Origin: Halichondria panicea
Lineage: Eukaryota; Porifera; Demospongiae; Suberitida; Halichondriidae
Length of the DNA stretch: 64,000 bases
Direction of reading: 5' to 3'
Assembly: GCF_963675165.1 (NCBI RefSeq)
Contig: NC_087386.1
Location: forward strand, 4,532,169-4,596,168
The first letter of the stretch is position 1. The number at the start of each line of letters is the position of its first letter. The notes below the pieces were generated by a model. The model was given only the letters and a program-made list of their open reading frames with translations, made no database searches and was not told where the DNA came from. The position numbers were made by a program, and so were the translations under genes. Below, piece by piece: positions 1-64,000 of this stretch.

Positions 1-707
1 GCCTACTACACTCAACACAATTTGAACGCACTACCTCAACTAAAGCTTCTCACTTGCTGGTAGTAAAGTTCTAAAGGAGAATTGTCGCTATAGAGACGGG
101 TCAATTGACTAAGCCAAGTTGATTAAGTGGAATGTGTTCTCTTTATGCTACAAGGGTATAATAAGTTATAACGTCTTTTGAAAACTAAATGAGCTGCACT
201 AAACAGAAGCTATGCAATTATACTGTAAAAGGCATGAGCACCCCATGTATGTATATGTAGTGGTATGATTTACATCAGCAAATGATAGTTCAGATTCAGA
301 TTGTGGTACAATTACATAGCCTCAGGTGATGAAAGGTACAGATTTGTGGATACCCCAACCATGATGTAATGCCTCAGTCGTAGGACAATAGGAAGTCCAC
401 AATAACACAATTATGACACTCTGCACAGGTAACTGCTGCAATTTCCCTCTAATCTAATAGCTAAGCAACTTGCACAATGAAGCTATCACTGAATGTAAAT
501 TCAGGTTCGAAAATTAATAAGATGCTCTATGACGGTGCAGTTTAAATGCAGATATAATTATTTCAGTTCCTGATGTTTTACGGTGCAACTTTTAGGCCGT
601 GCAAGGTAACACAGTTTTTACTTCCCTCAGTAGTTCATTAAGAACTCCTGCTTCCCTTCAGTCAACTTATTCTGGAAATAAGAAGTTTCAGTCAATATTT
701 TACAAAC
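1..707. other. intron or downstream part of the EEIG-like gene, unresolved
   Basis: The EEIG-like gene runs off the left edge, so this should contain its next intron and perhaps further exons. I could not identify a convincing exon for the rest of the C2 domain here. There is no long open frame with protein-like composition. Confidence 0.3.
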
Positions 708-1279
708 CTTTCGTATTGAGACTTTGCACATGCATGGCTCCAACTCTCCGGTAGTTTGACTGGCATATATCTTACAGTGGAACTCTAGTACCTGATCCCA
801 TCGAATACAGTGGTTCTTCAGGTCACATCTGTGTGTGTGTGTATGTGTGTGGGTGGGTGTGGGCGACGTGTGTGTGTGGGTGGGTGTGGGTGACATGTGT
901 GTGTGCGTGTGTGTGAATCAGTTACACCAACTGTAGCAATACTTGTCTGGATTCGCATATGAGAGAATCAGACACCATACGTTTGAATGAAGCATGCATG
1001 GCATACTATATTTATACAGCTCTTTACATATATTTAACCTGTTTGTGATTGATACGGTCTATTGAGTTCATGCTGGCGCCTACATGTAGGTTTAACATAC
1101 CTTCTTGATATCTCAGAGTAGTTGCCTCCATCCTTGAGTCTCAGCTTGGCAAAGAGGACTCCTGTAACGTAAGTACAGTTGAGCAAATCTTGTAGACAAA
1201 AAGTGACATCAAAATGAAATTTCTTCTTTTGACGTGTAAGAAGTCCAGCAGCAGAGGCTAAGCTACTTAACATAGACAT
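708..1279 (-). CDS. EEIG1/FAM102-type N-terminal C2 (NT-C2) protein, 5' exons only
   Basis: Two exons are visible on the minus strand: 1279-1101 (59 codons plus 2 nt, donor gtatgt) and 828-708 (acceptor inside a CA repeat, donor gtttgt). They join in frame. The product begins MSMLSSLASA and continues with KKKFHFDVTFCLQDL, GVLFAKLRLKDGGNY, then CIRWDQVLEFHCKI, TGELEPCMCKVSIRK. This order of motifs (KKKKF, GVLF-K-RL-DGG, VRW, TG-L-PC, VS-RK) is that of the NT-C2 domain of EEIG1/FAM102 proteins, which link membranes to cytoskeleton and signalling; EEIG1 is known from oestrogen response and osteoclast formation. Only about 100 residues are in the window and the rest lies to the left. It is divergently paired with DPM2, 253 bp apart. 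The family call is from motif memory, fairly sure; orthology is not tested. Confidence 0.72.
829..914. repeat. GT/CA-rich minisatellite forming a splice acceptor tract
   Basis: Irregular (GT)n with GGGTGGGTGTGGG blocks. On the minus strand it reads as CA repeats ending in cag directly at the start of the second EEIG-like exon, so length changes here would alter the polypyrimidine-poor acceptor region. Confidence 0.8.
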
Positions 1280-1532
1280 CTAGCTAACTCCTAAAGATAG
1301 TCTCTGTGAAACAATTAAGACTTACTACTCTCTATTTTAATAATAGCATGGCTAGATATAGATTGTTGATGAGATTTATAGCTGAGACAACATGCGATAT
1401 GCGATATGCACGATTCGATTCATGCATAGACAAACAAAGATACCCACCACGCCCACCTACGACCACCCTCCCACTTCAAATAGGAACGAATCGTTCAAAC
1501 ACTTTGGAAGCTCGGATCACTCAACATGGTAC
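1280..1532. promoter_or_regulatory. shared 5' region between the EEIG-like gene and DPM2
   Basis: 253 bp separate two divergent start codons. No TATA box was recognised. The spacing suggests a bidirectional promoter, which is inference from layout only. Confidence 0.4.
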
Positions 1533-2237
1533 ATGGTAACTTCATACTTAACTTTGTGAACACAGGATAGTTGGAGCATGCAGATACGCTAGGTGTATAA
1601 TTAGATACCCTTTTCAGTATTTAGTATAGATACAATAGTTAAGTACATTGTTTCCCATATGCTAAATATTATTTTGTCCCCTACCCAATTGAATGTTTAG
1701 TTGGGGAATAGTATCGTTCATTTATGAAAGTAGTGACACACCCCCCCCCCCCAGGCCACAGTGACGGACAGACTGGTGGGGTCAGGCCTCATCTCCGTCT
1801 CACTGCTCATATTCACGTACTACACACTCTGGGTCATGGTACTGGTGAGTCCGTTACTACATGACTGGCTGAGTACTAAAATGTAGGAATTTTACGTATA
1901 CATTGGAATCTTCAAAATTATTATATTCATGACAATTGTCCCATAATTATTCGAGGTTTTATTTACTGTTGTTTGTGGAGAGGCATATTTATTACTTAGT
2001 GTCAGAGTGCCTAATATTGAACGTTCCCGTACATGTAGCTTCTAACATACTGTTCAATTATCCCTACAGCCATTTGTTGAGGAGGATCATGTGATCCATT
2101 CGTACTTCCTCCCTCGCTGGTATGCAGTGGCCCTTCCTGTGGTACTGGGGGTGTGTCTACTGGCCGCCATAGGAGTTTTTGTGGGTGTGATCATTGTGAA
2201 GGACAATGCCAGGAAAAAGGCGAAAAAGACAAGTTAG
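1533..2237 (+). CDS. DPM2: dolichol phosphate-mannose synthase regulatory subunit DPM2
   Basis: Three coding exons: 1533-1535 (only ATG, donor gtaact), 1755-1844 and 2070-2237, giving 86 aa (human DPM2 is 84). The protein starts [21 protein letters not shown] and contains [37 protein letters not shown] and a lysine-rich tail KKAKKTS. The two hydrophobic helices, the HVIHxYFLPRxYA linker and the basic C-terminus match DPM2, the ER membrane subunit that stabilises DPM1 and stimulates Dol-P-Man synthesis for N-glycans, GPI anchors and O-mannosylation. The exon-1 ATG could also be 1526-1528 (followed by gtacat); both give the same protein. The acceptor of exon 2 is a run of C bases. A possible AATAAA signal is at 2387-2392. 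Confidence 0.93.
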
Positions 2238-2609
2238 AACAATTAATTACATTCTCGATAAGATTAATACGTTTTTTGCATGTACTTTTTGCATGTACAA
2301 TCATGAACATCAATTAAGAAATTGTCAATCTTAAATTCGGACTGTGTTAAAACTGCAAGGTTAATTGAACAAAACAATGGTTTCAAAATAAATACAATGT
2401 GTATATACGTAGAGCACTAGACTAGTATACAATGGAAAGAAGATAAAAATGAAGGTGTGTGATGAGCTTTGCAGCGGTTTAAAAAACAAGGAGACACATA
2501 CACAAACATGACATAAGTAGTACTTGAGTGGTTCAAAAAGGTTTTAAAAAGATGACGCTGAGACAAGATACACAACTACGTACGGTAAACACGGTTATAG
2601 GTTTTTGGT
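2238..2609. other. convergent intergenic region DPM2 / deoxyribosyltransferase-like gene
   Basis: The 3' ends of two convergent genes meet here. It holds the AATAAA at 2387-2392 for DPM2. I see no further gene. Confidence 0.6.
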
Positions 2610-5600
2610 TCAAACGCTGGTCCCTGATGGTGAGCGTGGGAGATAGTGTCCCCTGACCAGATGCATGGCTCTATGCACGGCATCAGGGATGTTAGTGAAG
2701 ATGGGAACTCTGTTCTTGTTGGCCACACTGGCCAGGTAGGCACGGCCTCGATTATAGTCCTTGATGGCACGAGCACTCAACTGAACACGAGACGGGGGCA
2801 GTGATTATACTTATGTACATGTACGTGCATCGTTCAGAACAATACGGTTCTCTCTTTATGTGCATGGCAAAAGAGGCTCTCTAGTGAATCTAAATTACAG
2901 CATACGTGTAGCTAATACTTTGTTACTATAAGAATTTGTGCAAAATGGGCCTATTATGGCAAGATACGTAAATAACTATAATCTGCAGAACTGGTACGTA
3001 TGATCATAAACACACTCATTGTGTTCACCTTCATCCCCTCAATCTCCGTGCCCCCGTCACATGATATATCCACCAGACAGAGAACCATCTTCCTGCCTGC
3101 CCCTATGTAATAGGCCACCTCCACCATAGAGGCCACAGAGAGAGTGTCCCCACACACAACAAACAATAGGACATCGCTGTGCTCCTTCGCTTCCCTCTCT
3201 ATAGGAATCATCCTCACGTCCCAGTGCTGCACTTGAGGGTTGAAGTAAGACACACCCGTTTGTCTGTGTGTGCATATGTGTGTGCGGAGAGGTCATAACA
3301 TTAGGAGTATAGAGTATAATAATTAATGTACATATAAGTATAATTATATATCTGGATTTTATATAGGACCTTTTTAGTCCACGTACCGTTTACAGGTACA
3401 CTATAATTATTATATAACAGTGAAAATATTGAAGCTAAAAGGTACATTGGACGGTTTTGTCAGCTAAGATGTGTGGTAAGTTAATTTGTGAAAGTGAACA
3501 GTGAAAACATCCCATAATGAGTCACCAACAACATATGGTAAGCAAGGTAATGAGCGTAGCAATCTGACTTCTGACTGTGGGGGATCACCTGAATGTAGGC
3601 ACTGCTATCTCAGTCCTCCATGTTGTGTGTCCACAAGAGCCCCCCAGGAAGACGTCATAGTGAGAGGTCTGAGTGGGGTGTGTGGGTGGAGTGGGCCACA
3701 GCCAACCTGAAAGTGTAGGGTAATCAACATCAATACTGCTTCCCGACTCACGCTAGCTATCAGTTTCAGGTACATTGTACCTACTAACTTTCAGGTACCT
3801 ACACTGTAACAGTTTCATGCATCTACATGTACCAGTTTCAGGTATAAAGTCAAGTCGAATACATTCATGTACGTACGTATAAATTATATGATGCTACATG
3901 TACTGTATATCACAACTGGTATTATTGGCGAAGTGTTTAAACAGGACACTGAGATGCTGAAACTTGACTGTGTACGTTACATGTATTTAGTGAACCGACA
4001 CAAACATTGAACACTGTACAGGTACGTCATATCTATTCAAGCAGCACTCACCACTGATCCACTGTATTGGAGCAGTGAGATAGGCCAGTCCAACCAGCAA
4101 TGACCCATTCCCAGCTTCCTCAGACACTTGGGCGTACCTCAGCTCAGCATACACCATGCAGAAGTCATCGAACGTCAGCCCCTGTTCCTCGTAACGGGAG
4201 AGGAGCTCGTTGGAGCGTATAGTTTGGTCCACCTTCTTACAGCCCAGCTGGTTGTACATGGCATGAGTGTCAATGTGTACAGAGCGAAATGCCAGCACAG
4301 CCTGCAGCGGGAAGTGATACAATCAAGCCTTATTTCAGAGAGTAAAGATAACTGATTGAAGGTACATATACATAACGCTCGAAAATGGGTGATCTACATA
4401 CGTAGTCTAGTTTTAATTAGTACATGTATTAAACAGAAATCCTCTTTTATGTGGAATACATTTTACTCTACCCCTCTCCACCATGACCCACCCACCTCCT
4501 GCAGTGATAGTGACCCCTTCCTGTTGGTGTCGTACATTAGGAAGACCTGTTTGAGGAGGGCTAGTCTCTCCCCCAGACCGTGATTGCGAGGTACAGACAG
4601 ACAGCGTGTAGAGCTTGAATACTGGGACACTGACATGCCACCCTTCAGAATCTGGGGAAGAAACATGAGAACTTGAATTGTATGGTACGCTGTACATATT
4701 TATGATCAACAGTCATGTACCTCTGAAGATGCTTTGACCCCATCTTGTACTGAGAGTGCTAGGAGCGACCCGCCTGTCTCGAGCAGACTGCGTACAAATG
4801 CCCTCCCCCTGTTCAGATCCTCCACCTCCCTACTGGACAACTGGTCGTCCCCTATCCTGGGACTGTCCTTGAGTATGTCGTCCACCACTACCACTAGGTC
4901 ACGACCCATACCTATATGTACATGTACATATTTAACATGTACGTGCATAAAAGGAGTTTGTCAGTTGGCATCTTTACAATGAATCAGTGCCATAAAGTAA
5001 TCAACTACAATGGCCATTCTCTTAAACTGAATCATGTGTATTGTAACAGTAATGGTTGTACGTAGCTACAGTAAAAACGTGTATGCTACAAACAGGGCCC
5101 TGCTATTACACAAATTTGCTCCAAGAAACTTTATGCATGAAGCATGCACAAATTTAGATGACCAACTTACCAGCAAAGAAAGCCATCTCTACCATGGAGG
5201 AGACAGCTCGTGTCTGGCTGTCTATAACAAAGAAGAGTAATGAGGCAGCATCCTTGGCCCTCTCCTCTACCTCTATCAGCTCAGGGTACCATTCGTCCAC
5301 TTGCTGGGGGTATGGGAGTAAAGGGTCATTACCTTGTGAGAGTACAGAGTAGTATTACGATGGTCTACAGTGGAACCTCCGCTAAATGTCCCTCCGAAAT
5401 ATAAGGACACGTATTTATTAAGGACAGTGCTTCCGTTGCCAAAATTTACTTTCCTTCACAAAATATAAACCTTCAAACAAGCGACAACCTCTCTACAAAG
5501 AACAACATTTTGGTTGGTACCAAAATGTCCTTTACTGATTGCCCTACTCACAGGATTGTAATAAGTGACTCCCTCGGCCTGCAGTGCTGGAATGGCATGG

Positions 5601-7832
5601 TCCCTCCTCCAGGTGGTGGGGTTACACGATCCGCCCAAGAACACCTCAGCGGACTGTCGGGAGGCGTGGCAGTTCATAACAGCTGGTGCGGTTTTAGGAG
5701 GGTGGTTAGTTACTCCTCTGCAATATACACAAAGGTAACACTTTGTCTGAACATCGATTAGAATAGTGGTTGCATGAGCAAAATGTAGATTGGTTGTACA
5801 TGCACAAACTATAAAACTAAGGTATTCAATTCCTCACGCATTGTGTGTAAACTTGGTGGTTTATAATGAAACACTATACAGCCAACACACACACACACAC
5901 ACCATAGATAGAACAGTAACAGGGACTGGAAACGAAAATATTTGCGTGAAACACTCCGCGTTATAGGGTGTGGCTAAAACTACCGTATTACTAGAATATT
6001 TTGCGAGTGAAAAATCTTTACGAATGAGCCAAATCAGCAGAAAATTTGACCCTTTGCGATCTAACTATTGCGTTCTGGCAAGGATCGTGTGTATTAATTT
6101 ACTCAGTACTAATTTAAGTTTTGCGATTTTATTGTTGCGAATTGCTCACACAATTCGCATATGTTTGATGATCGCAAAACATTCTAGTAATACGGTACTA
6201 ATTAAGTATTATTTTTATAGTCAGCATGTTCATTACCTGTCTTGACTGCTCTACAATGTAGAAGCAGTGAAATTGATATTGATTTTCCTAAAAGTAAAGA
6301 GAATCTAGGTATAAAAGGTCGACTAAGCCACTCAGCCACTATCATTAAGCTAAACAAGAAGGCTTACTATGAAGTCGTGGGAGGTCAAGGCCCGTGGTGT
6401 GTCTAAAAGTATACTAAAGTAGTTTGAAGGACTATACTGCAAATGTTTATGAACAGTACAGCTTATATCCATAACATAAAGCCATTCTATGTAGCACTTA
6501 GATACATAATAACCAAGTCAAGCAATGTCTTTTGCTGTTTTGACTTCACAGCAGAGAAAGAGAAAAGTTGACATAGAGTAATTCAAACTAAACTCAACAA
6601 AAATTGGAAACAGAGTAAAGACAACGGACTTAGAGCTTGTCAGTGGTATAAACTTACTTCTCTAGAGTACCTCCCAGCCCCTGAGTGATCACTAGTGGAT
6701 AGGAGAGCTAGAAACAGTTAAAATACATGCAGAAAGATCAACCACGAAAATATTCGCGAGCGCGAAATATAACGCAGAGCGTTTCAACCTTTTTACACAG
6801 AGAGGCCCGTTCGTTTCCAATCCCCTTCCTTTTCAATCTATGCACACACACACACCTGTCAGCACCACTCTCGTCGCCATTCACTGGGTATTTCTTTTTA
6901 AGCTCGAGTACCTCCACACAGCACACACAGAACTCCCCCCAGGAGAGCCCCTCCCCCACAGTGGACTGCCCACGCACTTGGAGTTCCTTGGAGACAGACA
7001 ACAGCTGTTGAACTACAAAGGGGGATACAATATAGAGTACAATAAGCTTTTTCATAATGAGCTATTCATGTTCTAGTCTACAAGCTATACAGTTCACGTG
7101 TGACACCTCTAAATTTGAGGAAAGTGTCCTGTTTATCCTGTTTATCAAGGAATCGTTCTCGCTTCTATTGAGAAGAATGACTGAGGATGACATCTGAGCT
7201 CATCTCAATCAATAGAGCAATATCAATCACAATTGCTGAGCATAGGTGCTTGTTAAACCACAATGCTGACTAACTATCACACACCTTGATTTCCAGAGAT
7301 GGGTAGGTCAAGGGACTTGAGTGCTGTGGAGAGGGGGTGTGCCTCACCACCCCCGTCTGTACTCTCCCGTTGGGGGTGGAAGTGGTCTGCATAGGAGGCG
7401 ACCAACCTCCTGTGGCGGATTAGAGGAGTAGGTAGATTCGCAAGCCAGCAATTTTGCATGTGTAGAGACATTGCAGTGCAGTATCACTGCTTTTATAAGG
7501 TGCCTCAAGTATAAGTACATTTACTGGCTGGCGTTCTGTTCTCGAGGCTATAGTAATAATTATCACCAACACATTACGCAATTTAAATTCCAACGAGACA
7601 ACTCTCAACACGGCAGCTGGCCAGTCCCTTTCTCCTCAATAAATTAAACCACAACACTGTCTATCACTATACCATAGATACTAGTATCATAGATAGTAAA
7701 GTTATGCTATTTATACATGTAGTAGAATCTATAGTATATTAAAAAGCATGTATTTCGTATCAACTAGAGCGTTTAAACTCACCTGGTGAACTCGCCAGCA
7801 GAGGCAAGTGCGTCTACACTCTTCTCAGCCAT
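2610..7832 (-). CDS. protein with two nucleoside 2-deoxyribosyltransferase-like domains and a central EF-hand-like loop
   Basis: My 12-exon model is 7832-7783, 7409-7285, 7012-6852, 6707-6658, 5717-5552, 5303-5171, 4911-4721, 4651-4496, 4301-4052, 3706-3589, 3263-3029 and 2780-2610, in frame throughout (601 aa). Domain 1 (about residues 150-290) has VFLGGSCNPTTWR, GVTYYNPQVDEW, then ASLLFFVIDSQTRAVSSMVE and LVVVVDDI, NRGRAFV. Domain 2 (about 440-600) repeats the pattern: VFLGGSCGHTTWR, GVSYFNPQVQHW, SDVLLFVVCGDTLSVASMVE, MVLCLVDI, YNRGRAYL. This is the fold signature of the nucleoside 2-deoxyribosyltransferase-like family (Pfam PF15891, from memory). Between them lies YDTNRKGSLSLQE, a calcium-loop-like EF-hand half. 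The end of exon 3 falls in a GT repeat and is chosen to keep frame. Whether the enzyme acts on nucleosides or on another N-glycoside such as NAD is not known from sequence. Confidence 0.8.
5901..6842. repeat. pair of inverted MITE-D-like ends surrounding exon 4 of the deoxyribosyltransferase-like gene
   Basis: The left end (ccatagat ... gggactggaaacg) and right end (cgtttccaatcccc ... atctatg) are imperfect inverted repeats, continued inward by gaaacactccgcgttat and ataacgcagagcgtttc. They match the ends of the element at 20220-20746. The interval contains a different nested MITE (5981-6197) and the 50-nt exon 4 at 6658-6707, so either an element captured an exon or two partial elements sit on its two sides. 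Confidence 0.5.
5981..6197. mobile_element. MITE, TACCGTATTACTAG termini
   Basis: 217 bp with terminal inverted repeats starting taccgtattactagaat and ending attctagtaatacggta. The interior is rich in TTGCGA motifs. It is non-coding and lies in intron 4 of the surrounding gene. Confidence 0.75.
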
Positions 7833-8010
7833 GTTAGGGACCAGCTTTAGTGTATTGATGATACACAATTATTATACAATGCAATAGGGGTTGGTATTTA
7901 ATAGTGGGCGTGTGGTTTACTAAGGTAAATATTGATAGATCTACTAACTTTACCACCAGGTGACCCATGTGGCTTTTTGTGTGAATTGATTGATCCCACA
8001 TGTCCCATGC

Positions 8011-9606
8011 ATGATGGTTGTTCAGATGCTCCTCTCCCTCCCTACTGAAGTACTGCTCCAGGTCACTGACTACCTGCCTGCCTATGACAAGCTGGGTCTC
8101 CGTATCTCCTGCAGAGGTTCTACTCTCTCCTTGGCCACCCTCGTGCCTGGAGTTCCCTTGTGTGGAAGAATTGTCGCAGAAGAAACCAAGATTTCAAAGC
8201 TCTCAGACTGGCACTGGGACTGTCTCTCTCGTATGTTCAATATGTGCACATATCGTATATGTCAAAATCAAAGAAGTTTCCTAACTCAAAGTTTTTCCCT
8301 CAAATTGGGAAATGCAAACAAATACGCTACTTGTCATTGACTGGAACATTTTTCGAATCTGTAAAGCAGAACACACTTGAACAGTTGCTGTCTGAATTAC
8401 CCTCCCTCTACTGCCTTAGTGTGGCAGGAAATGAATGTTCTGCTGTAAGCGCTGCTAAAGCATCGAACAGTTTGGAGATCCTCAGTATTATTACTAAAGA
8501 TGAAGGGTACGTTGCTTTGCACACTTGGAAAGAGTGTAGGTATATGCCTCCAAATCTGACATTACATTGCCCTGAGTTCATAGACTTTCATTATTGTCTA
8601 TTGCCACTACTAACAAGTAGCGACCACCCAGCACAGTTGTCTATCTACCCAAATTGTTCTCCAATTGCTGAAAATGTTGTCAACAAGTACCCAATTTTTA
8701 GTTTGTCATTGTACCCACATGTTAAGCTGGTGACTTGCCCGACTGCATCGGTTTGTTCCTCAGCCCCACACTCCTCAGATCTGATCCTCTCTTGTATATA
8801 GCAACTCCTCCAATCAAGATTCTGTCAGTGTCAGTGCTACCGTGTACAATCAGGATAATATACTTTCACGTGGTATTTCGTTCTCATTTTTGCCATCAAG
8901 CATCGAATCACTCTAGAATGTATACATTAGTTTCTGCTGACCTTACGCTAATCTCTGTATTGTGTCCAAAGCTTGTAAATCTTAATATTCAACGTTGTAC
9001 GGATGCTTTACAGGATTTACTAGGATTAGCCGAAATCGGTTCAAATTGTACTGGTTTAACTGCTCTGAATATAACGGGAATTCATAATATTGAGAGTTTA
9101 TCTTCTCTCTGGGAGGTTCTATCAAGTATGAAAAAACTGCGTTACTTGTCAATGGGTTATTCATTCCTTGCTGAAAGGCGTTTTGATCGTTTTGAGAATG
9201 TGAACTTGGCAAAAATGAATTTATTTGCAATCGATATCACTTCTTCAGGTACTTATTGTGACAATGATAGTCATTGTAGCTCTCCAAGTCGAAAAGCTCC
9301 TGCCAGCTTTTCAAAAGTTGCATTACTTAATCTCACTGTCGTGTTAATCAACAAGCCATTGACCCCACTCGACCTAACGAATGTCCTCCCCAACCTGCCT
9401 TGCCTTAAAGAGTTAATTATTACAATTTATTTGCATTCATATGGCTGGCTGACGTTACCAACTGATACAGATTGCTACTCATCTCTGAAGAGGCTTTATA
9501 TCGAGTATTATTCATTTGTATTTCTGATGATCTAGCCCGAGCTCTCTCTCAGTCTCCATCCCTGACGTATTTATACCTCGATGTCGGACAGTTAAGTTGG
9601 AACTAG
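8011..9606 (+). pseudogene. F-box / leucine-rich-repeat protein, frame-disrupted
   Basis: The first frame codes LSLPTEVLLQVTDYLPAYDK and LGLRIS, the first two thirds of an F-box (SKP1-binding in SCF ubiquitin ligases). At about 8113 the F-box continues in another frame as RFYSLLGHPRAWSSLVWKNC, so one base is gained or two are lost there. The following frame (to 8801) has LRR-like stretches such as IRYLSLTGTFFESV and LPSLYCLSVAGN. A third frame (from about 8735 to 9535) continues with CPKLVNLNIQRC, CTGLTALNITGI and MKKLRYLSMGYS. A last change near 9528 restores LARALSQSPSLTYLYLDV up to a TAG at 9606. Small introns could explain one of the later breaks but not the one inside the F-box. I read it as a decaying FBXL-type gene or as assembly indels; the start could also be 8014. 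Confidence 0.6.
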
Positions 9607-9690
9607 TATGCAATTGTTGTTGTCTCTGTGAATGCTATATTTGGGTGAATGGAGAAAAAGTTTTAGGACTATTATTAACAGAGCTCAATA

Positions 9691-10071
9691 TACTGTATAT
9701 CTTCTAATTTATCGGACACTTCTAATTACCCCGGACACTCTTTTGGGCAATTTTCGTTGTTCTAATACAACAGACACTCCAGTACTTTAATATTACATTT
9801 GTTCTAAATATCCGGACAATATCTTGAAAAGTTGAGTTACCATTCGTAGACGGCAAGTAAGACTTGGAGTGCTGCAGTTAGATAGCTTTGAGTAGCTAGT
9901 TTTAGATAGTTAGTGCAACTATTCAGTCGTACCTTGTTCTATTAAACTTAGCTAGCTCGCATGCAGCTGCTTGCTTGTTCTAATTATTCCGGACACTTCG
10001 CATGCTCTGTTCCAATTATACCCGGAAAATAATTATTTTTTGCTGTCCGATAAATTAGAAGATATACGGTA
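9691..10071. mobile_element. MITE family A (CCGGACACT repeats)
   Basis: 381 bp bounded by 28-bp terminal inverted repeats with a single mismatch, core tatcttctaatttatcgg. Inside are repeated half-sites of the type ctaattaccccggacac, ctaattattccggacac and caattatacccgga. Diverged copies lie at 19523-19896 and 32116-32489. Non-coding. Confidence 0.82.
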
Positions 10072-10360
10072 CACGGAATATGTGGGTGTGAAGGCACAAA
10101 CACTATACGTGATCAGTCAGAACCGTTATTTCTTAGGTAATTTCAGTTTATTATTTGAGTCTGGTGTGATGTTATTTTTACAAGGTTAATTAATGATCGT
10201 CACTTTGACAACAACAATGGTATGGGTGTGGGCATAGCCCAGAGCCTAGCCTAAAAAAATCGTCAGATTTTTGGCGGGAATTACCTCCCATATAAAGAGA
10301 CTTTCAGGGGAAGTAGTGCGGCCTGGGTCGAGGCTAGGCGTGGCCCGGCTACATGTAGTA

Positions 10361-10598
10361 TACCGTATAGCGCGAAATTTTCGAGGGGCTTAATTTTCGC
10401 GGATTTCGTGGGTTGGAATTCTACACGAAAATTAAGTCCACGAAAAGTGTTCGTTAATAAGAATTACCTGCTATCATGCAAATATTTAAAGGCGTGGCTT
10501 CCGGTAAGCAGTCATTCCGCGAACATTGTGCAACGAAATGGCTTTTAGAGGCCAATCCACGAAATATAAGTGCCTCGAAAATTTCGCGCTATACGGTA
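10361..10598. mobile_element. MITE family B (TACCGTATAGCGCG)
   Basis: 238 bp with long terminal inverted repeats taccgtatagcgcgaaattt / aaatttcgcgctatacggta. The sequence is almost the same as at 13663-13900 and 26252-26489. Non-coding. It sits 78 bp upstream of the start of the first ANK-Roc gene, a position with no equivalent in the second unit. Confidence 0.85.
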
Positions 10599-10675
10599 GT
10601 ACTGTATGTAGTAGTGGCTAAAATTAGTAAACTCGACCAGGTATCTAGTTGAACTCGAACTCGGGGTGGTTGAAA

Positions 10676-13600
10676 ATGGCCGAATGTATCATGTAAGTTA
10701 ACACAGTATGGCTAATACCTCATGGCGCTCCATTTGTTTCATTATATTCATAGTGAAATATATTGTCAAAAAATATTGACAAGGATGCAGCTTGCAAACA
10801 TTGAATAATGAAACAAATGGAGTGCCATAAATACCTATCATAAACTTCCTCTATGCTACTGTAACCTGACGCTCTTTTTTTCAATTGCAGCGGGGCAGAT
10901 TTATTATATGAACAGCTATACAGAGCTAGTGATCAAGGCAGTGAAAATGAAGTGAAAGAGCTTCTGAAGAAAGGAGTTGATCCAAATAGTGATTATTACA
11001 ATCAAGTTCACAGTGCTTGGACTCCTTTGCATGCAGCTAGCTCAAAAAATCGTTGCAATACTGTCGAACTTTTGGCCAAATGGGGAGCTGATATAGAGGC
11101 TAGGGATTGTGATGGAGACACACCTTTGCACTGTGCTAGTCGTAATTGCAAGAACTGTGTGGAAATGCTTTTAAGTTGCCGTAGATCAGGTAAGGAACAA
11201 GTGCAAAGGTATCTCCAACTGCTTTTGATTTTGCATTTATGCCATCATTGCATGATCCCTGTGTATATGCAAACCCACTTCATTTAGGCATCACTGTGAA
11301 GAATAAGAAGGGAAAGAACCCTAAGGAAATTGCATGTTCACAAGATATTGCGGACACCCTTGGAAAATACCCAGCACCACCTAAAGGTATAACCTCTCAA
11401 TGTTTCAGTGATTTCATGATTCCTTCTTATAATTGTGTACAGATCCTCTGTCCTACTACCCAACGTTTCAACAGTTACATCAACTGCCTGAATTTTCTCA
11501 GACACTTTGTTTTAAATTAGGCTCTCACTTTAGATTAGCACAGGAGCAAAGGGGAAGCATTCGAAGCAAAAATCGTACTGCTGAAATTCTGATAGCTGCC
11601 AAAAGTAACAACAAGAACCTTGCCTGGAGCGATATTGTGGAAGGCTTACTTGTTAACGGAGAGTATACACTTGCTGAGAGTATCCTTAGCACGATAGGTA
11701 ATTCCAGTGTGACTGTCTTTACAACGTATTATAGTGAGCATAATTATGCCAGGATACAACACATACCGTAATCATTTTGGTTTACTGCATGCATGTGTGT
11801 ACCAACGTACCAATATGGCAGCAGCTTAGTACATATAATTATGTGCATGGGCCTGCTGGTCCTTGATGTGACCATGAAGTCAGTACGTGGGGGTGTAAGA
11901 TATGCTAAATGCATTCATGTTGTTGTGATAGATGTGCACGCATGTGGCAAGCAGGTGCTTGTTGTTATTCATTTCTTGGGTATACACATGCATATCTAAT
12001 TCGATGAAAGTAACACTCTTGACTAGCTCGACTGCCAGTGGCAGCAACGACTATAGCTTCGTGCTAGCTTGCATCAACTATAGCTTCGTGCTAGCTTGCA
12101 TCAATTGTGTATATCCATGCAGGAGTGGAAAAAGGTAAAGGTCAAGTGCCACTCAGATTTGCAGCGGGGCTGGGATGGCTCAGTACAATGAAACGACTTA
12201 TTCAAGGTAAATCACAATGCAGAAGCTGTTTAACTGTCATCATTTAATAATTAAAGTGTGTGATTACATTGTATACTTACAGGATTTGAGAAAATAGATT
12301 CGAAGGACAGAAGCCCTTATGATATGGCGTACAGAAATAAGCAGGCAAAGGCTATCAAGTATTTGATGGACAACCAGCTTTTTAATGGTGAGGGAATCGT
12401 AAAGTTACTGGCATGTATAATTAACCAATTTTAGAAATAGTTGTACCACAAAAACATTTGTAATGCGGAAATTGCTAGAATTGGCCAGGGAAAGCATCAA
12501 AAAGTATCGAAACAAGTGATGGAGGAGAGCCATACCAGCCTGTACGTCAATCCATACCAACATCATTCACAGATCTAGTACATGACAAGTGTATGAAATG
12601 ACCTGATCGATGCCACTATTTTTATACCACCAGCTAGAGAATTATGCAAATGACAAGTTTGTACCGGAATAATTACAGTACTTTGTTCTCGACATATAAT
12701 TATATGCACGGTATTAAGAGTAAATATAGGAGTAAGAGTGTTGAACTGCTAGTAACAGCATTTGCCTTAAGGTTACGGGGTATACTAATAAATAGCTCAT
12801 CATTAGATATTTATTTTGTTCATTTCTTATCACAACATTATTTTTGTAACTTGCAATGATTAACAATGAAACAATGCTAGCTACAATAATAACTCGAAGA
12901 GTTTATATGTCTTGTAATCCAATGAAGCAGTCTGAGGTCAGCAGGAAAAAACTGAAGATTTTGGCGTCAAATTTTGTTGACTGCATATAGCTTCCAGGTT
13001 GTATTTCTGACCAGTATTTGATGCCTGAAGACTTACTGGAGGGCAACTCGGAGATCTTATTCATAGAGACCTTACAGTATCCTTATCACTACTCTACAAG
13101 TCGCCGTATTAGCCTACAAAAACAGCTAGAAATGGCCGTATCTTTGATGCAACTTACTCTCTTGGGGAAAAGTTGTTCGAGTGGCCCTGCCCCTTTATTC
13201 GTATAATAAGAAACAGCAGATTATATGGTAAAGGAGGTGCTAGGAATTGACGCAGAGTGACCATTGCCAGATGAGAGCCATTTTACTAGCAGAGCTTTAT
13301 TGAATACCCACGCAAATTTGAGCGTGGGTGAAACAGTATACCCTAACCTTAACGTGCGGTATCACTTGATTAGTAATCAGTACTAATTTGTTATGTTAGC
13401 AACACTTTCGAAACTGCACATGCTGATTGCGCAGTTCCTGATACAGGCAGTGCTACAAACCACAGACCGCAGTTTACTCATCACGATTCAAGTCATTCAA
13501 AATTCAGCTTGAAGCTAGCAATATATAATGCTCTCGGGCTGAGTAGAGCGAGTGCTCGAGCTTATTGCATCATGCATGCACTTATATTATTGCTAATTAT

Positions 13601-16600
13601 AATACGGGATATGTATAATACGGGATATGTGAACGTTTTTGGATCATGCGGACATAGTGATATACCGTATAGCGCGAAATTTTCGAGGGGATTAATTTTC
13701 GCGGATTTCGTGGGTTGGAATTCTACACGAAAATTAAGTCCACGAAAAGTGTTCGTTAATAAGAATTACCTGCTATCATGCAAATATTTAAAGGCGTGGC
13801 TTCCGGTAAGCAGTCATTCCGCGAACATTGTGCAACGAAATGGCTTTTAGAGGCCAATCCACGAAATATAAGTGCCTCGAAAATTTCGCGCTATACGGTA
13901 TACAATATTAAAAGGCTATATCTGTGCAGTCTGTTTCCATTTCTGATTATTCTCTTCATTAACAGTTTTAAGACCGAAAATATGTGAAAAAGCTACAAAA
14001 GTGGTGCTAATCCGGTTAAAACCAACACATTTTAGCCTACACATGTTAATTCAGTGCTTGAATCATCTCGTGATTATTATTTTTCACGTCCAACTATAAT
14101 AAATCTATTTTTATATCAAAACAGATTGTCTTCAAATTGCTGTTAAAAGTGGTGAAAAGGATGAGATAGAATTTCTGCTCGCTCAGTGCAATAGTGATCC
14201 AAATGTAAAAAATGAGGATGGTAGTGTTCTTCTCACTCAAACTCAGGACAGCGAAATCATCCTTCTTCTATTAAAACATGGAGCCCGAACAGATGACGCT
14301 TTTGCTAATATTATTGGTCGAAAACACGGGTTACGGAGGCTTTTGTCAATTCCGCCTCCAGACAATCCTATCCCTATATTCTTTGTGGGTGAAGGTGGTG
14401 CAGGTAAAAGCACTGTACTGAAATCATTACAAAGCCAGGAGAAAAGAGGGAAACCAAAAACAGTGACAGATGTTGATGAAAAAACGGTTGGAATCATTCC
14501 TTACACATTACAGCTCTCAGGTAGGGAATTTAAATGCTACGATTTAGCTGGTCAAAAAGAGTTCCATGCCAGTCACTGTCCTGTTCTTAAGAATGCAATT
14601 CAAAGCTCACCACCTATAGTAGTTTGCTGCACTGACCTACGAGAAAATGACGAAAGTATTTCTAAATCTATCAAATACTGGATGAGCCTAGTTCAAAATC
14701 AGTGTTCTGATTTAGAAGGAAAACCTCATGTAATTGTGATTGGAAGCCATTTGGACGAGCTAAAAGCAAAATCTGATGCCTTGGAGAAAAAGAAGATATT
14801 TCGTCCTATATTCGAACAATTCAAAAAATTTAAATTTGTCGATTTTATTGCGATGGACTGTCGTCTTACAAATACAGAAGAAATAAAACAATTAACAACC
14901 TTTGTAAGTATGGGTGGAGATCAGTTTCGCTCTTCTGATGAGACCGTTCAGATCAGCGCTAGTGCTCAAAGTTTTTACATATATCTTCTCGACCGATTCA
15001 AGGATACAGTAACTGTACAAGTGAAGGATATTCACCAGCAAATTGACTGTGAAACGCGTCAGACACAAAACAAACAATTGCAAGAAGTGTACTCTGTCAT
15101 CCCAAGTACTATTCCACGCCTTGTAGAAGTCTGTGACCAGCTTAATAAAAGAGGACTTATGCTGTTTATTAAAAACGAATCCAAGCTTGAAAATTCGCTC
15201 GTTATTTGCAAATCCGAAAAACTTCTTTCTAACATAACTGGCAAAGTGTTTGCTCCTGAAAATTTTCATCAGCATTGCAATCTTGCTACAAGCACAGGAG
15301 TAGTACCATTTTTTAAGTTTGCAAGGGAATTTAACGTTGACATTGATAATCTTATAGCTTATATGACACTTCACCAGTATTGTTTTGAAATCAAAGACAA
15401 ACAAGTGTTAGAACACATAGCTGTCACATGCAAAGAAGTAGAACGGGATCCAGACAATCGGTACTTCTTCTTTCCTGGCTTGATAAAACTAGAAACCCCA
15501 AAGCAAGTTTGGGAGGAAGATCCTACAATGAAATATCATTTTGGGTGGGTTATTCAAGCATCGCAAGATATTGAATTCTTTGATCCCCATTGTCTGCAGG
15601 TTCTCGTTTTAAGACTAGTGTTTACTTTTGGCCTTGCCCCCGCTGCAACAGTGCAAAAACACATTCCTTCCCTGCAACGATTTTGCTCAGTGTGGAAAAG
15701 TGCAATTTGCTGGAGCGACAAACATGGATTCTATTACGTCGAGCTTGTGGACAGTGTAAAGTGTTTCGTTCTCAAAATGCGATCCCAAAATCTGAGTCCT
15801 GAATTTTTAGCAGTTAGATCCAGAATAATAAATATTATCCTCAAAACAGCTAAAGAATGTTGCAGAGGTATTGAGACTATTGAATCTATAATCGATCCTC
15901 AGCAAGTAGTTAATCACGACTATCCACTTAATATTTCAAGTCTAACTCTTTCAAGCATATCCGACACTGCCAAAGCAGTTGTTTTCGGTGATAACAACGT
16001 AAAGACGATGCATGGGCCGCAGCCTCTACAGCATATTCTTATGTTTGAGCCTTACATTGGCTTGGATCAAGATACCCTCCAATTAATTCACAGCAAGAAC
16101 AATACTTCAATAAACGAAACAATTTCAGATGATTTTATTTCTAACTTCGCTAATAAAGTGGCCATTTCGGGAAACGATTGCTCAGTTTTGAGGAGAATCC
16201 TTAATCCTACTACACACTCAGACAGTGGAGCATCTCAACTGAATAGTTCAAGACGAGAACTGGTCAAGGCGCTTGAGACATGGAGAGACCATGACCATAC
16301 TGAAGGAACTTACAGATCCTTGAGGGACACCTTGAATGGATATAGTATATTTTCAGATTCATGCGTTCATAGAAGCCCACTGGTAAGTTACGATCACTTT
16401 TAATAATAGCTAGATCTACAGTGATTGATTTATTGTTTATATTATATGCAGGACTTGGCTGGTGTTGACCACCTCGACTGTGACCCTACTGCCTTGAAGT
16501 CCAATCATCAATATCTTAGTATGTCAATATAATAATAAGCTATATATAATAATTATTATAACATAGAGTCGCTCTATTTAATAGCTCTATATCGGTTAAT

Positions 16601-16977
16601 AATTAATTACATTTGTCAAGTAACATGCATGACCATGATGATATATATACAGGCTTATCAGAAGTGGAGGACACTCTCTGGGAGATGAGAACTAAGTGGT
16701 ATCACCTTGGTTTGCAACTGGGTATTGACAATGAAACTCTTAAGGTTGGTATTAAACTATAATTATACCTGGTTTTTCATTTGTTCATTCATGCATGCAG
16801 TCGATCAAAACGGACAATCAAAGTGTTACTGATAAGTGCTTCACTTCTGTTCTGGCCCACTGGTTATCTACACCCAAGCCCACATGGACTCAAGTTGCAG
16901 ATGCTCTTGGATCAAAGCCAGTAGACCATCCTAAATTGGCTAAGCAAATTAAAGAAAAATACTGTAGCTCTATATAG
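10676..16977 (+). CDS. ANK-Roc-COR-Death protein, copy 1
   Basis: Ten exons, all GT-AG and in frame: 10676-10692, 10891-11189, 11288-11386, 11521-11697, 12123-12206, 12283-12387, 14125-16382, 16452-16518, 16653-16744 and 16801-16977, giving 1124 aa. Residues 1-330 are ankyrin repeats (AWTPLHAASSKNRCNTVELL, GDTPLHCASRNCKNCVEMLL). A Roc GTPase follows: P-loop GEGGAGKST at about 348, switch II CYDLAGQKEF at about 400 and the G4-like VIVIGSHLDEL near 470. A COR region follows. The C-terminus (about 1037-1124) is a Death domain: VEDTLWEMRTKWYHLGLQLG, LAHWLSTPKPTWTQVADALG. This is the DAPK1 tail architecture without the kinase, and similar NLR-like genes are known in invertebrates. An innate-immune or cell-death switch is inferred. 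Cytoplasmic; no signal peptide. The first exon is only 17 nt (MAECI). Confidence 0.9.
10723..10827. repeat. inverted repeat in ANK-Roc intron 1, copy 1 only
   Basis: Arms tggcgctccatttgtttcat and atgaaacaaatggagtgcca flank about 60 bp. Unit 2 has only ggcgctcca followed by unrelated short sequence, so an element inserted or was lost after duplication. Confidence 0.7.
12051..12104 (+). repeat. 27-bp tandem duplication in intron 4, copy 1 only
   Basis: The unit beginning ctatagcttcgtgctagctt is present twice here and once in unit 2 (around 24656). A recent slippage event that distinguishes the copies. Confidence 0.85.
13663..13900. mobile_element. MITE family B in ANK-Roc intron 6, copy 1
   Basis: 238 bp, same ends and almost the same interior as 10361-10598. 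The same insertion is at 26252-26489, so it predates the duplication. Confidence 0.85.
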
Positions 16978-17374
16978 ACTCTATTGTTATCCATGCAATG
17001 ATCTAGCCTATAATACCATTTATAACAATATAATTATGTTATGTTATCATGTATACTATATGCATGCAGCTATATACCTTAAGGTGACATATTTTCGCGT
17101 GTATTAATTTCTGCTATTTCTGCGAATGAGAGTAAAATCGCAAAAATTAGTACTCGCAAATAATTGGCCGCCCTCTTGTTTAATGTATCCAGTCGACATT
17201 TCGCAAAAAATTATACCAGCAAAATGTACAAAACTGTAAAAACACAAACAAATCTACCTGTGTGAAAATATGTCACCTTAAGGTAGATCAAGGTTTATAG
17301 AGATCTACTATACAGTTATACTCGTAAAAAAGCAGTAAGCTAATGCGTCTATATAGCTGCTAGCTTAGCTTGAA
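16978..17374. other. convergent gap between ANK-Roc copy 1 and fucosidase copy 1
   Basis: Contains MITE C (17075-17285) and AT-rich spacer. No gene. Confidence 0.7.
17075..17285. mobile_element. MITE family C (TACCTTAAGGTGACATA)
   Basis: 211 bp with inverted ends taccttaaggtgacatattt and aaatatgtcaccttaaggta (one base of play inside). The interior has tttctgcgaatgagagtaaaatcgc. Copies are at 29664-29874, with diverged relatives at 18901-19110 and 31494-31703. Confidence 0.82.
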
Positions 17375-17916
17375 CTACTGTACATGCAACAGTTTGAAGA
17401 CCCAGGCATGTTGTAGACTGCCTAGAGGTACATCTTCAGGGAACGTTATGGAAAGTCCATTTGGGCCAGACATGGCTGAGAGTGCATTGTCCCCGTAACC
17501 AAGGAGATAGGTCTCCTGTGCTTTCTGGATCTGCTTTAGAACAATGGTCCCACCTAGATAGATACAAACAGTGATTAATAGGCAATACAGTTGTGGACAG
17601 GTCATTGCTGGCACACATAGCTGGGCTTGGCAGATTTTGCTCAATTGATGACCCATTTTTCTTTCTCTTTTCCCACCTATTTTTCTCAATTATGCTGCTG
17701 CTATAAATCGTGTTATACACAGCTTTTACGTTCACGTGGTGCAGCAATCAATACTAATCAGTCGATCGGACAATTCGAGTCCATAAAAAAATCATATTTT
17801 CGATAAATGTATTACCAGCTTTAGGTACAGTCTTCTACATTGTACATGACTTATAAACAAGATTCATGCTGTTTAGAATTAAGACTGACAGTTATAAATA
17901 TTCTCGTTCGTTCCTA

Positions 17917-18064
17917 TACCGTATAGCGGCTTATTTTGTATGGTGGAAATGTTTGTACGAAATTATTCTACCGCAATAGGTTCAACATCACTGTCCCAAG
18001 CTGTACGAATATTTATAATACTAAATGCATGGGTGTTACATACGAAATTACCCGCTATACGTTA
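17917..18064. mobile_element. small TACCGTATAGCGG inverted-repeat element
   Basis: 148 bp, ends taccgtatagcgg and cccgctatacgtta, inside the last intron of fucosidase copy 1; copy at 30506-30653. Confidence 0.65.
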
Positions 18065-18900
18065 TTTCTTGTCACAGTCATAAATTGTACCTTATAGTCA
18101 GAAAATTAATTATTTTCCCCAACATTCTCAATGCCAGGAATACCTAACAAAATCTGCCAATGCCTCGCTATAGTCACAAAACCATTCACCTGGTGTAGGT
18201 GGTCTGAAGCAGATAGCATAGACTATGGGATCCACAATTTCCTGCAAAGACATGAAAAAGTAAGACATGTATAATAATTATAATGCAAGGATGACACCTA
18301 TTAGCCACAGAAAAAAATGCCTTTACACATAAAATACGATTGTCAGTGTAATCTGATCTTGGTGTGGCGTGAACAGTATAAAACGTGGCCTTGTTCTCAA
18401 GCACAAAAATTGTGACTCTTATAAGCTCGGAGATGGTACATTGATTAGTGTACATTACTATACACAGCTGTAGTTGTGAACTCACTTTAGTGGCAGTGTA
18501 CCAGATGTCCTGTGCTGCTGTGTCATTTTGGAACTTCCAAGGCACAGTTTCGTAAATGGCTTCTCCATTGAGCTACAACAAAGCGCAAGCAAAAACAATT
18601 ACTGCATGCATGTGCAAGTACTGATGAATTACGTTCTGCACTGTAATACAATACCGCCTGTAAAATTTATCCAAGCAACAAGTAGAGTTAACTAAATTTT
18701 TAGAGATACAGAATATGTCTGCGAAAAGGAATAATTGACTAGGGATCGATGCAGGTTGATAGCTATATAGTGAGAAACACCTGTAAAAGCCGGGCCATGC
18801 CACCCGAACAAAGGATATCCTCGATCTCTATAAATGTACATATACTCCTTGGCGGCACAATTTGAACTCTTAATCTCTAAACACAGAACAACCTCTAAAA

Positions 18901-19110
18901 TATCTTAAGGTGACATATTTATTTTCATGGGTATTAATTTCTGCTATTTCTGCGAATAAGAGTAAAATCGCAAAAATTTGTAGGTAATTGGGAAATGCAA
19001 TGAATTTCATTAAAACCACTTGCAAGTAATTAGATACACTATGAATAACATTAATACACAACTTGAGCGGAAATTTCCACCTGTGAAAATATGTCAATCA
19101 CCTTAAGGTA
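18901..19110. mobile_element. MITE family C, diverged member
   Basis: Ends tatcttaaggtgacatattt and atgtcaatcaccttaaggta; interior motif tttctgcgaataagagtaaa shared with 17075-17285. In a fucosidase intron; copy at 31494-31703. Confidence 0.75.
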
Positions 19111-19522
19111 ATACAATCATGTAAATTGGCTTTCCACACTGTGTACTCACCTTTAGCCATGTACCCATGTCAAGGAGGCGCTCCTCAAAAGCAGGGACAA
19201 TACGTCCGTCAGCTGTTGGTCCCACGTTCAGGAGGAGGTTACCATTACAGGAGACAGAGGAGGCAAGTTGCCATAGGAGACGGGTGGTGTTCCAGAACCG
19301 TGTTATTCCCTCGGTTCGATCGTAGCCCCATGAACTCATCTGAATGGTGTAGCAACTCTCCCACTTGTAAGGCACCAGCTTCCCTGGAGTGTACCTAATA
19401 GAATACAACGTATGAAGAGTGGTAGATACGTGTACAGTGGTTGGTAAAAGTACGTTCATCGTAAACCTTCATGCAAAATGCACTTACATTTTTTATTGCA
19501 AGGCACAGAGGTGCTAATTATA

Positions 19523-19896
19523 TACCGTATATCATCGGACACTTCTAATTACCCTGGACACTCTTTTGGGCAATTTTCGTTGTTCGGACACTCCAGTGCT
19601 TTAATATTACATTTGTTCGGACAAATAATACTTTGAAAAGTTGAGTTACATTCATATACGTCAGGTAAGACTTAGAGTGCTGCAGTTAGATAGCTTTGAG
19701 TAGCTAGTTTTAGATAGCTAGTGCAACTATTCAGTCGCACACTGTTCTATTAAACTTAGCTAGCTTGCATGCAGCTGCTTGCTTGTTCTAATTATTCCGG
19801 ACACTTTGCATGCTTATAATTATTATGTTCCAATTATACCCGGACAATTTCCAAAATAATTATTTTTTGCTGTCCGATAAATTAGAAGACATACAG
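19523..19896. mobile_element. MITE family A, diverged member in fucosidase copy 1 intron
   Basis: Like 9691-10071 but the left end has lost about 10 bp. It ends only 2-3 bp from the exon-10 splice donor at 19899-19904. Confidence 0.8.
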
Positions 19897-20219
19897 TTAC
19901 TCACCTGTCACCACCTGTCTGATAGTCTCCTATGGCGGGTCTGCCCCACCTGGAGTTAACCAACACAGAATCTTTCACAGGACTCTCGTTGTACAGCCAG
20001 CTGAGAAACTGCGGAGACTTCCAGTACTTGATGGAGTCGTGGGTACAGGGGGCATCACCGGCACCATCGGCCCATATCACTTCAGGCTGTGTATACATGC
20101 GTAAGAGGAGGGGTGATTGTGAGTTAGAGTGTGTGGATGTGTGCATGTGGATGCCGGTGTGTGGATACATGTAGGTGAGTAGTGCCACAGTGGAGATTGA
20201 GCTTAGAAATGCAGCCAGT

Positions 20220-20746
20220 TATACCATAGATTGAATACGGAGAGGGATTGGAAACGGAAGTTACCTCGAATTATATCCGCGCTACGCCGGGGTTTAATCG
20301 AGGCTGTGTATCTAACGTTGGTAAAATCTTGTCTGCTAGATTATACTGCATTTGTACTAAAACTTGCACTTCCAACTGGCACTTGAGACCATATGGGACA
20401 CAGCACACCGATGAGTTGCACAGTCTTAGCTATATTAGAAACATTCTAGGTACATAAAGATCTCATAGCATGTTTTGTACCTCTAGCTCTCTTCACAAAA
20501 GTCAAAAATGTATTTTTTCTTTTCCAACTGATGCTCACCATTAGGGGGCATGAGAATGACATTTTAGGGGGGCTCTGAATATCTTATAGTGATCATAATT
20601 CATGAAACATTGTTTCCCGCGTGTTGAGCAACCGTAACACGGATTGACATCAAAGGCTCTCTGGTGCCATGCTGCAAATTCAATGTAAAATGTCACGTGA
20701 CGCTACTTCCGTTTCCAATCCCTCTCCCTATTCAATCTATGGTTAT
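20220..20746. mobile_element. MITE family D (ATACCATAGATTGAATA)
   Basis: 527 bp, ends tataccatagattgaat and attcaatctatggttata, continued by gagagggattggaaacggaa and its complement. Non-coding. Copy at 32813-33339; a single diverged end is near 57000 (gggattggaaatggaag). Confidence 0.8.
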
Positions 20747-22140
20747 ACTAAACAATGCATTTTGAAATAATAAAATTGCCTATTGGGAATACCGGAACTC
20801 GCCCCCCGAAATGTGGGATAGGCTCATCTCTTATCATTTTGAGTTACCATGGAAAACCTATTATACATGTAGATGATGTGATCATTGCAGTAGATGATGT
20901 GCAGGTGCAGTGATCCATGCTGTAAGTTAAAACCCACCTTGTATTGCTCCACCATCTCTTTGAGTGTTGGTAACAGCACCTGATCTGGGAAGAGAGTCCC
21001 GCTACAGTTATCTTTATTATCCATCTCGTACAGAGGGTGGTACCACTCTCGTAGACTGTGATACAGGCCCATATGTAACCCAGCAGTTCGCACGCTATTG
21101 GTCAGATCTCCAACGAGGTCACGGTTGGGTCCAACGTCCACACTGTTCCAGTTCCAGTGGTAAGAGTTAGGGAAGTTGCACCAACCTTCGTGGTGTTTGG
21201 ATGTCAGGACCACATCTGGAGAAAAGAAATTGCTCAGCACTCAAAATTAGGAGTGTTCCAGATCACTTAAAACCCTTGTGCATATACACTACTGGTGAAT
21301 ATACACCTGCATCGTACGTCACTTAGATACATACATAAGTTAGTCAAGCTTGTATCATGAAAGAGCGAAGAGTTAAACTTTTACTGTTCTCATGTACGTA
21401 TACAGAAGTAATTAATCGAAATGCAACTCACACTTTGCTCCGGCCATTTTGAAGAGGTCTGCCCACTCATCTGGTTGAAACAGCTCAGCTTTAAACATTG
21501 GCGCAAAGTCGGGAAACCTACAAAGTTACACACGCACAAGAGAGATATAGCTAAAATAATGCCGGACTTCAATTTCTTTATATTATTGGGCCATGCATGT
21601 TATACATTTCTTTGATCTTAACATTATAGGACTCCTAACACTGTAAAGTATCTCCCCATAATAATTATAGAGCATGTATCCAATGTTCATGTCTGTACCT
21701 GGTTTTTATCCCTTACATAGGCATTACTTTGATACCATAAGCAAAAGAAGAGTGATAGATGAAACTAAAATAACTTTAGACTTCGGTCCTGTGCATGGGA
21801 ACTTTTCAGGCATGACACCAGAGCAGCCGTAGTTTTTGTTGTGGAACTCTACGTACTCAGCCTCACCAGACATCAAACGCTTCCAGTACCACTCATTCTT
21901 AAATGCTGGAACGCTGTGTGAGGCGAGATGATATTCATAATTGAATAAGCCTTGCCAATCGTACATGGCCCTGCATACACTATACATGCACAGTGTTGCG
22001 TAATGTGCATCAGTATTATGATGTGAAGTTTAGCCCGATGCATAAGACTGTAGTGTCATATACTGTTTTGGATGAAAGACAGTACGTAATTAAGACAACA
22101 GTCCATTGTACTTGTGGTCAAAAATTCTGCAGTAACCTAC

Positions 22141-22205
22141 CTGTACAATCCCCAAACAACTGCAAGTAAGAAAATAAACAACGTACCTATACATTCCCCA
22201 ATGAA
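22141..22205 (-). other. duplicated 19-nt fucosidase exons, copy 1
   Basis: Exon 6a at 22205-22187 and 6b at 22159-22141, each between cag and gt, separated by 27 nt. The 6b donor is gtaggt here against gtaagt in copy 2. Confidence 0.8.
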
Positions 22206-23245
22206 CTGCAGACAAGAGATAAAATTAATATAATTATAGTAAAGAGTTTGGCGCTATCGTCACTTACTGAAAATGCCACTTCTACAGCGCTCTAACAATA
22301 AACCACAACAGTTCAGTGTTTACTTTATGTGAATGATCAAGTAATGCCTACTCCTCACCAGTGTATGTATAGCCTGGGAACTCTACTAGAGTGAGTGGGT
22401 TGCTGTCAACAAGTGCCTCAGTGTTGCACTCAAAATCGTAAATGACGGCCCTTGGCCATGGGTCACTCTCGCTGGCACTTGTCTCTGTATATCAAAATAC
22501 AGTCAAATGCATTTGGGTGCCTCCAATACTTAAATACTTCCACCTTATGGCCTGACCTTTACGATAAAGGAACTTCTACAGTGGCTAAGGTAACTAGTTA
22601 TTTGTAACCTCATGCAGTAGCTAGACATGTCTAAGCTCACCTCCTTTTCCATACACAATCCTTAATCCAGCAGAACTGTTGGACGCATCAACAGGGAACT
22701 GTAAAATATAAGTCAGCAAGAGCCAAAAGCAAAAAGTTTGTTTACAATAATACTACAGATACAATTATAATGATGACACTAAGTTAATACATTGAATTGC
22801 CCATTGTTTTTGGAGAGGGGTTGTTTTTGAACAATGTGCTACGATTGGAACCGTTATGCTGTTAGCTCCAGCCAAAGGCATCAGGCCAGATAAGAGAGTA
22901 ACAAAATCTCACCATGAATGAGGCATCCAGCTTTCCCATCGCATAGCAGCTATCGGCAGTGAACTGGTAAGCAACTGCAGGCCCAAAGGTAGAGTTGACC
23001 TGCATACACTGCTTAGGGATCATTGAATCAGGAATGTTTCCACACAGACCCAGGAGGTAGTTGTAGCCATTGGCCACAAATGATTTTGGGCCCATTCCTG
23101 CAAGTTTTGAGAGGTCATAGTTGACACAGTTGCCTTGATCTTCAGTAGAAGGTATGGAGAATACACAATTGTCATTAGGATCTTTCCATGCAACTGCAAG
23201 GGAGCAGAAGCAACCAAGAAACAACAGCGTAAGCAGCTTGGACAT

Positions 23246-23368
23246 CTTGGGAGCTTTGACTTGTGTGATGTGTGGGTGTGGTCAAGTTTATTTGCATTCA
23301 GGGGCTCAGCCTAACCCTGCGGCGTAACACCAGATATCTAGTTGAACTCTAACTCGGGGTGATTGAAA
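23246..23368. promoter_or_regulatory. short divergent spacer between fucosidase copy 1 and ANK-Roc copy 2
   Basis: 123 bp between the start codons of two divergent genes, created by the junction of the tandem units at about 23320-23335. No TATA box or other element was recognised. Confidence 0.45.
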
Positions 23369-26300
23369 ATGGCCGAATGTATCATGTAAGTTAACACAGT
23401 ATGGCTAATACCTCATGGCGCTCCAACCCAATTATTGACAATCACACGCATCCTTGTCTACTACTGTAACCTGACGCTCTTTTTTTTCAATTGCAGCAGG
23501 GCAGATTTATTATATGAACAGCTATACAGAGCTAGTGATCAAGGCAGTGAAAATGAAGTGAAAGAGCTTCTGAAGAAAGGAGTTGATCCAAATAGTGATT
23601 ATTACAATCAAGTTCACAGTGCTTGGACTCCTTTGCATGCAGCTAGCTCAAAAAATCGTTGCAATACTGTCGAACTTTTGGCCAAATGGGGAGCTGATAT
23701 AGAGGCTAGGGATTGTGATGGAGACACACCTTTGCACTGTGCTAGTCGTAATTGCAAGAACTGTGTGGAAATGCTTTTAAGTTGCCGTAGATCAGGTAAG
23801 GAACAAGTGCAAAGGTATCTCCGGCTGCTTTTGATTTTGCATTTATACCATCATTGCATGATCCCTGTTTATATGCAAACCCACTTCATTTAGGCATCAC
23901 TGTGAAGAATAAGAAGGGAAAGAACCCTAAGGAAATTGCATTTTCACAAGATATTGCGGACACCCTTGGAAAATACCCAGCACCACCTAAAGGTATAACC
24001 TCTCAATGTTTCAGTGATTTCATGATTCCTTCTTATAATTGTGTACAGATCCTCTGTCCTATTACCCAACGTTTCAACAGTTACATCAATTGCCTGAATT
24101 TTCTCAGACACTTTGCCTTAAATTAGGCTCTCACTTTAGATTAGCACGGGAGCAAAGGGGAAGCATTCGAAGCAAAAATCGTACTGCTGAAATTCTGATA
24201 GCTGCCAAAAGTAACAACAAGAACCTTACCTGGAGCGATATTGTGGAAGGCTTACTTGTTAACGGAGAGTATACACTTGCTGAGAGTATCCTTAGCACGA
24301 TAGGTAATTCCAGTGTGACTGTCTTTACAACGTATTGTAGTGAGCATAATTATGCCAGGATACAACATATACCGTAATCATTTTGGTTTACTGCATGCAT
24401 GTGTGTACCAACGTACCAATATGGCAGCAGCTTAGTACATATAATTATGTGCATGGGCCTGCTGGTCCTTGATGTGACCATGAAGTCAGTACGTGGGGGT
24501 GTAAGATATGCTAAATGCATTCATGTTGTTGTGATAGATGTGCACGCATGTGGCAAGCAGGTGCTTGTTGTTATTCATTTCTTGGGTATACACATGCATA
24601 TCTAATTCGATGAAAGTAACAATCTTGACTAGCTCGACTGCCATGGCAGCAACGACTATAGCTTCGTGCTAGCTTGCATCAATTGTGTATATCCATGCAG
24701 GAGTGGAAAAAGGTAAAGGTCAAGTGCCACTCAGATTTGCAGCGGGACTGGGATGGCTCAGTGCAATGAAACGACTTATTCAAGGTAAATCACAATGCAG
24801 AAGCTGTTAACTGTCAGCATTTAATAATTAAAGTGTGTGATTACATTGTATACTTAACAGGATTTGAGAAAATAGATTCGAAGGACAGAAGCCCTTATGA
24901 TATGGCGTACAGAAATAAGCAGGCAAAGGCTATCAAGTATTTGATGGACAACCAGCTTTTTAATGGTGAGGGAATCATAAAGTTACTGGCATGTATAATT
25001 AACCAATTTTAGAAATAGTATACCACAAAAACATTTGTAATGCGGAAATTGCTAGAATTGGCCAGGGAAAGCATAAAAAAGTATCGAAACAAGTGATGGA
25101 GGAGAGCCATACCAGCCTGTACGTCAATCCATATGAACATCGTTCACAGATCTAGTACATGACAAGTGTGAAATGACCTGATCGATGCCACTATTTTTAT
25201 ACCACCAGCTAGAGAATTATGCAAATGACAAGTTTGTACCGGAATAATTACAGTACTTTGTTCTCGACATAAATTATTACTATAATTATATGCACGGTAT
25301 TAAGAGTAAATATAGGAGTAAGAGTGTTGAACTGCTAGTAACAGCGTTTGCCTTAAGGTTACGGGGTATACTAATAAATAGCTCATCATAAGATATTTAT
25401 TTTGTTCATTTCTCATCACAACATTATTTTTGTAACTTGCAATGATTAACAATGAAACAATGCTAGCTACAATAATAACTCGAAGAGTTTATATGTCTTG
25501 TAATCCAATGTAGCAGTCTGAGGTCAGCAGGAAAAAACTGAAGATTTTGGCGTCAAATTTTGTTGACTGCATATAGCTTCCAGGTTGTATTTCTGACCAG
25601 TATTTGACGCCTGAAGACTTACTGAAGGGCAACTCGAAGAGATCTTATTCATAGAGACCTTACAGTATCCTTATCACTACTCTACAAGTCGCCGTATTAG
25701 CCTACAAAAACAGCTAGAAATGGCCGTATCTTTGATGCAACTTACTCTCTTGGGGAAAAGTTGTTCGAGTGGCCCTGCCCCTTTATTCGTATAATAAGAA
25801 ACAGCAGATTATATGGTAAAGGAGGTGCTAGGAATTGACGCAGAGTGACCATTGCCAGATGAGAGCTATTTTACTAGCAGAGCTTTATTGAATACCCACG
25901 CAAATTTGAGCGTGGGTGAAACAGTATACCCTAACCTTAACGTGCGGTATCACTTGATTAGTAATCAGTACTAATTTGTTATGTTAGCAACACTTTCGAA
26001 ACTGCACATGCTGATTGCGCAGTTCCTGATACAGGCAGTGCTACAAACCACAGACCGCAGTTTACTCATCACGATTCAAGTCATTCAAAATTCAGCTTGA
26101 AGCTAGCAATATATAATGCTCTCGGGCTGAGTAGAGCGAGTGCTCGAGCATTATTGCATCATGCATGCACTTATATTATTGCTAATTATAATACGGGATA
26201 TGTATAATACGGGATATGTGAACGTTTTTGGATCATGCGGACATAGTGATATACCGTATAGCGCGAAATTTTCGAGGGGATTAATTTTCGCGGATTTCGT

Positions 26301-29300
26301 GGGTTGGAATTCTACACGAAAATTAAGTCCACGAAAAGTGTTCGTTAATAAGAATTACCTGCTATCATGCAAATATTTAAAGGCGTGGCTTCCGGTAAGC
26401 AGTCATTCCGCGAACATTGTGCAACGAAATGGCTTTTAGAGGCCAATCCACGAAATATAAGTGCCTCGAAAATTTCGCGCTATACGGTATACAATATTAA
26501 AAGGCTATATCTGTGCAGTCTGTTTCCATTTCTGATTATTCTCTTCATTAACAGTTTTAAGACCGAAAATATGTGAAAAAGCTACAAAAGTGGTGCTAAT
26601 CCGGTTAAAACCAACACATTTTAGCCTACACATGTTAATTCAGTGCTTGAATCATCTCGTGATTATTATTTTTCACGTCCAACTATAATAAATCTATTTT
26701 TATATCAAAACAGATTGTCTTCAAATTGCTGTTAAAAGTGGTGAAAAGGATGAGATAGAATTTCTGCTCGCTCAGTGCAATAGTGATCCAAATGTAAAAA
26801 ATGAGGATGGTAGTGTTCTTCTCACTCAAACTCAGGACAGCGAAATCATCCTTCTTCTATTAAAACATGGAGCCCGAACAGATGACGCTTTTGCTAATAT
26901 TATTGGTCGAAAACACGGGTTACGGAGGCTTTTGTCAATTCCGCCTCCAGACAATCCTATCCCTATATTCTTTGTGGGTGAAGGTGGTGCAGGTAAAAGC
27001 ACTGTACTGAAATCATTACAAAGCCAGGAGAAAAGAGGGAAACCAAAAACAGTGACAGATGTTGATGAAAAAACGGTTGGAATCATTCCTTACACATTAC
27101 AGCTCTCAGGTAGGGAATTTAAATGCTACGATTTAGCTGGTCAAAAAGAGTTCCATGCCAGTCACTGTCCTGTTCTTAAGAATGCAATTCAAAGCTCACC
27201 ACCTATAGTAGTTTGCTGCACTGACCTACGAGAAAATGACGAAAGTATTTCTAAATCTATCAAATACTGGATGAGCCTAGTTCAAAATCAGTGTTCTGAT
27301 TTAGAAGGAAAACCTCATGTAATTGTGATTGGAAGCCATTTGGACGAGCTAAAAGCAAAATCTGATGCCTTGGAGAAAAAGAAGATATTTCGTCCTATAT
27401 TCGAACAATTCAAAAAATTTAAATTTGTCGATTTTATTGCGATGGACTGTCGTCTTACAAATACAGAAGAAATAAAACAATTAACAACCTTTGTAAGTAT
27501 GGGTGGAGATCAGTTTCGCTCTTCTGATGAGACCGTTCAGATCAGCGCTAGTGCTCAAAGTTTTTACATATATCTTCTCGACCGATTCAAGGATACAGTA
27601 ACTGTACAAGTGAAGGATATTCACCAGCAAATTGACTGTGAAACGCGTCAGACACAAAACAAACAATTGCAAGAAGTGTACTCTGTCATCCCAAGTACTA
27701 TTCCACGCCTTGTAGAAGTCTGTGACCAGCTTAATAAAAGAGGACTTATGCTGTTTATTAAAAACGAATCCAAGCTTGAAAATTCGCTCGTTATTTGCAA
27801 ATCCGAAAAACTTCTTTCTAACATAACTGGCAAAGTGTTTGCTCCTGAAAATTTTCATCAGCATTGCAATCTTGCTACAAGCACAGGAGTAGTACCATTT
27901 TTTAAGTTTGCAAGGGAATTTAACGTTGACATTGATAATCTTATAGCTTATATGACACTTCACCAGTATTGTTTTGAAATCAAAGACAAACAAGTGTTAG
28001 AACACATAGCTGTCACATGCAAAGAAGTAGAACGGGATCCAGACAATCGGTACTTCTTCTTTCCTGGCTTGATAAAACTAGAAACCCCAAAGCAAGTTTG
28101 GGAGGAAGATCCTACAATGAAATATCATTTTGGGTGGGTTATTCAAGCATCGCAAGATATTGAATTCTTTGATCCCCATTGTCTGCAGGTTCTCGTTTTA
28201 AGACTAGTGTTTACTTTTGGCCTTGCCCCCGCTGCAACAGTGCAAAAACACATTCCTTCCCTGCAACGATTTTGCTCAGTGTGGAAAAGTGCAATTTGCT
28301 GGAGCGACAAACATGGATTCTATTACGTCGAGCTTGTGGACAGTGTAAAGTGTTTCGTTCTCAAAATGCGATCCCAAAATCTGAGTCCTGAATTTTTAGC
28401 AGTTAGATCCAGAATAATAAATATTATCCTCAAAACAGCTAAAGAATGTTGCAGAGGTATTGAGACTATTGAATCTATAATCGATCCTCAGCAAGTAGTT
28501 AATCACGACTATCCACTTAATATTTCAAGTCTAACTCTTTCAAGCATATCCGACACTGCCAAAGCAGTTGTTTTCGGTGATAACAACGTAAAGACGATGC
28601 ATGGGCCGCAGCCTCTACAACATATTCTTATGTTTGAGCCTTACATTGGCTTGGATCAAGATACCCTCCAATTAATTCACAGCAAGAACAATACTTCAAT
28701 AAACGAAACAATTTCAGATGATTTTATTTCTAACTTCGCTAATAAAGTGGCCATTTCGGGAAACGATTGCTCAGTTTTGAGGAGAATCCTTAATCCTACT
28801 ACACACTCAGACAGTGGAGCATCTCAACTGAATAGTTCAAGACGAGAACTGGTCAAGGCGCTTGAGACATGGAGAGACCATGACCATACTGAAGGAACTT
28901 ACAGATCCTTGAGGGACACCTTGAATGGATATAGTATATTTTCAGATTCATGCGTTCATAGAAGCCCACTGGTAAGTTACGATCACTTTTAATAATAGCT
29001 AGATCTACAGTGATTGATTTATTGTTTATATTATATGCAGGACTTGGCTGGTGTTGACCACCTCGACTGTGACCCTACTGCCTTGAAGTCCAATCATCAA
29101 TATCTTAGTATGTCAATATAATAATAAGCTATATATAATAATTATTATAACATAGAGTCGCTCTATTTAATAGCTCTATATCGGTTAATAATTAATTACA
29201 TTTGTCAAGTAACATGCATGACCATGATGATATATATACAGGCTTATCAGAAGTGGAGGACACTCTCTGGGAGATGAGAACTAAGTGGTATCACCTTGGT

Positions 29301-29566
29301 TTGCAACTGGGTATTGACAATGAAACTCTTAAGGTTGGTATTAAACTATAATTATACCTGGTTTTTCATTTGTTCATTCATGCATGCAGTCGATCAAAAC
29401 GGACAATCAAAGTGTTACTGATAAGTGCTACACTTCTGTTCTGGCCCACTGGTTATCTACACCCAAGCCCACATGGACTCAAGTTGCAGATGCTCTTGGA
29501 TCAAAGCCAGTAGACCATCCTAAATTGGCTAAGCAAATTAAAGAAAAATACTGTAGCTCTATATAG
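23369..29566 (+). CDS. ANK-Roc-COR-Death protein, copy 2
   Basis: Exons 23369-23385, 23497-23795, 23894-23992, 24127-24303, 24701-24784, 24861-24965, 26714-28971, 29041-29107, 29242-29333 and 29390-29566, 1124 aa. Exon lengths and phases equal those of copy 1. The protein differs at few places that I can see: IIGADLL versus IIRADLL at the exon 1/2 junction, IACSQD versus IAFSQD, LAQEQ versus LAREQ, NLAWSD versus NLTWSD and DKCFTS versus DKCYTS in the Death domain. The ankyrin exons thus carry more changes than the GTPase, where the 686-residue stretch is the same. P-loop GEGGAGKST, DLAGQ and SHLD are intact. It starts 123 bp from the oppositely oriented fucosidase copy 1, while copy 1 of this gene has a MITE at the corresponding place, so the two copies have different promoters. 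Confidence 0.9.
26252..26489. mobile_element. MITE family B in ANK-Roc intron 6, copy 2
   Basis: 238 bp, counterpart of 13663-13900. Confidence 0.85.
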
Positions 29567-29663
29567 ACTCTATTGTTATCCATGCAATGATCTAGCCTAT
29601 AATACCATTTATAACAATATAATTATGTTATGTTATCATGTATACTATATGCATGCAGCTATA

Positions 29664-29874
29664 TACCTTAAGGTGACATATTTTCGCGTGTATTAATTTC
29701 TGCTATTTCTGCGAATGAGAGTAAAATCGCAAAAATTAGTACTCGCAAATAATTGGCCGCCCTCTTGTTTAATGTATCCAGTCGACATTTCGCAAAAAAT
29801 TATACCAGCAAAATGTACAAAACTGTAAAAACACAAACAAATCTACCTGTGTGAAAATATGTCACCTTAAGGTA
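29664..29874. mobile_element. MITE family C, unit 2
   Basis: Counterpart of 17075-17285, in the 397-bp convergent gap between ANK-Roc copy 2 and fucosidase copy 2. Confidence 0.82.
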
Positions 29875-29963
29875 GATCAAGGTTTATAGAGATCTACTAT
29901 ACAGTTATACTCGTAAAAAAGCAGTAAGCTAATGCGTCTATATAGCTGCTAGCTTAGCTTGAA

Positions 29964-32900
29964 CTACTGTACATGCAACAGTTTGAAGACCCAGGCATGT
30001 TGTAGACTGCCTAGAGGTACATCTTCAGGGAACGTTATGGAAAGTCCATTTGGGCCAGACATGGCTGAGAGTGCATTGTCCCCGTAACCAAGGAGATAGG
30101 TCTCCTGTGCTTTCTGGATCTGCTTTAGAACAATGGTCCCACCTAGATAGATACAAACAGTGATTAATAGGCAATACAGTTGTGGACAGGTCATTGCTGG
30201 CACACATAGCTGGGCTTGGCAGATTTTGCTCAATTGATGACCCATTTTTCTTTCTCTTTTCCCACCTATTTTTCTCAATTATGCTGCTGCTATAAATCGT
30301 GTTATACACAGCTTTTACGTTCACGTGGTGCAGCAATCAATACTAATCAGTCGATCGGACAATTCGAGTCCATAAAAAAATCATATTTTCGATAAATGTA
30401 TTACCAGCTTTAGGTACAGTCTTCTACATTGTACATGACTTATAAACAAGATTCATGCTGTTTAGAATTAAGACTGACAGTTATAAATATTCTCGTTCGT
30501 TCCTATACCGTATAGCGGCTTATTTTGTATGGTGGAAATGTTTGTACGAAATTATTCTACCGCAATAGGTTCAACATCACTGTCCCAAGCTGTACGAATA
30601 TTTATAATACTAAATGCATGGGTGTTACATACGAAATTACCCGCTATACGTTATTTCTTGTCACAGTCATAAATTGTACCTTATAGTCAGAAAATTAATT
30701 ATTTTCCCCAACATTCTCAATGCCAGGAATACCTAACAAAATCTGCCAATGCCTCGCTATAGTCACAAAACCATTCACCTGGTGTAGGTGGTCTGAAGCA
30801 GATAGCATAGACTATGGGATCCACAATTTCCTGCAAAGACATGAAAAAGTAAGACATGTATAATAATTATAATGCAAGGATGACACCTATTAGCCACAGA
30901 AAAAAATGCCTTTACACATAAAATACGATTGTCAGTGTAATCTGATCTTGGTGTGGCGTGAACAGTATAAAACGTGGCCTTGTTCTCAAGCACAAAAATT
31001 GTGACTCTTATAAGCTCGGAGATGGTACATTGATTAGTGTACATTACTATACACAGCTGTAGTTGTGAACTCACTTTAGTGGCAGTGTACCAGATGTCCT
31101 GTGCTGCTGTGTCATTTTGGAACTTCCAAGGCACAGTTTCGTAAATGGCTTCTCCATTGAGCTACAACAAAGCGCAAGCAAAAACAATTACTGCATGCAT
31201 GTGCAAGTACTGATGAATTACGTTCTGCACTGTAATACAATACCGCCTGTAAAATTTATCCAAGCAACAAGTAGAGTTAACTAAATTTTTAGAGATACAG
31301 AATATGTCTGCGAAAAGGAATAATTGACTAGGGATCGATGCAGGTTGATAGCTATATAGTGAGAAACACCTGTAAAAGCCGGGCCATGCCACCCGAACAA
31401 AGGATATCCTCGATCTCTATAAATGTACAATCATATACTCCTTGGCGGCACAATTTGAACTCTTAATCTCTAAACACAGAACAACCTCTAAAATATCTTA
31501 AGGTGACATATTTATTTTCATGGGTATTAATTTCTGCTATTTCTGCGAATAAGAGTAAAATCGCAAAAATTTGTAGGTAATTGGGAAATGCAATGAATTT
31601 CATTAAAACCACTTGCAAGTAATTAGATACACTATGAATAACATTAATACACAACTTGAGCGGAAATTTCCACCTGTGAAAATATGTCAATCACCTTAAG
31701 GTAATACAATCATGTAAATTGGCTTTCCACACTGTGTACTCACCTTTAGCCATGTACCCATGTCAAGGAGGCGCTCCTCAAAAGCAGGGACAATACGTCC
31801 GTCAGCTGTTGGTCCCACGTTCAGGAGGAGGTTACCATTACAGGAGACAGAGGAGGCAAGTTGCCATAGGAGACGGGTGGTGTTCCAGAACCGTGTTATT
31901 CCCTCGGTTCGATCGTAGCCCCATGAACTCATCTGAATGGTGTAGCAACTCTCCCACTTGTAAGGCACCAGCTTCCCTGGAGTGTACCTAATAGAATACA
32001 ACGTATGAAGAGTGGTAGATACGTGTACAGTGGTTGGTAAAAGTACGTTCATCGTAAACCTTCATGCAAAATGCACTTACATTTTTTATTGCAAGGCACA
32101 GAGGTGCTAATTATATACCGTATATCATCGGACACTTCTAATTACCCTGGACACTCTTTTGGGCAATTTTCGTTGTTCGGACACTCCAGTGCTTTAATAT
32201 TACATTTGTTCGGACAAATAATACTTTGAAAAGTTGAGTTACATTCATATACGTCAGGTAAGACTTAGAGTGCTGCAGTTAGATAGCTTTGAGTAGCTAG
32301 TTTTAGATAGCTAGTGCAACTATTCAGTCGCACACTGTTCTATTAAACTTAGCTAGCTTGCATGCAGCTGCTTGCTTGTTCTAATTATTCCGGACACTTT
32401 GCATGCTTATAATTATTATGTTCCAATTATACCCGGACAATTTCCAAAATAATTATTTTTTGCTGTCCGATAAATTAGAAGACATACAGTTACTCACCTG
32501 TCACCACCTGTCTGATAGTCTCCTATGGCGGGTCTGCCCCACCTGGAGTTAACCAACACAGAATCTTTCACAGGACTCTCGTTGTACAGCCAGCTGAGAA
32601 ACTGCGGAGACTTCCAGTACTTGATGGAGTCGTGGGTACAGGGGGCATCACCGGCACCATCGGCCCATATCACTTCAGGCTGTGTATACATGCGTAAGAG
32701 GAGGGGTGATTGTGAGTTAGAGTGTGTGGATGTGTGCATGTGGATGCCGGTGTGTGGATACATGTAGGTGAGTAGTGCCACAGTGGAGATTGAGCTTAGA
32801 AATGCAGCCAGTTATACCATAGATTGAATACGGAGAGGGATTGGAAACGGAAGTTACCTCGAATTATATCCGCGCTACGCCGGGGTTTAATCGAGGCTGT

Positions 32901-35900
32901 GTATCTAACGTTGGTAAAATCTTGTCTGCTAGATTATACTGCATTTGTACTAAAACTTGCACTTCCAACTGGCACTTGAGACCATATGGGACACAGCACA
33001 CCGATGAGTTGCACAGTCTTAGCTATATTAGAAACATTCTAGGTACATAAAGATCTCATAGCATGTTTTGTACCTCTAGCTCTCTTCACAAAAGTCAAAA
33101 ATGTATTTTTTCTTTTCCAACTGATGCTCACCATTAGGGGGCATGAGAATGACATTTTAGGGGGGCTCTGAATATCTTATAGTGATCATAATTCATGAAA
33201 CATTGTTTCCCGCGTGTTGAGCAACCGTAACACGGATTGACATCAAAGGCTCTCTGGTGCCATGCTGCAAATTCAATGTAAAATGTCACGTGACGCTACT
33301 TCCGTTTCCAATCCCTCTCCCTATTCAATCTATGGTTATACTAAACAATGCATTTTGAAATAATAAAATTGCCTATTGGGAATACCGGAACTCGCCCCCC
33401 GAAATGTGGGATAGGCTCATCTCTTATCATTTTGAGTTACCATGGAAAACCTATTATACATGTAGATGATGTGATCATTGCAGTAGATGATGTGCAGGTG
33501 CAGTGATCCATGCTGTAAGTTAAAACCCACCTTGTATTGCTCCACCATCTCTTTGAGTGTTGGTAACAGCACCTGATCTGGGAAGAGAGTCCCGCTACAG
33601 TTATCTTTATTATCCATCTCGTACAGAGGGTGGTACCACTCTCGTAGACTGTGATACAGGCCCATATGTAACCCAGCAGTTCGCACGCTATTGGTCAGAT
33701 CTCCAACGAGGTCACGGTTGGGTCCAACGTCCACACTGTTCCAGTTCCAGTGGTAAGAGTTAGGGAAGTTGCACCAACCTTCGTGGTGTTTGGATGTCAG
33801 GACCACATCTGGAGAAAAGAAATTGCTCAGCACTCAAAATTAGGAGTGTTCCAGATCACTTAAAACCCTTGTGCATATACACTACTGGTGAATATACACC
33901 TGCATCGTACGTCACTTAGATACATACATAAGTTAGTCAAGCTTGTATCATGAAAGAGCGAAGAGTTAAACTTTTACTGTTCTCATGTACGTATACAGAA
34001 GTAATTAATCGAAATGCAACTCACACTTTGCTCCGGCCATTTTGAAGAGGTCTGCCCACTCATCTGGTTGAAACAGCTCAGCTTTAAACATTGGCGCAAA
34101 GTCGGGAAACCTACAAAGTTACACACGCACAAGAGAGATATAGCTAAAATAATGCCGGACTTCAATTTCTTTATATTATTGGGCCATGCATGTTATACAC
34201 TTCTTTGATCTTAACATTATAGGACTCCTAACACTGTAAAGTATCTCCCCATAATAATTATAGAGCATGTATCCAATGTTCATGTCTGTAGCTGGTTTTT
34301 ATCTCTTACATAAGGCATTACTTTGATATCATAAGCAAAAGAAGAGTGATAGATGAAACTAAAATAACTTTAGATCACTACACACAGAAAGTAACTTACG
34401 AAAACTTCGGTCCTGTGCATGGGAACTTTTCAGGCATGACACCAGAGCAGCCGTAGTTTTTGTTGTGGAACTCTACGTACTCAGCCTCACCAGACATCAA
34501 ACGCTTCCAGTACCACTCATTCTTAAATGCTGGAACGCTGTGTGAGGCGAGATGATCTTCATAATTGAATAAGCCTTGCCAATCGTACATGGCCCTGAAT
34601 ACACTATACATGCACAGTGTTGCATAATGTGCATCAGTATTATGATGTGAAGTTTAGCCCGATGCATAAGACTGTAGTGTCATATACTGTTTTGGATGAA
34701 AGACAGTACGTAATTAAGACAACAGTCCATTGTACTTGTGGTCAAAGATTCTGCAGTAACTTACCTGTACAATCCCCAAACAACTGCAAGTAAGAAAATA
34801 AACAACGTACCTATACATTCCCCAATGAACTGCAGACAAGAGATAAAATTAATATAATTATAGTAAAGAGTTTGGCGCTATCGTCACTTACTGAAAATGC
34901 CAAATTTTGCTTTATCGTACCAGGATGGTTTGGGGCGGTACCTCACCATCTACAGTGCATAGCATTGTGATGTTATTTATTGCATGAGTGGAAATGATAC
35001 TCAAGTAGCATTTGAAGATACCGATACTATCCTAAGGGATACTGAATACATTTTGACACTCATGGAATAGGCACCCAAAGGAAGCTAACATACATGCATA
35101 TTCAACTAAAATCAATCCTATAAATACCGGCCATAAATCATGTGACTCTAACAAGCCATACACACTCACCTCCCAGGTTCCATCAAAGACTGGAGATTTA
35201 CAATCCCCCTTCGCTTTGGACACTGGACAGCCCACAGAATTGGGCCATCTTACTGAACAACGGGGGGGAGAGCAACAAAATTAATGATAATTATCCATAG
35301 CCAATTAAAGTGCACTGAGCTGAGGACTAGCTTTTTTTCACTACTCTCCATCTTTAATGTGCACTGCATATAGCGCTCTAACAATAAACCACAACAGTTC
35401 AGTGTTTACTTTATGTGAATGATCAAGTAATGCCTACTCCTCACCAGTGTATGTATAGCCTGGGAACTCTACTAGAGTGAGTGGGTTGCTGTCAACAAGT
35501 GCCTCAGTGTTGCACTCAAAATCGTAAATGACGGCCCTTGGCCATGGGTCACTCTCGCTGGCACTTGTCTCTGTATATCAAAATACAGTCAAATGCATTT
35601 GGGTGCCTCCAATACTTAAATACTTCCACCTTATGGCCTGACCTTTACGATAAAGGAACTTCTACAGTGGCTAAGGTAACTAGTTATTTGTAACCTCATG
35701 CAGTAGCTAGACATGTCTAAACTCACCTCCTTTTCCATACACAATCCTCAACCCAGCAGAACTGTTGGACGCATCAACAGGGAACTGTAAAATATAAGTC
35801 AGCAATAGCCAAAAGCAAAAAGTTCGTTTACAATAATACTACAGATACAATTATAATGGTGACACTAAGTTAATTGCCATTGTCTTTAGAGAGGGGTTGT

Positions 35901-36324
35901 TATTGAACAATGTGCTACGATTGGAACCGTTATGCTGTTAGCTCCAGCCAAAGGCATCAGGCCAGATAAGAGAGTAACAAAATCTCACCATGAATGAGGC
36001 ATCCAGCTTTCCTATCGCATAGCAGCTATCGGCAGTGAACTGGTAAGCAACTGCAGGCCCAAAGGTAGAGTTGACCTGCATACACTGCTTAGGGATCATT
36101 GAATCAGGAATGTTTCCACACAGACCCAGGAGGTAGTTGTAGCCATTGGCCACAAATGATTTTGGGCCCATTCCTGCAAGTTTTGAGAGGTCATAGTTGA
36201 CACAGTTGCCTTGATCTTCAGTAGAAGGTATGGAGAATACACAATTGTCATTGGGATCGTTCCATGCAACTGCAAGGGAGCAGAAGCAACCAAGAAACAA
36301 CAGCGTATAAAGCAACTTGGACAT
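29964..36324 (-). CDS. secreted alpha-L-fucosidase (GH29) with N-terminal MRH lectin domain, intact copy
   Basis: Fourteen exons: 36324-35989, 35784-35727, 35570-35445, 35252-35170, 34949-34892, microexon 34829-34811 (or 34783-34765), 34537-34400, 34110-34025, 33808-33531, 32679-32498, 31987-31744, 31161-31075, 30830-30779 and 30142-29964; 641 aa, in frame. A signal peptide ([17 protein letters not shown]) is followed by an MRH domain at about 25-200: [60 protein letters not shown] and Y fall in the order and spacing of the sugar-binding quartet of MRH lectins. The GH29 fold begins [19 protein letters not shown] and continues [27 protein letters not shown] and VIWADGAGD, with the Asp (about 401) at the nucleophile position, then a C-terminal beta domain to about 641. 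Predicted lysosomal or secreted fucose hydrolase. An MRH-fucosidase fusion is not one I know. Confidence 0.9.
30506..30653. mobile_element. small TACCGTATAGCGG element, unit 2
   Basis: Counterpart of 17917-18064. Confidence 0.65.
31494..31703. mobile_element. MITE family C diverged member, unit 2
   Basis: Counterpart of 18901-19110. Confidence 0.75.
32116..32489. mobile_element. MITE family A diverged member, unit 2
   Basis: Counterpart of 19523-19896, again abutting the exon-10 donor. Confidence 0.8.
32813..33339. mobile_element. MITE family D, unit 2
   Basis: Counterpart of 20220-20746. Confidence 0.8.
34765..34829 (-). other. two mutually exclusive 19-nt exons coding the fucosidase active-site strand
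   Basis: On the minus strand: cag, 19-nt exon 6a (34829-34811, ttcattggggaatgtatag), gtacgt, a 27-nt gap ending in a pyrimidine-rich acceptor, cag, 19-nt exon 6b (34783-34765, ttgtttggggattgtacag), gtaagt. With the flanking phases 6a codes I-HWGMY-S and 6b codes I-VWGLY-S. Using both (38 nt) breaks the frame and 27 nt is too short to be an intron, so only one can be included. 6a carries the His of the HWG motif that contacts fucose in GH29 enzymes; 6b replaces it by Val. Confidence 0.85.
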
Positions 36325-36658
36325 CTTGGGACCTTTGACTTGTAATTGTGTGATGTGTGGGTGTGGTCAAGTTTATTTGTTTGCAGAAGGGGGTGGGGCT
36401 CAGCCTAACGGGTTGGAGTGTGCATGTGGAGGACACAAAATTGAGCTGTTTGAGCGACGAACTAGACATGGTAACGGGTGGTTTAGTTGAAAAAGTTGTA
36501 CATGTATACAGACAAAAAAACTGTTTCCTAATCGTTGCTATCTTACGCACTCCATCTCGGGGCAAAAAACAGTAAACGTAAACAAAAACAAAAGCAAAAA
36601 GCAAAAAACAAAAAAAACAAAAAAATATAAATTATAACAGGTTACACAAGTAAGGCAT
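36325..36658. other. end of unit 2 and A-rich tract
   Basis: The duplication ends near 36409. A long A-rich stretch with C and G interruptions (about 36563-36630) lies next to the retroelement tail and may be its poly(A)-like end or simple low complexity. Confidence 0.5.
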
Positions 36659-36913
36659 TTACTGTTGCAATGTTGATTCCACTATATATAGGCAGCTCCG
36701 CAGCGATAACTGCCTTGCCGCGAGAGGATCTGGCTCCTCGTATAATCGTATTGCCTGGATCGAGGATCTAAGTAGTGAAAAGGAGAGGCGGCATCCTAGC
36801 CAGTTAAGGGTTTTGCTGTAAGGGTTGTCCCATTTGTGTGAGAACAGGGAAGCCAATCTTTTATAGAAGGTTGTGGCCTCTCTGCCCATCCCACCAGTAG
36901 TGGACATTACCAA
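36659..36913 (-). pseudogene. retroelement protein C-terminal fragment
   Basis: Reads GGMGREATTFYKRLASLFS, HKWDNPYSKTLNWLGCRLSF and SLLRSSIQAIRL. This resembles the conserved tail found after the reverse transcriptase of many invertebrate retroelement proteins (pattern VYKRLA-L, PYS-T--W-RCRLSFSLLRSAI). Only about 80 residues are left and no RT catalytic motif is in the window, so it is a dead fragment. The element class is not decided. Confidence 0.6.
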
Positions 36914-38151
36914 GGTGTAAATGATGCATGTTCTATTTCTCTTACTCTCTGTTTGTAGGATTTTTTCTTTTCTCTTTCGTGTTTCACTATCATTGTTTGT
37001 TCAGGACTGAGGAGCACTCCGAGGAGCACTCCTAGATTCTCCCTTCAGGAAAATAGAGGGCAATAGAATATACAATGTGCAGCATAAATCTAGTTTGTCC
37101 CACCACCGCTTATAAATAGATACCCCTCCACCTCCGCACTCATAACCCCTCACTATGGAATACTGCACATGCATGCAGCTACTGCAGCACATAACAGTAG
37201 TATAAGAAAACTAACTTGTGTGTGCACAAACTAAGTGCATGTTCTCTTTCTCTCCACCATTACAGCGCCTCCGAGACAACTACAGCAACTTAGTTCAGCT
37301 TTTAGCCATAGAGAGTGCGTTAGTGACTCGACTCGACTGGTTTGGCGATCGAGGTCCTGAAAGCTTTGCGGGATGAGCCAAAACAGCTCATCAACAATAG
37401 ATGGCCTTTCAAGAACTACAAAACCTAGGTGGCCTTTGCTCAAACCAAGCCCGTGTATTTCTTACAGGAAAGGACTTCAAATTTCAGTCAATTTTCACAA
37501 CAAGACCTACAATTGGGTATTGAAACTTTACTGTGTGAGGGAGTACAATGTAAGGTGCGTACGTTGTGCCTTTTGTGAGTGTGTTAAGGTGTGACGTACT
37601 GTGTTGTGTCTCTCCTGTGCATGTGCACTGTACTTGACTATATATAGTATCGAGTGTGCTGCAGTTAATAATTATGTGTCCACATAATCCAATGTTGTGT
37701 ACATTAAATCAAAATTTGCCATTTGATCAATAGTATTTACCCATTATTTTGCAGGCAGTAGAGATTCTCAGCTTGCTTGTTCAGTAACTTTGAAGTGTAG
37801 ATGACAGATGAGGTGAGTTACACTTGTATATACCTGACCCTCCACACATGCAGCAGCTAGCTGGTACATGCAGGTGAACTGCCTCTCTCTGATAACGTGA
37901 TCTATACATTGTATATCTTACCTATAGCCTTGATTCCAGGCCGCAAAGGAAGGGTGAAAGACAGCCTGGTATACACTGTTTGCACATGCGTCAGAATTAC
38001 CAAGAATCTAGGTTTTGGAAAATTGTAGTATATTTATCAGTGTTCTGTGTTAGGTTTGTAAAGCTTATATCAGTTTCATTAATTTTATAACGATGATTGC
38101 AAAAAGAGTAGTCACTGTTTTAATACTTATCAAGTTGCTTGTTGTGTGTAA
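36914..38151. other. gene-poor region with a possible exon remnant
   Basis: After an acceptor-like cag near 37266 the plus strand reads RLRDNYSNLVQLLAIESALV, and shortly after, in another frame, AIEVLKALRDEPKQLINN. Both look protein-like and somewhat like death-fold helices, but they are short and not joinable with certainty. A half copy of the ccaggccgcaaaggaagg hairpin family is at about 37930-37970. Nothing else was recognised. Confidence 0.3.
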
Positions 38152-38204
38152 TAGCCTTAATTCCAGGCCGCGAAGGAAGGGTTGAAGGCCTGGAATCGAG
38201 GCTA
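38152..38204. repeat. hairpin repeat, family E (AGCCTCGATTCCAGG)
   Basis: 53-bp foldback with arms tagccttaattccaggcc and ggcctggaatcgaggcta. Relatives are at 43629-43751 and 51572-51633. Confidence 0.75.
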
Positions 38205-38614
38205 CAGTAGACTCTCGCTATTCCGATGCTCTGAAGTACAGCCACCTCGATATACGGCCATTTGATTTGGCACGGCACGGATTGCTAGCTAGGCACAAAA
38301 CTCGCCCTGAAATGCGGCCACTGTTCTGTATATAGTGGCCAGTATACTGGCTGCCCCATGCAAACTAGGTTTTTTATCAAGTTATGGCTGGATATGATGT
38401 TTGGGGTGTGGTTGTTTGGCAGATTAAATTGGATTACACTCAAATAGAGATAATAATGTTCATTATCCTTGAGACAGAACCGCAAAATTAATTAGTCATT
38501 AGATGCGAGGTAGGGTCGTTTTTTAGCTGCAGATATTTATGAAATGCAAACCACTTCGCTATTCCGGCCAAGCTGCATTGTCCCAAGGGTGGCCGGATTA
38601 ACGAGAGTCTACTG
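38205..38614. mobile_element. pogo/Tigger-like MITE with TA target duplication
   Basis: 410 bp, ends cagtagactctcgctattcc and ggattaacgagagtctactg, flanked on both sides by TA. The TA duplication and CAGTAGACTCTCG ends are those of pogo-type Tc1/mariner derivatives. It inserted at the edge of the hairpin at 38152-38204. Non-coding, so it must be mobilised in trans. Confidence 0.78.
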
Positions 38615-39383
38615 TATTTACCATGTGGGATCTGTTTACTGCTTCCATAATTATTGCAGTAAACTGTGGGTACATACATCCCTGCATGATGTGTATGATT
38701 TGTGCACTGTGTTTGTTGATATCAATAAATAATTATCGACAAAAATTATAATAACAATAACATTAATAACAATAACTAGAACACATGCAGACACACACTT
38801 AATAAGTAAATGTTTCTGTACATAGTTTGTCTCTTCAAGAATACACTTTACCTTTAACTAATTGTGTATATATCCTGTTATGCTGATAGAATTGTTATAA
38901 ACTATACAGACTAGAGTCCCTGCAGCAGTCTACAGACTTTAGTCTGGATCCTCTGGATCCGCCCCTGACTGGATCAACCGAAATATTTCGTCTTAAAGAG
39001 AAAACTCGATCACTGTGCAGTGAGGCAGCTCTGAAACGCTGAACGCGAATGACCAGCAGACGCTAGCTATATATAGTCTAGCTATAGATGCATGATGTCA
39101 TTATCAATCCTCACGCCCAAAAACAAAACATTACAGTTAATATTTTTCCTAGCAGATAAAATAATTTTGCAATTCTTCATCACGTGGACATGTGGTTTGT
39201 AGTTGTTCAGTGCATGTGTTGTGTACAGCTATCATGCAGTATACTACTACTATAGTTATCTCTTAATTGTTATATGCATGTATACTCTTGCAAATACAAC
39301 ACCAATTCATGATCATTCGCATATAATTATACACAATAAAAATTAATGGTGCAATAATCTAGTTTTTGTTGCTGCTGTCCATT
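38615..39383. other. AT-rich spacer
   Basis: No gene recognised; AT-rich sequence with ataataacaataac-type runs near 38750. Confidence 0.6.
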
Positions 39384-39430
39384 AGTTGGGCGTGGCCCCA
39401 CTCTAGTCCAGGGTGGGGCCACGCCCAACT
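39384..39430. repeat. hairpin repeat, family F (AGTTGGGCG)
   Basis: 47-bp hairpin, arms agttgggcgtggccccac and gtggggccacgcccaact. A relative is at 48021-48085, with a half copy at about 61300-61318. Confidence 0.8.
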
Positions 39431-39974
39431 AGCTTGATACAGTCATGGTGTTTCAATGGTAGTGCCACTGGTAGTGCCAGTGGTAGGACCAATTACAATA
39501 AAGCAACCTGTATAGAGAAGAAGGTATATGGTATATATATATATATAGACTTCACTAACAACCATGCATTGACACAGTACCGTATTGCGGCCATGTGTTG
39601 GGTCACTGCATGCATGTGTTTGAAGACATGTACACTGAGATTTGTGTGCCAAATAAATGAAAGCACCAGAGGTGTCAAAGCTACATAACATAAAGCTGCT
39701 TAATTAATTCAGGCAGAATCCAGAAACAGGGAAACTCCAAGGTTATGATGGACAATGATCGTTGTTAAATACAATGATACCAAACGCCCAAGTCTAACGG
39801 TGGCTGCATCAGCAGAGCCTTGCAGCTCTTTTCTCACTCTTGCAGCTACCAATAGCTAGCGTTCTATAGTGAAGAGCTATAGCTAGCTACTGGGTAAAGT
39901 AGCAACACTCCATGGACATGCAAGTTTTGCTACGCACTCTTCTGAAAAGGCTACATTGCCTTAAGCCTCGAGAC
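39431..39974. other. spacer before the first foldback element
   Basis: Short overlapping open frames around 39413-39691 have no recognisable protein features. A (TA)n run is at about 39534-39546. Confidence 0.5.
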
Positions 39975-41167
39975 CTATGGGGTGCCGTTTGTGTCAAAAT
40001 CCAAAGAGTCGATAATATAAAAAGAATCGATGTTATGAAAAGGAGTCGATGTTATACAAGAGTCGATGTTTTAAAAGAGTTGATGTTTTAAAAAGGAGCC
40101 GATGTTATGAAAGAGTCGATGTTATAAATAAGTCGATGTTTACCAGAACATTAGAATATTCTGATAATAATCGATACTTTACAGTATGACTTACATTTAG
40201 ACAGGGTGAATAATTTGTGATGGGTCAGAAATTAAGATCATACTGACAGGAAGTTCCTAGAAGGAACACCTAAATATACTACGTAAAATTTATACTGTAA
40301 CATGTTTTGGTAAGTTGACTTTCAATTTAACGGTAAACTTGCTGGAGAATGTAGGGAGCTAGAGCCGAGGGGTGCTGCACAGAACAGACTGGAGAAACCC
40401 AATGAGTGACCTTAATGAACTAAGGTCAGCCTGCCCTGTGGAGCACCACTCCTCATAGCCCTACTCGACTCTCCAGTTTACGTTTAAATTGATGTATTAG
40501 TAAAGGTCGACTTACTACAAAACACAGAATAGGCCTACTCTAATGTTATGGTAAACATCAACTTATAACATCGGCTCCTTTTTAAAACATCGACTCTTTT
40601 ATAAGGCCATGCAAAGTCAATTTGTAGTTTCTCAGGCCCTCGCGCTTGGAAATTGGCAGCTTTACAAAAAAGTTAAATATCACGTGACCTTAAATTAAAG
40701 GCACTAAAAGAAAAGAAAAAGATAAATTTGTATGGTTTTTGGTCATGAATATAATTATGACTAAAATTAATAAATAAAAATTATGCACTTCCGCTTATTG
40801 AGGAAGTTAGGGGTGTGTTTTCAATTAAAATTCTATGAATATCATTATCATTAATATTTATCAAATGCCTCAATCCGCTTGCTATTTTAAGAATAATAGC
40901 CTGAGAAACTACAAATTGACTTTGCTTAGCCTACGTTGACTCCATTTCATAACTTTTTAATTTTGACACAAACGGCAAAACATCTACTTTTATGACGTCG
41001 ACTCTTGTAAACATCGACCTTTATGAGGTCGACTCTTGTAAACATCGACCTTTATGATGTCGACTCTTGGTAAACATCGACTCCTTTATAAAACATTGAG
41101 CTTTATAACGTCGACTCCATTTCATAATATCAACCTTTTGGATTTTGACACAAACGGCACCCCATAG
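39975..41167. mobile_element. foldback element 1 with TCGATGTTAT direct repeats
   Basis: 1193 bp. The outer inverted ends are ctatggggtgccgtttgtgt and acacaaacggcaccccatag. Inside each end are arrays of a short unit of the type gagtcgatgttataaa (left, about 40005-40145) and its complement (right, about 40980-41120). A further nested set lies in the middle (about 40553-40600). Inner inverted pairs also exist: gcaaagtcaatttgtagttt at 40612 against aaactacaaattgactttgc at 40913, and a central imperfect stem about 40330-40485. No transposase frame. The layout resembles FB/Galileo-type foldback transposons. Confidence 0.75.
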
Positions 41168-41280
41168 AAACCAGCTGTTCGTTATCGAAAAGAACACCTG
41201 GTCAAGTTCCAACGTAGAAATAGGCCTTTTCATTTAAGAGGAGGAATTTAATTTGGGCTCTGTTACATCATAATTACTAC

Positions 41281-41375
41281 TAGCCTCAGTCCCAGGTCGA
41301 TTTTTAGAACGAAGTTAAAAAGTAAAATACTAGTTGGCGGCCTAGCTAGAGACAACGAGGCTGGAAACGAGGCTA
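41281..41375. repeat. degenerate family E hairpin
   Basis: Starts tagcctcagtcccaggtcga and ends ctggaaacgaggcta; weak stem. Confidence 0.45.
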
Positions 41376-41470
41376 CCAGTTTTACTTCCGTAGTAAAAAT
41401 GTGCTGAGCTGGCATGATGTTTACTTATGATTCGTTAGAAAGTCAATGTAAATCGAGTCAATGCGTTTTT

Positions 41471-41715
41471 GCAGCCTCTGCATTCTGCAATGCAAGCACT
41501 GTTATTCTAAAAAAAGGAAGTTTGTGAAATAAGAGCTAGAGCTACACAATGGTTTTTGTCCCAGAGAGTGACATTGTAGACATCTGTAGAATTAGGCAGA
41601 TGTGGTGTTCCATCCAACCATATAGATATAGATTAGTAATACCATTGTATAGCTCTTATTTCATACTTCCTTTCTTTAGAATAACAGCGCTTGTATTGCA
41701 GAATGCAGAGGCTGC
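41471..41715. mobile_element. 245-bp palindromic element
   Basis: Arms of about 75 bp: gcagcctctgcattctgcaa through agctctta-type sequence on the left, and the complement ending gaatgcagaggctgc on the right, with about 95 bp between. Non-coding MITE-like foldback. Confidence 0.72.
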
Positions 41716-43326
41716 AATAGCAGAAACATTTTCTAAGGAGTTTACTCAGCTTTGCCCTGAAAAATTAGTGTAGGTGTTCGATCATCACTGTCCACCGCAT
41801 CCTGACGGATGGGATGTAAAGCCGGAGGTCCCGGGGGATCTGACACAATAAGCTTCACGCTTCCTTCAGACCCTCGTCAGCCACAACAGTGGTAAAACCC
41901 GACAGGATTTCGTAAAGAAAAAAAACACATCGATTTTTTATCCCGGTTTTAATTTTTGTGTTACTTCTCTGTCCTCAAAAAACGTGAAAAAAGCTAAAAC
42001 CTCGATTTAAAGCGAGACTTTTAAATAATTACGTTTTGTAAAAGTAAAGTTTTAATGTATGCAAAAAATGAATTTATATGGTGCTATATGCATGGGTGAA
42101 ATGTCCAAGTGTCGCTTATATCCCGTTGCTACGTTGTTGCCAAGTGCAATATGCAGCATAATGCACTGCTGAAAGTCATATTGCACTGACCGCAAAGTCA
42201 TATTGCACTAACCACAAAACGCCCCTCTGGCATAATTAAATTAAATATTGTATCATGAGAAATAACAAGTATCAAAGTAAGTCCAGCCATGCAGGAATGT
42301 TCAGCACTGCTGGAGTTTCTTCTTTGCAACCATGCAGGTTTTAAAATCGTCCCAGGTTCATTTTGTGAAGATTCTGTGTTCCTAGATCTAGTCCTCCACT
42401 TCTTGATGCACGGTCAATTCTGGCTTCACCATAGCACTAGAAGCGGCTCTTTTTGCAGGGGGCTTGAGCTGTTTTGCAGCAGTGTAGAGGCGAGCTTCTT
42501 TGGCTTGGTTGTGATGCCGAGGATAGTGGAGGGGGCTGTTCGAGCAGCAGTTACACTGATCATCAGTCTGGTGAGTAGTACAGTGGGGTGGGGCTGTTTC
42601 TTCGCAGCAGTAAATGGGGTGGGGCTATTTCTTTGCAGCAGTAGCGGGGTGGGGCTGTTTTGCAGCACCAGAAGTGGGGTGGGGCTGTTTTGCAGTGGTT
42701 TCAGCGTCGTTGGAACTCCAACAATTTTGTGTCAAGCCATTCGTCGGTCATGCCAATCTTATACGCTGCATATACTGGCGTCTACACAGCCAAAAATCGC
42801 CCTCGTGCTTCAGTGCAATATATTCCATACATCCCTTGTGCCCGTGTTATAACTATAACTTATACCACACTTACGTCACCACAAATTGATCTCATTGGTC
42901 AACAGCTGTAGGATATATAGAATATTAGCATACAGCCCCAGGCATGCACAGTTTTTCAAGTTGTTTTTTAGTTTTTTCATTTGTTCAAGAAAGTAAGCAA
43001 AGAAAGAGCCATGCTTGACGGTACTAAGACTCAAAGCGACGGCAGAAACACGGAAGGTGCTCTCCAACAAGATGGCTAAGCTTCCATGGGTCCATGGGCG
43101 CGGTTTAGATACATTTTATCCAAGAAGAGCTTGCAACTCCAGTAAGGGACGTCGAATGGTCAACGCTTGGACCAAGGAAGCTCTTGAGCATCTGTAGGAG
43201 TCAACATGTTGCTCAACTAGCTCTTTGACGGCTGCAAAATTCGGCATAGTCTCGTTCTTTTTTGCAGTCTGCATCGTGATTGAATTGTTGCTAGGGGGAG
43301 GTCCTTTTATAGTGCTGCGGTCACGT
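41716..43326. other. low-complexity region with GGGGTGGGGCTG repeats
   Basis: Tandem units of ggggtggggctgttttgcag-like sequence at about 42585-42700. They open long frames on both strands (42289-42852 plus; minus strand with AKQPHP repeats and AKQLKPPAKRAASS downstream). The basic minus-strand stretch looks faintly histone-tail-like but is interrupted by a stop. Sites of the type agtgcaatatg / catattgcact at 42140-42215 belong to the same repeat family as 44890-45345. I do not support a gene here. Confidence 0.45.
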
Positions 43327-43410
43327 GGTATAAGTCAGATATGCCACACCTACTCGGAGGATGCACCCTATATATCCTCCTCTTAGGTGTGGTATATCCT
43401 ATACTTATTT
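43327..43410. repeat. hairpin (GATATGCCACACCTA)
   Basis: Left arm gatatgccacacctactcgg, right arm cttaggtgtggtatatc, with gaggat / atcctc between. Confidence 0.6.
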
Positions 43411-43628
43411 AGAGGGTCGCCTTAAATCGAGGTTTACGGTAGTAGACTGCGAGGCGTTGACCGTAGAAGTGAAAAATGTTCAACTTGTTCTGTACATGAG
43501 ACTTCTAGTTGAGTCTTTTCCAAGGTTAAGCATTCTCCAAGATGAGCATTCTCCAAGATGACATCAGTATAATTATATCTAGATCTATATATGCCTTCTA
43601 TATAGTATCTCAGGAGTAACATAGCTCT

Positions 43629-43751
43629 AGCCTATAGCTAGCCTCGACCCCAGGCCGATCCGTCTCCAATTGAACGCTAGGTCGCCTACTATTTTTCTAC
43701 TTCGTTCTATTAATAAAAAAATCGGCCTGGGACCGAGGTTAGCCTATAGCC
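43629..43751. repeat. hairpin repeat, family E member
   Basis: Arms gctagcctcgaccccaggcc and ggcctgggaccgaggttagc, each flanked by cctata. Confidence 0.72.
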
Positions 43752-43886
43752 TGCTCTTGTACCATGCAGCCATACATGCATGCGCATGGTCATGTGTATA
43801 TACACAAGGTAACCACAGTTACATTACTAATACTATAGTGTTTGTGACGTATAGTGAGATAATAACCATGGTGTGTAGATCTAGTA

Positions 43887-44421
43887 GTTACATACTCCTC
43901 TTCATGTACTCCTGATAATATATACAACGAAATTAATAGAGACTTACCCAGTACAGGGTTTGGTAAATCACATTTGTTGTAAAGGTATGAAAGATTGATG
44001 AGGCACCACTGTGATGGCAGTTCGCAATATCCTAGAGGAGTAGTGGACTGCTGCATGCATGCATGCATGTATGTAGTCATGCGTAGGTATAATTATGCAG
44101 AGAAGAAGTTAATGAATGCATGCATGCATGCAGGATTTAAACTTAGCAATGTGTCGCATGCATGCAGTAAACTATTTGTATGCATGTGAACTTACAATGA
44201 AGTGTCTGTGGCATAGGTCCAGAGCTAATTCAGTCAGTCCATCAGTGAAGCAATCTTGACAATTGACTGCCGCAAAGCAAGCCACAAGTACGACAAGCAC
44301 AATCTTCAATGTCTGCAAAAGAAATAAAGGTTGAATCACATGCATGCATGCATGCATTAACTTATATATAACAGTGTAATTATAATATATATACACTGCA
44401 GGCATACATTCCTTTTACCAT
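43887..44421 (-). CDS. small secreted cysteine-containing peptide, four exons
   Basis: Exon 1 is the ATG alone (44421-44419, donor gtaaaa). Exon 2 is 44312-44196, exon 3 44031-43948 and exon 4 43910-43887 with TAA. All internal junctions are phase 0, with cag/tag acceptors and gtaagt donors. The 75-aa product starts M-TLKIVLVVLVACFAAVNC, a clear signal peptide, then QDCFTDGLTELALDLCHRHF, then a segment with NCHHSG and a short tail EYMKRSM. I do not recognise the family. The short exons with matched phases and the hydrophobic leader are the evidence; exon 3 could be read in another phase, giving more cysteines. The region around it is full of GCATGCAT runs. Confidence 0.55.
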
Positions 44422-44869
44422 GATTATGAAGTGTTCGATTTGGTTCCAGGGTATATATATATATATATTATGTCTTAACTTGATGCATAGAAGAGATGCA
44501 AATGGTTAGTCTTCTTACTTGATGTTGCATGGAGTCTTGATTGCTGTGATTTGTCAGTCAAATTGCTCATTTTATATACTCAATTTTCCTTGTGGGAGTT
44601 GGAATCAAAACCTTTTCTGGTTGATATTCATCAGATTGACTTGGGAATTGGAATGAGACTTTCCACTGCATGCGTAAACCATAATTATACTCATTTTAAA
44701 TTGTTATGAGTGTCGCATGTTGTGGCTGCAGACTGCAGTGCTTCATAACCTGTTACCGCATCCTTTGTGGGTTCTGAACTAGCTAGACATTGTAGTTCTT
44801 TTGAAGTCTATAATTATCTATACTAAGTCTTCAGCTATTTATGTTTGTTGCCCAGTGAGTGGGCAGATC
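44422..44869. other. spacer upstream of the peptide gene
   Basis: Holds a (TA)n run at about 44454-44468. No gene recognised. Confidence 0.6.
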
Positions 44870-45350
44870 AAAGCAATCCAGTGCTGAGTATATGGCATGT
44901 TGCATCACTGCCATGGCTACCATATATTGCACTGCATTATATGGCATAATGCACTGGATTATATGCACTTGCGCTGTGTGTAAATGCAGTAGATTTCTTT
45001 AAGAGATATCCATTTGGGACTTATGCCCCACCATCCCACGTAATACTCAGTTGGTCCCTTTTATAGGCTACTACTTTTACAACTATACTAGTGGGAAGAA
45101 AACCTAAAAAATTTACTATGGAATTCAGCAAAACTAATGAATACACTAAATTCCTTCAAAACACACAAGTCTTTTATTACGATTTATATGACCAGTCAGA
45201 CGAGTTTAACGTCATTGGGCAACAAGTTAGTTATTGCAGGCGCCCTCGTGCAACATGCCATATACTGCACTGGATGACATAATGCCCTCGGGGCCTGCGG
45301 CCCTCGGGCATTATATTGCTACAGTGCAATATATGGCATGTTGCACTCTG
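44870..45350. repeat. ATGGCATGTTGCA / TGCAACATGCCAT inverted-repeat cluster
   Basis: Repeated sites of the type gtgcaatatatggcatgttg occur in both orientations at about 44895-44965 and 45247-45345. The right part is a palindrome around ccctcggggcctgcggccctcgggc. Between them, 45091-45282 is an open frame of 63 codons of no known family. Confidence 0.6.
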
Positions 45351-45594
45351 GCTGGGCAATAACTAATACATAATTATTATGTTTTGGGAGCTGAAGTCCT
45401 AGCATATAGTTGCTGTCAGGAGTGTGGGGTTAGGGTTATAGGCACTCCTGTTGCTGTATATAGTACTCCTATATAGGTACGTCATCAATTATCAGGACGA
45501 TGCATGCATGTGTTTGTTTCAGACGAGTAGTGGAGAGTGTATATACAATTAGCTGGCCCAGTTGCTGTGATAAAAATTATATGGTTTATGAACA

Positions 45595-45656
45595 GGACAA
45601 GCATACAGCTCTGTATATGTAGCCAGTAGGAATGGACATGTTGAGATAGTGAATTA
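45595..45656 (+). pseudogene. ankyrin-repeat exon remnant
   Basis: Split over two frames it reads DKHTALYM and VASRNGHVEIV, that is one ankyrin repeat broken by a single-base shift and followed by a stop. Confidence 0.55.
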
Positions 45657-45813
45657 AGGTCCTTTTAGTAGTCAAGGCTACAGCACTCAGACCAAGGTTG
45701 GTAATAATAGTGGCTCCGATACGACACGAGTACTTCAATTCAATTTGAGGTACTCATGTCGGGCCTCTTCTGGGTTGCTATAGTACACGTACTTGCCTCT
45801 AATTATGCTGATG

Positions 45814-45927
45814 TACCGTATAGCGGGTTATAGCGGGTAATTTTTGGGGGACAAAATATTCGTGGTTGAGCAGTTCAACCACAAAAACTACGAAAATTTT
45901 ACCCCACGAAAATTACCCTCTACGGTA
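45814..45927. mobile_element. TACCGTATAGCGGG hairpin MITE
   Basis: 114 bp; ends taccgtata and ctacggta, inner arms aaaatattcgtggttgagc / caaccacaaaaactacg. Fold-back over nearly its whole length. Confidence 0.72.
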
Positions 45928-45995
45928 TAGCCCTGTGAACAATGTGTGGGCAGGTCATTAGTGCAGGTCATAATAGAGGAGCTCTTTTAATTGTG

Positions 45996-46482
45996 TGTTC
46001 CCACAACATCCTTGACTGTGTATCCATTAGTGTGTGTATTGTCTCCCCCCCACACACAGTGGACCACCCCCCTATACTGTACAGTCAGTACATCTCCAGA
46101 CCACGCCATGTCAAGAACAACTTGGGGTTGGACGAGGTAAGCTGTCTCTATTACTGTTACATGTTGTATGTGCACGGATATATTTTTGTAGGTGTTCATA
46201 AATTGGGCTAGTACGGAGGCCAGAAAAAAGGAACTGGATGATTTTAAGCCTGGACGAGCTCAACTTCAACACACCCCCTTTAATGCAGTCGATGGAAGGT
46301 GAGAGCAAATTAATTGGCTAATATTAAATATACAGTACATGGGCTTGACACGTCAAATCACAAGTTGTCATTGAGAGGGGGTACGCACTGGCTGTACAGT
46401 ATAGGGGGGTGGTCCACTGTGTGTGGAGGGGAGAGACACAATACACACTAATTGATATACACAAGGATGTTGTGGGGAACTC
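45996..46482. repeat. inverted repeat with ~95-bp arms around a possible exon
   Basis: Left arm about 45996-46090 (cccacaacatccttg to ctgtacagtcagtac). Right arm about 46388-46482, its complement with scattered changes (gtacgcactggctgtacag to caaggatgttgtgggg). Shared core cagtggaccacccccctata. The ~300-bp spacer includes an exon-like QYISRPRHVKNNLGLDE followed by gtaagc. Confidence 0.7.
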
Positions 46483-47199
46483 TATATTTAAAAGAACCCA
46501 TTAATTGTTTATTTTATATCGGCCTGTAGTATCGTTTCACAGGAACACTTTTAGTTGACTTGAATTTATTTTAGCAATAATTATGGCAACTGCCTGAATA
46601 CAACACATGGCTGATCTTATATCACACAGACAGGAAGGGTTACGTAATGGCTATCTATTTATACATTAATCACAGTGAGGTAATCTCATGAATAACATTC
46701 TTGTTCACGATACCACATTGACAGTTGCTACAATAACATGGATATAGTCTGGGAATCAAGTGCATGTACCTACCCGGCTGAAAGGACCCTTGGGGAGGAC
46801 GACCTATGACCTTTGGAGAGGTCGGCTGTTCCATAGTCACCACACAATATGGCAGCAGGTGAGGGGGCGTTAGTGGACACTTGTTGATCATGATGTGTGC
46901 ACACTTACGAAAATACTTGCATGTATACGTATACATTGCATGTATATATATACGTATACATTGTATGTTTATTGCTACCCGTTGCATTGTGGACACTTAA
47001 TAACTGTGAAACCAGTCTATAGTGATCACCCTGTAAGCAGCTAGACCACCCTCTATATAATACAGCCATGTTAGTGGGCCCCAAAGCATGTGTTTCAAAT
47101 TGTGTTAGCAGGCCACATCTTTAGTGTTATTGTAGGGCTGCTGGAATAAAATACGTTACTTAAAATAAGTAAAACTAATGCAATGTGCAAATACATTGG
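46483..47199. other. spacer
   Basis: AT-rich with alternating tgtatatatatacgtatac at about 46920-46965. No gene recognised. Confidence 0.5.
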
Positions 47200-47411
47200 T
47201 GCTGTCTCTAGACTGGATCCAGGAATGGGAGACATCAGAGACATCACCACTAGAGTCTGATTCCCAGATCTCAGACAGAGGTGATGATTCTGTGAGTCAT
47301 GCAGTAAGCACTCTGGCTGGATGCGACACAGAGGAGGCACTAACTGACGACAACAAAACAACATTCGACTGGTGTAAGGAGGGGAATAAACGATCTCTCT
47401 ATACTCTCTGA
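47200..47411 (+). CDS. possible 3' terminal exon of an unidentified protein
   Basis: After an acceptor-like tctctag near 47210 the frame reads DWIQEWETSETSPLESDSQI, SDRGDDSVSHAVSTLAGC, TEEALTDDNKTTFDWCKEGN and stops. The composition is protein-like and acidic. No family is recognised; it may be the end of the same broken ankyrin gene as the pieces on either side. Confidence 0.35.
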
Positions 47412-47953
47412 CACCAATGTCAATCAAACTGACCAAGATAGGATAATAATTGTGTATGCCAAAGTAATCAGGTTGATACTTCATTCAAATAATTTTTATG
47501 CTGAAATGACTGTCCAATTATAAGAAAATTTCTGTCTAATTTACTTGAACTATATACTACATGATATGTAACCATGCAAGTTTGGAATGTTGAATTTTGA
47601 AATTTATGCTGATTGAAGGCATTTCATGGTCTTCTTCACTGGACCTGTGATCGTGGCAACCTAAACTGTTGGCAGAGTTGAGTGCTAGAACTAGCTAAGC
47701 GGCAGAGTCAGCAGAACATTAACACGATAGACAAATGTAACAACTGACAAAAAAGAGATCATGCATGCACCAAAATCAAAAGAGACGCGCAGAGCCTCTT
47801 TACAACAAAGAATCTATTGTTAATTAACACGGCTCTGCTCCACAGGAAATAATAAACCTACTTAACATTCCTAATAGAAACCACAGCTACAGTAACTAAG
47901 TAAACGATGTACACATTAGTCAAGTGCACACACATACACATAATACTAACAAC
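47412..47953. other. spacer
   Basis: No gene or repeat recognised. Confidence 0.5.
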
Positions 47954-48013
47954 ATGAACATGGTGAAACTGCATGTACTTGTGAAGAGGGGTGCAGCAGA
48001 TGTTAATATTTAG
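47954..48013 (+). pseudogene. ankyrin-repeat remnant (VKLHVLVKRGAADVN)
   Basis: Resembles the end of an ankyrin repeat (VKLLVKRGADVNIQD) with small insertions and a TAG, and is interrupted just after by the hairpin element at 48021-48085. Confidence 0.45.
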
Positions 48014-48020
48014 GACACAT

Positions 48021-48085
48021 TAGTTGGGCGGAGTCCAACCAACGCTGTGCTGCGCTCACAGCGTTGGTTGGACTCCGCCCAACTA
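48021..48085. repeat. hairpin repeat, family F member
   Basis: 65-bp near-perfect hairpin, arms tagttgggcggagtccaacc and ggttggactccgcccaacta, loop tgtgctgcgctcac. Confidence 0.82.
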
Positions 48086-48620
48086 AGGACACATGTATAC
48101 AGACAATCAGACACCTCTTCATTGGTGAGAGAGGAAGTATTCCTTTGCTTGTGTCTATAGCTGTCTGTCTGTAGATCTTTGTTTTAGTCTCTACGGCTGG
48201 AAAGTCAGTTTTGTTGTGTATCTCTATGGTAATTTTGGAGATATTTTTGCATTTGATGGTGATCAAGAAAAATCACTATTTTTGTGAATTGTGTAATTTC
48301 ATAGTGATTGATTCAGAGGAGGTACGACAACATCACGTGCGTGGACAATGGAATGTCAATTAACATGCAGCAAAAGATGATGGGAGGGGCTGTTATCATG
48401 CAGACCACATCCCTACTTTTTGCTGTAACTTACCTCAAGATGTGACTGCATGAGAATCAAGCAACTAAACAACTTTTTAATTTTATTGAATTTTGTTAAT
48501 TTTGCACATTTCCCATGCATGCATGCATACACTTATTAAATTTGATGACAATTTTACAGAGAGTGTAACTGTTGTATGGTGAAATGCATGCGAGAGACTG
48601 GTTCCAGTTTGTACTGCTCT
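48086..48620. other. spacer left of the second foldback element
   Basis: No gene recognised; AT-rich with a catgcatgcatgcat run near 48515-48530. Confidence 0.5.
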
Positions 48621-49627
48621 ATGGTGAGCCTTTGTTTCAAAATGGCGATACAAAATACCATGTGTTGGTGTCCCAAAAATCAACTCGATTTGTTCATAGA
48701 TACTATCTATGATTTGTTTTATCAACTCGATTTTATCGACTTTATCTGGTAGGGATCGACTCGATGTGTTATATCAACTCGATTTTATCCAGGTAAGGAT
48801 CGACTCGATGTGTTTTATCAACTCGATTTTATCCAGGTAAGGATCGACTCGATGTGTTTTATCAACTCGATCTTATCCAGGTAAGGATCGACTCGATGTG
48901 TTTTATCAACTCGATTTTATCCAGGTAAGGATCGACTCGATGTGTTTTATCAACTCGATTCCAGGCCGCTGGGGGAAAAGGCGAGTTTCGAGGGCGGCTT
49001 GATATCTAGGCTATCTATGGCCGGACTCACAAAGGCGCTAGGCACAGACAAGGCACTGAGACTCTTGAGTCCACAGGCAGGCCTACAGCAGGTCAGAGTA
49101 GCTGACCTTCCAGGTACGCCTGCAGAAGGTCACAGCAGCTTACTTGTGCTGGATCACAGTAAATTAAATCACTAAATGCTTGTCTACTTGACTCTTGAGT
49201 TCATGAAACATAGCAAGTAGCTGCTGTGTGATCTCAGGCTCAGAAGGTCCCCATATGAGCTACTCTGAGCTGCTGTAGGCGTGCATGTGGCCTCAAGAGT
49301 CTCAGTGCCCCTTGTCTACGTCTGAGCCTAGCGCCTTTGTTGCAAGAGTATATAGCCTCTTTATCAAGCCTCCCTCGAAACTCTCCTTTTCCCCCAGCGG
49401 CCTGGAATCGAGTCGATCCTCTCGAAATCGAGTTGATAAAACACATCGAGTCGATCCTTACCTGGATAAAATCGAGTTGATAAAACACATCGAGTCGATC
49501 CTTACCTGGATAAAATCGAGTTGATAAAACACATCGAGTCTATCCCTACCAGATAAAGTCGAGTTGATTTTTGGGACACCAACACATGGTATTTTGTATC
49601 GCCATTTTGAAACAAAAGGCTCACCAT
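48621..49627. mobile_element. foldback element 2: ~1-kb palindrome with ~44-bp direct repeats in each arm
   Basis: The ends are atggtgagcctttgtttcaa and its complement ending ggctcaccat. Each arm then has aaaatggcgatacaaaatac, tgttggtgtcccaaaaatca, an array of a ~44-bp unit (containing atcaactcgattttatccag and gtaaggatcgactcgatgtg; about five on the left at 48711-48965, fewer on the right at about 49395-49560), then ccaggccgctgggggaaaag and ggcgctaggcacagac with complements on the right. The loop is around 49110-49200. No coding capacity. Its inner part shares tccaggccgc with the family E hairpins. Confidence 0.82.
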
Positions 49628-49703
49628 ACTGCTCAAGCTTCTGTCTGATATGATAGAACACACCTCCCACAGACATGTTTAATTCATCTCCCTCTTTGGA
49701 CAT
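49625..49703 (-). CDS. possible isolated exon of an unidentified minus-strand gene
   Basis: 79 nt between attttag and gtgagc, reading MSKEGDELNMSVGGVFYHIR and QKLEQY. The splice sites are good and the composition protein-like, but I find no partner exon with certainty (an exon-like stretch with LNPIHQDVRGQPFLSF is at about 50690-50780 on the same strand). Its donor coincides with the end of foldback element 2. Confidence 0.28.
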
Positions 49704-51571
49704 CTAAAATACCACTCAGGAGAAAGCAATATTACTAATGCAATCTGTGCAATTTTTTTGACCGAGTGGTTGTGGAATGTGGTATGCCACATTAAATGGT
49801 CACAACCATCAATTTGTCTAGTAAGCACACCACATCAAAGGTACACACCCACATAATATAAATACACAATAGTCATGCATGCATGCATGGCCATTGAGGT
49901 TGCCAACGACTGACTGTCTGCATGTGATCTCACTTCAAAATCTCCCTAGCATAATTAGGTTTCCACCTTTGTAAACAAGCCAATTCCTACTGTGGTCTGC
50001 CCAAGGGTGGCCACCATAAGCATATTTCGCAGCACTAAGCTCAGTCAAAATTAAATACTAATAATTATGCACATACCATGCATGTATATATATAATTATA
50101 TGATTATAGTGACACTGGAGCAAGATCTAGGTGCATACATGAGTACGTGACTGTAGTAGTTTAACACTGCACACTCATGCAAACAGGTCACTATATATAT
50201 ATACACATAAATGTTCTCACATTATTTCCAAAGAATGTGAGTTTCTAGTTCCGTCTTGAAGTAAGGTGTTTGGAAAAGGGAGTAACTGTGTGTGCATGTG
50301 GGAGGTGTGAGAGGTGGAGTGTGGAGTGGGTATAGAGATATATATAACTGCAAAGCCCTAAAAGCAAGAGGTTCATTCAGAATTAATAGCAATCAACTGT
50401 CACATGCATGCAGTGTACAGTTAAAGGAAGTAACTGTGTGTGCAATGCAGTGTTACGATTTATTTGCTCAAAGTAAAGAATTATCTATGGAGATGGGATT
50501 TGTGCTGCATACGTATTACATTTTAGCTTGGCAGATATTATGATCTGTGCCTGTTTCTTGTGTGTGTGTGTGTTCAACGTACTGGAAGCAGTCAGTTTGT
50601 CTTTGTGTAGGAAGTACCATAGTCTTTGTGGACAGAGTGAGCACACGGCCGAATTCTGGTCACCTTTGTAACAAGTATACCATACATCTCGGAGTAAACG
50701 TAGAACTTGAAGTTTGCAAACGATAGAAAAGGTTGTCCTCTGACATCTTGGTGTATAGGATTGAGTGCACTGTCGAAAATGGGAATGTCATACAAGTTTA
50801 GCATCATAAGAACATAAACAAGTTGTGCACAAAGTGAAGCCACACATGTACAGTTAAGAAAGGCATCATGGGATCATAGTCAAGACACAAGTTAAACAAG
50901 TGAAGCCACACTGTGTCTAAGGATAGCCCCACACTGGTGTTTGTGGTAGTATAACAAAAACAACCCAGCACCTCTTAGGCCTACAGTTTTACCATGTTAG
51001 GTTATAAAAGAGGCATATATATGGAATCATGTAATTGAATTGAGATTGCATGAGGATTGACGATATTTGGACACATCACTAAACATGCATGCTATCTCTA
51101 CATGATTTAGAGGAGACCCCTGAGTGTGCCTTAACCATTAGACCACAGAGGCTTGTATTATATGCTCTTTGAATAACTTCTTTCTGGAACAGATCTGAAC
51201 TGTACCTGGTCGTAAAATTTGTAGGCAGACAATGTAGGCCAGCCAAGTATAGACACCATCGCCGTTGCCAGGTAACGGGGAAGACCAGCTGCTGTATTGA
51301 TGTGGGTAATAACTTGTTGTTGTATTCTATCCCTAGACTACCAGTGTGGCAGCGATAGAATGTATTGTATGCCATTTATGGGCTCATTTTGACATGTATT
51401 AGTTTCCGCTGATGGATTGTTTTAGTTGAATATAAAAAAAGCGCTTATATAATCGGACTAACAAAAGTAGTGAAACAGAAACTGAGAGTGCAGCATCCAC
51501 AAGTGAGTTGAAGCTAATAAAATGTGAAATATACGGCTATAATTATTATATAGATCTAGAGATATTCTAGT
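49704..51571. other. gene-poor region
   Basis: Mostly AT-rich spacer. A tRNA-like A-box stretch (tggtctaatggttaag) is on the minus strand at about 51130-51160 without a B box. No supported gene. Confidence 0.45.
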
Positions 51572-51633
51572 TAGCCTCGATTCCAGCCGCGAAGAAAAAG
51601 GCGCCTTTCTTTTCGCGGCTGGAATCGAGGCTA
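51572..51633. repeat. hairpin repeat, family E, near-perfect
   Basis: 62 bp: arms tagcctcgattccagccgcg and cgcggctggaatcgaggcta, with a self-complementary aaaggcgccttt centre. Confidence 0.85.
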
Positions 51634-51972
51634 GTTTGTGGTGTGGTATGCCCTCATTTAGACAAAATATATAATAGTTGATGTTTAGCAGCAGACAGCA
51701 AAACAATTCTCATGAAGTAGATTATTCATTTCAGCTTTCCACGTTAGAAGTAAGCCTCTACTGATTAAAACCGCGGGGATAGGTACCTCGACAGTGCTTC
51801 GTTTCCAAATGGCAATCCCTATATTATTTCAATCCCTTTATAGCAATTTGCCATCAGTTTTACAATTAGCATTCTACTATGGTGTGTGCAATAAATATAC
51901 ACATGCAGTTATTTGGGAGCAGCGTAATCATTCACATGCCAACAATCATCATCACATACATGCACCTCAGAT

Positions 51973-54900
51973 ATGCTGTCTGGAAGTATTCTCAGTTGGT
52001 TAGTGCTGCTACTGACCCTGGCTGCTGTTACCAGGAGCGAGCACTATCACATTGTGCCAGTGGATTCAACTGAATTTTGTAATGGATATCGAAATGGAAC
52101 TTGTTTCACTCTCGAGCAGCTTGTTCAAACAGACCTGTTATCTGTTGGGGACGATCTCACCTTAAACTTTCTGCCTGGAGATCATGTGTTAACAGAGCAG
52201 TTATTGATTCGTAACTTCTCACATGTGAAACTTACTGGCAGCACAACTACAGCTGTAGTGGGGTTCCATAGCAATGGTACAATACGTCTTGTTAGTATTA
52301 CTGACTTGAGTATCGAAAACTTGGGTTTCGTTGGTTCACAAAACTCACATAAAGGTTTAATCATTGACAGTGCCCACGAATTCTCCATCAAGAACTGCTG
52401 CTTTATGAACTTTGTATTACTCAATCAGATGGAAACCAACATAGTTACAATCACTAATACTCAAGCTGCAACAATTGAAAGCACTCTCTTCATGAATAAC
52501 ACTGGTCAGGCACTGCACGTTGAGGCTGATGATGTGTACATAATAAATAGCGAGTTCACTAGAAACAATGGAGGTGCCGTTGACATTGAATCGAACAACT
52601 CTCTGATCAACAACACAGAGTTCAATTACAACAGTGCTGTGAGCGGAGGAGCATTACAAGTGGTATCTGATACTGTAGTGATTACTTGCTGTAACTTCAC
52701 AAATAACAAAGCTTCTAACTGTGGTGGAGCGATTGATGCTGCTAACTCAGGCAGTGTGTCTCTCTCCGGTAGCACACTGACAAACAACAGTGCTAACTAC
52801 AATGGTGGAGCAATGCGTGTTGGCTCAGGAAGTGTGTTCATCTCAAACAGTGAGCTGACAAACAACAGAGTTGGCTCTGATGGTGGAGCAATTTATATTG
52901 ACTCAGTCAGTGTGTCTATCTCCAACAGTGACTTTACAAACAACAGTGCTGATTACGTTGGTGGAGCAATTATTGTTGTTGCCTCAGGTAGTATGTCCAT
53001 CTCCAACAGTGAGCTGACCAACAACAGAGCTTATTATAGTGGTGGAGCGATTATTGTTTACTCAGGTAGTGTGATCATCTCCAACAGTGAGCTGACAAAT
53101 AACAGTGCTGACTATGGTGGAGCGATTAGTGTTTACTCAGGTAGTGTGTCCATCTTTGACAGTGACCTAACAAACAACAGAGCTGACCATAGAGGAGTGA
53201 TTTTTGTTAACACCGGCAAAACGTCTATCTTTAACAGTACGCTAGCCAGCAACATTGTTGACAATGGAGTGATTTATGTTTCTCAGTCTACCTTGATTTT
53301 AAAAGACACTAACATTACTAATAACATGGCCAGTTCTAAGGAAAGCATTATTTATGCTTTCAACAGTCGAGTCGACTTTAATGGATCTACAACACTCAGT
53401 AACAATCGAGGTGGTTTGTTTGGTGGAGCTATCGGTGCCTTGCAGAGTCAACTATACATTAATACAGAAGGTGTGATCATCACCAACAACACGGCAACCT
53501 ATGGAGGAGGGATATTTCTAAGAGAGAGTACAATCTTTGTAAACGAGCCAATAAAGATCTATAAAAATACAGCATACCAGGATGGAGGAGGAATGTATGC
53601 ATATTCTAGCAGAGTTGAGTTCCAATCAGTTCAGATGGTAGATGCATATGGTCAGCCACTTCCTCCAAATAAACAGAGTGAGATTGCTCACAACGTTGCT
53701 GAGAATAATGGTGGAGGTATTTATGCAGTATCTTCAGCTATAGAACTTACTCAATCACATGTTCACATTAACTCAAACACTGCAAACACTAATGGAGGTG
53801 GATTGTATCTACAGCAAAGTTCAAAACTGTACCTCTTTAAAAATAATGGAGAAGATTCATGGAATAAATTATATGTCAAGTTAATGATTATTGAGAACTC
53901 GGCTCAATATGGCGGAGGGATATTTGTGGCAGATGACACAGAGAGTGGTGCCTGCAGAGTAGGAGCCATAGAAACTGATGATACTCACACTATTTTTGCT
54001 GGCTGCTTCATTCAAACAATTAAACTATATGAGTGGCACAGGGACAGCTATAATCGAAATTATTTTAACACATTCATGACCAACAACACAGCTACCCAGT
54101 CAGGAGCAGACATTTACGGAGGTCTTTTGGACAGGTGTACAGTAAGTCAAAGTGTTGAATATTACATTTCTTCAAATGGATCTGGATTGGACTACGTAAG
54201 TAACACCACAAAGTTATCCACTGAATTATCAATCTCTTCTAAGCCTGTTCAAGTGATTTTTTGCAATAATGATCGTCGTATTATTTCTACAAGAAAGGGA
54301 CACAAGTTTAAAATCAGTGTCATGGCTGTTGACCAAGTTGGGAATCGAATGAATGCCACAATTCGCAGTTCTGTTGTCAGTGAGAGTAGAGTTAATCGTC
54401 TCAAAGAAGGACAGGCAAAACAGGAAGTTGGTGATCAGTGCACAGAATTAGAGTACAATGTATTCTCACAAGACAGCTCTGCTCAAGTGGAACTCTATGC
54501 TGATGGTCCATGCATCAATTTTGGAATTTCAAGACAAATTATTAGTATTTCATTTCAACCCTGCACATGCCCTATTGGATTCAAGCCAATTCAGTCTGAT
54601 ATTGAGTGCAGGTGTGACTGTGATCCAGTCTTGCAACAATATCAGATAACAAACTGTTCTGAGGAAAATGGGACCTTAAAGCTAGAAAGTAATACCAACG
54701 TATGGATAAATACCATCAATGAAACAGGGTATATTGTTAGTAATTGCACATTTGACTATTGCTTACGAAGGCCAGTTGACATCAGTCTAAGCAGCCCCGA
54801 CAAACAGTGTGCCGATAATCGAATTGGAATCTTATGTGGAGGATGTAAATCAAATTTCAGTCTTGTGCTGGCTACGTCAAAGTGTAAAGAATGCTCTAAT

Positions 54901-56322
54901 CTTTACCTTCTTCTACTAATACCATTTGCGCTGGCTGGCATAATAATAGTTGCTGTAATTCTTGTGCTCAACATAACTATAGCAACTGGAACTATTCATG
55001 GCCCCATTTTTTTCGCCAACATAGTAGCTGCTAATAGAACAATATTTTTTCCTAGTTTAAATAACTTTTTAACAGTTTTTGTATCATGGGTGAATCTTGA
55101 TTTAGGTATTGAGACATGCTTTTACAATGGAATGACCTCTCAAGCAAAAGTACTCCTTCAACTTGTCTTTCCCGGTTACTTGTTTCTTCTAATGCTTTTT
55201 ATTATCATTTTGAGCAAGTACTTTGACTCATTTTCAAAGCTCCTCTCCAACAGGAACCCAGTTGCCGCCCTTGGCACACTCGTCCTACTGTCTTATTCCA
55301 AACTCTTACGGTTTATCATTGCTGCACTGCAATACAGGGTCTTGGATTATCCTAATGATACAAATGATATAGTTTGGGTGTATGATAGCAATGTACAATT
55401 CTTCACTCCTGATCGTATTCCTCAGTTTGTTGCTGCTGCCATAATCCTCATTGCCGGTGGATTGTTTACTATACTCCTCTTCTTTGGACAGTGGTTTCCT
55501 CGCTGTTCCAAGATTATGAAATGGACCAAGAACACAAAGTACATTGGATTCATGGATACATACCATGCTCCATTCACTCCCAAGCATCGCTACTGGGTGG
55601 GACTGCTCCTTTTTGCTCTGATTGCTCATAACCTAGTAACTGCTATGGCTCCAGACACTTTTCTTCCCGTGCTATCATCTGGGGCTGTATCAGTTGGACT
55701 GATCGGCTGGAAACTACTGAATAGCCGTTTGTATAAAAGTAATTTTTGTGATTCTTTCGAAAATCTCTATCTACTCAATGTTGCTATTCTAGCATTCGGC
55801 ACCTCTTATGTCAAAGATACCAAGAAAGATCAGTCAGCACTAGCCAATACGTCAATGGCTATATCATTCACTCTATTTGTGACAACACTATGCTACCATT
55901 TTCACCAATTTGTACTCAAAAAGAGTAATACATGGCTGAAGATAGAGGACCAAATAAGAAACTTACGAGCAGGTGTTGCAGACATTAGACTCCAAATACC
56001 TAACAATGATAGGGAAATGTATGATCTGGTAGCCGATGAAAACGATGATGATGAATTATTTGAAGCAGTAGATAACTATGAAGAAAGAGACCCCATGAAT
56101 CCCACTTACATTGACGGAGCAGAAGAAGCTGACCCTGATCGCTATATCACTCCTCCTATTATCAGACCAGCCACGAAGTCAGAACAGCTGAGACTATCCT
56201 ACATGGATGAACTGGCCCCCCTCACCACAGAGGACTATAGACCATCCCCTCCCCCTCCAAGAGTCATCCATCGTCCTGTCGTTACACACACAGAAATAGG
56301 CCCCATACGAAATGAAGTATGA
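51973..56322 (+). CDS. single-exon beta-helix (Pmp-like) multi-TM surface protein
   Basis: 1449 aa without introns. A signal peptide (ILSWLVLLLTLAAVTRS) is followed by a right-handed parallel beta-helix at about residues 80-740, with many NN-GGAI / SNSELTNN turns. The stretch at about 250-440 is a tandem array of ~27-residue units of the form GSVSISNSELTNNSADY-GGA. These GGA[ILV]/FxxN motifs are those of polymorphic-outer-membrane-protein and pectin-lyase-like repeats. A cysteine-rich neck follows (PCTCPIGF, CRCDCDP, ILCGGCKSNFSL). From about 973 to 1316 there are eight or nine hydrophobic helices, then an acidic, proline-rich cytoplasmic tail (PSPPPPRVIHRP). The signal peptide plus 7TM-like end suggests an adhesion or recognition receptor at the cell surface; large families of this layout are known from sponges. 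Ligand unknown. Lack of introns suggests retroposition or expansion as intronless copies. Confidence 0.85.
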   Translation: MLSGSILSWLVLLLTLAAVTRSEHYHIVPVDSTEFCNGYRNGTCFTLEQLVQTDLLSVGDDLTLNFLPGDHVLTEQLLIRNFSHVKLTGSTTTAVVGFHSNGTIRLVSITDLSIENLGFVGSQNSHKGLIIDSAHEFSIKNCCFMNFVLLNQMETNIVTITNTQAATIESTLFMNNTGQALHVEADDVYIINSEFTRNNGGAVDIESNNSLINNTEFNYNSAVSGGALQVVSDTVVITCCNFTNNKASNCGGAIDAANSGSVSLSGSTLTNNSANYNGGAMRVGSGSVFISNSELTNNRVGSDGGAIYIDSVSVSISNSDFTNNSADYVGGAIIVVASGSMSISNSELTNNRAYYSGGAIIVYSGSVIISNSELTNNSADYGGAISVYSGSVSIFDSDLTNNRADHRGVIFVNTGKTSIFNSTLASNIVDNGVIYVSQSTLILKDTNITNNMASSKESIIYAFNSRVDFNGSTTLSNNRGGLFGGAIGALQSQLYINTEGVIITNNTATYGGGIFLRESTIFVNEPIKIYKNTAYQDGGGMYAYSSRVEFQSVQMVDAYGQPLPPNKQSEIAHNVAENNGGGIYAVSSAIELTQSHVHINSNTANTNGGGLYLQQSSKLYLFKNNGEDSWNKLYVKLMIIENSAQYGGGIFVADDTESGACRVGAIETDDTHTIFAGCFIQTIKLYEWHRDSYNRNYFNTFMTNNTATQSGADIYGGLLDRCTVSQSVEYYISSNGSGLDYVSNTTKLSTELSISSKPVQVIFCNNDRRIISTRKGHKFKISVMAVDQVGNRMNATIRSSVVSESRVNRLKEGQAKQEVGDQCTELEYNVFSQDSSAQVELYADGPCINFGISRQIISISFQPCTCPIGFKPIQSDIECRCDCDPVLQQYQITNCSEENGTLKLESNTNVWINTINETGYIVSNCTFDYCLRRPVDISLSSPDKQCADNRIGILCGGCKSNFSLVLATSKCKECSNLYLLLLIPFALAGIIIVAVILVLNITIATGTIHGPIFFANIVAANRTIFFPSLNNFLTVFVSWVNLDLGIETCFYNGMTSQAKVLLQLVFPGYLFLLMLFIIILSKYFDSFSKLLSNRNPVAALGTLVLLSYSKLLRFIIAALQYRVLDYPNDTNDIVWVYDSNVQFFTPDRIPQFVAAAIILIAGGLFTILLFFGQWFPRCSKIMKWTKNTKYIGFMDTYHAPFTPKHRYWVGLLLFALIAHNLVTAMAPDTFLPVLSSGAVSVGLIGWKLLNSRLYKSNFCDSFENLYLLNVAILAFGTSYVKDTKKDQSALANTSMAISFTLFVTTLCYHFHQFVLKKSNTWLKIEDQIRNLRAGVADIRLQIPNNDREMYDLVADENDDDELFEAVDNYEERDPMNPTYIDGAEEADPDRYITPPIIRPATKSEQLRLSYMDELAPLTTEDYRPSPPPPRVIHRPVVTHTEIGPIRNEV

Positions 56323-57230
56323 ACGGTCTTATTTAGCTTAGGTACCCACCATTCACATTTGCAAATTTGATTGTAATTTGTGCTAATAATTATTGATACA
56401 GAGATTATAGACATTTTATAGAGATAAGAAATGATATATATGAATCCTATTATGATTGTGTACATTGTGATTTTTGAACTATCAACATACATGTATATAT
56501 GTACGTACTTACAAACTGCATAAAAACAAACAAAGAGACATAATTATATATATTGTGTTGACCCATGCACTGACAATAATTAAACATACATGCATGCATG
56601 CATTCACAGGTTTGTGGTCCAACACAGAATCAATTTGGATCTTATAAATTACAGGTGTGCATAATTAATTATATATTACCCGTATGCTGCTAATATTTCA
56701 AAAGGGTGTGGTAAAGTCTATAATTCCTTTGCTTCCAAAGTAGTTCAGGAATGTACCAAATGTGACGTACAAGCACAAACTTTAATGGCTGCGCGACTAT
56801 ATTAGTTCAAATTCCTATGGTGCACACATTTGTGCAAGAGTTTAGAAGTGTAGAGTACAACAAGATGCTCATGGAGCATTCCCCCTGTCGCACATGGCGA
56901 ACGGATATAACTTTGTAATGATCGAACTGGCAATAGAGCTGTCTCTCCCACATGCACAGATTTGTGTGACACCATGCATGGATATATATATATAGAAGAA
57001 AGGGATTGGAAATGGAAGTACCCTCGAAGTACCATCCGACGTGTATCTTTGCAGTTTTAAGAATAAGCTCGTTTTTCGATCATCATGCTTGGTAGATAAT
57101 CTACTGTCTTTTTTATTATCGCTACTGTCATCACATGTTTTTGCTCTAATGATTATAGTTATTCATTCTTCACTATACTGTTATACATTGTTATTGTGAT
57201 ACTGTTATTATTGTAGTACATGCACATGCA
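56323..57230. other. intergenic region
   Basis: AT-rich, with catgcatgcatgcat at about 56588-56602 and a single family D MITE end near 56995-57020. No gene. Confidence 0.6.
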
Positions 57231-57419
57231 TACCGTATAGCGAGTATATATAAACTTTTGCGGAATGACGGTTAGAAAAGTTTTCGCGTATTTCAGCATG
57301 CATGCCATGCGATACTAAATTCGTGGGTGTAATGTTCGCGATCCATGCTTAATCAGCGAAAACCGTAAACATTTATACCCTCGAAACATAATAATTATGT
57401 ACACGCTGTATATACGGTA
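57231..57419. mobile_element. TACCGTATAGCGAG inverted-repeat element
   Basis: 189 bp between taccgtatagcgagtatata and tgtatatacggta, with inner pairs ttttcgcg / gcgaaaa. Same terminal motif as families A and B. Confidence 0.65.
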
Positions 57420-57430
57420 TTGTGTTCTTT

Positions 57431-57850
57431 GGGATAGCATGTCACTACGCATGGATGGACTACCTGTGCTCAACACTGCATGTATTAGGAACATCAATTC
57501 ATCACAAGTCATCATGATTATATGCCCGCATATTCCAAAATGGATGTATAATAAATATATAGGGATCGGTCATCACCCCACCAGTGAAAATTGCGTGGTA
57601 TATTGGCCGGGATGGAAAACTACCATGCAGTACGTGTGATTGACGTTGTAACGGATTGGAGTTATGCTCTCGTCTGATTTCTTGTTTCCACGCTTTTTGG
57701 TGGTTCCCCTGGCCAATCCTAGCAATTTTTAACATTGCAAATGTTTTTTTTGTTGGATAATCATGATGATTTGTGATGAATTGATGTTCCTAATACATGC
57801 AGTGTTGAGCACAGGTACACACAGTCCATCCTTGCGTAGTGACATGCAGT
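57431..57850. repeat. inverted repeat, ~95-bp arms
   Basis: The left arm about 57431-57525 (gcatgtcactacgcatggat to agtcatcatgattat) matches the complement at about 57757-57850 (ataatcatgatgatttgtga to atgcagt). The left arm holds agcacag / ctgtgctcaacactgcatg and the right arm the reverse. Confidence 0.75.
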
Positions 57851-58030
57851 ACAGTCTACTGGTGACCTGCATGGAATAATGTGGTGGATGGAAGCTGGTA
57901 GATGGATCTGAAACACAGTTTATATAATGTATATTGTACATGTTCATGACGCTGTAATGGATTGGAGTTATGCTCTCGTCTGATTTCTTGTTTCCACGCT
58001 TTTTGGTGGTTCCCCCGGCCAATCCTAGCA
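57641..58030 (+). repeat. direct repeat, ~84 bp, two copies
   Basis: 57641-57724 and 57947-58030 share cggattggagttatgctctc (tggattgg in copy 2) through ccacgctttttggtggttcc and ggccaatcctagca, with about four changes. They flank the right arm of the inverted repeat. After the second copy come gttgatct / gagttgac units (58040-58130), recalling the foldback arrays. Confidence 0.75.
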
Positions 58031-58284
58031 TGTTTTTCTAGTCGGATTGTAATTGAGTTGACTATGAGGTTGATCTACTGAGTTGACCTCATGCAAAGTT
58101 GATCTGGTAAGAATTGATCTCGTGTGCATAGGTTTTCTTTCAATACGTACATTTTGATCTGTGCATTGACAAACTCTCATATTAAATTACACACACATAG
58201 CTAAGCCACACCAGTGAGTCAGTATTCGATAAGCTATAATTACTTTGTAAATTGCTAAAACTAAAGGCCAGAAGTGCAAAATTA

Positions 58285-59811
58285 TTAATTAATTGTTGGA
58301 CTTGCAAGATATCGATTATAAACCTCCTCCACCACTCTGTGTGCATTGTAGTCCTCGTCTCTAACTCTCCACTTATACCAGCGAGCCAGGAGGCAGTACA
58401 TGATGAATCCAATCAAAGCCAATATGATAGAAAATAATGCCTGAATCAGGGAGCAGTACTGTGACTCACATATATAGTTAAACAGGAACAATACAATAAT
58501 TCCAAGAGAAATTGATACAGTAAATAAACAAATAGCGTAGCCAGCTAGCAACCCACGAACTCTGTATGGTGACTGTGCACATACAAACTGAAACATAACA
58601 AGGATCGTGAAGTTACTAAGAACGCCAAAGAATGCACAGTATATCATGTATAGCCAAGATCTTCCACTGGTGATGTTTACTCCATAATGAAATTCTTCAA
58701 TAGCGATAATGATAAAGTATGCAGTGTTACTTAGCAATACACAAAATGACCCAAATCCAATTCGCTTGAGAGTTGATGGTAGTCTGTTTTTCACAAATGG
58801 GTAGATAATGATCTCGTACGCTATCATTGTAACGATTCCAGTCCACCATGGACTATAACCAAAGCCATATATCAACACAGAAGAACAGCTGCTGTTTGTG
58901 TGGTCCCAATACCATACGGTTTGAATTGATGTAGTAGCCGAAAATACAGCTACTAGTGGTGTAAGAACAATGAGAATCTTGAAGAAAGTTTTCACATCCT
59001 CAACTTGCTCTGTAGTAAATGGTCCACCATATTTTGTCTTCCCTAGGTCTAATCTAGAGGGTACGTTTTCCTCCCAGTATGTGAGAGCACTGCGATAAAT
59101 AGGAGCCTTGTGCTTAGCTGCAAACTTGAGAACTTGGTAGATAGTTTTGAGGGCTTTAGTCGTGTTTGGCTCAATAACTAGCCATTTTTTGGCGAGGAGA
59201 AACATTGTACAGCAACTAATGGATGTGCAGATAATTGGCAAAGAACTCATCAACTGTACCATCCAGCTGTTAGTAGTACACTCAAGTAGTATTGTATGAA
59301 GTGAATCTGAAATCCACAATCCAGTTGACAGAGATATTTGAAACCATGCTATGAAGCTAGTAGTGTTGCTAGTGGAGGCTTCAGGCATTTGATCCAGGCC
59401 TAATTCTAGAGCAGTCACAAAACAAGCTATTAATCCAATAATCCAGATTCCATAAACTATTGGAGCCACTCCACCACTTATGAAGTGTAGTAACATGGTA
59501 CTCTGTTTGAGCTCAGAGCTCTCCAATATTAACACACTTATACACGCCATTAGGGAAGCTATGAACAGCAGATAACACCCAGCTCTGAACACTTTGAAGT
59601 TTCCAAACCTTGCATCTGCCAACCAGCCAGCAAACGGAGCAAGAAACAAAAGGGGAATAATGGGCACTAAACCAAACTGAGAGTAATTACCGACATCCTC
59701 TATTCCTTGAAACAGTGTATCATACATCTTGAAGTATGACCAGCTCGTAATACCTAGTAGACACATCCATATCAAAACCAGGAAGGCTCCTTTGGAATAG
59801 AAATACTTCAT
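58285..59811 (-). CDS. SLC15/POT-family (proton-coupled oligopeptide transporter-like) membrane protein
   Basis: Single exon, 508 aa, about 12 hydrophobic helices. The loop after TM2 is FAGWLADARFGNFKVFRAG, matching the MFS/PTR A-motif region. Before TM7 stands YWEENVPSRLDLGK, TKYGGPFTTEQVEDVKTFFK, a sequence typical of animal SLC15A4-like POT proteins (R-D-GK-KYGGPF--EQVEDVK). The TM1 ExxERF motif that couples protons is not recognisable, so substrate and coupling may differ. The usual SLC15 length is 570-730 aa, so this is a short form without the large extracellular loop. Family call fairly sure; substrate (peptides, histidine or other) not known. Confidence 0.75.
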   Translation of the reverse strand: MKYFYSKGAFLVLIWMCLLGITSWSYFKMYDTLFQGIEDVGNYSQFGLVPIIPLLFLAPFAGWLADARFGNFKVFRAGCYLLFIASLMACISVLILESSELKQSTMLLHFISGGVAPIVYGIWIIGLIACFVTALELGLDQMPEASTSNTTSFIAWFQISLSTGLWISDSLHTILLECTTNSWMVQLMSSLPIICTSISCCTMFLLAKKWLVIEPNTTKALKTIYQVLKFAAKHKAPIYRSALTYWEENVPSRLDLGKTKYGGPFTTEQVEDVKTFFKILIVLTPLVAVFSATTSIQTVWYWDHTNSSCSSVLIYGFGYSPWWTGIVTMIAYEIIIYPFVKNRLPSTLKRIGFGSFCVLLSNTAYFIIIAIEEFHYGVNITSGRSWLYMIYCAFFGVLSNFTILVMFQFVCAQSPYRVRGLLAGYAICLFTVSISLGIIVLFLFNYICESQYCSLIQALFSIILALIGFIMYCLLARWYKWRVRDEDYNAHRVVEEVYNRYLASPTIN

Positions 59812-61566
59812 TTTGTGTTCTGATCACGAGCTGTAACTAATAACTTGAAAACGATGCAGCGAGAACAAACAATATTGTATTCTGCATGGCTCCTGAATAT
59901 GAAAGTAACAGACTTTTCCCCAAAATGCATATCTCTGATAAAGGAGAATGTGTTCATTAATTTGTTTTGTTTGTGTATGTTGGCACCTATAGATCTACAT
60001 GAATGGTAAGCCGCAACTGAGCTCTGCACATGCGCACTATATAGATCCAATTAGCATTATTACATTGTTACATTGTTCCCCTCTAAAAAATAAAATCTGT
60101 CCCAGACTACATCAACAATATTATACCATGTGGTACATATTGCATAAATCGATCATGGGCCGGGGTGTCCTGATCGATGAGGGTATCGGTGATGTGTTAG
60201 TTGTTGAGATTAAACTTCATTGTTGTCCTCATGCATGCAAGCAACTGTAGGTGAGTGCCATGCAGGCGTATTGCTTGTTGAGCATTGGGGAATTGGAATT
60301 CTACTTTTGCGAACATGCTCAAGTTGAATGATTGGGAGACATGATGTCATTGTAAGCTTTCATGCAAGGCTGGTGTTTCGTTTGTTGCTGTTACTGGACA
60401 CGTTCCTGCATTGTGAAGAAGATAAACCAGGCATATATGTGATCTTCCTAAGATGTCTGATGCATCTTCGGTTAGTACTGGCAGGTGCATGCACTCCCGG
60501 CCCGCCACTGCCACTACCACTCTTGCTGTTGTGTATGGTGTTACTTGGATTGGGGGACGATTGAGTTTGTTTTGTACTTTAGCCCCATATGGTTTCGTTG
60601 ATACTGCAATAAACGGGAATTATTCCTAACCACAGAAAAATTGAGGGTCATGTGTCGAATGACAAGCTCTGGAGTTGCATGCTCTAACTACTCTGGTGAG
60701 GAATGTGTTTGCTTCTCTGAGGGAGTCCTTTGCCAACACTCGGTTCATTTAAGCGATTCTGTGTTTATGTGTGCCATTTCACTTCTGTATACACCTTGAC
60801 TCTATATTTTCTATAATAATTATATATAGGATTTAGTAGAGGCAGAAAACAAACTGGATTTCTAGATCTAGCACACGGAGAGGTATACAACCAGCTATAA
60901 GACGACCCTTTATATAGAGTTTCTGGAAACATTTTTCTGAGACCAGGAAAGGCACACATAATTATAGCAAAGGTTTGTCCAAATTAATCCTACAGCACTA
61001 GCTCCCAAAACCCAAAACAAAGACAAGTCCTTCTTAAATACAAAATCACAAACAATCTATGACTTAATTACAACTGTTCAAGTTTCATTCATAGATTACT
61101 AAGTAGACCATGCTTCTTTTATAGTAGCCTTGGCAGCATCTCTGGAGAAATACAGTAAGCCAGCACGCCTCGCCATTCAGCTACATGTATAGATCTGAGC
61201 TGCAAGGTTTCTCACTTTTGAAAGTAGCAATAATTATGATTATAGGATGCACATTTTCTGCAATGGAACAAACATGCACACTATATATGCTTCGTGTCGG
61301 TTGGACTTCGCCCAACTATAGTTAGTCAAGAACCTTTTTGAGTACGTGCTCGTTACTTAAGGCTACTGTATAATTATGATGGAAGGTGAGGCAACTCGGC
61401 TCTGTGTGCATATAGTAGCGCACATGTGGTTGCTATTATATACCCCCTACACTGGTATGTCATTTATGTGCAACCAATATACATAATATCTATCATGGTG
61501 CTTAAAATTAATTAATGATTGGGTTAAAGACAGCATGTAGGGTAGCTTCATTAATTATTACTATAG
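59812..61566. other. intergenic region between transporter and GPCR
   Basis: Short open frames at 59999-60250 and 60328-60564 have no recognised features. A half family F end (cggttggacttcgcccaac) is at about 61299-61318. Nothing else supported. Confidence 0.55.
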
Positions 61567-62631
61567 CTAGTTAAAAACAGTTTTCGATGTGTTTGAGCCT
61601 TCATGCTTAGTGCTAGCATTTCCTACTACTGTGATAATAGTCATTTCCGAGTGCACTCTGTTTGACTTCCGAGTACAAAGCTGTTCTGTCCAGTTCTTTC
61701 TCAACTTGGTGTTGAAATAGAGCAGTATGATTGGGTAGGACACTCCGTGTAAACAGCTGATAAAAGCAAATGTCACACCTTCTGCGAAACTGGCCCAGTT
61801 TCCAAGGTAATCTTTCACTCCTACTAACTTTAAAACTTCAGAAAATGCTTTGCCAAACAAATAACCTAATAGTCCATTGCATAAGACGATAAACACCATC
61901 AAAATAGGCATTAGCAGTAGTTTTCTGTTCAAGTGTCGGTATTCTTGGATTTTTTGCCTGACGGACATTTTCTTAAATAGCTGTACAGACCAAACTGATG
62001 TTGCTATGACTATGACAGAAGCTGGAAGCAGTGTAGACACAAAATATGCTCCTGAAGTTATGTTTTCAGGATCACTTGAAGTTATTAATGTAGTATTCTG
62101 TATGCATAATGGCTGGCAAGGATTTGATGACGCTGGTAGAAGGATCTGCGGAATCAGTAGCACTGTGAACCAAAACATTCCAGCCAGAAAACTTACTCCG
62201 ATGCAAGGGATGATCCTTCTGTAGCTGTTCCATTGTTTCTTCCCTCTGATGATTTGTAGCTGTAACAAGCTCTGGCAAGTAATTATCAGCACAGAAAAAA
62301 CAGTGGAAAATGTACCAAACGCTTTGATTATGGAATTTGTTATAACGTTGCATGTACAACTAAGCAAGTCTGGTGTGACTGTTACGGATATTATACATTG
62401 ACCAATCTTGTCCACACAAAGCATCAATAACAAAGAACTGTATAGCACCGTTAGAGGCTTTTTGCCGAGCTTGCTCTTAATGAAGGCTGTGAAGACAGTG
62501 AGATTCCAGAATAGTGTCGACGGGAGTATTACTGCTAAATAAAGGATGATGTCAATAGCTACGAGTGGTTGCCAATACGGAAACTCTTGAGTAACATTGC
62601 CATTATAGTCACCGTAATCTAGAGACTCCAT
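61567..62631 (-). CDS. orphan rhodopsin-like seven-transmembrane receptor
   Basis: Single exon, 354 aa. A short N-terminus with NVTQ glycosylation site precedes seven hydrophobic helices. TM1 has LFWNLTVFTAF, with Asn near the N1.50 position; TM2 ends LLLMLCVDKIG. Cysteines stand before TM3 (LLSCTCNVI) and in the second extracellular loop (NPCQPLCIQN), allowing the usual disulfide. The end of TM3 is LLQLQIIRG, so a DRY motif is absent. TM7 ends GVSYPIILLYF, a form of NPxxY with Asn replaced, followed by a helix-8-like NTKLRKNW and a Ser/Thr-rich tail. This is a class A-like layout as found in sponge-specific GPCR expansions. Ligand unknown. Confidence 0.8.
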   Translation of the reverse strand: MESLDYGDYNGNVTQEFPYWQPLVAIDIILYLAVILPSTLFWNLTVFTAFIKSKLGKKPLTVLYSSLLLMLCVDKIGQCIISVTVTPDLLSCTCNVITNSIIKAFGTFSTVFSVLIITCQSLLQLQIIRGKKQWNSYRRIIPCIGVSFLAGMFWFTVLLIPQILLPASSNPCQPLCIQNTTLITSSDPENITSGAYFVSTLLPASVIVIATSVWSVQLFKKMSVRQKIQEYRHLNRKLLLMPILMVFIVLCNGLLGYLFGKAFSEVLKLVGVKDYLGNWASFAEGVTFAFISCLHGVSYPIILLYFNTKLRKNWTEQLCTRKSNRVHSEMTIITVVGNASTKHEGSNTSKTVFN

Positions 62632-62833
62632 CTTTAACTGTTATGAACTGTGATTATATTGAATTCTTGCTATTCTCAATAAATTAAGTGTCGTTCACCC
62701 CTATTCGGCTGAAATGCAGGCATGTCGGACCTCCTCTGGCTTACACTGCCACATGCACAAGTTATATCATTGATCCATTGTATATATAAAATTGCATTCA
62801 CAGTGGGGTATATGGTAGTGTAGTTTGTTCTGT

Positions 62834-62881
<48 letters not shown>

Positions 62882-63249
62882 GCACGCATGTATATAGGGG
62901 TGTAACTGCTCTATACCGTTGCAATGCAGGTGCAAGTGCGTGATAGCTTCTATATAGGCTTTGAGCAACTTTGGGAAATTTTGACCGGTGGATTTTAAAA
63001 CTCGCTTAGAGGCCATCTTGAAGTCTTTTTATAGTTTCAGTTCAGACTTAGCGTAGCAACTTGCGTAGAAAAATCTGTAGCTATTCTACTTAGTATAGTT
63101 GTCTCTGCAGTAGAGCACAGCTATTACTATACCCGTGGCCTCCCACGCACACCTCGGGTAAATATAATACGATGATTATCACATAACTTTGAGCACGCAT
63201 ACATTAATTGACTCGATACAAAAATATTGATCTATTAACATTTATAATT
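62632..63249. other. intergenic region with microsatellite
   Basis: Contains the GT run 62831-62880. No gene recognised; the short frames here are products of the repeat. Confidence 0.6.
62831..62880. repeat. (GT)n microsatellite
   Basis: About 50 bp of TG repeat with single interruptions. Confidence 0.95.
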
Positions 63250-63903
63250 TTAAGCCAGATTCTCGTAAGGTCTATATGGATGCACAGACAAATCACGTTT
63301 GCAAGTTTGCCGGCCCAACTTCCACTTTGAGTTATGATCTGTTGACCATTGCTGTAAAATGGGCTTCGTTGAATTTTGATACTTGTCTGGTATTTCTGGT
63401 CGAATGTCAACGACAATATTTTGGTAGATATCATGGGTAAGAAGGGTCCGTGGGTAACTGCGATGCTTTGGGTTTCGTATTCTAAGACGAGGGTCGATAA
63501 CTACCTCTCCATTAAATAGGATATTGCACCTGATCATAGTAAACAATTGTGAGTACCACCAGCTCACCGAATCGTATTTTGGTGTGTATGGAAGTATGTG
63601 GTCCATCACTTGATAGTGAAAGGCGTTAAGAATAGCATCCATGTGGTATATTTGTACGTATACTGTGAGTTCACAATTCACCCCCTCGGACAAATTTTCC
63701 GTAGAGAAACCCCTATACTCGTTATCTAGGGGGATGATAACTACAGCGGGTTGAAAGGTCTTGAGAGACTTCTCATACATTCTCCATGGATTATGTGCGC
63801 TATTTTTAATCATACTTTTCAGTTCAAGATCATCGTATGAAAATGTAGTACATGTACTTTTCTTTCCTTTCTTTGGCTGCTTCGTAAAGCAAGTTTCTTC
63901 CAA
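63250..63903 (-). CDS. unrecognised protein, 217 aa
   Basis: An uninterrupted frame with protein-like composition: NPWRMYEKSLKTFQPAVVII, NCELTVYVQIYHMDAILNAF, HILPYTPKYDSVSWWYSQ and RIRNPKHRSYPRTLL. No signal peptide or TM segment. The start at 63903 is the first Met; the window ends shortly after, so more exons upstream are possible. The tryptophan-rich SWWYSQ and the IYHMDAILNAFHYQVMDHILP stretch remind me of glycan-modifying enzymes, but I cannot name a family and no function is claimed. Confidence 0.6.
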   Translation of the reverse strand: MEETCFTKQPKKGKKSTCTTFSYDDLELKSMIKNSAHNPWRMYEKSLKTFQPAVVIIPLDNEYRGFSTENLSEGVNCELTVYVQIYHMDAILNAFHYQVMDHILPYTPKYDSVSWWYSQLFTMIRCNILFNGEVVIDPRLRIRNPKHRSYPRTLLTHDIYQNIVVDIRPEIPDKYQNSTKPILQQWSTDHNSKWKLGRQTCKRDLSVHPYRPYENLA

Positions 63904-64000
63904 CAGTCCAAGTTGTAGACTTACTAGAGTTGAATATGTATTGGACGTGATGCAATGATGTGTCAGCGCACTTCTGTTTGTAACTCAAGATGATTACATC

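Follow-up and report, generated by a model that had tools for sequence, protein, structure and literature searches.

A candidate pair of mutually exclusive 19-nt exons in a FucA1-like fucosidase gene of the demosponge Halichondria panicea

The described systems closest to the locus analysed here are the human catalogue of mutually exclusive exons (MXEs; PMC5740500), the tandem duplicated exon substitutions (PMC9741552), exons 4a and 4b of OGDH (PMC7969005) and, with regard to the encoded protein, the glycoside hydrolase family 29 (GH29) enzyme FucA1 (PDB 7PLS, PMC9548408). As far as the available parts of these papers go, the exons of the first two collections are adjacent, homologous and of equal length, they code for the same piece of a fold, and their joint inclusion breaks the reading frame. 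All of this also applies to the two exons described here, 6a and 6b, which lie on the minus strand of a 64,000-nt stretch of the H. panicea genome (NC_087386.1, positions 4,532,169 to 4,596,168; hereafter the window, to which all coordinates refer). Unlike the human catalogue, whose search had a minimum of 10 residues (PMC5740500), the sponge pair measures 19 nt (6 residues), so that the human search would miss pairs of this kind. It further differs from the catalogued MXEs in that the swap loses one active-site residue, and in that the pair is known from sequence alone. In the case of OGDH, exclusivity was ascribed to a branch point too near the donor, and a short intervening intron is proposed as the lock in both systems; this intron has 118-131 nt in birds and mammals according to the available text (PMC7969005), whereas the whole sponge gap comprises 27 nt, with its candidate branch points located by eye. 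The sponge protein matches FucA1 in its domain and in D225, D276, E289, H133, H134, Y177 and W223. It differs from FucA1 by the replacement of His58 by Val in the form containing 6b (form B) and by an extra N-terminal region with weak similarity to mannose-6-phosphate receptor domains. Among the matches listed in the literature searched, we found no report of alternative fucosidase exons and none of mutually exclusive exons in any sponge, and the phrase "mutually exclusive exons" is absent from the available part of a paper on splicing in Amphimedon (PMC4432959).

Gene model and anatomy of the exon pair

The exons of the fucosidase gene were read by eye and joined, which resulted in a FucA1-like GH29 gene of 13 coding exons on the minus strand, coding for 602 amino acids. 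Exon 1 (35989..36324) has a hydrophobic start, signal-peptide-like by eye, and begins the N-terminal region that resembles mannose-6-phosphate receptor homology (MRH) domains; it is followed by exons 2 (35727..35784), 3 (35445..35570) and 4 (35170..35252). Exon 5 (34892..34949) ends with ...KFGIF and one base of an Ile codon, and the start of exon 7 (34400..34537) resembles SVPAWGSEWFW of FucA1. When exon 7 is taken to begin at 34537, its junction with exon 6 yields the family motif FGIFIHWG-Y-SVPA--EW-W also seen in human FucA1, so that the frame and the exon ends are well fixed. Exon 8 (34025..34110) is followed by exon 9 (33531..33808), which codes for KHHEGW with the fucose-binding pair H309/H310, and by exon 10 (32498..32679), which carries the nucleophile D401 in WAD as well as the acid/base D454. 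Exons 11 (31744..31987), 12 (31075..31161) and 13 (30717..30830), the last of which runs to the stop codon, complete the model, whose 3' end is its least certain part.

The 602-residue protein is unbroken with either 6a or 6b as sixth exon. The form containing 6a (form A) matched Pfam profile PF01120 (Alpha_L_fucos) with 379.5 bits over positions 11-345 of 345, and form B matched it with 372.5 bits. In a search of the PDB, human FucA1 was the best solved relative (4e-109); a search of NCBIfam gave no match. The N-terminal region of about 180 residues, coded by exons 1-4 (35170-36324, minus strand), had no match in Pfam. Searching the PDB with this region at E-values up to 5 gave two weak matches only (0.042 and 0.075), both to cation-independent mannose-6-phosphate receptor domains, and all seven matches obtained in the genome at E-values up to 0.01 lay inside the two copies of the fucosidase gene described below. 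The region may thus represent an MRH-type sugar-binding domain fused to the fucosidase.

The preliminary description of this DNA had proposed two adjacent 19-nt exons with splice dinucleotides, separated by 27 nt and coding for IHWGMY and IVWGLY, and the peptides, coordinates, gap and dinucleotides were all recovered as claimed, on the minus strand. Exon 6a (34811..34829) codes, together with flanking bases, for I-H-W-G-M-Y and retains the fucose-binding His (H222). Exon 6b (34765..34783) codes for I-V-W-G-L-Y with Val at position 222, and the gap between them (34784..34810) has GT at its start and AG at its end. The two exons share the same phase and are identical at 15 of 19 bases. The match to PF01120 and the alignment of the spliced model with FucA1 agree with the further claim that these are alternative exons at one and the same place in a GH29 gene. 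For an assessment of the splice sites, we built a matrix to which the two GH29 genes of the genome contributed 19 donors and 19 acceptors, those of 6a and 6b being excluded. On this small matrix, the donor of 6a beats 7 and that of 6b 15 of the 19 training donors, the respective acceptors beat 15 and 12 of the 19 training acceptors, and all sites of both exons lie inside the range of the 19 training introns. An alternative acceptor of exon 7 at 34594 is in frame and adds 57 nt (34538-34594, minus strand), equivalent to 19 residues after the swapped strand; we rejected it as a partner of 6b, as it is in frame yet scores below all 19 training acceptors.

Several other features were noted in the window and the genome. 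An element with long inverted ends (CATAGATTGAATA-GGAGAGGGATTGGAAACGGAAGT), MITE-like by eye, lies in intron 9 (32818-33338). An interspersed repeat of about 360 bp occurs at 9711-10067, 19534-19894 and 32127-32487; the first copy is 85% identical to the other two, each of which occupies intron 10 of one fucosidase copy. Two tandem arrays of 44-nt units (48773-49103 and 49258-49568) are inverted to each other and 83% alike, and a degenerate coding-like repeat of about 75-81 bp at 52829-53182, of the type S-I-S-N-S-x-L-T-N-N by eye, perhaps belongs to a beta-helix repeat protein. A scan of the window against Rfam gave no match. Silicateins are known from sponges, and a pattern which we take to be the silicatein active site matched twice in the genome, with 0 control matches. 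The conceptual pieces of one of these matches retrieved silicatein alpha from the PDB at 3.8e-61, the next chain being a cathepsin L at 1.6e-35, which supports the attribution of the DNA to a sponge in the preliminary description.

Frame, gap length and exclusive use

Translation stops after 237 residues if 6a and 6b are both included, after 233 if neither is, and after 246 if the 65-nt block from 6b to 6a is retained. Since all three products end prematurely, a productive mRNA contains exactly one of the two exons, and the earlier claim that joint inclusion would break the frame was confirmed. The accompanying claim that a gap of 27 nt does not allow splicing stands as an argument from length: the gap is below the shortest intron placed in this genome and below the shortest one among 312 ribosomal-protein-gene introns of Amphimedon. 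The only other GH29 gene listed in a family search, on contig C2, has introns of 49-147 nt (n=8), 49 nt being the shortest placed in the genome, and the introns of the fucosidase gene measure 62 nt before 6a and at least 156 nt elsewhere. For Amphimedon, the accessible part of PMC3412847 gives 37 bp for the shortest of these 312 introns and a median of 81 bp for the genome. A rough survey of introns in chaperonin (CCT) genes, based on 27 estimates from 45 of 76 rows with 31 rows left out, returned 55 as its smallest estimate, in a set-up where introns bridged within one match are invisible and short ones are therefore hidden.

Candidate branch-point adenines in the gap, located by eye, are found 12 nt past the donor of 6a and 8 nt ahead of 6b. 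With a branch point further upstream than the gap, the AG of 6a intervenes before the acceptor of 6b. Considering these positions together with the length of the gap, it appears unlikely that 6a is joined to 6b. A threshold of about 50 nt between donor and branch point is described for vertebrates in the accessible parts of PMC5740500 and PMC7969005, but it cannot hold unchanged here since 49-nt introns occur in this genome.

The exchanged active-site residue

Alignment places H222 opposite His34 of the Thermotoga enzyme (residue number counted by hand on the alignment) and H58 of FucA1. Form A is identical to FucA1 at all ten positions checked (H58, E70, W71, H133, H134, Y177, W223, D225, D276 and E289), where we take E70 and W71 to be the counterparts of E66 and W67 of the Thermotoga enzyme. 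D401 aligns with the nucleophile D225 and D454 with the acid/base D276, form A thus possessing the Asp nucleophile and the Asp that is the acid/base of the animal enzymes. Form B keeps the other nine of the ten catalytic or neighbouring residues and has Val at 222 in place of the first-shell His of strand 1. The roles of D225, D276, E289 and W223 in FucA1 are taken from the available text of PMC9548408, those of its three His and of Y177 from that of PMC6718869. An acid/base Glu that had seemed to be missing from the sponge protein was dropped as an issue, because D276 is the acid/base in animals (PMC9548408).

According to Table 1 of PMC7711723, three GH29 enzymes have the His of strand 1 in their first shell, and the mutants H36N and H36I were made in BiAfcB; the human counterpart of H222 is a fucose-binding residue, numbered H63 and hence five off H58, in the available part of PMC6718869. 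The preliminary description was therefore right in stating that the His of 6a binds fucose in GH29 enzymes. No statement on the strand-1 His was found in the accessible parts of PMC10154630 and PMC7718225. Two of the six listed missense variants in fucosidosis, G60D and S63L, are located in or border the swapped strand, and the G60D protein had no measurable activity; as none of the six falls within the active site itself, G60D bears on the structure of the strand and not on the His (PMC9548408, available part).

Prokaryotic relatives were collected with a query devoid of strand 1, so that the sample was not picked for the His, and the best 80 of at least 515 were taken. Many of these are Bacteroidota, and the sample represents close relatives, not the whole GH29 family. 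Within these best 80, His occupies the position of H222 in all 79 scorable sequences and Val in none; the remaining one (L060) is truncated by its contig. Position 225 most often holds Leu (44 of 79 among the best 80), the residue of 6b, and never Met, the residue of 6a. The exchange of His for Val is hence the sole non-canonical residue of 6b.

Origin of the pair and competing explanations

Exons 6a and 6b go back to a single duplication, head to tail and about 46 bp long: the segment 34758..34848 (minus strand) consists of two 45-nt copies, spaced by 46 nt and 76% identical, each with an exon and its splice sites. When the region running from 6a to exon 7 was shuffled 5000 times with its dinucleotides preserved, no shuffle contained an AG-N19-GT arrangement sharing at least 15 of 19 bases with 6a, the best reaching 12. 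Searching the exon pattern genome-wide (131.5 Mb, up to 3 mismatches) listed no place besides the four known exons, the control gave 0 matches, and no further copy of the pair was listed in genome-wide searches. When the window was scanned for tandem pairs of any kind flanked by AG and GT, six other clusters (counted by hand), mostly repeat arrays, were obtained, compared to 0 in each of 10 shuffles. Small tandem duplications are therefore ordinary in this window, and a duplicate alone is no sign of function.

The four known exons include a second pair at 22141..22205 (minus strand), identified by sequence match in a broken fucosidase copy (gene at about 18-23 kb) that belongs to a tandem segmental duplication of about 12.6 kb (10856-22278 and 23461-34902, 98.9% identical over 11,474 columns). 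Exon 4 is missing from this copy, exon 5 is reduced to about 11 nt, and exon 7 has lost its last bases and its donor; in addition, one base of the 6b donor is changed. The pair is thus present in both gene copies, as had been described, but we rejected conservation on this ground, since a copy that is recent and broken provides no evidence of conservation over time. The GH29 gene on contig C2 codes for FMHWGVYS in an uninterrupted exon, and without an intron at this site in that gene the exon arrangement is not general.

Beyond the anatomy, the frame logic, the origin by duplication and the identity and conservation of the His, which are observed, we judge it narrowly probable that 6a and 6b are a real alternative pair, which would provide an active enzyme and a form with an altered binding site and probably poor catalysis. 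In the proposed scheme, a 19-nt exon of a FucA1-like demosponge gene was doubled together with its acceptor and donor by the tandem duplication of about 46 bp, and the two copies would serve as alternative exons for strand 1 of the barrel. Splicing of 5-6a-7 would give a fucosidase with the active-site residues of the animal enzymes, splicing of 5-6b-7 an otherwise equal protein with Val for the first-shell His. Exclusivity would have two layers: the 27-nt gap may be too short for removal as an intron by the spliceosome, and the products with both exons, neither exon or the retained block would be frame-shifted, ending about 12 to 25 residues on. Form B is expected to keep the barrel fold but to be poor at binding or turning over fucose; it might serve as a weak binder, or its production might simply reduce the amount of active enzyme. 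What is claimed for the swapped residue is chemically sound, and a switch is plausible. The low share of exon skipping among splicing events in Amphimedon, 1.8% in the available part of PMC4432959, was counted against a used pair.

The main rival, which we consider unlikely, is that 6b survives from a tandem duplication by chance as a mere relic with intact-looking sites, skipped or used as noise, and drifting. Divergence is about alike in the exon (4 of 19 bases, 15/19 identical) and in the whole repeat (11 of 45, 76% identical over 45 nt), and three of the four changed exon bases fall in the two meaning-changing codons, as under drift. A dead exon would also be expected to lose the His that is kept in all 79 scorable relatives among the best 80 of at least 515, and the window has many unrelated tandem arrays. 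On the other hand, the 6b donor agrees at every base with the general donor consensus and scores higher than that of 6a, and a strong decoy exon so near should hurt the gene unless it is tolerated or used. Moreover, 6b has no stop and retains W/G/Y: in a neutral simulation run to 4 differences, splice dinucleotides, an open frame and W/G/Y all survived in 4.5% of 200,000 runs (0.045). As the simulation was simple and its criteria were picked after the sequence had been seen, this value is weak support for constraint on 6b.

A bolder version of the alternative-pair reading, in which the 19-nt swap would make a fucosidase of the FucA1 type, with its MRH-like sugar-binding region, bind fucose without cleaving it and hence constitute an enzyme-to-lectin splicing switch, appears to us quite improbable. 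Still less probable is a control by unproductive splicing, where a competing exon would yield frame-shifted, destroyed mRNAs (6a plus 6b, the retained 65-nt block, or neither exon) and thereby tune the level of the enzyme. All three such products do stop early, and intron retention leads the splicing events of Amphimedon with 45.0% in the accessible part of PMC4432959, but this explanation has no need for 6b to hold the frame and W/G/Y, and 6b alone gives a full-length protein. That both forms are active, with Val shifting specificity or favouring transfer of fucose over hydrolysis, is the least probable reading: the other nine checked residues are retained and F34I of BiAfcB, a change two residues before the His of strand 1, raised transglycosylation, best in combination with L321P, yet among the conserved BiAfcB residues tested, H36 (N, I) included, only changes of F34 clearly did so (PMC7711723, available part), and Val occurs naturally in 0 of 79 scorable relatives among the best 80 of at least 515.

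Returning to the reading of 6a and 6b as a real alternative pair, micro-exon pairs of this kind form a class that is invisible to searches with a minimum of 10 residues. If 6b is used, splicing would swap little beyond one first-shell residue of an enzyme, and the case would come from an animal group in which exon skipping is reportedly rare, as far as the accessible part of PMC4432959 goes.
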